Below the pieces are notes generated by a model. It was not told the DNA's origin and ran no database searches. It was given only the letters and a program-made list of their open reading frames with translations. Made by a program: the position numbers and the translations under genes. From Selaginella tamariscina (taxonomy: Eukaryota; Streptophyta; Lycopodiopsida; Selaginellales; Selaginellaceae), in contig PUQB01000457.1 in the NCBI GenBank assembly GCA_003024785.1, forward strand, positions 1 to 64,000: a DNA stretch of 64,000 nucleotides, in the 5' to 3' direction. Of this stretch, positions 1 to 64,000 are shown in pieces (within the stretch, counting starts at the first letter, position 1; the number at the start of each line of letters is the position of its first letter).

Positions 1-14
1 GTATTATTTTGCAG

Positions 15-3000
15 AAGGACGATTTAATTAAACAAGGAGATCGAGTCATTAGTATGGAGTCGTCGTCAAATTCTGGGTAAGAATTAAAATAAAATCTGTT
101 ATACTCGGATATGCTTGAATTAATCATTTTTGTATTCAGATGTGGAATTGAGGTGACATTAAAGACGAGAGCAGGAGAAGAGATGGGCAGGGGGATTCTG
201 GAATCAACTTGGCCATATTTAAACTAAACGGGAAGCGCATTGGAACAACCATGGTTGCTGTCAAACTAACCTCTGTCACATCGCATGGACAAGCAAAACA
301 ATGGAAAGTGGGTGTGCTAGTCAAGCATCCGAAAGCATGCTGTGAACCCAGATTGAACGATGCTCGACACATATGCCTTGTTCCATCCAATGTCACGTTC
401 TCGGATCCAGAGGTCGCCAGTTACAACATTAATTTCGGGTGGTTTTGTCGACTTGTGGATAATGACGTTCACGTGTTCACTAATGATGTTGACCGTGGAG
501 TTCTTCTTCAACTCAACGAAAGCCCATCTATGGAGGGGATCCACTGGATGTCTACTTCGAAGATCTTCAGACTCATCGAGTAGGTGTATTGTCAGGAGAT
601 ATTGCTTCACAATACAGAAAATCCACAAGTGGAGCAATCGTCCCTCTTCACATTGAAGAAGAACACACGACATCATAAGGAGATTGAGAGGGTGGCTTGG
701 TCTCAGGTTTTTACAGATCACGTTCAATTTGCTTAGCAAATTTCGGGAGCTGGAAGAGTGTGCCGAGAACATTAGAACAGCATCAATCGGGGATCACACA
801 TGTTGATTCGGATCGTAGAAGAAAATCATTATCGTTTTGTCAGCTGCACCTGTGGCGTCCCATGCTGCAATAAGCCACAAGGAAATGATGTTGGATGATA
901 GGATTTACGAGTGTAGGGTTAAGTATTGCAGCGTCAACCCAAACTTCAATTACAGGCCACTCAATCAGGAACGTGTAGCTGAGCTCATGGAGAAGATGAA
1001 GGACGACAATTCTTACACCGTTCCACATAATGCTGTTTTGTGCGCATACTAGAGAACAAAGGCGCTGACAAAGTGTGGATCACAACACCGGAACAAATGA
1101 GGAAGGTTCAGACGGAGAATAGAAAATCAGTTAAGTACTACATCATTAGTGGCCAGCACACAATAACGGCAGCCCAACGACTTCTCGACGAACACAACAA
1201 AGGAACGATGGCAACAAAACTTTCCGAGCATACCCGTGAGAAGCTGACGAAAAGATCGGCGTTTTTAGCGAAGCCGAATCTCACAATCGAGCAGTACCAT
1301 AAGTTATCGGCGGAATGGGACGCTGCAGACACCAACCACTACAACAGCAAAATATGGGAGAAGTTCAAACACACGCGAGCCGTGTGGGAATCTCTTCAGC
1401 GACCACAAAGAGCTACCGCAGGGAATACACAATCTGCGGACTACCGGGTAAGCAAATTGTTTGGGCGGGATTTATCTCGCCGGTATATTAATCTGTCTTT
1501 TTTCTCAGAGAGTTGAAGAAATTAGCAGTTGATTTTGCCCAGGTGGGCGGGAAGGAAACATCCTTTTTGATGATGTTGATTTCTTGTCCCGAGGATAGGA
1601 TCTTTGCAAATGGTTGGGGATTATGGAATCCTTTGCAAAAGGAACACTGAAGAAGAAGCAGACAAGTGAAGTGGAGCCCTCAGAGAAGTCTGCAAAGAAA
1701 CCCAGTAAGACGCCGAAGGCTAAGTCTGTTCAATCTATAAAGGATGTAGACAACGATTTCAAGCTCACATGGTTGAAGCCTTTAAATGGAACAACGATGG
1801 AGGAGATGGAAGTCTTGGCTGATTTGGTGATTGATGGCAAATTACAGATTAACAACAGCAGCCCACCTCTCCTTTTCATCTCAAGGCAATGGAGTTGAAG
1901 ACGGTCAGGCACTTCAAGGAGTGGTTGGGAATACACTGCCACAAACTGGGTTGGATTTCGGCTTCAACATACGAAGAGGTCAGCAAATATTTGCATGTGA
2001 CAAAATGATATGCTTGTCGAATGGGTGAATCAATCGGAAGATCTGGGCAAGAATCTATTGCACGCCAACGCCAAAAGGAGAACATTGCGATGACGCCTTC
2101 TCTTATGGCAGTCCTTCAGCAGCGGAGAACCGAGTTGAACCTTATAAAGGAGGATGCTACGAATCACGACAAGCCCTACAGATGTTTGTTGTTGGATTCG
2201 GAGACTTTATGGGGTACATCACTGCTTGTAGGAAACCGTTTCAATTGTTCGTGATGGATCGGCGGGTGTAAAAAATCCTTCGACAGACAGGACACTAGAG
2301 GATTTGGTGGAGAAACTTAGCCGTGCAAGCATGTACAAAGAAGGTATTTATTATTGAATTCATACTTGCACTCTTGACTGATATCTACGTTTTCAGGTAT
2401 TTATTTCTTGATTCTTGCTCATGTCACCGATACCTTTGCCTTCTCCTTTGCCAAGAGGAATAAACATCGTTGGACAGGATTTTATATGAATGATGCTGAT
2501 CCGAAGTGCATTGATTCGGTTGTTCACTTGGTTGTTAGGAATGCGCCAAACAGTTTCAAACTTCCAAATGACTGGCCAGGCATCTGTTTGCACTCCAACG
2601 GCCCTGAACCTCCATCCGATACACCGATAGGTGAGAGTGACGTATTCGGCAATGTACGTTATCCAAACATCACAAGTCAAGCGGCACGGAGCATCGTCAA
2701 CTTGATCAGGGGTCCTCACAGTGATGCGTGGGTTTTTGACTACTGCACTAGGGGGTCCGTCTTGAAGGAGTGTTACCTTCGGCATACATGTGTATTTGCC
2801 GTTGAAAAGGATAAGACCATGGTTGAGGACCTGAACAAGTGGATAGATAGGTTCTCAACTGATACCCCAACGAATCCATAAAGGAGTATTTGAGAAAGTT
2901 CCCTCCGATAAGTGCGATAGCTCTGAAGACGAATCTGGTTCAATGTCGGAGTCTGAGGACGAACTTCAATCAGATATTAGACCGGAAGTTATCTCGAGGA

Positions 3001-3149
3001 GTACAGAACATTCGCACACTCCATTACCCATGGAAACATCAATAGAAGATACAGAAGATCTTGAACCATCTCACAAGCGGCTTAGACCTTCTTCGCCTCA
3101 CTCAGAAGGTAATAGCGAAGAAGAATTGTTAATGAAGTTCTTAGAGTGA
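15..3149 (+). CDS. ParB-like plus DNA-methylase-like protein gene, 5' incomplete, frameshifted
   Basis: The window opens in an intron; coding starts after the acceptor at about 14. Introns with GT-AG ends are visible at 77-139, 1448-1508 and 2344-2396 (63, 61 and 53 bp). The product is read in several frames. A ParB/sulfiredoxin-like segment lies near 1130-1190 (YYIISGQHTITAAQRLL, where GQH fits the family GxHR-type box). A Lys/Ser-rich linker lies near 1640-1740. The C-terminal half (2245-2881) looks like an N4/N6 DNA methylase: a segment LEDLVEKL..YFLILAHVTD, then AWVFDYCTRGSVLKE and VFAVEKDK near 2720-2820, placed like the DPFxGSGT and GIExD motifs of permuted methylases. The usual FxGxG is altered (CTRG), and I see no clear DPPY. 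An acidic tail ends at 3147-3149, with AATAAA at 3214. About eight frame changes prevent a single reading. Function is inferred from weak motifs. Confidence 0.5.
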
Positions 3150-3252
3150 CGAATAGTTGTAAATGAGTGTAACATAAGGCATTTTTGTATATTTCGTTTA
3201 TATTTGTACAGAAAATAAATTCTCAAGGATTAATGAAGCTTTTAGTTCAAAC

Positions 3253-4382
3253 ATGGGTCACACATTAACAAGGTAAATAATATACCTTGATAATTTTAAG
3301 GTCAGCTAATTATCATTTTGCAGATGTAATGAAACAATTGAGAACATGGATTTTCAGCATTGGCATGAGGTAAGAGAGGGGTTTGGCGACAATTTCTTGT
3401 GCCACATGTCAGAATGACAGAGTTCATGCAGGAAATGGATAATAATGCAGCTCAAAACATCGTTACCATGGGGGCCACTTCAGTTTTTTCATCATCATTT
3501 TTATTGGCTTCAGTTCCGAAATCAATTTCTTCAGCGCATGCAATATCTGAATCTTGTAAGGATGATGTACAATTAAATGATGAAGGGATAGGCAACGAGA
3601 TAGTGCAACGGATAAATGTGAAAGGGAGCAAACAAGTGATTTGCAAAGTATTCAAGAGGCAACGCATGTTACTCATGGCCATATTGTGTTGTTGGATGTC
3701 AATGGTGTTCTGCTTCATCGACAAAGGCCCGAGGATAGGAAAAAAGAAATCAAACAAGGAGATTTCATTCCTTGTCATGGTAAATTTCGATATGATATTA
3801 TTTTTCGTCCAGGGTTGGATCGTCTCTTTCAAAAGCTTAAGGAGATGGGTGCGCTTGTGGGGATTTGGTCATGCATGCAGATTCATAACTTAACACCGCT
3901 GTTGAATTTGCTTAAGAAACATTGTAGTGTTGCAGAAGAGGTGATTCGTAAAGATTGGATTTTTGACCAGCGAATATGTTATAAACCTCTCGAATTTCAC
4001 AATATAAGAAAGGAAAGCAAGCCGTACTTCTTCAAGAATGAAAGAATAATTGGGACTCATGGGGAGATCAGTCGCTTAAGGATAATGAAGAACGCACAGA
4101 TGTTAGTGGTAGACGACTCTCCTCAGAAGGCTATGCTCAACCAAAACATTGCTTGTATTCATCCAATCACTTTCGATCCATATTCTGATATGATATTATG
4201 GATGAGCTAGTGAACTACTTGGATACGTGCCTCAGAAAGAAGAATCTCGAAAATTTTTGTGAGCAGTATCCACCGTATCAACATTTCCTGAAGCTTTTCT
4301 TTCTCGTGATTTTGAATTTTATAAAATGAAGGATAGCAACCGGGCGCTTTATAATATTATTCTTAAGGAACGTCATTTTTAG
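3253..4382 (+). CDS. FCP1/NLI-interacting-factor-like HAD protein, frameshifted
   Basis: The chosen ATG at 3253 opens a 20-bp exon. Introns 3273-3323 and 3370-3431 have GT-AG ends (51 and 62 bp) and keep one frame. The HAD core is at 3641-4210: motif I VLLDVNGVLLHR near 3685-3720, then YDIIFRPGLDRLFQKLKE, then VGIWSCMQ, and near the end LVVDDSPQKA near 4105-4135. This order is that of FCP1/SCP/TIM50-like phosphatase domains. Motif I has Asn where active CTD phosphatases have the second Asp (DxDxT/V). As far as I recall, DLNG-type variants are known in plant members of the family, so the domain may be inactive or altered. Frame changes near 3628 (AAAGGG), 4196 and 4292 must be crossed to reach the best C-terminus, which ends ILKERHF. 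It starts about 100 bp after the previous gene, on the same strand. Confidence 0.65.
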
Positions 4383-4392
4383 ATGAGCCTTT

Positions 4393-4586
4393 ATGCAGAC
4401 CTCTTTTACATCTTATGTATTAACAAGGATGGCAACTCCCAATTGCATTCGTGAGAGTGTTAGGTGGTGGCAACAACATCAAGATATTGACCAAAATGAT
4501 TTGATTAATCCGGAGAGTGATGATTTAGACAAAATGAGGAGATTTTTCTGTATGGTTAGGAAGAAAGTATTTATAAATAATAAAAT
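4393..4586 (+). CDS. Unrecognised coding-like fragment cut by repeat A
   Basis: An open frame begins at 4393 (contains RESVRWWQQHQDID and a DKMRRFFCMVRKKVF segment) and runs into the repeat beginning at 4587, where the coding look stops. It follows the HAD-like gene by 10 bp and has similar base composition. I do not recognise it. It may be the first exon of a gene truncated by the repeat. Confidence 0.3.
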
Positions 4587-6424
4587 TGTCAGAGTTTTAA
4601 CCCAAAGGGCCAACACGTGGCAACACGTGGCTGCCAGGTGGCCATTCGGCGTCATCACCATGTGTGAGCAACGCTAAGTTCCCCAGAACAACCCCAACGA
4701 CCCCTAGGGTTAGACTCTAATGCCCAAGTGGACAAGAGACTTAGGGTTTAGCCTAAGTCTCCCTAGAATGTCTGCCCCCAGAACCCTTGAGGGATAACCC
4801 TAGTTGACTTAGGGTTTAGCCTAAGTCTCCCTAGTGTCTACCCCAAAACCCTTGAGGGATAACCCTAGTTGACTTAGGGTCTTGCCCTAGAAGACCTAGA
4901 CAGGCTCATGCCCTAACCCCCATCAAGGAGACGTGTGTTCCACACACATACCCCCGTGACAGAGCTAAGGCATTGTCACTTACCCCTTGAGGAATCACCC
5001 TCATCCGGGAGTACAACCCCTTTAGGGCGACAAGGGGTACCCTAACCACGACTAACCCCTAAGGGTTTGAGTGGCCAAGTTACACCCTAGACCTAGGGCT
5101 AGTACTTAGTGAGGACACGAGTGTGCGCCGTAGGTGAACACGAGTGTTCTGCTAAGCAAACTCCCTAAGGCTAGGTTTGGGATAACCCTAAGCACATGAC
5201 CTTGCGAGTGCCTTACGAAAGGGCTTCTGCTAATGAGCTTAGGTTGTTCAACCCCTGGATTCTAAGGAGAACACTCCCCTAGCCAAGTGTGCCAAAGCAC
5301 ACCTAGTTACGAGACCTAACCTCCCTCGAGCGGATGCCCAAGGCTTATCACCCTAGTGCAAGCACAAGCATGCATGTTTGCTAGAGTATCCAACCCCTTA
5401 GCGACAAGCCCATGACATAACCCCAAAGGGCGTGCCTCGGGCGTTGTACCATGTGACGTTTAGCCCAGTGACATCCCCATGTGACACTGCCTTCCAAGAT
5501 GTGAGCTATCATGCCATAGCCCTTAGATTCAAGAGTTGCACCAAGTACCACAAACGTGGTTCCTAAATGCCAACTCTAGAACCCCTCAATGAACCCTCAG
5601 AAACTAGGTAACGTGAACCTGTCAAACAAGATCCCACGCCCACAGTTGGACAAGGACACGGATGTGCCTTGCTTGGCCGTGAGTGCTACACCTAGCTTGA
5701 TGTGGAGGAGGAGGCTGGAGACAAGCCTCAACCTCTGCCTCTTGGAACGTGCATCCCGACAAGACCTCCCAGGCATGGATTCGCCAACGTTAAGGGTAAG
5801 CTACCCCGAAGGTGGGACGTACCCTGGCATCTGGAAGTTAGGGCGGCACAAACAGAGGGTTGTACCTTAATGACACAAGCTGAAGCTTGCACCGGCAGAA
5901 GAGCAACGAACTCATTCATGAACCCAGGAGCTCTCCTACGTATACTCTACCTTATTTATGTGACGGAGCCCCCCCCCCTTCTTTTCCTGTTTGTATTAGT
6001 GGGCTGGCACTGAATTCTAGCCCCTTAGATAAATTAGCCAATATGAGCTTATAACTCACCCTTACTCCTACCCCTAAACCCTACCCAAGGGGGTGGGGGT
6101 TTTAGGGCGTGGGTTAGGGCAACCCTAGGGTTAGGTCAACCCTAGGGGTGTTCTTAACCCTACTTAACATGCCGAACTCATCTGCAAAGACCAATCAGCC
6201 TATTCGGGACGTCGAAATTGGGGTGGGTTTCTAGAAGGTAAGTTCTAGCTTCGCTTAGAGTTTCCTGCAAATACCTAATGACACCCGGCCGGACCATCAC
6301 CAGATACCCAAATGCACTAAGCGGGCCTGTTTCCTACTACATCTAGGGTCCATCAACATAGTACAGTAGGTAACAACAGTCAACGTCCAAAGTAAAGGGT
6401 CGAGTCATAGTAAAAACTATGACA
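4587..6424. repeat. Family A repeat, copy 1 (probable solo LTR)
   Basis: It starts TGTCAGAGTTTTAA and ends with TAAAAACTATGACA. The outer 14 bases form an imperfect inverted repeat. Near-identical sequence recurs at 40387-42115 and at 45156-46651 plus 56279-56460, with the same ends. The body is rich in CCCTAAG/CTAGGG words and has no coding capacity. Flanks AAAAT and AATTA do not match, so no target duplication is seen. At copy 2 a purine-rich tract (on the minus strand) abuts the TGTCATAG end, which favours an LTR in minus orientation over a TIR transposon. Confidence 0.7.
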
Positions 6425-6426
6425 AA

Positions 6427-6652
6427 TTAACATGTTGATAAGGAAATGATTTCATTTGTAATTTGTTTGATAGTATTTCTTCATTATTGTAAACTATTTT
6501 TAGAATAATATGAATATTCTAAGATAGTTTAGGAATATTCCTTACTAAGTAAGGTTATTGAAGGATTAATTAATTAATTAATTAATATTTAAGGCTTAAT
6601 TACATATTAATTAAATGATTAATTAATAATTAAAACTTAAGTATTAATTAGT
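6427..6652 (+). repeat. AT-rich direct repeat F, copy 1
   Basis: About 226 bp beginning TTAACATGTTGATAAG and ending in repeated ATTAATTA words. It recurs in the same orientation at 14114-14343, so the two copies bracket the rearranged chromovirus block between them. It contains several GAATATTC palindromes. Origin unknown. Confidence 0.8.
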
Positions 6653-6661
6653 AATTAGTAA

Positions 6662-6989
6662 TTGGAGTTGTGAGCATAAAAGCTCCGACCTAAATGTTGT
6701 ACAATTAGTTACTATCAACACCAGTCTTATTACAATCAATCTCGTATTGTCTTGTTCCTGTCTTGTTTCCTGTCTGTTCCTGTCTCGCTCCTGTTTCCTG
6801 TCCTGCTCCTGGATCCTGTCCTGCTTCTGTCTTGTTCATGGATCTTGTCCTGCGCTTTCCTGTCTTGCTCCTAGATCCGTCCTGTTTCCTATTCCTAGTT
6901 CCTGTCCTACTCTCGGTCCTGTTCCTGAGTCAAGCCTTCCTGTCCTTGAAATCCTGTTCTTTTCCTGGTTCCTGGATCGTGGCTTGACA
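6662..6989 (+). mobile_element. Chromovirus B3 5' LTR, upstream part missing
   Basis: The segment from GGAGTTGTGAGCATAAAAG to GTGGCTTGACA matches the downstream part of the family B LTRs (reverse complement at 46652-47122, 55809-56273 and 11511-12102; same strand at 60552-61116). The first part of U3, with its TATCCTGTAGG repeats, is absent and repeat F abuts instead. The U5 part is a run of CCTGTCCTG/TTCCTG words. Confidence 0.85.
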
Positions 6990-7004
6990 GTTTGATAGTA
7001 ACTA
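6676..7004 (+). promoter_or_regulatory. TATA box, predicted transcript start and self-priming PBS of B3
   Basis: An ATAAAA box lies at 6676-6681. TAGTTACTATCAA at 6706-6718 is about 30 bp downstream, the expected distance to a transcript start. Two bases after the LTR end, 6992-7004 reads TTGATAGTAACTA, the exact 13-nt reverse complement. No TGG-type tRNA primer site follows the LTR. This arrangement is what self-primed elements (Tf1, sushi) use; the mechanism is inferred, the complementarity is seen. Confidence 0.7.
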
Positions 7005-7083
7005 CTTCATAGTTCTCCGTTTTTTCCAGCTACCTTTTTCTTGATTCTTTTCCTTCATTTCCCTCCTTTTTCTTTCCTAGATC

Positions 7084-8030
7084 ATGGCTGATTTTGAGCG
7101 CTTTTCAACGCGAGCACCAAATGTTACTTCATGAGCTGGCCACCTTGCGCCAAGTGGTCACCGACCTGCAAGGTTCCACCACTGCGGCACATGCAGCTGC
7201 TGATGCATCCTCCAAGGCTACTGCACAGGCTTTCTCCTAGGCATCGGTGGTTCCCTCTTCATCAAATTTTTCTTCGGAGCCGAAGGTTAGCATGCCAGAG
7301 AAGTTCAGTGGCAATTGTGCTGATTTCCAAGGTTTCCTGAATCAGATCCGGCTCTTGATCCGTATGCAACCACGGCGCTACTCAACTGATGCTCAAAGGT
7401 GGGTCTTTTGGCATCCTTACTAAGTGGATCTCCACGGGCTTGGGTTGCCCCTTTGCTGGAGCGTGACGACCCATTGATGGAAGACTTCGAAGGTTTCGTG
7501 GCTGCCTTTGAAGCCTGTTTTGGAGATCCTGATAAGTACCGTTTTGCATGCACGAAGTTACGGAAGCTCACTCAAGGATCCCGACCAGCTTCCGTCTATG
7601 CATCCGAATTTCAGCAACTTTGCACGAACATTCCATGGACGAGATTGCATTGATCAAACACTTCCGTTTTGGGTTGAGGGATGACGTGAAGGACCTTCTC
7701 CTTACGTTATCGGATGCCCAAACATTGGCGGAGATCATGCAACAAGCTGTTTGTTGCGACAACCGTTTGTTCGAGCGTCGTCAGGAAAGATCCCGTCAGC
7801 AGTTCCTGCAAACCAATCCTGCAGCTGTGATACATGTTCTTGCACCACCTTCTGGAGTAGTTCCTATGGAGGTTGAGAAATCCAAGCGTGGCTCTCTTTC
7901 CGCTGCTGAGAAGCAACGTCGTCGCAGTGAGAACCTGTGCTTGTTTGTGGTGGAGCAGGACACAAGGTGGCGGATTGTCCTATTAAAGCCAGGAACTTCA
8001 AGACGCGTGAAGTTGAAGCTGAAGTTCAGT
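7084..8030 (+). pseudogene. Chromovirus B3 gag, broken
   Basis: The gag leader starts at ATG 7084 but shifts frame within 50 bp. Recognisable pieces are the coiled N-terminal segment (HELATLRQVVTDLQ), a capsid-like region (WVAPLLERDDPLMEDFEGFV, then FACTKLRKLTQGSRPASVYA), and a zinc knuckle near 7935-7985 (CGGAGHKVADC, in a shifted frame). The order is that of Ty3/gypsy Gag. Stops and frame changes at several points make it non-functional as read. Parallel gag remains are at 51071-51796 and 13771-14113. Confidence 0.75.
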
Positions 8031-8530
8031 CAGAGAAAACTCCAATGTCCACTTCATCTAGGAGCCGCAAAGTTGGACGTAGGTGCAGGCTCCATTGGTG
8101 CTGCTCATACCATCCCATCACTTAAGTTTCCTGTACACATTCATCTTAATAATTGAGAGCTCATGGAGTTTGCCTTGTTAGACACTGGTGCAAATGCATG
8201 CTTCAATGGATGACACGTTTGCAACTCAACATGGCATTTCGGTGGTGAAGTTGAAGCGTGCAATTCCTGTAGAGGTGGCCGATGGGCGTTTGATTGCTTC
8301 TAGTGCAGTTACCCATGCTACCGAACCTCTCTCCTGCAGTTATGGCACATTCAACTGTTCAATTTCCTTCAACTTGATTAAACTCGGTCGACTCCCATCA
8401 TTTTGGGCATGCCATGGTTCGTTGTTGCAAATCCGCAGATCGACTGGAGGTCTAGGACACTCACGTTTTCCTCTCCGACAGCTAGGATCAATCCTGTACC
8501 TTCCTGTGTGCAAGATACATCCTTAGTATT
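8031..8530 (+). pseudogene. Chromovirus B3 aspartic protease
   Basis: The retropepsin segment ALLDTGANACF lies at about 8172-8205, followed by VKLKRAIPVEVADGR. A one-base break and a stop (TGA at 8153) separate it from its upstream strand. The downstream FNCSISFNLIK and LPSFWACHG segments match the same region of B1 on the opposite strand near 50600-50900. Confidence 0.7.
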
Positions 8531-9140
8531 TGAAGCGGTACAAGCTACAAGATTGACCGGCCTGTTCCTGTACCAGTGTTGAAGACTCCTCTTCGACAGG
8601 ATTCACCTTATATCAGTTCCTCAGCACATCCGCAGGCTCTCTCCACTCCTGTAAGTTTGCGGTGTCCTGTACAGGGTTCTTCTAATCCTGTATCAGTGTT
8701 GAAGGTTCCTCCTCAACAGGATCCACCTCCTGTTGATTCGTCAGCACATTCGCAGGCTTCCCACTCCTGCGCAACCACGGACTCCTGTACATGATTCTTC
8801 TAATCCTGTACACTCATCAACACCCACACAGGTTTTTTCCAATCCTGCCTCTTTCTGTTACCCTGCTTCTGTTCCACCCCCCAAGATCCTTCCTCTTTTT
8901 CAGTCACAACTCCCTCCTTCTCCTCTCCGAGTTCTTACCACTACATGCATGAACTCGCCACTGATCCGGCTCCTTTCCACCTCTTTGCCTTTCAAGTAAC
9001 TCCTACGTCCTCTTCTACCTTTCCTGTATCCGACTTTCTATTTTTCAATCTCCTTCTCTCTCCTTCTCCTTCTCCTCCTTCTTCCCTACCATCCAAGTAT
9101 CACGCCTTTAAGGATTTTTTGACAAACACAAGGCTGTAGT
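8531..9140 (+). pseudogene. Pro/Ser-rich linker between protease and reverse transcriptase of B3
   Basis: A tandemly repeated low-complexity coding segment: motifs like VPPQQDPPPVDSSAHSQA recur about every 120 bp between 8570 and 8830, followed by a Pro/Ser/Phe-rich stretch to 9110. B1 has the same linker on the minus strand at 49960-50540. No enzymatic motif. It probably tethers protease and RT in the polyprotein. Confidence 0.6.
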
Positions 9141-9145
9141 TCTTC

Positions 9146-10168
9146 TTGTTCACAGGTCCTACAACTGCCCTATTGATCTTGCGGAAGGAAAGACTCCACC
9201 ATTCGGACCGATTTATGCATTGTCACCCACAGAGTTCGAGGTTCTTCGTCAGTACATCGAGACAACTTGGCATCCGGCTTCATTCGTCACTCAAAGTCCC
9301 CTGCAGGAGCGCCTATCTTCTTTATCAAGAAGAAGGATGGGAGTTTACGTTTGGTTGTGGACTACAGGGGTTTGAATCAAGTCACCATTCGGAATTGGTA
9401 CTCGTTGCCATTGATCCGGAACTTTTGATCGGCTGCGAGGAGGCAAAGGTGTTCACGAAGATCGACTTACGAGGGGCCTACAACCTTGTACGGATTCGTC
9501 CCGGTGATGAGTGGAAGACTGCCTTTCGTACAAGGTATGGACATTTTGAGTACACGGTAATGCCTTTCGGCCTTACCAATGCCCAACCGTGTTCCAACAT
9601 ATGGTGAACGACATCTTTCGTGACTTCTTGGACCAGTTTGTGGTGATCTACCTCGACGACATCTTGATTTTCTCCAAGACCAGGCGGCACATGACAAGCA
9701 TGTACGACTAGTTCTAGAGCGGCTTCATGAGCATGGCCTATACGCGAAGTTGGAGAAGTGCTTTTGCGATAGGGATTCGGTGGAGTTCTTGGGCTACATC
9801 GTCTCTCCTGCTGGCGTTTCCATGGACATGCACAAGGTGAAGACCATCGTGGAGTGGAGAGGCCCAAGTCGGTACGAGATGTACAATGTTTCCTTGGCTT
9901 TGCAAACTTCTACAGGCGGTTCATACAGGACTTCTCCAAGCGTGTACTTCCACTCACAGAACTCACCAAGCGCACAGGACTTTTCTCTTGGTCCGACAAG
10001 GCGGAACACGCGTTCACAACACTCAAGGACGTCTTCACGACAGCTCCGATTTTTAGCACATCTTGACCCTTCTCATCCTTTCTTCATTGAAGCAGATGCC
10101 TCGGATTTTGCAGTAGGATCCGTCCTATCGCAAGTTGGAGAGGACAAGTTGCTTCATCCTGTATTCTG
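9146..10168 (+). pseudogene. Chromovirus B3 reverse transcriptase and start of RNase H
   Basis: RT motifs are visible: [20 protein letters not shown] near 9451-9510, [15 protein letters not shown] near 9540-9590, and [13 protein letters not shown] near 9637-9676, with both catalytic regions retained. The connection region (FLGFANFYRRFIQDFSKRV) spans about 9885-9945 and RNase H begins near 10085 (EADASDFAVGSVLSQVGEDKLLHPV). A frameshift at about 9590 and a stop after the YLDD block interrupt it. The copy ends abruptly at about 10168, where an LTR tail in the other orientation is fused. Confidence 0.8.
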
Positions 10169-10526
10169 TATCAAGTCGTGACAGCACCTCCTCCCTAAAT
10201 CTGAGTTCTTACCACTACCATGCATGATGAAGAGGGAACCACCGATGCCTGGGAGAGAGCCTACGCAGCAGCCTTGGAGGATGCATCAGCAGCTACATGT
10301 GCCGCAGTGGTGGAACCTTGCAGGTCGGTGACCACTTGGCACAAGTGGCCAGCTCATGAAGTACATTTGGTGCTCACGTTGAAAGCGCTCAAAATCAGCC
10401 ATGATCTAGGAAAGAAAAAGGAGGGAAAAGAATCAAGAAAAAGGTAGCTGGAAAAACGAAGAGCTATGAAGTAGTTACTATCAAACTGTCAAGCCACGAT
10501 CCAGGAACCAGGAAAAGAACAGGATT
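10169..10526. mobile_element. Junction mosaic of B fragments (LTR tail, linker scrap, inverted gag start, PBS, LTR edge)
   Basis: Pieces in order: an LTR end in minus orientation to 10183 (GTATCAAGTCGTGACA), the complement of the polypurine tract at 10184-10198 (GCACCTCCTCCCTAA), a 25-bp plus-strand scrap of the linker (ACCACTACCATGCATGA), then gag N-terminus and leader on the minus strand (10229-10486) with its PBS complement, then the first 40 bp of an LTR at 10487-10526. This patchwork looks like template switching or multiple end joining. Confidence 0.65.
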
Positions 10527-11510
10527 ACTACAGGATATGCCACAATATGCCTAGAGGATAAGGGACATGTGGACTCATCTTAGCCTCTGCATGCATGCAG
10601 TCACTTTTGCATGTATGCAACCACTTTTAGCACTCATGCCTATATTAGCTCTTGGAGTTGTGAACATAAAAGCTCCGACCTAAATGTTGTACAATTAGTT
10701 ACTATCAACACCAGTCTTACTAAGATCAATCTCGTATTGTCTTGTTTCTTGTCATGTTCCTGTCCCGTCCTGTTTCATGTCTTGCTCTGGATCCTGTCTT
10801 GCTTCTGTCTTGTTCCTGGATCTTGTCTTGCGCTTTCCTGTCTTGCTCCTAGATCCGTCCTGTTCCTATTCCTAGTTCCTGCCCTACTCTCGGTCCTGTT
10901 CCTGAGCCAAGCCTTCCTGTCCTTGGAGTCCCTAGAGTCTACAGGTTAAAGCGAATCTTTCTTCAAGATATCACCCACAAACCGATGGGCAGTCCGAACG
11001 CACAATTCAGACCTTAGAACAGTATCTTTGTTGCTTCATCAGTTATCAGCAAGACAACTAGTTGGACCTTCTTCCAATGGGGAGTTTGCCTACAACAACT
11101 CCGTTCACGCATCTACAGGACAGACACCTTTCTTTGCTCTTACAGGTCACCATCCACGTTTTTGACTTTGCTCCTCCCGCTTCTCCTTTTTCCGCTCCTG
11201 TAGTACAGGATCGTCTTCAGCATCTTCGGCAAGTACAGGATAAATCTCCAGGTTCATCTTCAGCAGGCACAGGAACGATACAAGCATCATGCTGTGCTCA
11301 CCGTCAGTCGGCACCTGCATACAAGATTGGTGATCTTGTGTGGCCTCTTCGTCGACACATTCGCACCAACAGGCCTTCTTCTAAGTTGGATTTTCAATGA
11401 TTGGGCCCTTACAGGATCGTGGCGAAGGTAAATCCTGTAACTTTCCGACTCGAGTTACCATCCACGTGTGAAACTTCATCCTGTGTTTCACACCTCCTTG
11501 TTCCTGAGTC
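10527..11510 (+). mobile_element. B-family LTR fused to an integrase fragment
   Basis: A plus-oriented LTR piece runs from about 10527 (ATATGCCTAGAGG...) through CATAAAAG at 10665 and AGTTACTATC near 10700 to about 10930. It then joins integrase coding at 10945-11500: [13 protein letters not shown] sequence, [20 protein letters not shown], and a C-terminal segment HTRLVI..GLFVDTFAP. No RT or RNase H precedes the integrase here, so this is a deletion product or a template-switch product. Confidence 0.65.
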
Positions 11511-12102
11511 AAGCCACGATCCAGGAACCAGGAAAAGAACAGGATTCCAAGGACAGGAAGGCTTGACTCAGGAACAGGACCGAGAGTAGGACAGAAATTA
11601 GGAATAGGAACAGGATGGATCTAGGAGCAAGACAGGAAAGCGCAAGACAAGATCCAGGAACAAGACAGAAGTAGGACAGGATCCAGGAGCAGGATAGGAA
11701 ACAGGAGCGGGACAGGAACAGGACAGGAACAAGACAATACGAGATTGATCATAGTAAGACTAGTGTTGATAGTAACTAATTGTACAACATTTAGGTCGGA
11801 GCTTTTATGCTCACAACTCCAAGAGCTAATCTAGCATGAGTGCTAAAAGTGGTTGCATGCATGCAAAAGTGATTGCATGCATGCAGAGGCTAAGATGAGT
11901 CCACATGTCCCTTATCCTCTAGGCATATCCTGTAGGAATATCCTGCAACCGAATCCTGTGTCCGGAATCCTAGTAGGAATATCCTATAGGAAAGTCTTGC
12001 AACCCATATCCTATATCGGGAAACCTGTAGGAAAACCTGTAGGAAAGTCCTACAACCCATATCCTGTATCCGGAATCCTGTATTTTGTATCAGGTCGTGA
12101 CA
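11511..12102 (-). mobile_element. B-family LTR, minus orientation
   Basis: It runs from GTCAAGCCACGATCCAGG to GTATCAGGTCGTGACA, with a partial internal duplication of the CAGGAA-rich region near 11540-11590. The predicted transcript-start sequence (as TTGATAGTAACTAATTG) lies near 11770 and the TATA complement near 11805. The 5' end is fused directly to the integrase fragment at 11500-11510. The U3 part carries TATCCTGTAGG repeats. Confidence 0.8.
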
Positions 12103-13770
12103 GCACCTCCTCCCTAAAGACGAGTTCCACGAGTCTTGGGACCTGGTTTTAGCAGGATAATGCCGATGGAAAGTAGCAACCTTGGAAGAAGCATGAAGTA
12201 AGTTGGATGCAGGTTCCCAAGTGCGATCAATAGGCAAATACCCTTTCCAATCCACCAAGTATTGGAGTTGGTGACGATGAAGACGAGAGTCAAGGATGGC
12301 TGCAACTTCGTACTCAGGTTCAGTGTCAATGACCACAGAAGGGGAGGAGAAGAAACACGACCGGGAAGAGAAGAAGGATGATACGGCTCCAACAAGGAGG
12401 TGTGAAACACAGGATGAAGTTTCACCGTGGATGGTAACTCGAGTTGGAAAGCTACAGGATTTACCTCCGTCACGATCCTGTAAGGGCCCAATCGTTGAAA
12501 ATCCAACTTAGAAGAAGGCCTGTTGGTGCGAATGTGTCGACGAAGAAGCCACACGAGATCACCAATCTTGTATGTAGGTGCCGGCTGATGGTGAGCATCA
12601 GCATGATGCTTGTATCGTTCCTATGCCTGCTGAAGATGAACCTGGAGATTATCATGTACCTGCCGAAGATGCTGAAGACGATCCTGTACTGCAGGAGCGG
12701 AAGAAGGAGAAGTGGGAGGAGCAAAGTCAAAACATGGATGGTGGCCTGTAAGAGCAAAGAAAGGTGTCTGTCCTGTAGATGCGTGAACGGAGTTGTTGTA
12801 GGCAAACTCCGCCATTGGAAGAAGGTCCAACCAGTTGTCCTGCTGATAACTGATGAAGCAACGAAGATACTATTCTAAGGTCTGAATTGTGCGTTCGAAC
12901 TGCCCATCGGTTTTGGGTGATATCCTGAAGAAAGATCCCGCTTTAACCTGTAGACTTCGAAGAAGCTCTCGCCAAAACTTGGACATGAATTGTGGACCTC
13001 AATCGGAAACAATGCTCTCAGGAAGACCATGATGTCGGAACACCTCGCGGATCACCAACTCGGTAGTTGTCTGACCTGTAGCTGTCTTGTTGTAGGGTAG
13101 GAAATGAGCCTACTTGGTGAAACGGTCAACCACCACAAGAACTGCATCAAATCCACGAGAAGGAGGAAGATCTGTGAGGAAATCCATAGAAATGGATCTC
13201 CAAGGAGCAGAAGGAACAGGAAGAGGACGAAGAAGACCAGAGGGTGCATGATGAGGCATCTTCGACCTGCTACAAGTGTCACAACTCCGTACAAACCTCT
13301 CCACAAAACCTCGCAACCCAGGCCACCAATAGTTGCGAGTCACCAACTCCACTGTCTTGGCCACACCAAAATGTCCTGTAGCCGGGGTATCATGACAATC
13401 TTGTACCACACGAGTCCTGGAAATACCAACAGGAACGTACAGGAGACCTTCCCGGTACAGGAGTCCATCCTGTATGGTGAACAGGTTGTAGTCTGGACGG
13501 GAACTGGAGGAAGAGAAACTTGCAACGTCAAGATGAATATGTGAAAACACATTCTTTGCCAAGTCGTCTGTAGCCAATTGCGAACGGACGTCCTGTAGGA
13601 GTGTTGAATTTGCTGGAGCCTGATGAACCTGCAGTGCCGCAAGCCGGAATCGATCAAGACCCAACAACACTTGCCTTTGACAGTCAAATGCAGGATCGCC
13701 CGGGCTTGGTGCAAGGTAAGAGCGCCTAGACAATGCGTCCGCCTTGCCATTCCGAAAACCGGGCCTGTAG
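12103..13770 (-). pseudogene. Chromovirus pol 3' half: RNase H end, integrase, chromodomain
   Basis: The polypurine tract complement GCACCTCCTCCCTAA follows the LTR at 12103. Reading the minus strand, RNase H end ([16 protein letters not shown]) is near 13740, the integrase zinc finger HH..CDTC near 13400-13270, catalytic segment [11 protein letters not shown] near 13110-13150, [18 protein letters not shown] near 12800-12730, and a chromodomain ([33 protein letters not shown]) at 12320-12180. Multiple frame shifts make it non-functional. Same architecture as B1 and B2. Confidence 0.8.
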
Positions 13771-14113
13771 ACATTGGCAAAGATCATACAACAAGCTGTT
13801 CGTTGCGACAACCATTTGTTCGAGCGTCGTCAGGAAAGATCCCGTCAGCAGTTCCTGCAAACCAATCCTGCAACTGTGATACATGTTCCTCCACCACAAT
13901 ACAAGCACAGGTTCTCACTGCGACGACGTTGCTTCTCAGCAACAGAAAGAGAGCCACGCTTGGATTTCTCAACCTCCATAGGAACTACTCCAAAAGGTGG
14001 TGCAGGAACATGTATCACAGCTGCAGGATTGGTTTGCAGGAACTGCTGACAGGATCTTTCCTGACGACGCTCGAACAAACGGTTGTCGCAACGAACAGTT
14101 TGTTGCGAGATGT
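13771..14113. repeat. Palindromic gag fragment (head-to-head copies)
   Basis: 13771-13893 is a plus-strand piece of gag (QQAVRCDNHLFERRQERSRQ). From 13894 the same coding sequence continues on the minus strand to about 14110. The two arms share about 120 bp and could fold into a long hairpin. It is joined to the 3' pol fragment on the left and repeat F on the right. This is a rearrangement product, not a normal part of the element. Confidence 0.7.
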
Positions 14114-14343
14114 TTAACATGTTGATAAGAAAATGATTTCATTTGTAATTATGTTTGATAGTATTTCTTCATTATTGTAAACTATTTTTAGAATAATATG
14201 AATATTCTAAGATATTTTAGGAATATTCCTAACTAAGTAAGGTTATTGAAGAATTAATTAATTAATTAATTAATATTTAAGGCTTAATTACATATTAATT
14301 AAATGATTAATTAATAATTAAAACTTAAGTATTAATTAATAAT
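14114..14343 (+). repeat. AT-rich direct repeat F, copy 2
   Basis: Nearly identical to 6427-6652, in the same orientation, with a few single-base differences (for example TAATTATGTTTG versus TAATTTGTTTG). It closes the rearranged chromovirus block. Confidence 0.8.
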
Positions 14344-14553
14344 TTATTTTATATTCCCATTTTCACGTATCATGCCCACTTTAGTTACAACGTGCAAAGA
14401 GCTCGAAATATAGAAATGTGTATATCATTTGTCCAAGAACTCTAACTCATATATAGAAGCAAGTGGTCCAAATTGAAACCAATCCAATGGCTATCAAAAC
14501 CCATTACCCTAATAATAGTATGTGCATATGCATCCGTACACATGGATCTTACA
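14344..14553 (-). mobile_element. LTR of gypsy element G (part)
   Basis: The segment ends CATGGATCTTACA and is followed by TTATCCCCTCTTGG, the complement of a polypurine tract. A related LTR segment (AATAGTATGTGTGCAATCGT, then GAATCTTAC) occurs at 21700-21880. The left boundary is not defined; it merges with repeat F. Confidence 0.5.
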
Positions 14554-16669
14554 TTATCCCCTCTTGGAAGGATGTAAGTTGCTTAGGGTTCTCTGGTAAA
14601 TGGGCCCAGATCTGGAGGAACATCAGGAGGAGGCATTGGTGGATTTGTAGGCGGCACAACTTGTTCCTGTTGCACAAAATGCTTCAACCATTGCAAGTGT
14701 ACAATCTCTAGAGGATCAGGTTGAATGTCGTGCCAAACCTCATAAACTTGTGGCCCTACTTGCCATAGCACTCGATACGGTCCTTTCCACTAAGGAAGGA
14801 GACTCTTAACTAAACCATGTACTGTAAGCTTGGTAAAATGAACCAAAACCACTTCATCAACCTTGTACTCCGCAGGGGGACGATGGTGCGAGTTGTAGCA
14901 TTGTTGTTGTCCTACTTGTACGCGGCCCAAGTGTTCGCACGAACCAATGGAAGAATGCTTGTCAGATACCGAGAAGGCAAACCCAACTCCATCGGCAACT
15001 CCATCAGCATCAGCAACTCAACCGAGAAGGCAAACCCAACTCCATCGGCAACACCAGGTCATGACCATATAAGAGCTTATATGGGGAAGTACCAATGAAA
15101 CTTTGTACTCTAGTGACATAAGCATATTGAAGAGATGGCAGATAACCATCCTAATTTAAATGTTGAAAGTTCACATACTTCGCGATCATCCCCTTGAAGG
15201 TTCTAACGAGTCGCTCCACCAAACCATCTGTCTGAGGATTATAAGCACTTGTGAAAGTGTGGTGTATCCCTAGTTAAGACATCAAGACATAAAATGTCTC
15301 GGCCATAAATGCAGGACCATTATTTAAGAGAATTCGCTCCGAACAAGAATGTTGAAACACGAGAAACAATCAAACGAGTTAGGTATTTAGAAGCAAAAAT
15401 AACGTACTCATTACCAGCAGTCGATTATGAAAAGGTCTCATCAGATCAAATGCCACCAACTTGAACGGACGAGAAACTGCAATTGACTCCAACTGTCCTT
15501 TCGAAGTACACGGTGGAGTATTGCAAGTTTGGCACCACACACAATTACGCACATATCAAAACACATTTCCTCACAACTCTGGCCAATAGAAAGATCTGCA
15601 TAGCTTCTCCATCACATGACGATGTCCTATGTTCCCCTCAAGAACATGAGAGTCATGGTAAGTGTGGAACAAAGACCGAAGGCACTACCAACCATAAATG
15701 ATTATCTGGATCAATCCCAACAAAATAAAGAAGGTCGTCCTAAAGGCGATATTGCCAATGTAAATACTTAAAAGGCAAGTCATTAGCAAGTGATGCAGGA
15801 TTCTCAAACACATTACGAAGCCTTTGAATCCATGGCTCAACATTTTGAACTTCTTGAACCTTATCCAAAGATGGCAAATCCAACTTTGCATTTTACGAAC
15901 ACTAAACATCAAGTACAGCAACTGCTGATGGTACAAAATTTTCATCCAAAAAGTCCACTAATGCTGGAACAACTGGCTCCTTAGGGGCAGAAAAAGAGAG
16001 AGAAGGTGGAAGAGGAGCTCGAGAAAGAGCATTATCATCATCTATGGAACTCCCTGAGTGATAAACAACTTCGAAGTCGTAAATTTGAAGCTTCAAGGCC
16101 ACCAAGCAGTACAACCAATCAAATTCTTCCGCTTCAACAAGGAAGTGACTGTTGCATGATCGCCTTTTAAAAGTGTACAAGAACCATGCAAGTAGGCATA
16201 GAGCTTCTCAAAACCCCAAACTGCTACTAGACACTCCTTTTCTGTCGTGGAGTAGTTCACCTTTGCTGGCTATAACATACGGCTGATGTACGCAATGGGA
16301 TGTTGCTGACCAGGGACACTCGTACTCTCCTGCATCAATAAGCCCTTGAGACCAATGACAGAAGCATCTACGTGCAAAATGAAAGGATGAGTGTAATCAG
16401 GGTACACCAAAACTAGAGGAGTCGTCAACAGCTCTTTGAGATTTGCAAATGCCTGCTTGCAATCCTTAAACTAAACAAAAGAAGTCATTGACGACTTCAA
16501 TAACGTCCATAACAGTGCAGTACAATTTGAAAGATGATCCACAAAATGTTGTACCTTGCCAAGAAAGCATTGCACATCATTCACACACTTCGGCGTAGGG
16601 ATCTTCAAAACTGCAACAAGTTTATCAGGATTGATTTGCAAACCTTCACGGGAAATGTTGTACTCTCGG
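14554..16669 (-). pseudogene. Gypsy element G pol: RT end, RNase H, integrase
   Basis: On the minus strand: RNase H tail (YDFEVVYHSGSSIDDDNALSRAP) near 16075-16000; integrase N-terminal CQTC segment and FKLVAFDLMRPF near 15540-15440; catalytic-core end NPQTDGLVERLVRTFKGMI near 15235-15180; and SLQYAYVTRVQSFIGTSPYKLL near 15140-15085. The C-terminus ends near 14583 with a Pro-rich tail and no visible chromodomain. RT remnants lie at 16300-16670. It is full of stops. Amino-acid differences show it is a different lineage from B and closer to H. Confidence 0.7.
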
Positions 16670-16860
16670 ATGAGGGTGATTCCTCAAGGGGTAAGTGACG
16701 ATGTCTTAGCTCTGTTACAAGGGATGTGTGAGACACGTCTCTTTCGTGGGGTTAGGACATGAACTTGTCTAGGTCTCTTGGGACATGATCTTAAAGTCTA
16801 CTTGGGTTATCCTTTGGGATTTAGAGGGTGGTCATTTTAAGAGTAGGACTCTAAATCTCA
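16670..16860 (-). repeat. Fragment of family A repeat, reverse orientation
   Basis: GGTGATTCCTCAAGGGGTAA and following sequence is the reverse complement of the part of family A at about 4960-4995 and 45460-45490, diverged. It joins directly onto the RT remnant of G. Confidence 0.7.
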
Positions 16861-17436
16861 TGTATATTTAGACTATAACTTGAACTAGGCCAAATTAGAA
16901 ATAAAGTTATCAAATTAAGGATAATAGGTTTAAGTGTCATTAAATAGTTAAACCCAATAAACTTACCAAGTTAAAATAATAATTGGGTTAAGGAACTCAC
17001 CAGGTTAAGGATAATAATAAGTTTATATTGTGTGTGTTTGTGTGTGTTATGGATGCCCCGTTCGGCCGTCATTGATATCCTACCCAATCCGATGGTTATT
17101 ATAAACTCACCATCCGATGGGATGGTTGATATTCTATCCCATCCAATGATTATCCTAAACTTGGCATTGGATGGTTAATATTCTACTCCATACAATGGTT
17201 ATCTTAAGGTTAACAACTAGGTTAATGGTCCATTTAGGGATAAACTCACAAGGTTAAAGTTATCCTTAACCTGATGAATTTATTCTTAAATTCACTATTT
17301 AATAACATTTAATCCGGTTGTTATCAATTAGGTTAAAGATCTATCTTAGGGATAAACTCATCGGATTAAGAATAATCATTTTTAGTTTAGGAATAAACTC
17401 ACGTTAAGGATAATAATTAAGTCAACTAGGTAGATA
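16861..17436. repeat. Degenerate AT-rich repeat of AACTCACCAGGTTAAGGATA-type words
   Basis: There is no gene in this stretch. Phrases such as ACTCACCAGGTTAAGGATAA recur at irregular spacing (about 16995, 17240, 17340, 17400), plus two diverged CCATCCGATGG-type duplicates near 17085-17180. Similar phrases flank the PLATZ copies at 18930-19000 and, inverted, at 30700-30790. Confidence 0.5.
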
Positions 17437-18877
17437 TGAAAAGGACGTGTATTCAACCTTAAGGATACATACAAGGTTAGTAAACCCTTATATACAAGGA
17501 GGCTAAGTTATTTTTGGCAACCTTTGATCTAATCCTTTCGTCCCACAAAATAAAGAAGAACCTATACCATCGTGAACTTTATAATATAGTTTCAAAAACC
17601 AATATTAACATCTGCAACTAACTCATGAGCTTTAAGTGCATCTATTATTCGTTAACTTCATGGTTCCGAGTGTTGTGCCAACCTAATTTCGCAAAGACTA
17701 AGCAAAGGTGTAAGTTTTAAAGATGATAAAACACCTTTGCTCATGTCGACTAATTAGATGTTTCTTCTTTAATATCAAATGTACCGTAATATGATCACAT
17801 TCTACCAAGGTCAAAGAACCATGAAGGTAAGCATGAAACTTATGAAATGCCCAAACCACATCTAAACATTCCTTGTTTGTAATCAAATAATTGAGCTTTG
17901 GATCAATGAAACTTTGATAGTATATGCAATGGAATGCCATTGACCTAATTTTGAATCTTTTTGCATAAGATCAGCACCCAGACCAATATTTGAAGCATCG
18001 GTATGAAGAACAAAGGGGCGAGAGAAATCAGGATAATGCAGAAGACGAGCATGTCAAGAGATGAATAAGAGACTCAAAGGAGGATTGACAAAGAAAAACC
18101 ATATGAAATAAGGAGAATGGAGCAAAGCACATAGTGGAGTCATTTCATCTGTCAAACGTGAAACAAATTGCGCCAAGTAAGTCACCTTGCCCAAAATTCG
18201 TGATGTGTTTTTGGAATCGGGAACTCTTTCACTGCCTAAATCTTTTAAATATTAACTGGTTTAGGGTTTAGGGTTTAGGGTTTTAGGGTTTTAGGGTTTA
18301 GGGTTTAGGGTTTAGGGTTATGTATAAAAACCATAAACATGATGTTCGAATGCAATTGCCAATGCTGATAAAGACAAATCAATCATAGCCTTGGATGCTG
18401 AGGCAAAGTGTTGAAACAACAAGGCAGTAGATCCTTGCAAGCAAGGTGGCAACTCACAAAGTTGATGGAGGGGATCCCACTAGTGATATACAGCAACCAT
18501 ACAAAAATGCTCAACCCAAACATGTGCATCTTCTATGGCTGCTCGTGAGAAAGAGTTAGGGCGAGGACAAGGATTATACCTAGTTGGATTATGGATTTTT
18601 TGTGTTAAGAGACCAAGCAATTGTTGTGTTTGAACCTGAGACTTTGCTATGACCTGCAAAAGTTGTACCATAGAGACAACCATAGCTAAATAAAGGGAGA
18701 AGAAGAGAACTAAAGACTACCCCGCATTTCCACCGATGAAAAGGATATGTATTCAACTTTAAGAATATATACAAAGTTAACAAAACCTTCCTTATATACA
18801 AGGAGGCTAAGTTATGTGGCATCATATTTAATTTTAGTATATGCCTTAAAATATGTATATTTTGTAAAATCCTTACA
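17437..18877 (-). mobile_element. Gypsy element H2, internally deleted copy of H
   Basis: A left LTR part begins TGAAAAGGACGTG at 17437 and breaks off near 17545. The right LTR runs from about 18735 to 18877 (ATCCTTACA). Internal pieces match H on the minus strand: RNase H (KLNYLITNKECLDVVWAFHK..LVECDHITVH) at 17940-17700, and gag (AEESQVQTQQLLG-like, NPTRYNPCPRP) at 18683-18480. Protease, RT and most of integrase are gone. Flanks GATA and TATA match 3 of 4 bases. A primer-site-like sequence complementary to 18719-18734 lies next to the right LTR. Confidence 0.75.
18257..18319 (+). repeat. Interstitial telomere-type repeat (TTTAGGG)n
   Basis: About eight to nine TTTAGGG units, two with an extra T, in tandem. 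Sequence to the left matches H near 25740, and to the right matches H near 27590 on the same strand, so the telomeric run sits exactly where about 1.85 kb of element H is missing in H2. Confidence 0.9.
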
Positions 18878-19320
18878 TATACATGATAAACCTAAAAACT
18901 TAAGGATAATAACTACATTAAGATTTCAGCTTATGGATAAAACTCACTAGGTTAAAGGATAATAATAAAGTAAATAATAAACTATTATTAAATAATTAAG
19001 CTCACCAACGGTGTTCTATCTCTGTTTGGGATTACATGTTAAATACAATCTACATGATTAAAATATATTAATATAAATGCTAATGTGTCACAAATGTGAA
19101 TCATTACAAACCGGGATAGACTGATACAAAGTAGAGAGATGGTTTTATATTTTCCCTATAAATCAAATTATACTCTTTACTATTTTATTTTTATTTCTTT
19201 ACCCAAAATAAATAAACAAACCATTTGGCATAAATATAAACTAATCTATGTCTATAATATTATTAAACTGGACCAGTAAATAGCACAACATCCTGCTTAA
19301 ATCATAATCACGACTGCTCT
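18878..19320. other. AT-rich flank, no gene seen
   Basis: AT-rich sequence with GGTTAAAGGATAATAA phrases. It resembles the inverted sequence downstream of the right PLATZ copy (30300-30730), so it belongs to the left arm of the inverted duplication. No coding signal. Confidence 0.6.
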
Positions 19321-19943
19321 GCGATGTTCTGGTCCTAGCACTTCCCTCTGCATGTTAATAACCAACACTAATCATTATGTTATGTATTTAAGTGAGACAC
19401 ACATATCTGCAGTGTGTGTGCGTGTGTATGTGTATGTGTTTGTGTGTGGTGTTCTAAACACGCTCTTAAAATACGGAATACATTTACCTCTTCATTGTTC
19501 GTGTCTACGTACTTCCTCTTGCGGCTTTTCTTGAAAAGCCAGATTGGAGGCCCAAGCTTCTTGTCGCCTTCAGATGGATTCATGGACATGCTCGTGTCGT
19601 TGCTCGTATTCACCCATTCAACCTGGAAATTTTAAGTTTGTATATACATATCTGCAGTGTATGTGCGTGCGTGTGTGTCTGTGTGTGGTGTTCTAAACAC
19701 ACTCTTGACCTCTTTCTTATATAAGGTGATGTGTGTGTGTGTGTTACAGCAGAAACCTTGAACCTAGTATAATGTGGCACCATACATATATGTCTACAAT
19801 CCATGTATGTTAATATTAATTCTGTACACATAGATATATACACTCGTCATAAAGTTATTTTATACGTGTGGTCCTCTGGCCAAGACTTAACTACACAAAC
19901 ACAGAGGATATTTCACGATTGAGTGTGTGTGTGTGTGTGTGTG

Positions 19944-19985
<42 letters not shown>

Positions 19986-20600
19986 GCAAGCAGACTAAAT
20001 GACGAAAACGTAATCAAGTAAAATGAACTATCAATTCCGGACAATCAGAAAGCAGAAAACCAATGGAACCCAAGTGGATGTGTGTGTGGTAAGTACCTTG
20101 CAAGAAATGCTGCAGAAAAATGATTCGTTTGCCAGCTTCCGATGGCAAATTCTACAGGAGCCACAATCTGACCCGTGGTCCTTTGGAGGCTCGTTCTTGA
20201 GATGAACCACAAGGGCGCCGTTGATAGACGTTGAGAACTGACCTCGCGTCTAAAAAATTGAGTGCCCATTGGTCCGAAGCTTTCCGTATCTGCGAATCAA
20301 ACAGCAAGTTAATACATTTCCCATTCCGGATTCTTGGCCGAAGAACTTACCTGAAGAACCAAATGATCCCCGTGACGACAGCGAGCGCATAGTACCTGAG
20401 AACAATTCACACAGAAATAGTTTCAAGGACGGATCGGTTTGGAGCAATCGCATGGCTGTAGAACGTCGCGAGTAGAAGATCCCGGATCTTCTGTCCCCTT
20501 TCATTGTCATTCTGAAAGATTTGTAAACACAAAGGGAAAGAGAAATTTGGCAAAGACTTCACGGGCTCGTAATGCGGCTTCGCCTTTCCGATCCGGGGCC
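19321..20600 (-). pseudogene. PLATZ-family gene, left inverted copy, disabled
   Basis: Reverse-complement counterpart of the intact gene at 28964-30288. Exon counterparts: exon 2 at 20351-20511 (161 bp; intact copy 162), exon 3 at 20097-20289 (193 versus 213), exon 4 at 19488-19622 (135, same), exon 5 remnant at 19321-19354. Lesions seen: the segment with the start codon and first splice donor is missing at about 20558-20561 (about 43 bp); one C is lost in exon 2 (about 20450), shifting the frame before the first Cys pair; 20 bp are lost in exon 3; and the C-terminal RRKGIP tail of exon 5 is deleted. Splice sites of the middle introns survive. It cannot encode a PLATZ protein as read. Confidence 0.85.
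19924..19988 (+). repeat. (GT)n(GA)n microsatellite in PLATZ pseudogene intron
   Basis: A GT run interrupted once by GG, then a GA run. It is the inverted equivalent of the (TC)n(AC)n run at 29563-29617 in intron 3 of the intact copy. Confidence 0.9.
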
Positions 20601-21100
20601 GACTGCAAGAAATCGGGAAAATCACTGTGCATGAAATGGACTGGCTGCTGATAGAAATTGAAGTTGAGGCCGCTTCTTGACGAAACCTCTTTCGGCTGGA
20701 AAACCACCGAGAAATCTCTGGAACCTTCGGGAAAATCACTGTGCATGAAATGGACTGGCTGCTGATAGAAATTGAAGTTGAGGCCGCTTCTTGACGAAAC
20801 CTCTTTCGGCTGGAAAACCACCGAGAAATCTCTGGAACCTCGACCTTCCTGCTCACAATCTCTCTGCGCCTCCGGACAACGTGAACCAATCGCTCCGCCT
20901 TGTAAATTCCGAGTGGAAATCGTGAAGAACAGAAAAAAATGGAGCTTCTTTGTCAGGATCACGCAGAATCACTCAGGATCGCACTGTTCCCTAGCTAGAC
21001 GAGAATGTCGAACTGTTGCCAGGTGGCCAGGCAGTTTACGGGTTCAGGGTTTAAGGTTTAACACGGTTAAAACGCGTAAAATTGACAAAATCATTATTCG
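20601..21100 (-). other. 5' leader of the left PLATZ copy with 114-bp tandem duplication
   Basis: Matches the leader of the right copy (28640-28960) except for a 114-bp direct duplication (20613-20726 and 20727-20840) absent there. About 300 bp present at 28347-28650 in the right copy is replaced here by a short segment near 20985-21005. The sequence up to about 21090 (CACGGTTAAAACGCG) aligns with 28260-28346. Confidence 0.75.
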
Positions 21101-21699
21101 AAGAATCGTGTGAACCGAGCATACGAATGGTTATTTAAGTTTACTAATTAGAAAATCTGCATTAAATTTGTTATGTCCCGAGGTGTGATTGTAACGACTT
21201 AAAAAAAACATAACATAATAGTTTCCAATTGTATAGTTACATTGTGTTTTTTGGATGAACATTATGATTTATCAAATAGGATATCCAAAATTTTCAACTC
21301 ATATTACAAAGAAGGATGTGAATATCATTATTTAAAATATAATAAAAATTATTAATTCTAAATCTAAAATAATTTTTAATGATTTTTAATTTTTTTTAAA
21401 TTTAAAATATAATAGCCAAATCTAATTTAAAATCTTTTTTTAAAAGTAAATCTACTTCATTTTAAACGAAATATAAAAAACATTCCTTGTATTAAAAGAA
21501 TGATTTGGTTGGGAATACCTAACTCTAAACAATAACACGTTCTAACAAGTAGCACCAAAGATTTGTATGTTGTGCATACATAAATAAAAAGAGAAAAAAA
21601 AAAAATCTACAATGAAAAAATATATCTAAATAATAAAGAAGTTAACTATTAAGAAGACAGATTTATAAAAAAGACACAAATCCAAACATTTTGTAAGAA

Positions 21700-21880
21700 C
21701 AATTAGAGATTCACTTCACCTCCACCAAATGTGAGAACTCAGGATATAGAAATGTATAGATTATTAGTCTAACAATCCTAATTTATATACATGAATAAGT
21801 GATATAGATTGAAACAAATATCAAAACTCACTACACTAATAATAGTATGTGTGCAATCGTACACATGAATCTTACTATGA
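21700..21880. repeat. LTR fragment related to element G
   Basis: Shares TAATAATAGTATGTG, a cATCCGTACACATG-like segment and a TCTTAC end with 14430-14553. No internal element is attached, so it is probably a solo or broken LTR. Confidence 0.4.
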
Positions 21881-22203
21881 TGAAATGTTCACGACAAACA
21901 CTCACACACACATAATAAATTTAGATTATCCACATACTATGGTTTTTATTTGTATGTTTTAAATTTATATTCATTAATATATTATATTAACTATTATTGT
22001 GTACATATATATTACACATTGTGTACATTTTAAAATTTATTTAATTTAAATGCTTTATTATCTATTAATATATATTAAAAAACATATTAAATTTATTTAT
22101 TTTTATCTTCAAATATAAATTCCACTTAAAATTTATTAAAATTTATAATATTATATTTAAAACTTGAAATTATCATTTATTCCATTGAGTGAATGTGTTG
22201 TTG

Positions 22204-23430
22204 CCAGTATAAATAATTTATTCAGTTCATTACTTTCTTTTTTCTTTATCTATGCTTATTTATTAGTCACCTCTATTTTCATCTTAAAATATATAATAAG
22301 ATAGATGTGTGTAAAAGACAATAACATATTTATGTCTAATATGTTATATTATATCATTTATATATAACATACACATATCAATATGTGTACATACATGTAT
22401 GTATAATATATAACCATACAAAGCTAAAGAAGAGTTAAATGAAAAAGACAAATGTATATGTATATACAAAGAAGTTATAATGAAAATGCGAATATAGGTT
22501 CAAATAAAAGTAAAAGATGTTAATTCATATTATTTCACCCAAGAAAATACAATAACTTAATAGAGTGTGCTTTTTATTTAGGGTTAGGTATTCCACACCC
22601 GGCCGACATATTCTCTTAATATGAAGAATATTTTGTTTATTTCATTTAAAATGAAATAGATTTGCTTTAAGAAATTAAAAATCATAAATTAAATTGGCAA
22701 TTATAATTTAAATTAAAAAAACAAAAAATCTTTCAAAAGTTATTTTAGTTACAAAATTAATATTTTTTGTTATTTAAAATTTATTTTCAATAATGATATT
22801 CTAAAAACTTTTGTTATTTCTAGTATAATAATATTCAATTTATTACTTTACTTTTTTTTCTTTATTTATGCTTATTTATTAATCACTTTTATTTTAGGTA
22901 GATGTGTAACGTATTTATGTTTAATGTGCTATATTATATCATCTTTATATCAATATGTGTACATATATGTATATATAGTATATATAACCAAACAAAAAAT
23001 CATACACTTTCATATTGCCCAAAAGCTAAAGAAGGGTTAAATAGAAAGACAAATATATATATATATATAAAAGAAGTCATAACAAGAATGCGAATATATT
23101 TGTGTTCACATATTTTATTTCAAATTTAAGTTCAAATAAAAACTAAAAAATGATAATTCATTCTAAAAAAAATATAATAACTTAAATAGAATCTTCTTTA
23201 GGGTTACGGATTCCCAACCAAATCACCCACCAATATATTCTCTTAATATAAAAATAATCTACTTTATTTTAAATGAAATATACAAAATATTTCTTAAATT
23301 AAGATCATAAATTAGATTTAGCAATTATATTTTAAATTTAAAAAATAAAAAAATCACTCATAATTACAAAATTAATATTTTTTGTTATTTCAAATTTATT
23401 TTCAATAATGATGTTCACATTTTTTTTATA
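22204..23430. repeat. Two diverged tandem units of about 616 bp
   Basis: Unit starts are CCAGTATAAATAATTTATTC at 22204 and CTAGTATAATAATATTC at about 22820. Shared landmarks in both are CTTTATTTATGCTTATTTATTA, CAATATGTGTACAT, AAGCTAAAGAAG, GAATGCGAATATA and TATTCTCTTAATAT. No coding potential beyond chance. Confidence 0.6.
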
Positions 23431-23630
23431 GGATGAGTTGAAAACTTTGGATTCACGAAATAAAACCTGAGATGGTTATACAATTGAAAATTATTATGTT
23501 ATCTTTTTTGAAGTCATCACAATCACACCTAGGACGTAACAATATACATACTTACCTACCAAATTTAATGCAGACTTTTTCATAATTACCCTAATTAGTA
23601 AACTTAAATAACCATTTTAACCATTTGTAT

Positions 23631-23814
23631 TGAAAAGGATGTGTATTCAACCTTAAGGATACTTACAAAGATAGCAAACCCTTCCTTATATACAAGGAAG
23701 TTAAGCTATTTTAGGCAACCTTTGATCTAATCCTTTTATCCTATGTGGCATCCATATTTAGTTCTAGTATATGCCTTAGAATATACCCAAGGTATATTCC
23801 GTAGAATCCTTACA
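23631..23814 (-). mobile_element. 3' LTR of gypsy element H
   Basis: A 184-bp LTR (TGAAAAGGATGTG to GAATCCTTACA on the plus strand), paired with 28019-28192. The element is transcribed leftward. GTAT precedes it and GTAT follows the other LTR, a 4-bp target duplication. The complement of a polypurine tract (TTACTCCCTCCTCT) follows at 23815. Confidence 0.85.
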
Positions 23815-25130
23815 TTACTCCCTCCTCTGGATTCGAACGTCGATGATACTGAGACAGTCGTTGAACATGCACATTTTGATCCACTCCCTCTGAATTGCGG
23901 ACTGTGTACACTTGAGGACCCAATTTTTGTACAATGGAATATGGACCAAGTCGTTTGGAAATTAATCCAGAGGACAACCCTTTGAATGCATCTTTGGATA
24001 TAAAACTAACACTTCATCACCCACAGCATAATCAGGGACAAACGAATGTCGAGCATTATAGTGTCGTTGCTGTACCTCCTGAGCATGTGTTAACTTTGTC
24101 AACATTTCCTTACGCAATACCGGAAGAGTACGATCCAAATACCGACTCCACATTTGTGCATATGTTGAAACAGGACGAAAAGAGGGGAACCAACATCAGA
24201 AGGAAACACAGGGGAACGACCATACAAGAATGAAATGGAGAGACTCCAGTGGACTGGTGTACAGAAGACACATAAGCAAACTGAAGGAGGGGTAAGTACT
24301 GATCCCAGTCGGTTTGGCGCTGATTCACATACTTAGATAACATACACTTGAAAGTCGGTTGAGTCGCTCTACTAGACCATCCGTTTCTGGATGATAGGGT
24401 GTTGTGAAAGACTGTTTGATTCCCAACCTTGTAGTTAGCAAACTCAAAACTTCAGCTGTGAAATGGGGTCCTTGATCTGAAAGAATCCGCTCTGGACATC
24501 CATGCCTTAACACAATAAGAAATCTGCCACATGAGTTGCCTTGGCCTCCGGAAGAGCCCGACCTCCACATACCGTGTCAAATAGTCTAACAGAACAATAA
24601 CATATGTATTCCCTGCTGTCGTTGCTGGAAATGGTCCAATGAGATCATATGCAACCAGCTCAAAAGGACGATGAACTTGAATAGATTGCAGACGACCACT
24701 AGGAGGAGTGGAACGAGGATTCCGAACTTGACAGAGATGACATGTTTGTAAATATTGATGAAGGTCATGTCGGAGCTGAGGCCAATAGAACCGTGAACGT
24801 AACTTGTCCAACACTTTGTGAAACCCAAGATGACCAGAGAGAGGGTCATCATGGAATGCATGAAGAAAGTGAGGTACATAGCATGATGGGATTACCAACC
24901 GAGGTGGGGTACCTGTACTACTTTGTCCCACAAAATAAAGAAGATCCTCTACCATCATGAACTTTGCAACATGGTCCCGAAAATCACTATCAACATCTGC
25001 AACCAACTCAGGAGCTTTGAGTGCATCTATTATCCGTTGACTCCATGGTTCCAAGCGTTGTGCCAACTTAATCTCACGAAGACTAGGCAAAGGTGTAGGT
25101 TCTAAAGATGGCAAGACACCTATAGCAACT
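23815..25130 (-). pseudogene. Element H integrase and C-terminus
   Basis: Minus-strand reading from 25130 gives the zinc-finger region (HLGFHKVLDKLRSRFYWP..CHLCQVRNP), then AYDLIGPFPATTAGNTYVIVLLDYLTRYVEV (first catalytic Asp), then ILSDQGPHFTAEVLS (second Asp) and YHPETDGLVERLNR (Glu region), split by frameshifts near 24570 and 24340. The C-terminal GDEVLVLYPK-type domain is at 24090-24060. No chromodomain is seen. Confidence 0.8.
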
Positions 25131-26620
25131 GGTGCCCGTGACAAAGCATCCACATCTGCCATGGAAGAACCTGGACGATGATGAACTGTGAATTGATAAT
25201 CTTGCAATGCTAAGGCCCACGCGCATGTCGACCCATTAGATGTTCTTCTTTAATACCGAATGTACTGCAACATGATCACATTCCACCAAGGTTGAAGAAC
25301 CATGAAGATAAGCATGAAACTTATGAAATGCCCAAACCACAGCTAAACATTCCTTATCAGTAGTTGAATAATTGAGTTCTGGACCACTGAGACTTCGACT
25401 AGCATATGCAATGGGATGTCGTTGACCTGATTCTGGATCTTCTTGCATGAGATCAGCACCCAGACCAATATCTGAAGCATCAGTACGAAGAACAAGGACG
25501 AGAGAAATCAGGATAATGAAGAAGGGGAGGTTAAGAGATGGATAAGAGACTCAAAGGAGGATTGACACTGAGAGGACATGAGAAAGAAGGAGAACGAAGC
25601 AAAGCACGTAGTGGAGCCGTTTCATCTGCTAAACGTGGAATGAACTTGCCAAGTAAGTCACCTTGCCCAAAAATCTCTGAAGTTCGTGATGTGTTTTTGG
25701 AATCGGGAACTCCTTCACTGCCTGAATCTTTGTGGATCTGGACGAACACCCTCACGAGAGATAACAACTCCCAAATACTTTACAGAAGTCTAACCAAACT
25801 TGCACTTTGACAATTTCAACATTAATCGATATCGCCGCAACCGTGATAAGATTTGCTCCACGTGAGCCAAATGTTCTTCCCATGTACCAGTTGAATGCAC
25901 CAAAAGATCATCCACAAACACTCCTGCAAAAGATTCCAAACCTCGAATGACTTCATCCATGAGTCTTTGAAACGTGCTGGAGCATTCATCAAACCAAAAG
26001 GCATCACCGTGAACTCATACAATCCATTGGGTGTTCGAAAAGCAGTCTTGGCTGCATCTGCTGAATTGAGAGGAACCTGCCAATAGCCTGAAGCTAATCT
26101 AGTGTCGTGAACCAACGACTCTTCCCCAATTTGTCAATAAGGTCATCCATGCGTGGCATAGGATAACTATCCGGTACTGTCACATGATTCAAAGGCCGAA
26201 AATCAATCGTAAAACCTACCTCCGTCTGCTTTGTCAATGATATGGGGTCGAAGCCCACGGACTACAAGACGGACGTACCACTCCTTGAGCTAACATATCC
26301 CGAACCGCTTGTGCCATTTCTTGCTTCTCTCGTGGACGAACTGAGCCTTTATTGGTGCAGCATCTTTTGTATCAATGCGATGGCGAGTGTTAACCGCAGT
26401 CCTCCCTACCACTACTGGTTGTTGTAGATCTGGGAACCGACGAAGAAGCTTTTCCATATCCTTTTGACGACATTCTGGAGATGGATCGGGAGGAAAGACC
26501 ACCTCTGCAGCAGCTGAAGAGATGCTTGAACTCCAAATTGTATTGTAGGTTGTGATTGTAAGGAAGAATAACCTGGAATGAAAACCTCGTGTTGAAGTCC
26601 ACATGTACACCCTCAACACG
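25131..26620 (-). pseudogene. Element H reverse transcriptase and RNase H
   Basis: RT motifs on the minus strand: ASGYWQVPLNSADAAKTAFR near 26095-26035, LYEFTVMPFGLMNAPARF, and the active-site FVDD segment at about 25918-25900 (GVFVDDLLVHS). RNase H is at 25448-25236 (SRSLSGPELNYSTTDKECLA, LVECDHVAVHSV). RT upstream fingers lie near 26340 (PIKAQFVHERSKKW). Frameshifts occur at about 25820 and 26115. Confidence 0.8.
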
Positions 26621-26775
26621 CATCCAATTGAAACCCAAAATCACATCATACAATTGGGAAGGCATGACCCGAAGAGGTAACACCTTAGAATACAGTCCTA
26701 AACGAATAGGGGCATAACAAGCTTGGGAAGAAATAGCAGAAGACTTATTATCTCCATACAATATTCGAGTGTTCG

Positions 26776-26985
26776 CTAAGCAGGTTTCACCGGAAGAGAA
26801 CACTGTGTCACTAAGGAATGTCGAATGGATGAAATGGCAGACCCAGAATCAAGAAGAATTGATACTGGATGATCACACATAGAACCTTCAAAAGAAAAGA
26901 CAACAGGTTCCTTCTCAGGTGTTCCAACCACACCTTGTAACCTCACACCACGAAAACACAGAGGTTGTAAAACCCCATCACACAA
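26776..26985 (-). pseudogene. Element H aspartic protease
   Basis: The retropepsin core PVSILLDSGSAISSIRHSLV is intact (DSGS). The frame continues for about 70 codons and then shifts near 26790 into the RT-side frame. Its place between zinc knuckle and RT is as in other Ty3/gypsy elements. Confidence 0.8.
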
Positions 26986-27061
26986 TCCCTCTGTTGCATT
27001 GGTGACGGGAACTAGTTTTCCTGCTCATTATCAAAAAGAGGTAATACATCCACTAGTGGAA

Positions 27062-27930
27062 CTACAACTTCCTGTCTTGTACCCCTTGATGAGCTGGACG
27101 TTGACGATTGGCACACTCCACCGCTAAATGTCCAAATCCTTGGCATTCAAAACACTGTATTCCACGTCCGCGCTGTTGACCACGTCCCGACCTCCGTATC
27201 CACGACCCGTCCTCGTCCTCATCCTCGTCGCATGGGTTGGAATGCCGCCTGTGGAATTGCAACATCTACCTCCATGGGTTGTGGATGAGCAGCTAGTGGC
27301 AGAGGGGTTGGTCCAAGCAATCCAGGTTGAATGTGAGCAGTAGAGGAGGCAGCACCATCTTCAAGTGCTTGTGCATTTGAATAGCATCTTCCAAGTTGCC
27401 GGGCGATGTCCACGAACAGGGACTCCTGCTGTACCTAATACTTGATAAAAGAGCCCTTTCTTCACTACTTCAGACATGTTAGGATCCACTCGGGCCAAAT
27501 GGTTCTTAAAGCGGACTCAAACTGTGCAGCCGTTTCACCACCTTTTCGCTGCAACCTTAAAACTTCATCTAATGACACCGAAGCATCGGCATGATGCCCG
27601 AATGCAATTGCCAATGCTGATAAAGATAAATCAATTGTAGCCTTGGACGCCAGGGCTAGGTGTTGGAACCACAAGGCAGCAGATCCGCAAGCAAGGTGTC
27701 AGCTCACGTAGTTGATGGAGGGGGTCCCACTGGTGATATGCAGCCACCATACGAAAGTGTTCAACCCAAGCATGTGCATCTTCTGTAGCTGCTCCTGAGA
27801 AAGAATCAGGACAAAGACGAGGATTATACCTAGTTGGATTATGGGTTCTTTGCGTTAAGATACCAAGCAATTGTTGTGTCTGAACCTGGGATTCTGCTAT
27901 GGCCTGCAAAAAGTTGTTCCACATAAATAG
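27062..27930 (-). pseudogene. Element H gag
   Basis: From right to left: N-terminal segment ESQVQTQQLLGILTQRTHNP and WVEHFRMVAAYHQWDP near 27890-27720; a capsid-like LQRKGGETAAQFESALR near 27560-27520; and zinc knuckle CFECQGFGHLAVEC near 27165-27125 (CX2CX4HX4C), preceded by a Gly/Arg-rich stretch. Three frame changes are present. The leader with the primer site lies to its right. Confidence 0.8.
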
Positions 27931-28001
27931 CCATAGCTAACTAAGAAGAGAAGAAAAGAAAGAAAGAAGAAAGACTTAAGAAAAAGATGAACTAGAGACT
28001 A

Positions 28002-28017
28002 CCCGGCATCTCCACCA
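28002..28017 (-). promoter_or_regulatory. tRNA primer binding site of element H
   Basis: Read on the minus strand just after the 5' LTR: TGGTGGAGATGCCGGG, the form of a PBS complementary to a tRNA 3' end with CCA. I cannot name the tRNA. Contrast with family B, which has no such site. Confidence 0.75.
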
Positions 28018-28018
28018 A

Positions 28019-28192
28019 TGAAAAGGACGTGTATTTAACCTTAAGGATACTTACAACCCTTCCTTATATACAAGGAAGTTAAGCTATTTTAGGCAACCTT
28101 TGATCTAATCCTTTTATCTTATGTGGCATTCATATTTAGTTCTAGTATATGCTTTAGAATATACCCAAGGTATATTCCATAGAATCCTTACA
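28019..28192 (-). mobile_element. 5' LTR of gypsy element H
   Basis: A 174-bp LTR, near-identical to 23631-23814 apart from a short deletion near 28057. Followed by GTATTCTCGGTTCAC, which continues the host sequence seen uninterrupted, in inverted form, at 21108-21125 in the other arm (the empty site). Confidence 0.85.
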
Positions 28193-28963
28193 GTATTCTC
28201 GGTTCACGTGCTTCTTCATTGTTATTCTTCCTTTATCGAACATATAAGCAAATGATTTTGTCAATTTTACGCGTTTTAACCGTGTTAAACCTTGAACCCT
28301 AAACCCGTAAACTGCCTGGCCACCTGGCAACAATTCGACATTCTCCTCAACAGTGATATATCCCCTGCTGTTCTTGCTGTTTCTTCCCTTCATTCGCATG
28401 ATTTCGGCTCGGAATTTCTTAATCTCTCATATCTGCATTCGCCGTTTCACGGCTTGATCGGATTCGGTAATCTTTCCCCCACGTTTCAGCGTTTCTCGGC
28501 TTGATCTCACACAAAGAAGCTGCATTTCTTGCTGTTCTTCACGATGTCAGCTCGAGATCACTAGGCGCGGCTATTTCTTCCCGGGACTTGGGCGTCAAAA
28601 GAGGTTTCTAACGATTTAAAAGAATTTCCGGCATCGCGATCCTGAGTGATTCTGCGTTGTCCTGACAAAGAAGCTCCATTTTTGCTGTTCTTCACGATTT
28701 CCACTCGGAATGTACAAGGCGGAGCGATTTTGTTCACGTTGTCCGGAGGCACAGAGAGATTGTGAGCAGGAAGGTCGAGGTTCCAGAGATTTCTCGGGGG
28801 TTTTCCAGCCGAAAGAGGTTTCGTCAAGAAGCGGCCTCAACTTCAATTTCTATCAGCAGCCAGTCCATTTCCTGCACAGTGATTTTCCCGATTTCTTGCA
28901 GTCGGCCCCGGATCGGAAAGGCGAAGCCGCATTACGATCCCGTGGGATTTCTATTTCACAGGA
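28193..28963 (+). promoter_or_regulatory. Promoter and 5' leader of the intact PLATZ gene
   Basis: No separate gene. 28260-28346 and 28640-28960 match the left arm, so the duplication carried the promoter. 28347-28640 is specific to this copy. Element H ends at 28192, so any upstream control now lies behind a retrotransposon. The transcript start is not determinable here. Confidence 0.5.
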
Positions 28964-29556
28964 ATGTCTCGGCTCGGAGACGTGGTGAGTCTTTGCCAAA
29001 TTTCTCTTTCCCTTTGTGTTTACAAATCTTTCAGAATGACAATGAAAGGGGACAGAAGATCCGGGATCTTCTACTCGCGACGTTCTACAGCCCATGCGAT
29101 TGCTCCAAACCGATCCGTCCTCGGAACTATTTCTGTGTGAATTGTTCTCAGGTACTATGCGCTCGCTGTCGTCACGGGGATCATTTGGTTCTTCAGGTAA
29201 GTTCTTCGGCCAAGAATCGGCAAATGGGAAATGTATTAACTTGCTGTTTGATTCGCAGATACGGAAAGCTTCGGGCCAATGCGCACTCAGTCTTTCAGAC
29301 GCGAGGTCAGTTCTCAACGTCGGACGTATTCAGCCCTACATTATCAACGGCGCCCCTGTGGTTCATCTCAAGAACGAGCCTCCAAAGGACCACGGGTCAG
29401 ATTGTGGCTCCTGTAGAATTTGCCATCGGAAGCTGTCAAACGAATCATTTTTCTGCAGCATTTCTTGCAAGGTACTTACCACACATGGGTTCCATTGGTT
29501 TTCTGTTTTCTGATTGTCCGAAATTCTGTTGAAAGGTTTAAATCGTCATTTAGTCT

Positions 29557-29619
<63 letters not shown>

Positions 29620-30288
29620 ATCGTGAAATATCCTCTGTGTTTGTGTAGTTAAGTCTTAGCCAGAGGACCACACGTATAAATAAAATAACTTTATGACGAG
29701 TGTATATATCTATGTGTACAGAGTTAATATTAACATACATGGATTGTAGACATATATATATGGTGCCACATTATACTTGGTTCAAGGTTTTCTGCTATAA
29801 CACACACACACATCACCTTATATAAGAAAGAGGTCAAGAGCGTGTAAAAACACCACACACAGACGCACGCACGCACACACACTGCAGATATGTATTTACA
29901 AACTTAAAATTTCCAGGTTGAATGGGTGAATACGAGCAACGACACGTGCATGTCCATGAATCCATCTGAAGGCGACAAGAAGCTTGGGCCTCCAATGAGT
30001 TTTTTCAAGAAAAGCCGCAAGAGGAAGTACGTGGACACGAACAATGAAGAGGTAAATGTATTCCGTATTTCAAGAGCGTGTTTAGAACACACACACAGAC
30101 ACATACACATACACACTGCAGATATGTGTGTCTCACTTAAATACATAACATAATGATTAGTGCTGGTTATTAACATGCAGAGGGAAGTGCCAGGACCATC
30201 CACACCACCATTGGCCGAAGATCGCAAAGCAGTCGTGACTCGCACTCACAGGCGTAAGGGAATTCCAATTAGAGCACCTATGTACTGA
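28964..30288 (+). CDS. PLATZ-family zinc-dependent DNA-binding protein
   Basis: A complete five-exon model with GT-AG introns and no frame break: 28964-28984, 29035-29196, 29259-29471, 29917-30051, 30181-30288 (639 nt, 212 residues). PLATZ proteins are plant transcription regulators that bind AT-rich DNA through zinc. Diagnostic features: IRDLLLATFYSPC, then a B-box-like Cys/His set (CDCSKP..NYFCVNCSQVLCARCRHGDH), VLQIRKAS across the intron 2 junction, SDARSVLNVGRIQPYIINGA, a second Cys cluster CRICHRKL..FFCSISCK, and the C-terminal RRKGIPIRAP. The start gives a short N-terminus (MSRLGDV) in its own exon. All exon lengths are multiples of three. The inverted copy at 19321-20600 is broken, so this is the only plausible functional one here. 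Confidence 0.93.
29563..29617 (+). repeat. (TC)n(AC)n microsatellite in PLATZ intron 3
   Basis: A run of TC followed directly by a run of AC inside the 445-bp third intron. Counterpart of 19924-19988. Confidence 0.95.
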
Positions 30289-31532
30289 GCTCGTAATTAT
30301 TTATTGGCATATTTATTAGTTTATAGTATGATTTAAGCAGGACATTGTGGTATTTATTGTGTGAAGTTTAATAATATTATAGACATAGATTGTTTATATT
30401 TATACCAAATGGTGCTCTTTATTTATTTATTTATTTTGGTTTATATTAGGTTAAGAAACAAAACTACAATGGTAAAAAGTATAATTTTATTTATAAGGAA
30501 GATATAAAACCATCTCTTTATTTGGGAACCTTTGTAATGATTCACATTAGTGACAGATCAGCATATATATTAATATATTTTAATCATATAAATTATATTT
30601 AACATGTAATCCCAAATTTAGAAATAGACCGGTCAATGTTACACCATTTGTGGATTTAATTATTTAATAATAATTTTTATTACTTAATTATTATTTTTAA
30701 CCTAGTGAGTTTTATCCATAAATTAAATCATTAATATAATTATTATTTTTAATATCATAAATTTGTCCTTAACATTTTATGTATGTATTTTTGAGTAAAT
30801 TTATTTCTAAATTAAATCCTTAATTTAATTGATAACTTGATTTAAATAATGAGTTTTAAAATAAATTCATCAGGTCAAATATAACCTTAATCTAGTAATA
30901 AAATGAACTTTTTAATAAAATAAACCTTTAAGTTGTTAACTTTAAAATAACCACTAAATAAAGTTTCAAATTTAAAATAATCATCGACTGTAATAAAATA
31001 TTTACCATTTCATCATATATGCATGTTATAACTAAAATAGGCATGACTATAATCTCATTTCTTAATAATTAATAATTTTAACTATTTAATTAACATTTTA
31101 ATAATATTAAAAAAATATTCTTTAAAATATATGTTTAAAAATAAAGTATTCTTTAAAATATTCTATTTTATATTCGACCTATATATATAAATATATCCAT
31201 ACTTATACAATTAAAATATAATTATACTTGTTTTTAATAATCACGGCAGTTTTGATACTACATCCTGAAAACAACAATGTTGAGCTTGTCTCTTATATAA
31301 TATATTTTATATGATATAAAGAATCATATTATATATTAGACACATGAATTAATGTCCTAAATTCATTTCCATGAAAGACATCTCAAATTGTTGATCTCTC
31401 TATCTCTCACACAAACACACACACATGATATGATCCTGTAAACTTCAGATTTATTTAAATAGTTTTAGATATAGTAGACAATCCCATGTATCTAATCCAT
31501 TTCCATCAAATTGTTGATCTATATATATGTGA

Positions 31533-31584
<52 letters not shown>

Positions 31585-31640
31585 TATATGATCCTGTACT
31601 TACGATTTATTTAGATACTATAAGTAATAGTAAATTATCT
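30289..31640. other. AT-rich intergenic region with microsatellites
   Basis: No gene. The first 450 bp is the right-arm counterpart of 18878-19320 (inverted), including the TTAACCTAGTGAGTTTTATC phrase near 30690. (CT)n(CA)n runs lie near 31390-31420 and 31533-31583. Confidence 0.7.
31533..31583 (+). repeat. (CT)n(CA)n microsatellite
   Basis: CT run followed by CA run, the same compound type as in the PLATZ intron and at 39159-39181. Confidence 0.95.
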
Positions 31641-32017
31641 AGCGCTATATATACACCCGTAAACTTCAGAAACCAGATAAATCGGATACATGAATATAAC
31701 AAGGCATATGTTTGCGTTCTGCGTGGCTTTTATATACACACTTACGTGGTTCGACAAGATTGAAGAAAGCCGGGTAATATTGTGTTGCAGATGTCTAGTG
31801 TTAAATTGATTATCGTCCTCAATAAGCTTTACACGTCCCTTTCCAATAATCGCTCTGACAAATAAAAGTTTTTGAGATGCGGCATTATTTATAGTATATA
31901 TGTAAGAAAATACACGTACACAGTTTGTGCAAGATGTTAATAACATATATATGATATGTGTATAAATGTATGTGATATACATATATAAATAATGTACACA
32001 TATACGCACGCACGTAC

Positions 32018-33404
32018 CAGAAGGGTCATAAGAAACACTATTTTGCAAGAGTGGTTGTTTTGTGCGTCAGAATCGCCATAGCCAAACAAAGATTCTCTCA
32101 TTCTTTCTACAGCTGCAGCATCCAAAGAATGTTCCATTCCCTTCAGTTGCTCTCTTTGTTAATAAAAGAGGTGGTCGTGTCTGTATCATCAAAACTAACG
32201 TTATTCACGTGTGTACATCTGGCGCTGCAAAATGAAAGCAGATATGTCGCGGTACGATTAATTAAAATAACTAACTCGCTAACTATAATAATTATATTGA
32301 TTGATTAATAGATTATAAGAGGGAAATGTTGGTAGTATGACTTACACCTGTTTTTTAGTTATTCGCAACCAAACGATTATGTCATTCTTTTTGGCGAGCT
32401 TTTGCACTATCTTGAGTATTTGGAAAAATGTCGCTCTTCATACGACGCAAAAAGTAAGGTGCAATGCGTTCTCGCAGCTCCTGTAATACATACACAAAAT
32501 ATATATAAACGTATATACCGTATGTGACATGTATATCTGTGCACACATTATATATATACATATGTATATAGTATGCAAGTGTAGTGTATGTATGCGTACC
32601 TATGTACATATACAAGGACACACACACAGGTACATATATAAAACCTTGACCAAATTCGTTTCTGTCTGGAGGCATGCTTCGTTGCCACTTAAAATGAGAT
32701 TTTCATACTTAGCCTTAAATCTGAGTAATCACACGATTAAACAGAGAATAAGATATGACAATTAAATATCTTACTCTTTGCGATCACCTAGAAGCTCTGG
32801 GCAGCAGAAGTCATAAAGAGCCCACATTTCCTATACTCAAATTGTTTAGTACAGGTACCAACTAACATTAAGCATAGATAATGTGTAGTAATATTATATA
32901 GTTACGAAGTTTAATAATCGCTAAGTCTCTTGTAGAAAAGCTCCACCATACGATGATCATCTTCGTTAGCTTAACAAACGCTTACAATTGGTCTTTAGTA
33001 TATTACAGATTATTAATATATACAGTAAGTTACGCAAACAACTAGCTCATTCAGATGCATATAACAGTGGCAACGTTCATTTAGAATACTAAACATACAG
33101 TAAAGTATGTTACTACTTTAAGACGACTTATGCTAGATTATCCATTATAATTACATGTTAATGCTACAGTGTCATGACAGCAGTATATTAGTAAGAGAAT
33201 TTTCTATATGTATTGCTATAATTAGCATATGAGACCGTACAATTAGCTGTACACGACGATAGGAGATTACGTACCCGCAAGTTGTTCTGTATAGGAGTTC
33301 CACTTATAATGATGCGACGACCACTTGGAATCTCTTTCAAGCTCTTTATTCGTTGAGTCGTAGGATATTTGATGAAATGTCCCTGTAAAATATAAAATGC
33401 CATG

Positions 33405-33437
<33 letters not shown>

Positions 33438-34590
33438 TCTCCTCTCTTCTATATATATATATATATATATTTATGTGTGGGTGTGTGTGTGTGGGACATG
33501 TTCCACGTACTGAACAATTAAACCAGCGATATTACCTCGTCTAAGATTAAGTAATCCCATGTCTCGTTTTTTAAATTATGACGAGCAATGTCATACGTGG
33601 TAAGCAGCCTGAAACCATTATAACGGATTATCGTATTACTGTCAATAAAAATGAAACAAATGGATGAGGACTTAACCCGTTAGATCTCATCATTATTGTA
33701 GTTAGTAATATCAATTATTAAGTTTACAAATTATGGAAACAAGTATATCAGTGACATAATAACCAAAAATCTGTAATGTACGTAAATCCTTCACGCTTAA
33801 AGACGTCCCCGCGTAACTGACATAACCACCAGATTTATTAATATGTATATTATATCCAATTGCATACAAATTACATGTACAAGTATTATCCGTGTGATGA
33901 TATATATATCTATATCTATATCTATCTTTCTATCTATCTATACGTGTTCTCTATATAATCATTTTTTGACACCTTGCATATTATATATTGTGAATGCATA
34001 TTTACATAATAGTTACAAGTTAACACGCACGCACGTACACACACACACACACACGTGTATATTAATTATATATGTTAAGACACAAAACACAGACATTTCT
34101 CTTTTGTAATAAACTCTGAAATATGCATGTGCATGAAATATATACATCACTATAAATACATTAAATTATAGATCAAACCAGAGACTTACATGGCATAGAC
34201 AGACGCATGAGCATATATACATATGAACATCGTATTAGGTATAACATTTTCATGACAAGATATTATTAAATAGATATCTAATAAAGCTGATGATAATAGA
34301 TTTTACCAGTTTCGTTTTCTGGACAGGATGTGGCAGATTCGTAGCTGCTTAACCAGTTTGACTTTGTGCTGAGCTTCATTGACTTGCTCGGTCAACGACT
34401 TCACTTTCTTGGTCAAGGAGAGTCCACTCAGCTTGTTTACGAGTACATCGTCGTCAACGTCGACTATTGACACATTGCTCGCTCGGTAGTTCTATTAATT
34501 GCGCAGCCGCCAGCTCACCAGCCCTTGGTAGATCTCGGCAGGCTCTTCCGGTCTAGCCTTGCATAGCCTTCTCCTTCCTGGAGCCATCAC
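32018..34590 (-). CDS. SNF2-family ATPase exons, PICH/ERCC6L-like (plant CHR24-like), incomplete
   Basis: Minus-strand exons with splice sites: 33536-33608 (LLTTYDIARHN..WDYLILDE), 33275-33382 (GHFIKYPTTQR..RRIIISGTPIQNNLR), 32775-32830 (EMWALYDFCCPELLGDRK), 32645-32720 (FKAKYENLILSGNEA), 32348-32480 (ELRERIAPYFLRRMKSDIF then KKNDIIVWLRIT), and 32018-32180 (PLLLTKRA then a segment ending CKIVFLMTLL). Helicase boxes II (DEGH, split by an intron) and III are clear. These fit the PICH/ERCC6L class of DNA translocases. A likely N-terminal exon at about 34305-34590 starts MAPGRRRLCKARPEE. I see no Walker A exon and no C-terminal helicase lobe. Frame breaks at 5 T's (about 32428) and in the C run before PLLLTK are consistent with single-base errors. 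Either a decayed gene or an imperfect sequence. Confidence 0.75.
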
Positions 34591-35490
34591 TTATTACACG
34601 GCCACATACACACACAATGCGCATACAGACATATATTTATATATGTGTACAGACAAATGCGCGTACAGATACACATATGGAGGTTATAAATATGCACAAC
34701 GTCCAAACTCACATTAGTAGTTATGTACACAGCTATATATTCATACTATTTAAATACAGATATATGGGACACACATTTCTATATGCATGTATGGATTCCT
34801 CCATGACAGCCGTGGCAGATTCGACCGTAGAATAAGCTCCAGACGCAAGAATCTGACCCAAAATGACATGAAAACGATGAATCTATGCTTTTTAAGTAGA
34901 AAAATGGCATGAAAACGAAGAACGAGGACCAGAGAAAATGGCGAAGATTTTACACAAAACATACGAAGCTTGAGTCTGAACCTACAAGACGAACAATACT
35001 TACAAAGCCGGAGCTTCGAGGCGTAGCCTCCCCGAAATGAAGAACCCTAGTTTCTCCTCCAAAACGCAAACCCTATAAACAAATACATTGCGTATATTCG
35101 TTAAAAAGACGCACGCACGCAGCACGCACAAATACACACATACCTTGTGAACTCTCAAGAGAAGACTGGTTTCATACGAGAGAATCCTCCGGCACCTCCT
35201 CAGCTACACACAAGACCTTCTAAACATGGTGTGAGCTATACCTCTAGAGGACTTATACACTAGGTGGTCCGAGTTAGCAGTCCACGAGAGAGAGAGAGAG
35301 AATGAGTGCTGAGGCACAACAGAAATACGCACTTTTATGGAAATCAGAAAGAATGTATTTACAATTCAAAAAAACCGAGATAGTCCGTATTGCGTTATCT
35401 GTAATTAAACAAATAAGTAAATACACACGCACACACGCACACGCACACACGCACCACACACACACACACACACAAAAACTCACTTATTGG
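34591..35490. other. Region between PICH-like gene and neighbouring gene
   Basis: AT-rich with short CA runs, plus a possible leader exon of the PICH-like gene near 35000-35050 on the minus strand (ends at a GTAAGT donor) and a possible one near 34815-34850. (AC)n-type runs lie at 35417-35475. No coding region recognised. Confidence 0.4.
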
Positions 35491-37030
35491 GAGTAGGAAA
35501 TAGAGACTCTACATCAGGAGCACCTGCCTTTCGTGCTTCAATTTCGAGGCATCTAGAATCAAACACCACGTTGAATTAGGAAACGCATACCACCAAAAAC
35601 ATCCCAAAAACAGGGAGACTTTAAGTTCCAATACGTCAGGCATCGCCTTCCTCCCTCTTCTTCATATAGAAGGTCTTTTTCCATCTTCCAAACCCCTGGG
35701 AACTTGTCCCCCCATTCGTTTAGGAATTGCCCGAATGTTGTACTACCTGTCAATTCAAAAGCAACATAAACAAGAGTATATGTAACCTGACGCCCACGGA
35801 AGCGATGATGAATTTGGAGAAAGCTTCTCCCCCAGGCGTTGTATTGCACCCTCCCTATCAAATATATATGGAGAATGAAGTGGCACACCCATATATTCAA
35901 ATAACTCCGGAGGCAAGGCAGGTAACTGCAAAATAAACCAGAATGAATGCGATAGCAGTATGCAATATAGAAACCCAACATAAATCAGCAATAAAGAAAA
36001 CGCAACATACATACCTTTGCTACAGAAAGCTTTGAAAGCTTTGCAGGTCGTACCGAAAAGAAATCGCTGTGCCCCTCTCCTCGCCTTCTTTCTGTGAACG
36101 CGTCCTCCAGGACGGCAGCATCTGCTCTTTGCTCATGCTGTATCTGCAAGAATGACTATACAGAAGATTAAAAAATATTCAAGAACAAATGCCGTACCTT
36201 CGATCAAACAAATACGAACTGCACTATGCGATCAAAAACTGGGTTTTGCTGATTAAAATCTCTCGCGACCGCGATTTGATGGAAGAGTATCTAGCTGCGG
36301 ACAATCCAAAATCCTCCGATTCAACGCCAGGTGGAAACGGATCATCAAAATCCAATCTCCACAGCGTCATGAATCCTCCCGCTGCAAGATCAAGAATCTG
36401 AACAAATGCGGGATGCAAAGCATCAAAACACACCTTATTACAACACAAGCGCGCCTGCGGATGAACCGATCTGACTGGAGGAAGAGTATCTAGCTGCGGA
36501 CAATCCAAAATCTTCCGATTCAACGCCAAGAATCAGCGGGTGGAAACGGATCATCAAAAATCCAATCTCCACAGCGTCATGAATCCTCCCGCTGCAAGAT
36601 CAAGAATCAGAACAAATGCGGGATGCAAAGCATCAAAACACACCTTATTACAACACAAGCGCGCCTGCGGATGAACCGATTGACTGTAGGAAGAGTATCT
36701 AGCTGCGGACAATCCAAAATCCTCCGATTCAACGCCAAGAATCAGCGGGTGGAAACGGATCATCAAAAACCCACAGCACCATGAATCCTCCCGCTGCAAG
36801 ATCAAGAATCAGAACAAATGCGGGATGCAAAGCTCTAGGGAATGAACCCTACAAGAAATGCAGCTTCCAGATAACGATCGAGGCATCTCACAGAGCTCGC
36901 TCTATAAACCCTGACCTAAGAAAGAAACTTCTAGATCCTAGTCTTGTTCGTCCGAGCCGGTCACGAATGCCACGTGTCCAGTGACACTTAAAGGTCTCGA
37001 ACCGGATAAACCGGTAATCTTGGATAAATA
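35491..37030 (-). CDS. Unrecognised multi-exon gene
   Basis: Candidate minus-strand exons with splice-like ends: about 36028-36145 (IQHEQRADAAVLEDAFTERR, then HSDFFSVRPAKLSKLSVAK), about 35745-35935 (LPALPPELFEYMGVPLHSPY, then a frame change to GRQVTYTLVYVAFELTG), then EWGDKFPGVWKMEKDLLYEE near 35725-35660, and a last exon near 35491-35555 ending DVESLFPTPNK and a stop. Upstream of 36150 lies a repeated leader (see 36265-36835). I do not recognise the family. The coherent polar and aromatic composition and splice signals argue that it is real, though the frame breaks once. Confidence 0.45.
36265..36835 (-). repeat. Three tandem copies of a leader segment
   Basis: A segment of roughly 200 bp containing GGATTCATGACGCTGTGG and CCGCAGCTAGATACTCTTCC is present about three times (around 36690-36835, 36480-36632, 36265-36420), the first diverging at its end. 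It precedes the unrecognised gene on the minus strand. Possible 5' UTR or first-exon duplication. Confidence 0.75.
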
Positions 37031-38210
37031 CAGTCCACAAATGTTCGGCCACTTCTGCAGTGACAATTGGCATGATTTTCGAAGTCGGCTCAAACACGCA
37101 ATATCGCTGTGTACATGTGTGTGCGTGTGTATATATGTATATATATCTTTATATAATATCTTTACTTATGTGATGCGGCGACTCAGTGCAAAAGCGTGAG
37201 CAATATAAGTGTACAGAATGGATATAAAAGAATATAAAACAAGTGCCGTTTAAATAAAGGAACAGGCACATTCTCAGTTTCATGCTTGCTTACGATAGAT
37301 CAGTTGTCACTGTTGCGATTCCTATCTCTTCGGGTCGGCACGTGTATGTGAAACAGACAACTTTGTCCAGTACGCGCGGATATTCTCCGAGACAAGATAT
37401 TCTGAGGAATATCTTACCTCTAGATATTCCCAGGATATACTAATCCCCCGGGAGCTCTCTAATTAAAATCTTTAAATTAGTTTTTGCTTCAATAATTAAA
37501 ATCTTTAGATTAGTTTTGCTTTTAAATAAATGCTTTGCTTATACCTATATTTTTAAAAAATTTCAAAATAAGTGAGAATTAAAGTGATTTAAAAATTATT
37601 AATAGAGAAAAAATTAAAAAGGGCACATAAATAATGCTGGAAATCAGAACCTTTTTAATTTTTAAAAAACTTAACCATCACAGTTACATTAAATTTTAAA
37701 TTTAATATTAAAAACTTAATTCTTTATATTGAAACCTAATCGAGGAGATCTCCTTTTTATAATTTAAAATATTTATTTTACTCCAAAAATGAGTTAAAAT
37801 TAGCTCGTAAGTTGCAAATATTTCTTTTTTCATTTTGAAAAGATGTTTAAAATTAAACCGTCGGTTAAACTTCAAAATATTCTTAAAGATATGAATTATA
37901 CGATTGTTGATTTCATATATAATATATTATATATTTATAGCATCTGTATAATGTATCTTCTTACATGCTATATACGATACTTCAGTAGTATTAATGTATA
38001 TGCATTATTACATATTTATAATATATCATGTAAAACATTTATATATTTACTAGGTATACTCTTTATTATTATGAACAAATTCACTGTAATAGATTTTAAT
38101 AAAATTTTTCCACACCATTTAATTAAATTTAATGTAAATAAAATTTACTAATATTACCTTTTTCTAAAAAAATATATATTCCTAATTAACTCTCAGATAT
38201 TTTTGTACGT
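37031..38210. other. AT-rich intergenic region
   Basis: No gene seen. Short AT and GT runs near 37110-37160, then strongly AT-rich sequence. Open frames here are composed of Ile/Tyr/Asn/Lys only, as expected of AT-rich noise. Confidence 0.6.
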
Positions 38211-38250
38211 AGGGTTAGGGTTTTAGGATGGATGACAGCAGGGAGATAGC

Positions 38251-39150
38251 ATGAGCGGCCATGGTGCACGCGTCATCAAGCCACAGGAGGTACACGAATC
38301 TCTCATGAATGATGGCACATTCGATTCGCTCCAAGGTCACTGCCCAGCTCAAGAGCAATGTGAGTCTCTATCAATTCTTCATTTCGTTAATTTCAATTGT
38401 TTTCAAGTCAATTTGTATATTTGCACAATTGCACAATTGACATTGCTGTACTTTATCCGCAGATTTTTTCAAAATGTATGCCATTATGCGCATTAATATT
38501 GTACTGTGTTCTTTTACATTTTCTTGCGCAAAAGACTATTTGTCCCTTACGCTATTGCACAGATTACTTGCATATCTACTTGTAATTGCACGGCTTTTGT
38601 TTTTCATTGAAAATATGGTGTATATGTGTATATCTTCTGTGGTGTGTGTTCTAAACTGATACACATTTACTTGGAATCAGACATTGATAATTATATATTT
38701 ATTTAGTGCAATTTTTCTTTCTTACATGATTCTGGGTTTTTGCACAAATTAGTTTTATATCTATAGCACCAATTCACATTGATATACTGTTTTAAATTGT
38801 TTTATGGTGTATCTCTGTTTACAATGATATATATATATATATATTATATATATATATATATATGATAATTATATTTTATCATTTTACTTTGATTACATAT
38901 ATAACTCAAGTATATATTTGTACTTATAAATATATCATATGATATACATACAGTCACGTGTTGATATATAATTAATATATTTTTACCTCATGATTATATA
39001 TTTTATACTTATATGAAGTGTTTATTTTGTGGCAGGAGGATTTGAAACAGTTTACTCAAGCACTGGTTGAGAATAGTCAAGCTCTAAACAGCCTGGAGCT
39101 GAGAACAAGTCGCACCGTGAGCTCTTGATTCGCTTCGTAGGAGCTCCTCC

Positions 39151-39182
<32 letters not shown>

Positions 39183-39616
39183 TTTGAATTTCAGTTTGCT
39201 AGTTAGCAAGGAAGCAGAAGTTTTGATTTACTTGTGTATAAAGAAGAGCTAGGATATCTTGATGGTCGTATCCATATACATAGATATATTTTTCATTATT
39301 ATTAAAATTTAACCTGCTTGTATATACACGACACACATACACGGCACGCATACAAACGTAATTAATAAATGTGTTGTACACCATACACACCAACACATGT
39401 TTATGCAGGGGCCCGGTACTAGACAGAGCTTCAAAGGCAGCATGGGAGCTGATAAAGGACAACCTTGGTAAGGAGATTGCAAACAGTTTTATATCTTTCA
39501 TATCTTCCACATTGGATCGTTATTTTACGCAAATGAATATTTTTGAACAAAAAAAACTCCAATCCTATATAAATTTAGTAAAATTCAACCAAGGTCTGCC
39601 AAGGTCTGCCCAATAA
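38251..39616 (+). CDS. COMPASS Shg1/BOD1-like protein, frameshifted
   Basis: Three exon segments. Exon 1 (38251-38359) starts at an ATG: VIKPQEVHESLMNDGTFDSL, then a frame change to KVTAQLKSN before a GTGAGT donor. Exon 2 begins at 39036 after GGCAG: EDLKQFTQALVENSQALNS, then a frame change (one C short) to GAENKSHRELLIRFV. Exon 3 begins at 39411: GPVLDRASKAAWELIKDNLG, then KEIANS. This matches the Shg1 domain, a small subunit of the Set1 histone H3K4 methylation complex, related to BOD1. The exon 2 donor is unclear, and the last 40 residues (to 39616) may be intron read-through. Two one-base breaks in a conserved domain suggest sequence error or recent decay. Confidence 0.7.
38828..38863 (+). 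repeat. (AT)n microsatellite in the Shg1-like intron 1
   Basis: Two AT runs separated by TATTAT, able to fold on themselves. Confidence 0.9.
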
Positions 39617-39883
39617 CATGGTATATACAATATCTTTTTATTTAACAATAATAAGCAAATTCTTTCTACATATCCTTCCAAACTCTTTACATATGCATTG
39701 TATGTATTGTACGTGTTAACAAACACGCACACACTCACAAGGAATGCCTTTTTTTTGTTACTAAAGTATATTTAATTTAAATATACTTCAACATACATTT
39801 AGTATACTAAAATATACTTATATTGTATTAAAACTTACCTTTAATAAATAATTCGTATAAACATAAACAGTCAAGACCTCCTC

Positions 39884-40290
39884 TTAGTCTCTGTAACGAT
39901 GATCCCTCTCATACCGTCTACCATCATAATACTCCCTCTCCCTCGGGGCATCCCTCTCATTCAAATCCTTTCTCAATCCCGGTTCCCAAATATTCTGTCC
40001 CTGTTTGGTCATGAGAATATTCCCTGTCTTTTCGATGCTCTCTCTCCCTCTTTGACCTGCCACGACCACTGTCCCGACCGTTTTGCCCGTGACCCTTGAC
40101 TTTGGAGTGGTCAGTTCTGCTCCAGTGATGGTCATGTCTCTCCTGGGAAGGAGTTGACCTCCTGTCAGCGGTCAACTGGTGGTCGACTCGCTCGGTGTTC
40201 TCTACGTGTGTTCTGTCATGGGATGGCTCAATCTGTGTAGTCTCTTGCCTGGCTGCTCATCTTGTTGTATGTAGAGACTACAGAGTAACA
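39884..40290 (-). CDS. 3' exon of an Arg/Asp/Glu/His-rich protein
   Basis: Minus-strand reading gives a highly charged segment: QERHDHHWSRTDHSKVKGHG, then GRSKREREHRKDREYSHDQ, then after a frame change ERDAPREREYYDGRRYERDH and a stop at about 39886. Such RE/RD-rich tails occur in splicing-related proteins (for example the U1-70K type), but no domain is available to decide. The 5' side is cut off close to repeat A at 40387. Confidence 0.5.
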
Positions 40291-40386
40291 AAACAGTAAG
40301 GCCACGTGTGTTAGTGGTTGTGTAATGTTTTATAAACTTTTCAAAAGTGAGCATTTGTGTTTCTTGTAAACATAACATGTGTGCTA

Positions 40387-42115
40387 TGTCAGAAAAAGGG
40401 CCAACACGTGACAACATGTGACTGCTAGGTGATCATCACCCTGCATGAGCAACGCTAAGTTTCCCAAAACAACCCCAACGACCCAGACTCTAATACCCAA
40501 GTGGATAGGAGACTTTAGGGTTTAGCCTAAGTCTCCTAGAATGTCTACCCCCAAAACCTTTGAGGGATAACCCTAGTTGACTTAGGGTCTTGCCCTAGAA
40601 GACCTAGACAGGCTCATGCCTAACCCCCATCAAGGAGACGTGTGTTCCACATATACCCTCGTGATAGAGCTAAGGCATCGTCACTTACCCCTTAAAGAAT
40701 CACCTCATCCAGGAGTACAACCCCTTTAGGGCGACAAAGGGTACCATGAACCACGACTAACCCTAAGGGTTTGAGTGGCCAAGTCATTCCCTAGATCTAG
40801 GGCTAGTACTTAGTGAGGACACGAGTGTGCGCCATAGGCAAACACGAGTGTTCTGCTAAGCAAACTCCCTAATGCTAGGTTTGGGATAACCCTAAGTACA
40901 TGACCTTGCCAGTGCCTCATGAAAGGGCTCCTGCTAACACGCTTAGGTTTTCAACCCTTGAATTCTAAAGAGAACACTCCCCTAGCCAAGTGTGCCAAAG
41001 CACACCTAGTTATGAGACCTAACCTCCCTTGAGCGGATGCCTAAGGCTTAGCACCCTAGTGCAAGCACAAGCATGTCTGTTTGCTAAAGTATCCAACCCC
41101 TTGGCGACAAGCCTATGACATAACCCCAAAGAGCGTGCCTTGGGCGTTGTACCATGTGACATTTAGCCCAGTGTCACATCTCCATGGTTGGACTGTGGAA
41201 ACATTGGAGGAATTTCGTGAATACTACAACACTTGTGGAGGTGTTATCTGCCTTCCATGATGTGGGCTATCATGCCATAGCCCTTAGATTCAAGAGTTGC
41301 ACCAAGTGCCACAAACGTGGCTCCTAAATGCCAACTCTAGAATTCCTTAGTGAACCCTCAGGAACTGGTAATGTGAACCTATCAAACAAGATCCCACGCC
41401 ATAGTTGGATAAGGACATGGATGTGCCTTGCTTGGCCATGAGTGCTACACGTAGCTTGACATGGAGGAAGAGGCTGGAGACAAGCCTCAACCTTGGGACG
41501 TGCATTCCGACAAGACCTCCTAGGCATGGATTCGCCAACGTTAAGGGTAAGCTACCCCGAAGGTGGAATGTACCCCTGGCATCTGGAAGTTATGGCGGCA
41601 CAACAAAGAGTTGTGGCCTTGACGACACAAGCTAGAGCTTGCACCGGGAAAAGAGTAACGAGCTCAGTCATGAACCCAAAAACCCTCACTCCTATTTACT
41701 ACTTTATTTATGTGACAGAGGCCCCCCCCCTGTTTTCCTATTTACATAAGTGGGCTAGCACTGAAATCTCATTCCCAGAGGGAATATACTTGGTGAGTTA
41801 TCCATTGACCCCTAACCTAAACATGTCAAACTTGGGGGTATTTCTAAGCATATCCGACATGCCGAACTCACTGGAAACTAACCATTAACCCAACTGGGAC
41901 ACGGAAAACCAAGGTAAGAGTTTTCTAGATGGAAGTGCTAGCTTCGCCCAGAGTTTCTTGTAAATAATTAATGACACCTGGCCAAATCATCACTAGATAT
42001 CCAAGTGCACTAAGCATGCCTGTTTCTTCTACACCTAAGGCTTATCAACATAGTACAGTAGGTAACAACAGTCAACGTCCAAAAGTAAAGAGGAATCATA
42101 ATAAAAACTATGACA
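40387..42115. repeat. Family A repeat, copy 2 (probable LTR)
   Basis: Starts TGTCAGAAAAAGGGCC and ends CTATGACA. Largely collinear with copy 1; carries an insertion near 41189-41257 (CATGGTTGGACTGTGG...). Directly after the end, CACTCCCCGCC is the complement of a purine tract (GGCGGGGAGTG), as expected before a 3' LTR read on the minus strand. Outer flanks TGCTA and CACTC do not match. Confidence 0.7.
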
Positions 42116-45100
42116 CACTCCCCGCCTTTGAAAATGTCAATGTCCTTGTTGACGTCCAATATAATATCATTTGCATCTCTTGTGCACTACATGTATAAGT
42201 GTGACAATCGTAAAGTGATTTGCACAATACTTTGGAAGGTTGGCCAATGGTGGTATTCATGTCTTTGTATCACAAAGCTAGCTCATTTCATTGCTTACAT
42301 TTGGTTTGACTTTGAAATTTTGGTGGACAAATGGTTTTCTCATTTACAACATTGCAATTTCTTTTACACTACTTATTCTTGTATATGCATAATTATGGTA
42401 TAACATGTTTGTTGGATCATATGCTACTTCACTTAATGTCAAGCATTGTGATCTATGTAATGTACGTGCAATTGCAAGGTGTAATGAAAATTGGATCTGT
42501 GTAATAATGTCTCATTCCAATCCATCTACACATATTAATGTAGAGCGCCTTTGTATAGGTGTCCATGATGGGTCTATATTGAGAGTCCTAAGATGTTGGT
42601 TTGTTTCCCTTGTTGCTTGGCCAACATCTATTACTGCCATCCAAATTGTAGGGTTTTTTAATTTGGTATACGTTTTGAATGTACCATTTGTTTTGTTCAC
42701 CATCTCATCATTTGCGCCTATGTTGTAATTGATTTCAATTGTCATTTCAAGTTTTAACTTTAGTCCAGTGTGAAGGCCTCTTGTTTCCTTTGCTTCATTA
42801 AATCAATTTATGCTAATTGAAATGAGGGTCCATTCACATTGATAGCATCAATAATGAATTCAAGATTTATGATTTTATTAACAACCTCTTCATTGTGCTT
42901 GTCGACTTCCTTGTTTGTGACAAATATGTGTTGAAACAAAGAATGAGAAGGTGCTTCTTTGCACACATGTTGAATTAATATATTCGAAGGTCTTCTATAA
43001 TTTGCATATCTATCCTCATGCAATTTAGTATTTCTATAAACTTTGCATCTTTTTGCCTTTACACTTCTTTACACCTCATATTTATATATATCTGTGTGTG
43101 TGATCTAACCAAATACGTGGCTCCCTTTAGAAAGGTTATACTCCCAATGTTCAAAATAGAATTTTCTTACATCTGGATTAATTTGATAAAATCACCACAG
43201 AAAATTTTGTTTAGTGACTCTAGTGCTCGAATCCATTGTCTATGTATCTAAGATGCTCTTTTGCACATGTCCTTCAAGAGTGTTTATCCCACAAGCAATG
43301 TTTCGTCAACTACCAACATCTTCCACCGTGCATAATGCTTTTAGTACTTAGCAATGTTTACTACAGACAGAGGTAGCTACTCAGTTTTCATTGACACAAC
43401 ACCAAAAGCTTTGTGTATGGTTGTTCCATTGATCTGAAATGTTGCTCAACATGTTGTACTAGCAACAATGATAATCTTGTGTATTCCTTTGCACTATGAA
43501 TCATTGTACTCATATTGTCTTTTCATCACTTGTATCACTAGCATCAAAGTGAAGGTCTTTTCTAGCGCCAAAAAAAGCTGCAATTATAAGGAAAAGGTGG
43601 ATTAACACATTTGGGTGCAAGCATTTTGCACATACTACTCTGTCAATCAAGTATTATTGTTCATGTGTTGTTAATCACATTTGACCATGGTAGCCAAAGT
43701 TTGCTATCATACTAACACAAGGTAACACCTTTAATGAGGGTACATGCCTAGCAATTACTTCAAGTTCAAGTCCAAATCCTTGCACATGTTTATTTGCATG
43801 TTCCAAGTCTATTTAATTGAGCCTCACCAACCTCCAGTTATCCTCATTCCATGTTTCACATGTTGCTCTTGTTAGCAATTAGAATGTGTAGTGTCATTTT
43901 TACTCACATTTCAACTTTAACAAGTTTGAAAGCTTCATAAAAGGTGCTCATTCCAAACGACAAGTCATTGTCAGTGTGGTGAGGCTAGTGCATAATCAAT
44001 TGTTTCAATTGCAAATTTCTTTACATCAACATGTTCTTTGCAATTTATGTATTGAATGATACAGGCTAGCTACCTTTTGCAAGCTTATCATGAAGTTGCC
44101 AATAAGTTGACAAATATGATGTTTGGAGACATAATTAGCAAAAAGAAACATTAGTTAACGAGGTTCGGCCACTCTATATACTTCTCAAGCAAACTTCTTG
44201 TTGATATAGCCTCACTATATTTGTTGGCAATTGTTGCAAGTCGCTTAAGGGTTCAACATGATTGTCATGTCTTCATGCAAGTTTGTGTCGAGGAATTGCA
44301 CTGTACGGCTTTTGTGATGTAGTGGGAAGGAAAGACATAGGAATACAGCCAGGCCAATTGATATTTCTTATGCTTTGATTAATACTATAGCCATTTTTCC
44401 TATATGAGTTGAAGCAAGAAGATTTTTATTTCTAGAGAGTTTTTTAAGAGTTTCACGCATTTTAGATCTTCAGTAGTCATATATGATGTGCAATATTTTG
44501 TTGTTTTGTGAGGATCCAATATAGATTGGATGTCCATGTTTGAGCGCCAAAGGTTGGCCAATGCCGGATTGAATGGGTTAGTTAGTATGTCTTTGATGGC
44601 ATGTTTCAAAAAGCTCTTGGGGTGTTTAAGTTTTGCACGTAGGATAAGCTTGTACTCTTCTTGGCTTAAGTCACATTGCATGAAGAAACCAGCGTGAAGA
44701 GGTGGGTTTTTTGTGTTGAGTGCTCTTCTCACCATAGAATATTGAGCATTGAACTGGCATTTTGTTCCGTTTTTGGTAGGTGGCCTTATTCTTATGTGCT
44801 TGCACTTCAGCAAATTACCTAGTAATAAAGCTTGGTATGTAGATATGTACAAATTGATGAAGGCTACAACTTTAGAGTTTGGGTCAACCCCGTATATTGG
44901 TGCATCTTCAACATGGAGGAGGCAATGTTCATATGGCATGCCATGCATTTGGAAGTGTGTTATGAACAAGTGGTCGTTCACATTTCCAAGCATTCTACCT
45001 TGCATGATAAGATCTCGCAATGCCTTTGCTCTATGATTATAGTAGCACATGGTCATGTCGAATAAGTCTTGCAATGCATTCAGACCCTAACAAACCATCT

Positions 45101-45155
45101 TTGTTACAGTTTTCCATGATGTTTGGATTAAGAGTTTTCAAGCTAGCTATAAGAT
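42116..45155 (-). pseudogene. Helitron Rep/PIF1-like helicase, C-terminal half
   Basis: A 224-codon open frame (45074-44400) contains HVEDAPIYGVDPNSKVVAFI, then SNMDIQSILDPHKTTKYCTS and YMTTED. These match the region after the Rep core of Helitron-type proteins (usual forms: W..DAP.YG and N.DIQFILDPYAC..Y..SY). Further left on the same strand, HIFVTNKEVDKHNEEVVNK (about 42935-42880) and MVNKTNGTF..LKNPTIWMAVIDVG (about 42710-42630) resemble the C-terminal PIF1/RecD helicase part. Many stops lie in 43000-44330, where I cannot follow the ATPase motifs. The N-terminal half is at 56461-58285, separated by 11.3 kb of later insertions. Confidence 0.6.
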
Positions 45156-46651
45156 TGTCAGAGTTTTAACTTAAAGGGCTAACATGTGGCAATACGTGGC
45201 CACCAAGTGGCCTTCTGGCGTCAATCCCTGTGTGAGCAATGCTAAGTCTTCTAAGATGACCCTAAGAGTTTAACTCAGATGCTTAGTTAAACAGAAGACT
45301 TAAAGTAATACCCTAAGCCCCTAGAATGACCTCCCTCAAACCCTAAAGGATATCCCAAGTAAACTTTAGGATCCTATCCCAGTAGACCTAGACATGCTCA
45401 TGCCCTAACCCACAAAGGAGATGGTCTCACACATGCCCTCATGACAGAGCTAAGGCATCGTCACTTACCCCTTGAGGAATCACCCTCATCCGGGAGAACA
45501 ACCCCTTTAGGGCGACCAGGGGTACCTTGAACCACGACTAACTCCTAAGGGTTTGAGTGGCCAAGTCATACCCTAGACCTAGGGCTAGTACTTAGTGAGG
45601 ACATGAGTGTGCACCGTATGTGGACACGAATGTTCTGCTAAGTAAACTCCCTAAGGCTAGGTTTGCATAACCCTAAGTACATGACCTTGCGAGTGCCTCA
45701 CAAAAGGGCTTATGCTAATAAGCTTAGGTTGTTTAACCCCTAAATTCCAAAGAAGAACACTTCCCTAGCCAAGTGTGACAGTTACGAGACCTAACCTCTC
45801 TTGAGTAGATGCTCAAGGCTTAGCACCCTAGTGCAAGCACAAACATGCATGTTTGCTAGAGTATCCAACCCCTTAGCAACAAACCCATGATACAACCCAA
45901 AGGGCATGCCTCAAGCGTTATATCGTGTGACGTCTAGCTCAGTGTCACATTTCCATGTGACACTACCTTCCACGATGTGGGCTATCATGCCATAGCCCTT
46001 AGATTTAAGAGTTGCACCAAGTGCCACAAACGTGGCTCCTAAATGCCAACTCTAGAACCCCTTAGTGAACTCTTAAGAACTGGGCAGTGTGAACCTGTCA
46101 AACAAGATCCCACGACCACGTTTGGACAAGGACACGAATGTGCCTTGTTTGGCCATGAGTGCTACACCTAACTTGACATGGGGAGGAGGCTGAAGATAGG
46201 CCTCAACCTCTGCCTCTTGGAACGTGCATTCTGATAAGACCTTTCAGGCATGGATTTGCCAACATTAAGGGTGAGCTACCCTGAAGGTGGATGTACCCCT
46301 GTCATCTGGAAGTTAGGGTAGCACAACAGAGGGTTGTAACTTAACGACACAAGTTAAAGCTTGCATTGGCAGAAGAGCAATGAACTCAGTCATGAACCCA
46401 GGAGCTCTCTACTACATACTCTACTTATTTATGTGACAAAGGCCCCCCTTGTTTTCCTATTTACATAAGTGGGCTGGCATAGAATCTCATTCCCAGAGGG
46501 AATATACTTAGTGAGTTATCTATTGACCCCTAAAACCCTAACCTATCAAAAATAGGGGTATTTCTAAACATATCCAACATGCTAAACTCACCGGAACTAG
46601 CCATTAACTTAACTGGACATGAAAAAACCAAGGTAAGAGTTTTTTAGATGG
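45156..46651. repeat. Family A repeat, copy 3, left part
   Basis: Starts TGTCAGAGTTTTAACTTAAA. Collinear with copies 1 and 2 until GTTTTTTAGATGG at 46651, where chromovirus B1 begins. It continues at 56279. It lies inside the Helitron coding region; flanks AAGAT and TGCAT differ. Confidence 0.8.
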
Positions 46652-47122
46652 TGTCAAGCCACGATCCAGGAACAAGGAAGTGAGTAGGATTCCAAAAATA
46701 AGAAAGCTTGACTTAGAAGCAGGACAAGGAACAGGACAGGAACTAGGAACCAAGAACAAGACAAGAGCAGGAGGCAAGAAGCAAGACAAGATAAGAACAA
46801 GACAAGACAAGATTGATCGTAAAAAGACTGGTGTTGATAGTAATCGATTGTACAACAATTAAGTCGGAGCTTTTATGCTCACAACTCTAAGCTAATCTGG
46901 TCATGAGCTAAAAATAGTGACCTTATCCTCTAGGCATATCCTGTAGTATATCCTATAGGAATATCCTGTAGGAATATCCCAGGCATATCCTGTAGGAATA
47001 TCCTATAGGCATATCCGTAGGAATATCCTATAGGAATATCTGCAGGCATATCCTGTAGGTATATCCTATAGGCATATCCTGTAACCTGTATTCTGTATCC
47101 TATCCTGTATCGGGTCATGACA
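46652..47122 (-). mobile_element. 3' LTR of B1
   Basis: 471 bp, from TGTCAAGCCACGATCC to GTATCGGGTCATGACA on the plus strand. U3 side (46920-47100) is an array of TATCCTGTAGG-type units. Polypurine-tract complement GCACCTCCTCCCTAA follows at 47123-47137. Confidence 0.9.
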
Positions 47123-48600
47123 GCACCTCCTCCCTAAGGACGAGTTCCAAGTCTTGGGACCTGGTTTAGCAGGATAACGCCGATGGAAAGCAGCAACTTT
47201 GGAAGAAGCATGGAGTAAGTTGGATGCAGGTTCCCAAGTGCGATCGGTAGGCAAATAACCTTTCCAATCCACCAAGTATTGAAGTTGGCGGCGATGAAGA
47301 CGAGAATCAAGGATGGCTGCAACTTGTACTCAGGTTCACCGTCAATGACCACAGGAGGGGAGGAGAAAAGCACGACCAGGAAGAGAAGAAGGATATGGCT
47401 CCAACAAAGGTGTGAAACACAGGATGAAGTTTCACCGTAGATGGTAACTCGAGTCGGAAAGCTACAGGATTGACCTCAGCCGCAATCCTGTAAGGCCCAA
47501 TCGTTGAAAATCCAACTTAGAAGAAGGCTGTTGGTGCGAATATGCCGACGAAGAAGCCACACGAGATCACCAATCTTGTATGTAGGTGCCGGTTGACGAT
47601 GAGCATCAGCATGAGCTTGTACCATTCCTGTGCCTGCTGAAGATGAACCGGAGATCCTCATGTACCTGACGAAGATGCTGGAGACGATCCTGTACTGCAG
47701 GAGCGGAAGAAGGAGAAGCAGGAGAGCAAAGTCAAAACGTGGATGGTAGCCTGTAAGAGCAAAGAAAGGTGTCTGGCTGTAGATGCGTGAACGGAGTTGT
47801 TGTAGGCAAACTCTGCCATTGGAAGAAGGTCCAACCAGTTGTCCTGTTGGTAACTGATGAAGCAGCGAAGATATTTCCAAGGTCTGAATCGTGTGTTCTG
47901 ACTGCCCATCAGTTTGTGGATGGTATCCTGAAGAAAGGTCCGCTTTAACCTGTAACTCCGGAGAAGTTCTCGCCAAAACTTGGACATGAATTGTGGGCCT
48001 CGATCAGAAACAATGCTCTCAGGAAGACCATGGTGTCGGAATACTTTGCGGATCACCAACTCAGCGGTTGTCTGGCTGTAGCAGTCTTGTGACATGGTAG
48101 GAAATGAGCTGTTTGGTGAAACGGTCAACCACCACAAGAACTGCATCAAATCCACGAGAAGGAGGAAGATCTGTGAGGAAATCCATAGAAATGGATCTCC
48201 AAGGAGCAGAAGGAACAGGAAGAGGACGAAGAAGACAAGGGTGCGTGACGAGGCATCTTCGACCTATTGCAGGTGTCACAACTCCGTACAAACTTGTCCA
48301 CAAAACCTCGCAACCCAGGCCACCAATAGTTGCGAGTCACCAACTCAACTGTCTTGGCCACACCAAAATGTCCTGTAGCCGGGGTATCATGACAATCCTG
48401 TACCACACGAGTCCTGCAAACACCAACAGGAACGTACAGAGACCTTCCCGATACAGGAGTCCGTCTGTATGGCAAACAACTTGTAGTCTATACGGGAACT
48501 GGAGGAAGAGGAACTTGCGATGTCAGGACTAATGTGTGAAAACACATTCCTTGCCAAGTCGTCTGTAGCCAACTGCAAATGGATGTCCTATAGGAGTGTG
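47123..48600 (-). pseudogene. B1 integrase and chromodomain
   Basis: Zinc-finger region ([28 protein letters not shown]) at about 48375-48245, catalytic segment [12 protein letters not shown] near 48140, [13 protein letters not shown] near 48000-47960 with the second Asp, and [16 protein letters not shown] near 47925-47880 with the Glu. The chromodomain remnant ([18 protein letters not shown]) lies near 47240-47190. Four or more frame shifts relative to B2. Confidence 0.85.
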
Positions 48601-49960
48601 GAATCTGCTGGAGCCTGATGAACTTGTAGTGCTGCAAGCCGAAGTCGATCAGGACCCAACAACACTTGCTTTTGACAGTCATATGCAGGATCGCCCGGGG
48701 TCGGTGCAAGGTAAGAGCGCCTAGACAATGCATCCGCCTTGCCATTTCGAAAACCAGGCCTGTAGATGATGACGAAATCAAAACGTGATAGGAACTCTGC
48801 CCACCTAGCCTGTGCCGACTGAGAACTCGAGCCGTTTGAAAATACTCCAGGTTCTTGTGATCGTAAGAACTTGTACAGGATGCGCAGCACCTTCCAGGAA
48901 ATCGCCACTCCTCGAACGAATCCACAATGGCCTTGAGTTCCTTGTCATGAATCTCGTAATTGATCTCCCCGAAAGGAACTTACGAGAGTGAAAAGCTACA
49001 GGATGAAGCAACTTGTCTTCTCCAACTTGTGATAAACAGATCCTACTGCAAAATCGAGGCATCTGCTTCAACGAAGAAGGACGAGAAGGATCAGGATGTG
49101 CTAAAATCGGAGCTGTCGTGAAGGCGTCCTTGAGTGTTGTGAATGCATGTTGCCTTGTCGACCAAGAGAACACTCCTGTGCGCTTGGTGAGTTCCGTGAG
49201 TGGAAGTACACGCTTGGAGAAGTCCTGTATGAAACGCCTGTAGAAGTTTGCAAAGCCAAGGAAACATTGTACGTCTCGTACAGACTTGGGCCTCTCCCAC
49301 TCCGTGATAGTCTTCACCTTGTGCATGTCCATGGAAACGCCAGCAGGAGAGACGATGTAGCCCAAGAACTCCATAGTATCCCTGTCGAAGAAACACTTCT
49401 CCAACTTCGCATACAGGCCATGCTCGCGAAGCCTCTGTAGGACTAGTCGTACATGCTTGTCATGACCGCCTGGTCCTTGGAGAAAATCAAAATGTCATCG
49501 AGGTAGATTACCACAAACTGGTCCAAGAAGTCACGAAAGATGTCGTTCACCATGTTTGGAACACGGCTGGGGCATTGGTAAGTCCGAAGGGCATCACCGT
49601 GTACTCGAAGTGTCTTCGTGAACACCTTTGCTCCTTGTAGCCAATCGAGAAGTTCCGGGATCAATGGCAACGGGTACCGTTCCGAATGGTGACTTGATTC
49701 AAACCTCTGTAGTCCACAACCAAACGTAAACTCCCATTTTCTTCTTGACAAAGAAGATAGGTGCTCCTGCAGGGGACTTTGAGTGACGAATGAAGCGGAT
49801 GCCAAGTTTTCCTCGATGTACTGACGAAGAACCTCCAATTCTGTAGGTGACAGTGCATAAATCGGTGAACGGTGGAGTCTTTCCTTCCACAAGATCGATA
49901 GGACAGTCGTAGGACCTGTGAACAGGAAGAACTGCAGCCTTGTGCTTGTCAAAAACGTCT
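48601..49960 (-). pseudogene. B1 reverse transcriptase and RNase H
   Basis: [13 protein letters not shown] is intact near 49510-49470, FLGYIVSPAGVSMDMHKVKT near 49370-49320, and RNase H with SQVGEDKLLHPVAFHSRKFL near 49035-48970. Between VFTK (about 49630) and the YLDD block, about 115 bp present in B3 (9455-9570) are missing, removing the first catalytic Asp region (IDLRGAYN), so this RT cannot be active. Confidence 0.85.
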
Positions 49961-51070
49961 GAAAGGAGTGATACTTGGATGGCAGGGAAGAAGGAGGAGA
50001 AGAAAAGGAACAGGAGAAGGAGATTGAAAAACAGGGAGTCAGATACAGGAAAGGTAGAAAGGACGTAGGAGTTACTTGGAAGGCAAAAAGATGAAAAGGA
50101 GCAGGATCAGTGGCAAGTTCATGCATGGTAGTGGTAAGAACTCGGAGAGGAGAAGGAGGGAGCTGTGATTGAAAAAGAGGAAGGATCTTGGGGGTGGAAC
50201 AAAGAAGAGTAATGAAAAGAGGCAGGATTGGGAGAAACATGTGTGGATGTTGACAAGTGTACAGGATTGGAAGAATCCTGTACAGAAGTCCGTGGATGCA
50301 CAGGAGTGAGGAGAGCCTGTGAGTGTGCTGACGAACCAATAGGAGGTGGATCCTGTTGAGGAGGAACCTTCGACACTGATACAGGATTGGAAGAACCCTA
50401 TACAGGAATCCGCAAACTTACAGGAGTGGAGAGAGCCTGCGGATGTGCTGAGGAACTGACATGAGGTGAATCCTGTCGAGGAGGAGTCTTCAACACTGAT
50501 ACAGGAACAGGCACGGTCAATCCTGTAGCTTGTACTGCCTCAGACACTAAGGATGTATCCTGCACAAGGAAGGTACAGGATTGATCCTGGTTGCTGGAGA
50601 GGAAAACGTGAGCGTCCTAGACCTCCAGTCGATCTGAGGATTTGCAACAACGAACCATGGCATGCCCAAAATGATGGGAGTCGACCGAGTCTTGATCAAG
50701 TTGAAGGAAATCGAACAGTTGAATGCGCCATGACTGCAAGAGAGAGGTTTGGTAGCATGGGTAACTGCCAGAAGCAATCAGACGACCATCGGCCACCTCT
50801 ACAGGAACTGCACGCTTCAACTTCACCACCGGAATGCCATGTTGAGTTGCAAAAGTGTCATCCATGAAGCATGCATTTGCACCAGTGTCTAACAGGGCAA
50901 ACTCCTTGAGCTCTCGATTATTGAGATGAATGTGTACAGGAAACTTGAGTGATGGAATGGTATGAGCAGCACCAATGGAGCCTGCACCTACGTCCAACTT
51001 CGTGGCTCCTAGACGAAGTGAACATTGAAGTTTTCGACTGAACTTCAGCTTCAACTTCACGCGTCTTGAA
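49961..51070 (-). pseudogene. B1 protease and Pro/Ser linker
   Basis: Protease segment FALLDTGANACFMDDTFATQ at about 50915-50855 (DTGA present), followed by EVADGRLIASG. The linker with VPPQQDPPPIGSSAHSQA repeats is at 50540-50270 and a Pro/Ser/Phe-rich tail to 49960. Parallels 8031-9140 of B3. Confidence 0.8.
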
Positions 51071-51796
51071 CTTCCTGGCTTTAATAGGACATTCGCGCCT
51101 TGTGTCCTGCTTCACCACAATACAAACATAGATTCTCACTGCGGCGACGTTGCTTCTCAGCAGCGGAAAGTGAGCCACGCTTGTATTTCTCAACCTCCAT
51201 AGGAACTACTCCAGAAGGTGTCGCAGGAGTATGTACCACAGCTGCAGGATTGGTTTGCAGGAACTGTTGAGGGATTTTTCCTGACGACGCTCGAACAAGC
51301 GGTTGTCAAGCGAACGGCTTGTTGCATGATCTCGCTAATGTTTGGGCATCCGGTAACGTAAGGAGAAGGTCCTTCACGTCATCCCTCAACCCAAAACGGA
51401 AGTGTTCAATCAATGCAGTCTCGTCCCATGGAATGTTCGTGCAAAGTTGCTGAAATTCGGATGCATATACGGAAGCTGGTCGAGATCCTTGTGTGAGCTT
51501 TCGTAACTTCGTGCATGCGGAACGGTACTTATGGATCTCCAAAGCAAGCTTCAAAGGCAGCCACGAAACCTTCAAAGTCTTCCATCAATGGGTCGTCACG
51601 CTCCAGCAAAGGGGCAACCCAAGCCCATGGAGATCAACTAGTAGGGATGCCAAAAGGCCAACCTTTTGTGCATCAGTCGAGTAATGGTGTGGTTGCATAC
51701 GGATCAAAAACCTGATTGATTTAGGAACCCTTGGAAATCGGCACGATTGCCATTGAACTTTTCCGGCATGCTGATCTTCGGCTCCAAAGAAGTGTT
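51071..51796 (-). pseudogene. B1 gag, part left of element C
   Basis: Zinc-knuckle remains near 51120, the SCQQFLQTNPA-type stretch near 51260, and the capsid-like CTKLRKLTQGSRPASVYASE near 51530-51460. Element C interrupts gag at 51797; the N-terminal coding continues at 55532 (after the duplicated GTGTT). Confidence 0.8.
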
Positions 51797-52004
51797 TGTT
51801 ACGACCATATAACGAATCAAAGAATATTCCCCAAAAAGGTATAAGTTAGAATATTCCTAAAGAGCTATACCTAGATCTAAGGAAATTAAGGGCACACTAA
51901 TATGGGAAGCCTTTTGGAGAGCAGCGTGGGAGACTAGAGACAGCTCGGGGAGGTTGGGTGGTTTTGTGAGGGTCTCTAGTTTGTACGTAGTGGTGCCTAA
52001 CAAT

Positions 52005-52020
52005 TGGTATCGGAGCAAGC
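52005..52020 (+). promoter_or_regulatory. Primer binding site of element C
   Basis: TGGTATCGGAGCAAGC, two bases after the LTR: the common initiator-Met-tRNA type PBS of plant retrotransposons with one change from TGGTATCAGAGC. Confidence 0.9.
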
Positions 52021-52221
52021 CTGGTGGGAAGTAGAGGATAATACCATCTGTGTCGAGATGTTGGACACTGAAAGGCAAATTGTCCACGGAAGGGTTTCAT
52101 TGGTGGCAAGGACAAGTAGATGCATAAAGCTTAAGGAGATGGAGCGTGGAGAGGAGAACAAAGGAGACTTCTTTAAACCACAAGGTAAATTCTATTTGTT
52201 CTTGCTCAATAGGTAAACTAC

Positions 52222-52380
52222 ATGGCACGGGAGGAGTCACACACACGTGCTATTGTGGTGGAGGGACGACTTGGTGAGCGTCCAGTGCGAGTCCTTGTGG
52301 ATAGCATGAGTAGTGATAACTTTGTGTTAACAAAGTTAGTTGAGGAGTGCAGCTTGCCCACGAAGACTGTGCCTCAATAC
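52222..52380 (+). pseudogene. Element C protease-like region
   Basis: RPVRVLVDSMSSDNFVLTKL is the retropepsin active-site region, but the usual DSGS/DSGA reads DSMS, so it is probably inactive. Little gag coding precedes it. Confidence 0.65.
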
Positions 52381-52890
52381 GAGATTGAGGACTCAGCTAT
52401 CACACAGAGCTACAGTGCTTGTGTGGAGGAGTTACAGCTGGAGGTTGGCAAAACCCAGCTGGTGGAGCTGCACAAGAGCCTCAATACGAGATTGAGGGCT
52501 CAGCTATCACACAGAGCTATATGCTTGTGTGGAGGAGTTACAACTGTAGGTTGGCAAAACCCAGCTGGTGGAGCTGCATGAAGAGTCCTCAATACGAGAT
52601 TGAGGGCTCAGCTATCACACAGAGCTACAGTGCTTGTGTGGAGAGTTACAGCTGTAGGTTGGCAAAACCCAGTGGTGAGCTGCACGAAGACTGTGCCTCA
52701 ATACGAGATTGAGGGCTCAGCTATCACACAGAGCTACAGTGCTTGTGTGGAGGAGTTACAACTGTAGGTTGGCAAAACCCAGCTGGGGAGCTGAATGAAG
52801 ACTGTGCCTCAATACGAGATTGAGGGCTTAGAGCTAAATTGCTTGTGTGGAGGAGTTACAGCTAGGTTGGCAAAACCCAGCTGGTGGAGA
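52372..52890 (+). repeat. Five tandem units of about 107-111 bp in element C
   Basis: Units begin with CCTCAATACGAGATTGAGG at 52372, 52479, 52587, 52696 and 52807. The array expands the segment just after the protease core and carries small indels that shift the frame between units. Confidence 0.92.
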
Positions 52891-52999
52891 CTTCTTTCTT
52901 GCAAAGCTAGTGCATGTGGATCTTAAGATCTAGTGGAGCACCAAGCACATGAAGCTTGAGTATAGTGAAGAAAGACACTTGGTTTGGAACAAAGCTTGA

Positions 53000-53865
53000 G
53001 TCTCCAAACAAGTTCTTTTACTGTCACCTTGAGCAAAGCTGTTGTGCGAGGAGTTTGCTGACGTCTTCCCTCCTGAGCTACCTCATGGCTACCACATGCA
53101 AGAGCTACCTCAGGCTAACATTCAAGAGGTGTGGAGCTGGAATAGGGTATGAAAGCCATTTACCATAAGCCATTCCACTAGCCATGCTAAGGAGCAAGAG
53201 GTTAAGAGACAAGTGATGGAGCTATTGGAATATGGCTTCATACAACTAGCAAGTCTCCATTTGGTGCACCAGTATTGCTTGTCAGGAAGAAGGATGACCA
53301 TGAGGATGTGCATAGACTACAGAGCTCTCAACAAGCAAACAGTGAAGGACAGGATGCCCATGCCATGTGTGGATACTATCATGGATCATCTCGGTGGAGC
53401 CAGAGTGTTCACCAAGATAGTTGGGCATTTCGAGTTCACTGTTATGCCATTCGGCTTAACAAATGCCCCAGTCACATTCACTCGGTTGACGACTGAGGTG
53501 TTTGGTGACTACTTGCAACTTTGTGGAGATCTTCCTCAACGATATTCTTATTTACAGTAAGAATATGAAGGAGCATGTGCAGCATTTGCAAAGAGTTCTT
53601 CAGTTGTTGAGGGAGAACAAGCTCTATGCAAAGAAGAGCAAATGTGCATTTGTCAGTGCAAAGTGGAGTATTTGGGTCACATTGTGACGCCAAGTGGAGT
53701 GAAGACTGATCCACAGAAGGTGGCAGTGGTGGAGCAATGGCCAGTTCCTAGCAATGCAGAAGAGTTACGGAGTTTCTTGGGCATGGCTGGTTATTACCGG
53801 GTATGTCAAGGATTATGCCAAGAAAGCTTCTCCGTTAACTAGGTTGCTGAGGAAGGACGTTCCCT
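53000..53865 (+). pseudogene. Element C reverse transcriptase, catalytically damaged
   Basis: YRALNKQTVKDRMPMPCVDT at about 53320, GARVFTKI then directly [19 protein letters not shown] (deletion of the first Asp region), and [14 protein letters not shown] near 53525, where YxDD reads FLND. Connection region [13 protein letters not shown] and LRSFLGMAGYYR follow. Both catalytic sites are lost. Confidence 0.8.
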
Positions 53866-55306
53866 TTGCATGAAGTGCTTCAGAGAAGAGCAGTTTCCAA
53901 GCTTTGGTACGTGCACCAGTTTTATGTATTGCAGATCCCTCTAAGCCTTATGAGGTATCGTGTGATGCAAGTGGAGTGGCCATTGGAGTTGTACTTATGC
54001 AAGAGGGAAGGCCTATTGCTTATAAGAGTCGTACTTGAATCTGCAGAGCAACAATACTCAACGTATGAGCAAGAACTACTGGCTATTGTTAATGCATTAT
54101 GAGTTTGGAGGCACTATCTTTATGGTGCAAGTTTCAAAGTGTTTACAGATCACAAGACTTTGGTGTATTGTTCAAACAGAAAGAGTTAAACTCTCAGCAA
54201 GCTCGCTGGATGGTTAAGCTCATGGAGTTTGGCAAATTTCCTATTGAGCATTGCGTGGGAAAGGCTAACGTGGTGGTAGATGCTTTGTCACGCGTTAGGA
54301 GAGCCACAATGGTTAGAGAATTCCAAACACGCTTATGTAATGCATTAACAAGGACGGTCAGTGAGTTTAGCCAGGTAGTTCAACATGCTCAAGCACAAGA
54401 CGCTGAGGTGCAGGAGCTCAAAGGACAGCTAGAGCCACATTCTCATTTTAGGATGGAGTTTTGTACTACAATGGCCGTGTGTATCTTCCTCGTGTGGACC
54501 ATTTGATCAACCAGGTACTATATTTCCATCATGATCACCCAGGCTGGTCATTTTGGGGGGAGGAAAACGTATGAGTTGATCAAGAGAAGGTTCTATTGGA
54601 GGAATATGAAAGCTAATATCATAAGTACTGCAGGACTTGTGACAAGTGTAGCAAGTAAAGGTGCCCAGGGAAAAACCAAGTGGGCTATTAGTACCATTGC
54701 CTATTCCAGACAGGCGATGGGAGTATCTCTATGGACTTTGTCACCCATTTGCCAAGGACACAGTGGCATTGGAATGAGTCCATATTATGCTATGTTTGGA
54801 CGGCATTCCAAGACAGCTTTTGAGCTGGGTTTAGCAAGTAAGAAAGCTCAAGGCAACATGGATGAGGAAGCTAAAGATCTGAGTGTTGAGCTTAGAAACA
54901 TTCAGAGTTTGTGCAAGAAGAACTTACAAGTAGCTCAGAGCCAAGCTATTAAGTTTGTTAATGAGCACAGAAGCTTCCAAGAGTTCCAGGTGGGAGATTA
55001 TGTATATCTCTGAGTGGTATTTGCCACACATGTAAGGCGGAACACTATTGTGGCCTTACGGAAGGGACACAATGATAAGTTGTCTCTAGGTACTCAGGTC
55101 CTTATGAGATTCTGGAGCGTATCGATAAGGTGACATATCGACTACGGCTGCCAGAAGGAGTGAGGGTGCACCCAGTGTTTCATGTTAGCCAGTTAAAGAG
55201 AGTACTCACAAGGAACGAGTCCCGGGTAGATTCTTTGTGGATGTACAAGGCTAATGATACAGGACCAGTTGAGTAAGTTATATGCCCTTGAGGACAAGGA
55301 CTTGCT
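53866..55306 (+). pseudogene. Element C RNase H, integrase remnants and C-terminus
   Basis: RNase H pieces (EQQYSTYEQELLAIVNAL near 54045; GKANVVVDALSRV near 54260), integrase zinc-finger start (GHFGGRKTYELIKRRFYW near 54550), then a jump past most of the catalytic core to SPYYAMFGRHSKTAFELGLA near 54780. C-terminal LRLPEGVRVHPVFHVSQLK lies near 55145-55200. The missing core makes the integrase inactive. Confidence 0.8.
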
Positions 55307-55320
55307 AATGGGGGGAGGAT
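55307..55320 (+). promoter_or_regulatory. Polypurine tract of element C
   Basis: AATGGGGGGAGGAT immediately before the 3' LTR. Confidence 0.9.
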
Positions 55321-55531
55321 TGTTACGACCCATATAACGAATCAAAGAATATTCCCCAAAAAGGTATAAGTTAGAATATTCCTAAAGAGCTATACCTAGA
55401 TCTAAGAAATTAAGGGCACACTAATATGGGAAGCCTTTTGGAAGCAGCGTGTGGAGACTAGAGACAGCTCGGGGAGGTCGGGTGGTTTTGTGAGGGTCTC
55501 TAGTTTGTACGTAGTGGTGCCTAACAGTGTT

Positions 55532-55808
55532 CAATGGAGAAGAAACCATGGATGCTTGAGAGAGAGCTTGCACAGCAGCCTTGGAGGATGCATCAGCAGC
55601 TGCCTGCGCCGCATTGGTGGAACTTTGCAGATTTATGATCACTTGGTGCAAAGTGGCCAGCTCATGAAGTAATATTTGGTGCTCGCATTAAAATTGCTCA
55701 AAATCGGCCATGATCTATGAAAGAAAAAAGGAGGAAAACGAAGGAGAAGAATCAAGGAAAAAAAAGTAACTGAAAATCGGAAAGCTATGAAAGCAGTTAC
55801 TATCAAAC
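55532..55808 (-). pseudogene. B1 gag N-terminus, leader and self-priming PBS
   Basis: The gag start (AAQAAADASSKAAVQALSQA) is read leftward from about 55710. 55794-55806 on the plus strand reads CAGTTACTATCAA, so the minus strand has TTGATAGTAACTG two bases after the LTR, complementary to the LTR sequence at 56004-56016. Confidence 0.8.
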
Positions 55809-56273
55809 TGTCAAGCCACGATCCAGGAATAAGGAAGTGAGCAGGATTCCGAGAACAAGGAAGTTTGACTCAGAAGTAGGACAAGGAACAGGACAGGGAG
55901 CATGATAGGGAGCAGGACAAAAACTAGGAACCAGGAACAAGACAAGAGCAGGAGGCAAGAAGCAAGACAAGACAAGACAAGATTGATTGTAGAAAAACTG
56001 GTGTTGATAGTAACTGATTGTACAACAATTAGGTTAGAGTTTTTATGCTCTCAACTCCAAGCTAATCTGGTCATGAGTTAAAAATAGTGACCCTTATCCT
56101 CTAGGCATATCCTGTAGTATATCCTATAGGCATATTCTGTAGGAATATCCTACATGCATATCCTGTAGGTATATCCTATAGGAATATTCTACAGGCATAT
56201 CCTGTAGGTATATCCTATAGGCATATCATGTAACCCGTATCTTGTATCTTACATCCTGTATCAGGTCGTGACA
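55809..56273 (-). mobile_element. 5' LTR of B1
   Basis: 465 bp, TGTCAAGCCACGATCCAGG to GTATCAGGTCGTGACA. Predicted transcript start at 56004-56016 and TATA complement near 56042-56048. A TATCCTGTAGG-type array occupies about 56100-56230. Confidence 0.9.
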
Positions 56274-56460
56274 GATGGAAGTGCTAGCTTCGCCTAGAGT
56301 TTTCTGCAAATACCTAATGACACCCGGCCGGACTATCACTAGATACTCAAGTGCATTAAGCGGGCCTGTTTTCTCTATACCTATAGCTTATCAACATAGT
56401 ACAATAGGTAACAATAGTTAACGTCCAAAGTAAAGGGGAGTCATAGTAAAAACTATGACA
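56274..56460. repeat. Family A repeat, copy 3, right part
   Basis: Begins with the duplicated GATGG, then AAGTGCTAGCTTCGCC..., and ends AACTATGACA, completing copy 3. Confidence 0.85.
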
Positions 56461-58285
56461 TGCATTCACTATAAGAGAAGGTTGCAAACCATGTGAATGG
56501 CCCAAGTTGGTTGATCATGGCAAACAAATCATGCTTCAACTTATTCAATGCCTTTAGGGATGTTTTGATTTTTTTCAAGTGTACCTAAGGCTATGTTGGA
56601 AGAGATCATTGCACACCATATAAACAAGCTTCTTCTTGAACAATCACTTTGATTTCATGTGCTATTGCGCACTTATAACACATTCTTATGCTTGAGGAAA
56701 CATTGGCCACAATCTTTTTGATCACTTTGAAGAATATGTTTTCGATATGTGTAGCAAACCTTTTATTTAAATGTTTCAATTCCCAATGCACAATTACAGA
56801 AAATGTGTGTGTTGAACCTCGAAATTCTACCATTTGCAAATAGTAGAAATTTTCGTTGACAAACCTGTATTAAGGGTCTATCGGAAGAAATCAGACAACA
56901 GAAGGTAGGGAAAGGGTAAGGATGGCAAGGCGTATAGAAGGCAGCAGTACTATGGATCCCGTCACAGTACTGGGAGAAGGAATAGTATACATCAAAGTAG
57001 AAATACGAGTAAGAGTTAGACGTATAGAGAGAGAGAAAAAACTTATATTATGTCCGCGCATGGCACATGGTACAAAATAACAGTATACTCAAGATACCCT
57101 TCTAGTCCTAATCTGGCCTATTTATACGCGTACTCTAGGTCCCGTACTAGCAGTTATCGCAATTGCCTCTCAACCTTATCCATTTAGTTACTGTAACTCC
57201 TTCTTATCCTTATCCAAACATGCCGTACTCCGCCGGTATCATACTGCGGTGATAATTCGTATTGCGGTATTACGTTAATAACTCGTACTCCGATATATCC
57301 TTCCCACTCTCAATTTTCAACAATATATATTGTTTTTGATATTTTCTCATTATATTGCTCATGAAATAACAAGAAATTCTATCAATGTCTAACTATGATC
57401 TTAACAGTGTGTGAGTCCAATTGGTACCGGGCAAGAGTGACAACTAGCTCATGAGCATTACTTGCATTGAAAAAGTTTACCATGACTATGTTAACAACAT
57501 TGTAATCATCTTCAAGTGCTACACTTTCAACATCATGTTTGAGGTTGAACTTGTATGTCTGAAAGGAAGGAAAATGCAGAACATGTCAAATCTAATACAG
57601 CTTTCTTAGCAATATGTAGAGGTGTTGATACCAAGGCATTCACAACTTGAGTATTCAATTTGCCTCTTTTAGTTGGACCTCAATTGTTGCAAAAGTCTAA
57701 GTACCCATAGAGGGGAGTACACATTGAATGATACTCAAGTCACATGGGACATTGGTAACACCACTTCGCAACCTACTTTGGACCATGCCTCATGGCAGAT
57801 GGATTTGGGTGAATGCAAGATGGGGGGACACAAGTCTCTCTTCGAAGTGGTCAAGTACCTAAACAAAAGGGTGAATAAGGTTTATCACCATGGAAAAAGG
57901 TTTATAGTAGAGTAGGCACTCTGGCAAGGCATGCAATGACATGTGAAGAAATGTTACTACTAAATTACAAAAAGTGCATGTGTGGATTGGAGTGTCAACA
58001 ATTGTTTTGTAGAACATGGTGATTGCATGCTTGCCATTGAGTGCATGATTAAGCAACAAGGTTTGATATGTAAGATGGTCGGACAGCTATAGCTTGGTTG
58101 TGATGATGCTGTCGCTAGCAGGGCTAGCTAAAAACTTGGCTACTACCTTGCTAACTCTGAAATGAGTAGGCAGTTCATTTGCGAGTAGCACGAGGTAGAG
58201 GTGGTGAGAGGGTAAACCTACAAACTTGGGAAGTTTCTAATTGCTGAATGACATGTTGCAAAAAGCTTGTGCTAGCATCTTGGTT
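56461..58285 (-). pseudogene. Helitron Rep N-terminal half
   Basis: Minus-strand 56533-56468 reads DLFAMINQLGPFTWFATF, the hallmark after which Helitron Rep proteins continue (D.FAMI.QLG.PT.F.T.S). This runs straight into the piece at 45155 if the insertion is removed. Upstream, FYKTIVDTPIHTCTFCN (about 58010) resembles the Cys-pair segment that precedes Rep in these proteins, and KRGKLNTQVVNALVSTPLHI near 57660 resembles the next conserved block. Frames change often. A Copia-like LTR at 56866-57322 interrupts it. Confidence 0.55.
56866..57322 (-). mobile_element. Probable Copia-type solo LTR
   Basis: Read on the minus strand it begins TGTTGAAAATTGAGAGT, has a TATAAATAGG box, a CT-rich stretch, and ends CCTTAATACA. 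This layout is that of a Copia-type LTR of about 457 bp. No matching target duplication was seen, so boundaries are approximate. Confidence 0.45.
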
Positions 58286-58286
58286 G

Positions 58287-58622
58287 TTAAGTACATGCTA
58301 TAATTAGTCGACGATGCACACATCTATCAACTTGGGGCGCCTTTTGCCTTTTGCATATGTGGCGCGCCTTTTTGCCTTTTGCATATGTCGCTTTATATAT
58401 CAACTTGCGGCGCCTTTTGCCTTTTGCATATGTCGCTTTATGTGTCAGTTGTGCAATATCAAAAGGACACTCAGGATGGCTGGCTAAAAATCGTGTTGCA
58501 ATATCTGTAGCTCGTTTAGCATGCAACAATGCTTGGGATGCTTTGCAAAAAGCAATGAGCTTGTTTGAGTCACTAGGTGAAAGTTGTTTTGCAATATCCA
58601 ACACTAAACAAACTTGAACCAA
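58287..58622 (-). other. Open frame with short tandem repeat, unrecognised
   Basis: A 111-codon frame (SPSDSNKLIAFCKASQALLH). Its C-terminal part is built from two to three copies of a 45-60 bp unit containing CCTTTTGCATATGT at 58340-58440 (peptide KATYAKGK). It may be the N-terminal leader of the Helitron gene or chance. Confidence 0.3.
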
Positions 58623-59900
58623 TTATCAAGATTAAACTTAAGCTAGTTAAGTTAAACTTAAACTAAAGCTTAATACAAGCCTAAATTGGTTAAAGAAAAC
58701 TTAATCTAAACTTAAATTAAAATGCTGAAAGTAAAGTTAATTTGAAGTTTAAACTAAACTTAAGCTAATGGATAAGTAAACCTAATTTAAAGTTTAAATT
58801 AGACTTTAAAGTTAAATTTAAATTAAACTTTAGGGCAAGACTAAACTTAACATTTATAATTTAGATATCAAATCATAGACTGAGAAGCTATTAGTTCCTA
58901 AGCTCACAAACTAGGCTTAAACTAAAATGATAAATTGCTTGATTTAAATTTAAAATGGCTAAAATAGCTTAATTTAAAGTTTAAATAAGAATTTAAAGCT
59001 GAATCAAGTATTTATATATCAAATCATAGCATCTCATTCTCAATTAGTTTTATAAATTGGTTAAAGCAAACTTAAACTAAACCTAAGATGATTAAAGTAA
59101 ACTTAATTTAAAGTTTAACTAAACTTGGACCAAGTTTAAACTAAACTTAGCTTAGTGCAAGCTTAAGTTGGTTAAAGTAAATTTAATCTAGATTTAATTT
59201 GTTAAAATAACCTAAATGTGAAGTTTAAATTAGATCTAAAATTTAGTTTAAATTAAATTTAAGCTAGTTAAGTTATTAAACTTAAACTAAAGCTTAATGA
59301 AAGCTTGAACTGGTTAAAGTAGACTTAATTTAAATTTAAATCAAAAGCCTAAAGTAAAGTTAATTTGAAGTTTAAACTAGACCTTAAACATGAACTAATT
59401 AAGTTTAAATTAAACTTAAGTTAATTAAATTAAATTTAAATTAAAGATTTAATGCAAGTTTGAATTGGTTAAAGCAAACTTGATTTAAACTTAAATTGGT
59501 TAAGTAAGCTTAATTTAAAGTTTAAGGTTAAAAAAACTTTAAACAACACTTATAATTTAGGTATTAAAACATAAACCAAGACATTCTCAAAAAGTACTAG
59601 TTTCCTAAACTTATAAATTTGTTAAAACAACTTAATCTAAAACAACTCAACTCAATCCCAAGAGCGAACCCTCTTTTTTACTAGTAAATAATCTTTCTAA
59701 TAGCTAGCTAAGGCTTAATGTAACCTTAAAAATAAACTTAATCATTATTAAAATATACTTAGTTTAACCTTGAACTTAAACATTCAACATATTTAAGCAA
59801 TCTCAAAGATTTTACCCATCTTCAAAGCAATCCTCTTGGATTTTCTCATAAGCAACAATCATATCATGATAGTTGAATGTCCAATCTTGAGATGTGTGCA
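58623..59900. repeat. Quasi-repetitive AT-rich DNA of AAACTTAA/TTAAGTTT words
   Basis: No gene. From 58640 to about 59600 almost every stretch is a variant of AAACTTAAACTAAACTTAAG or TTTAAATT, without a fixed period. After that, ordinary AT-rich sequence runs to 59900. Confidence 0.7.
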
Positions 59901-60500
59901 ATATTGTCTTGCCTTTCTCACAATTGAAAGCTGTCAAGCCACGACCTAAGAGCATAGTTACGAACACGACCGGGATCCTGGCCGTGTTCACTGTGTTTCA
60001 CGAACACGGCCATTGGTCGTGTTCCCATGGCCGTGTTCGTGAATAATGTCTCATGTTACGAACACGGGCCGTGATCCCGACGACCACGGCCGGGATCACG
60101 GCCTGTGTTCGTAACACAAGACATTATTTAGAATATTCTTGTTGAATATACTCACAGAATATTCTTTTAGGGCACACGTTGTCACACAGCAATCCAAGGC
60201 GATGCAGCAATCCAAGCACAACAAACATGGCACAACAATCCAGCATAATACCATATTCAGTCAGGGTATACGAATTCAGATTCATATGCATATTCAGTCA
60301 CGGGTATACGAATTCGGATTCATATGCATGTTCTAATAATGTATGGTTTTATGTGACAATTGAATGGAGCAGTAGACTAAGTTGCAATGAGAGAGTACTA
60401 TTAAAACATCACCTAATTTCTTTTTCTTTTCTTTTAGTTTATGTTTATGAAACTTGCTGCTTAACATAAATATCAAACCTTAAAACAGGGTTTTTAATTA

Positions 60501-60502
60501 AA

Positions 60503-60530
<28 letters not shown>
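60501..60530 (+). repeat. (AC)n microsatellite followed by (AT)n
   Basis: AC run then ATATATAT, inside the hAT-like element. Confidence 0.95.
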
Positions 60531-60540
<10 letters not shown>

Positions 60541-60551
60541 TAGAACATAAT

Positions 60552-61116
60552 TGTCACAACCCGATACAGGATACAGGATACAGGATTTCGGATACAGGAT
60601 ACAAGATGCAGGATTTCGGATACAGGATAGGGTTACAGGATATGCCTGCAGGATATTCCTACAGGATATACCTATAGGATATTCCTATAGGATATGCTTA
60701 TAGGATATGCTACAGGATATGCCTAGAGGATAAGGGATACTATTCTTAGCTCATGACTAGATTAGACTCATGACTAGATTAGCTTGGAGTTGTGAGCATA
60801 AAAGCTCCGACCTAATTGTTGTACAATCAGTTACTATCAACACCAGTCATTCTACGATCATTCTTGTTCTTGTCTTGTTCTTGTTTGTCTTGCTCCTTTG
60901 CCTCATGTTCCTATCTCGCTCCTAGATCCAGTCATGTTCCTGTCCTACTCCTGGATCCTGTCCTGCGCATTCCTGTCCTACTCTTGGATCCTGTCCTGCG
61001 TCTTCTCTTGCTCCTGAGTTCCTAGTTCCTGTCTTGTTTCCTATCTTGCTCCTGAGTCAAGCCTTCCTACTCTTGGAATCCTGCTCACTTCCTGTTTCCT
61101 GGATCGTGGCTTGACA
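60552..61116 (+). mobile_element. Solo LTR of chromovirus family B
   Basis: 565 bp, TGTCACAACCCGATAC to GTGGCTTGACA, with exact target duplication ATAAT (60547-60551 and 61117-61121). CATAAAAG near 60797 and CAGTTACTATCAA near 60830 keep the promoter layout. The U3 side has ACAGGATATGCC-type arrays. Confidence 0.92.
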
Positions 61117-61260
61117 ATAATATTGAAACTAGACATAATTTAGTTATTTGAGTAGTTTATAAGTGTGAAGTAGTTTATGTGCAAATAAAAATACTAAGAA
61201 TAATATTAAAAAATAGCATATTCTTAGAATAATATAATTTAAAAATAGCATATTCCTAGA

Positions 61261-61640
61261 ATATTTATTAGAATATTCGTGAGCCAACGTGAGCCGTGAT
61301 CGTGTTTCGTGGTCGGGTTTCTGAAATTTGAAGCTCGTGTTCGTGTTCGTAACTATGCCTAAGAGCAAGATAACAACAAGAAGGCTTGACTCAAGAACAA
61401 GGCAAGAGCAAAGAACAAGACAAGAATGATCGTAAAATATTTATTACAATATTCGTGAGCCAACGTGAGCCGTGATCGTGTTTCGTGGTCGGGTTTCTGA
61501 AATTTGAAGCTCGTGTTCGTGTGCCGTGTTCGTGTTCGTGTTCGTAACTATGCCTAGAGCAAGATAACAACAAGAAGGCTTGACTCAAGAACAAGGCAAG
61601 AGCAAGAACAAACAAGAACAAGGAACAAGACAAGAATGAT
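61261..61640 (+). repeat. Tandem duplication across the hAT/LTR junction
   Basis: 61261-61437 and 61438-61640 are direct copies (ATATTTATTA...GATCGTAAAAT), each including the hAT 3' end and adjoining LTR. The second is longer through extra GTGTTCGT units. Confidence 0.85.
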
Positions 61641-61931
61641 CGTAAAATGTTGATAGTAACTGATTGTACAACAATTAGGTCGGAGCTTTTATACTCACAA
61701 CTCCAAGCTAATCTGGTCATGAGTCTAATATGGTCATGAGCTAAAAATAGTGACCCTTTATCCTTTAGGCATATCCTATAGGAATATCCTGTAGGAATAT
61801 CCTACAGGCATATCCTGTAGTATATCCTATAGGCATATCCTGTAGGAATATCCTGTAGTATATCTAGGCATATCCTGTAAGTATATCTATAGGCATATCC
61901 TGTAACTCGTATCCTGTATCCGGTCGTGACA

Positions 61932-63300
61932 GCACCTCCTCCCTAAGGACGAGTTCCACGAGTCTTGGGACCTGGTTTAGCAGGATAACGCCGATGGAAA
62001 GCAGCAACTTTGGAAGAAGCATGGAGTAAGTTGGATGCAGGTTCCCAAGTGCGATCGGTAGGCAAATAACCTTTCCAATCCACCAAGTATTGAAGTTGGC
62101 AGCGATGAAGACGAGAATCAAGGATGGCTGCAACTTCATACTCAGGTTCACCGTCAATGACCACAGGAGGGGGAGGAGAAGAAGCACGACCAAGAAGAGA
62201 AGAAGGATGATACGGCTCCAACAAAGAAGTGTGAAACACAGGATGAAGTTTCACCGTAGATGGTAACTCGAGTCGGAAAGCTACAGGATTGACCTCAGCC
62301 GCAATCCTGTAAGGGCCCAATCGTTGAAAATCCAACTTAGAAGAAGGCCTGTTGGTGCGAATATGCCGACGAAGAAGCCACACGAGATCACCAATCTTGT
62401 ATGTAGGTGCCGGTTGACGATGAGCATCAGCATAATGCTTGTACCGTTCCTGTGCCTGCTGAAGATGAACCCGGAGATCCTCATGTACCTGACGAAGATG
62501 CTGGAGACGATCCTGTACTGCAGGAGCAGAAGAAGGAGAAGCAGGAGGAGCAAAGTCAAAACGTGGATGGTAGCCTGTAAGAGCAAAGAAAGGTGTCTGG
62601 CCTGTAGATGCGTGAACGGAGTTGTTGTAGGCAAACTCCGCCATTGGAAGAAGGTCCAACCAGTTGTCCTGTTGGTAACTGATGAAGCAGCGAAGATATT
62701 GCTCCAAGGTCTGAATCGTGTGTTCTGACTGCCCATCAGTTTGTGGATGGTATCCTGAAGAAAGGTCCGCTTTAACCTGTAGACTCCGGAGAAGTTCTCG
62801 CCAAAACTTGGACATGAATTGTGGCCTCGATCAGAAACAATGCTCTCAGGAAGACCATGATGTCGGAATACTTCGCGGATCACCAACTCAGCAGTTGTCT
62901 GGCCTGTAGCAGTCTTGTGACATGGTAGGAAATGAGCTTGTTTGGTGAAACGGTCAACCACGAAGAACTGCATCAAATCCACGAGAAGGAGGAAGATCTG
63001 TGAGGAAATCCATAGAAATGGATCTCCAAGGAGCAGAAGGAACAGGAAGAGGACGAAGAAGACCAGAGGGGCGTGACGAGGCATCTTCGACCTATTGCAG
63101 GTGTCACAACTCCGTACAAACTTGTCCACAAAACCTCGCAACCCAGGCCACCAATAGTTGCGAGTCACCAACTCAACTGTCTTGGCCACACCAAAATGTC
63201 CTGTAGCCGGGGTATCATGACAATCCTGTACCAACACCAACAGGAAATACAGGAGACCTTCCCGATACAGGAGTCCGTCCTATATGGTAAACAACTTGTA
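61932..63300 (-). CDS. Chromovirus B2 integrase and chromodomain
   Basis: The polypurine complement is at 61932-61946. The frame 62815-61943 is open for 290 codons: [20 protein letters not shown] (catalytic Glu region), [20 protein letters not shown], the [13 protein letters not shown] domain, and a chromodomain ([35 protein letters not shown]). Upstream, the zinc-finger and [14 protein letters not shown] (first Asp) and VSDRG (second Asp) segments are in another frame with a break near 62830. Chromodomains guide integration to marked chromatin in this lineage. It is the best-preserved family B pol segment here. Confidence 0.85.
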
Positions 63301-64000
63301 GTCTGTACGGGAACTGGAGGAAGAGGAACTTGCGATGTCAGGACTAATGTGTGAAAACACATTCCTTGCCAAGTCGTCTGTAGCCAACTGCAAACGGATG
63401 TCCTGTAGGAGTGTGGAATCTGCTGGAGCCTGATGAACTTGTAGTGCTGCAAGCCGAAGTCGATCAGGACCCAACAACACTTGCTTTTGACAGTCATATG
63501 CAGGATCGCCGGGGTCGGTGCAAGGTAAGAGCGCCTAGACAATGCATCCGCCTTGCCATTTCGAAAACCAGGCCTGTAGATGATGACGAAATCAAAACGT
63601 GATAGGAACTCCGCCCACCTAGCCTGTCGCCGACTGAGAACTCGAGCCGTTTGAAAATACTCCAGGTTCTTGTGATCCGTAAGAACTTGTACAGGATGCG
63701 CAGCACCTTCCAGGAAATGCCGCCACTCCTCGAACGAATCCACAATGGCCTTGAGTTCCTTGTCATGAATCTCGTAATTGATCTCCGCCGAAAGGAACTT
63801 ACGAGAGTGAAAAGCTACAGGATGAAGCAACTTATCTTCTCCAACTTGTGATAGAACAGATCCTACTGCAAAATCCGAGGCATCTGCTTCAACGAAGAAG
63901 GGACGAGAAGGATCAGGATGTGCTAAAATCGGAGCTGTCGTGAAGATGTTCTTGAGTGTTGTGAATGCATGTTCTGCCTTGTCGGACCAAGAGAACACTC
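63301..64000 (-). CDS. Chromovirus B2 RNase H, cut by window end
   Basis: SWSDKAEHAFTTLKNIFTTA near 63990, FFVEADASDFAVGSVLSQVG near 63900-63840, [20 protein letters not shown] near 63760-63710, and [20 protein letters not shown] near 63590-63530. Open for about 150 codons, then breaks near 63510. RT continues outside the window. Confidence 0.85.

Follow-up and report, generated by a model that had tools for sequence, protein, structure and literature searches.

A primer-binding site complementary to the long terminal repeat points to self-primed reverse transcription in an abundant chromovirus of Selaginella tamariscina

How does a retrotransposon begin reverse transcription when its long terminal repeat (LTR) is not followed by a primer-binding site (PBS) of the tRNA type? 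The question is raised by a stretch of 64,000 nucleotides from the lycophyte Selaginella tamariscina (contig PUQB01000457.1, positions 1 to 64,000; hereafter, the window). A preliminary description, made from the letters of the window alone, had noted element copies whose PBS matches a site inside their own LTR and had proposed that they are plant chromoviruses that prime themselves. Here, we follow the two sites through the window and through the 300.7-Mb genome. The element very probably primes reverse transcription from the 5' end of its own RNA, in the manner of Tf1 and Tcn1, which we consider by far the best reading of its sequences.

In the copy designated B3, the match was exact. The PBS at 6992-7004 (TTGATAGTAACTA) and the LTR site at 6706-6718 (TAGTTACTATCAA) are reverse complements over 13 nt. 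The LTR ends with TTGACA at position 6989 and is followed by GT (6990-6991), so that the PBS begins two bases past the LTR, as had been described. A CATAAAA box at 6675-6681 lies 32 nt above the A at 6707, which sits in YAGTTACTATCAA; the distance from an ATAAAA box to the LTR site had been given as about 30 bp. Only the TATA-to-U5 part of the B3 5' LTR is kept in the window, sequence above about 6654 having been lost. The pairs reported for two further copies were likewise present: on the minus strand, B1 has the G/C form (56004-56016 with 55794-55806), and a mosaic copy has the T:A form. The features of the window that bear on the question are as follows.

6662-6989, plus strand: remaining part of the B3 5' LTR, TATA region through U5 end (blastn within the window)
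6675-6681, plus strand: CATAAAA, a TATA-like box (sequence)
6706-6718, plus strand: putative B3 self-primer site, with a loose T at 6706 and the core AGTTACTATCAA at 6707-6718 (predicted RNA 5' end); exact complement of the PBS
6990-6991, plus strand: GT spacer between LTR end and PBS (GT in 124 of 128 5'-type pairs)
6992-7004, plus strand: B3 primer-binding site, with core 6992-7003 and a loose 13th base at 7004
9624-10178, plus strand: RNase H-like domain in the B3 internal region (Pfam RT_RNaseH_2, 5.6e-09)
10472-10484, minus strand: PBS of the mosaic copy, A form
10696-10708, plus strand: primer site within another LTR fragment (10644-10931)
11766-11778, minus strand: primer site, T form, within the mosaic copy's LTR
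46652-47123, minus strand: LTR at the other side of B1, probably its 3' LTR; primer site decayed (46834-46846), no PBS after it
55794-55806, minus strand: PBS of B1, G form
55809-56274, minus strand: 5' LTR of B1, with the primer site at 56004-56016
60784-61116, plus strand: further LTR, with a primer site of the C form at 60828-60840; no PBS after it
61946-62830, minus strand: third copy, C-terminal part of integrase, SH3_Tf2-1 and chromodomain (Pfam SH3_Tf2-1, 1.3e-18; Chromo, 2.8e-13)

The coding piece of the third copy lies upstream of an LTR that has a primer site at 61650-61662. Allowing at most two mismatches, the 13-mer matched the window 12 times, 9 of them exactly; shuffled versions matched a mean of 4.9 times and at most 10 times. 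Some LTRs also carry, upstream beside the primer site, arrays of a 13-bp unit like TATCCTGTAGGCA in variable number (46924-47083, 56095-56227, and 61759-61918), possibly promoter repeats.

The predicted proteins identify the element as a Ty3/Gypsy chromovirus with a caged type-I chromodomain. Pfam matches in three minus-strand pieces of the window (63168-63998, 62284-63279, and 61946-62830) follow the chromovirus order of RNase H, integrase zinc finger, SH3_Tf2-1, and chromodomain, and the best relative in the PDB was the Ty3-G Gag-Pol structure 7q5b. In the chromodomain, YEVAAIL...YLVDWKGY, the cage aromatics Y, W, and Y are present (placed by eye), which makes it type I. Chromodomains have been reported for chromoviruses only, and in non-seed plants their aromatic cage has been conserved (PMC6317226); a type-I chromodomain with this cage has served as a criterion (PMC3350952, PMC6317226). 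On two diagnostic features, namely the type-I chromodomain and a self-complementary PBS that is not of the tRNA type, the element is likely a chromovirus of the Tcn1 type. Elsewhere in the genome, matches between LTRs extended over 497-656 bp and were 74-98% alike, at best TGTCACGAC...GCTTGACA (10 cases, 11 loci). These copies have the TG...CA ends of LTR elements. A purine-rich polypurine tract (PPT) was present in 8 of the 10, and 4 of the 10 (L047, L052, L057, and L058) have a perfect 5-bp target-site duplication (TSD). For the other six, the alignment did not begin at the LTR start, falling short of it or overshooting it, or else the second LTR was no plain 3' LTR. A scan of viral contigs with the integrase/chromodomain piece found no relative.

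The window holds other features beside these copies. At 52359-52889 on the plus strand, a 108-bp unit (36 codons) is repeated in tandem about five times, and the array overlaps an open frame (52213-52578) that, by eye, looks like a protease region. Reverse transcriptase and integrase pieces continue on the same strand to 55010, and this whole stretch interrupts the interior of B1. A Gypsy integrase piece (24455-25249) lies between the arms of a large inverted repeat (19330-20982 and 28636-30198), which are 89-96% alike in long pieces. An interstitial plant-type telomere repeat, (GGTTTAG) 8.6 times, occupies 18258-18319. An open frame with an NLI-interacting-factor-like phosphatase domain (3584-4207, plus strand) is probably part of a host gene, and a weak match to Helitron_like_N, under the curated cut-off, was found at 44403-45086 on the minus strand.

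Across the genome, the exact 13-mer occurred 5,633 times (2816 + 2817 on the two strands), compared to 10 times (2 + 8) for the reversed control. A pattern that fixed the TATA box, the LTR end, and CTT, with both sites left free, fitted 376 places and none in the control; it fixes the letters of the TATA box and the CTT after the PBS, so that copies deleted at the end of the PBS are left out. An intact PBS core in its context was present at 1,320 places. The carrier of the self-complementary PBS is a very abundant plant retrotransposon; a LEAFY C-terminal domain encoded in the genome likewise marks the host as a plant. Among 5'-type pairs of LTR and PBS (n = 128, after 2 of 130 were dropped for an incomplete PBS), 93 were fully complementary over 13 nt, and 121 had at most four mismatches. 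As an internal control, we used 26 LTR ends that lack the element's leader; over the 13 bases that come next, 25 had at least eight mismatches and one had four. The complementarity between LTR and PBS is not due to chance.

These samples were drawn as follows. Of the 376 places, 100 were listed, and 80 of those make up copies L059-L138; one scoring round covered 40 of 1919 candidates, and L139-L152 were chosen by the letters of their sites; the latter enter the tree and the box count described below and stand outside the 121 pairs. The seven pairs with more than four mismatches (L049, L057, L062, L075, L086, L124, and L126) were left out of the 121 and are, by their look, 3' LTRs, wrong anchors, or indels. 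Two of them, L086 and L124, have LTRs that are 97% alike and share the non-PBS sequence that comes next, GTATCAACATTGTGG, either as a duplicated locus or with an odd leader.

The complementarity has sharp limits. In the 121 pairs, only 23 of 1452 cells at pairs 2-13 were mismatched, and 20 of these were C>T or G>A, the changes by which methylated copies usually decay. Pair 1 was mismatched in 18 of 121 (Fisher's exact test against the core, P = 1.2e-10). Just outside the 13 pairs, 120 of 121 copies had a mismatch at the base past pair 1 on the upstream side, and all 121 had one at the next base on the U5 side. Beyond the first mismatch lie two more A:T matches, nearly constant among copies (4 and 5 mismatches of 121). 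Because pairs 2-13 rarely mismatch, pair 1 is loose, and the flanking bases nearly always mismatch, the reliable complementarity is 12 nt long and begins at an A: AGTTACTATCAA, 6707-6718 with 6992-7003 in B3. A primer of 13 nt is not supported, since pair 1 is loose and probably lies outside the primer. The sequences of the two sites, their place, and these limits can be read directly in the copies.

The position of the core fits the start of a transcript. Its first A follows a pyrimidine, as would be expected of a usual start site, since transcription start sites are usually YR, and the spacing from a TATA box places the expected RNA 5' end about where the core starts. The box began 32 nt above the core A in 123 of 132 copies and 30-33 nt above it in 130, and none was found in 2. 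Only the spacing is informative in this count, because the site finder accepted copies only if a box resembling ATAAAA lay about 12-42 nt away, and 80 copies had been picked with this box. In elements of the Tf1 type, the PBS pairs with the initial RNA bases; here, the complement starts at this same distance below the box, where the RNA would begin.

If the two sites interact, changes in one should be matched in the other. The covariation expected over the 13 positions was found at pair 8 and failed at pair 1. At pair 8, a double transversion (T>A in the LTR, A>T in the PBS) occurred at 12 places with a site spacing of 270-300, compared to 517 standard places and 4 single-sided ones (Fisher's exact test, P of about 2e-21, relatedness ignored). 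The single-sided places comprise three clear LTR changes and one odd place; none had changed in the PBS only. This joint change is an observation across copies, and its history is less sharply drawn. When a tree was built from the remainder of R-U5, the best one required 9 steps for the change in the LTR and 6 for that in the PBS, and the well-supported branches force at least two changes (77 of 129 inner branches being weak). An independent-pairs test on the tree found only two well-supported pairs (median P = 0.5), too few to reach significance. The tree includes 8 of the 12 places (L079, L141, L142, L143, and L146-L149), the other four (L139, L140, L144, and L145) having failed the tree filter; its rows comprise 10 with the double change, including L126 and L138, which are not among the 12, and 3 with a single change. 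The double change may have spread by recombination between copies.

The PBS does not always track the LTR, since L075, L082, L129, and L116 carry an LTR A at pair 3 facing a PBS that still has C (L082 and L129 being near-identical). In L050, pair 8 has changed in the LTR and the PBS is standard. The preliminary description had taken the end pair, T:A in B3 and C:G in B1, as a sign that both sides had changed together. We rejected it as evidence of this kind. Pair 1 is the loosest position, both letters can arise by C>T decay, and its letters (LTR:PBS) in the 121 pairs were C:G in 101, C:C in 9, C:T in 4, T:G in 3, T:A in 2, T:T in 1, and T:C in 1, so that an LTR T faced a PBS A in only 2 of 7 cases. 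In the neighboring tree rows L009 (T:A) and L130 (T:G), the two sides have not moved together.

One sequence is common to most copies, and relatedness inflates the raw counts. Many matching pairs might have arisen if a single founder copy had passed on to thousands of others a protein-binding motif shared by the two sites, or an inverted repeat that had become fixed in it by chance. However, a chance match to a 13-nt PBS in an LTR of about 330 nt is expected about 5e-6 times (330 / 4^13), and the double transversion, at 12 places, has at least two origins by the supported branches. Furthermore, mismatches in the core are nearly all C>T or G>A, whereas pair 1 and the flanks vary freely. We regard such an origin as vanishingly improbable.

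Self-priming would be superfluous if the PBS were served, as usual, by a tRNA or a cleaved half-tRNA, the match to the LTR being secondary. tRNAs serve most plant elements, with half-tRNAs accounting for about 2% (Neumann et al. 2019, PMC6317226). However, the sequence after the LTR, GTTTGATAGTAACTRCTT, lacks the TGG that starts a tRNA-type PBS as the complement of the tRNA end CCA, in agreement with the preliminary description. In 40 of 62 listed tRNA genes, covering 7 anticodons (initiator Met and most others lie outside this set), no tRNA matched the PBS with fewer than 4 mismatches in 12, either at its 3' end or anywhere, and none matched better than it did shuffled PBSs. As a positive control, the canonical initiator-Met PBS reached 4 mismatches at best in this set, from which that tRNA is absent. 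A tRNA would also leave the joint change of LTR and PBS unexplained, and priming of this kind seems to us scarcely probable.

The pairing itself is predicted to be stable. In folds computed from the site onward, the RNA 5' end paired with the PBS at a mean probability of 0.93-0.96 in 26 of 32 copies, all 32 chosen for at most two mismatches; five copies in which the site or the PBS had changed gave 0.77-0.87, and a single decayed copy gave 0.11. Such a fold could be real and yet serve packaging, translation control, or circularizing of the leader, with another primer in use, and folding by itself would select for joint change too. Against this, the site sits in the register of a PBS; with two bases between it and the LTR, there is hardly space for another primer, and the complement ends sharply at both sides. 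A role in folding without priming is therefore very improbable.

Self-priming is supported by the position of the site at the expected RNA 5' end, by the sharp ends of the complementarity, and by the genome-wide double transversion. It is further supported by the want of a complement after leaderless LTR ends (25 of 26), by the lack of a tRNA-type PBS, and by the type-I chromodomain, which Tcn1 elements also have. Together these lend strong support to the original proposal of a self-priming chromovirus.

We infer a series of steps, from RNA start and cut to primer and copying. Transcription would start at or beside the A at 6707, and the RNA bases AGUUACUAUCAA would fold back onto the PBS, two bases beyond the LTR. 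A cut after AGUUACUAUCAA, such as RNase H makes in Tf1, would free a 12-nt primer. The 3' A of this primer would pair with the first PBS base, and synthesis would next copy GT and U5. Plus-strand synthesis would later copy the primer into the PBS, by which PBS and LTR site would tend to stay in step.

The PBS base just beyond the core behaves differently. Base 13 was G in 112, C in 12, A in 2, and T in 1 of 127 rows in register, and 35 G and 6 C were found among 41 of the 1,320 places. Since C occurred mostly with one leader type (10 of 12) and was hardly clustered on the LTR tree (10 changes, compared to a shuffled mean of 11.7), base 13 appears to be passed on together with the leader rather than the LTR; it does not follow the LTR letter (e.g., L052 and L141). 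We mention one speculation, which is improbable: that the primer is 12 nt long from the A, that base 13 is not templated by the LTR, and that its C copies the RNA cap, having been added as plus-strand synthesis ran to the end of a capped primer. If true, cap copying would leave a genomic trace of the RNA cap in the PBS of many copies.

In the reports cited here, self-priming in plant chromoviruses is a prediction from sequence (PMC6317226), and one study saw none in a plant Tcn1 element (PMC2864245). The 1,320 intact PBS cores in context allow a statistical case built on limits, decay pattern, and double change. The element also allows the start of the RNA and the length of the primer to be predicted precisely. 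It adds to the likeness between plant Tcn1-like elements and the Tf1/sushi elements of fungi and vertebrates, and the debate on horizontal transfer turns on this likeness.

The preliminary description knew of no report of self-priming in green plants, but it is already in print as a prediction, and the present element fits that kind. Neumann et al. (2019, PMC6317226) report that the Tcn1 chromoviruses of plants, which come from mosses and club-mosses, in their majority have no tRNA PBS and are predicted to self-prime like Tf1/sushi elements. Novikova et al. (2010, PMC2864245), on the other hand, reported no evidence of self-priming in SM-Tcn1 of Selaginella. RLG1 of the moss Physcomitrium patens (PMC7466625) is, by its description, likewise a very abundant Gypsy element with an integrase chromodomain; the main text of that paper contains neither "PBS" nor "self-prim". 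Among other plant LTR elements, self-priming has been proposed for the TAR copia elements (Houba and Osr-1), which belong to the Ty1/copia lineage (PMC6317226). Tcn1 of Cryptococcus neoformans, likened here by description, is also a Gypsy element proposed to self-prime like Tf1/sushi and differs in its fungal host (PMC7175516). In Tf1 and Tf2 of fission yeast and the Tf1/sushi group, the PBS carries the complement of the RNA 5' end. Tf1 RNA pairs with it through its first 11 bases and is cleaved by RNase H at the junction of bases 11 and 12 (PMC7175516). The core is 12 nt here, and priming, inferred here, has been demonstrated in Tf1 (PMC4600332). The closest likeness in description is to the plant Tcn1-clade chromoviruses, Gypsy elements of non-seed plants with a type-I chromodomain, no tRNA-type PBS, and predicted self-priming (PMC6317226, PMC2864245). 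In contrast to those reports, the putative self-primer is followed here genome-wide, with the length of its core and the joint change of its two sites.
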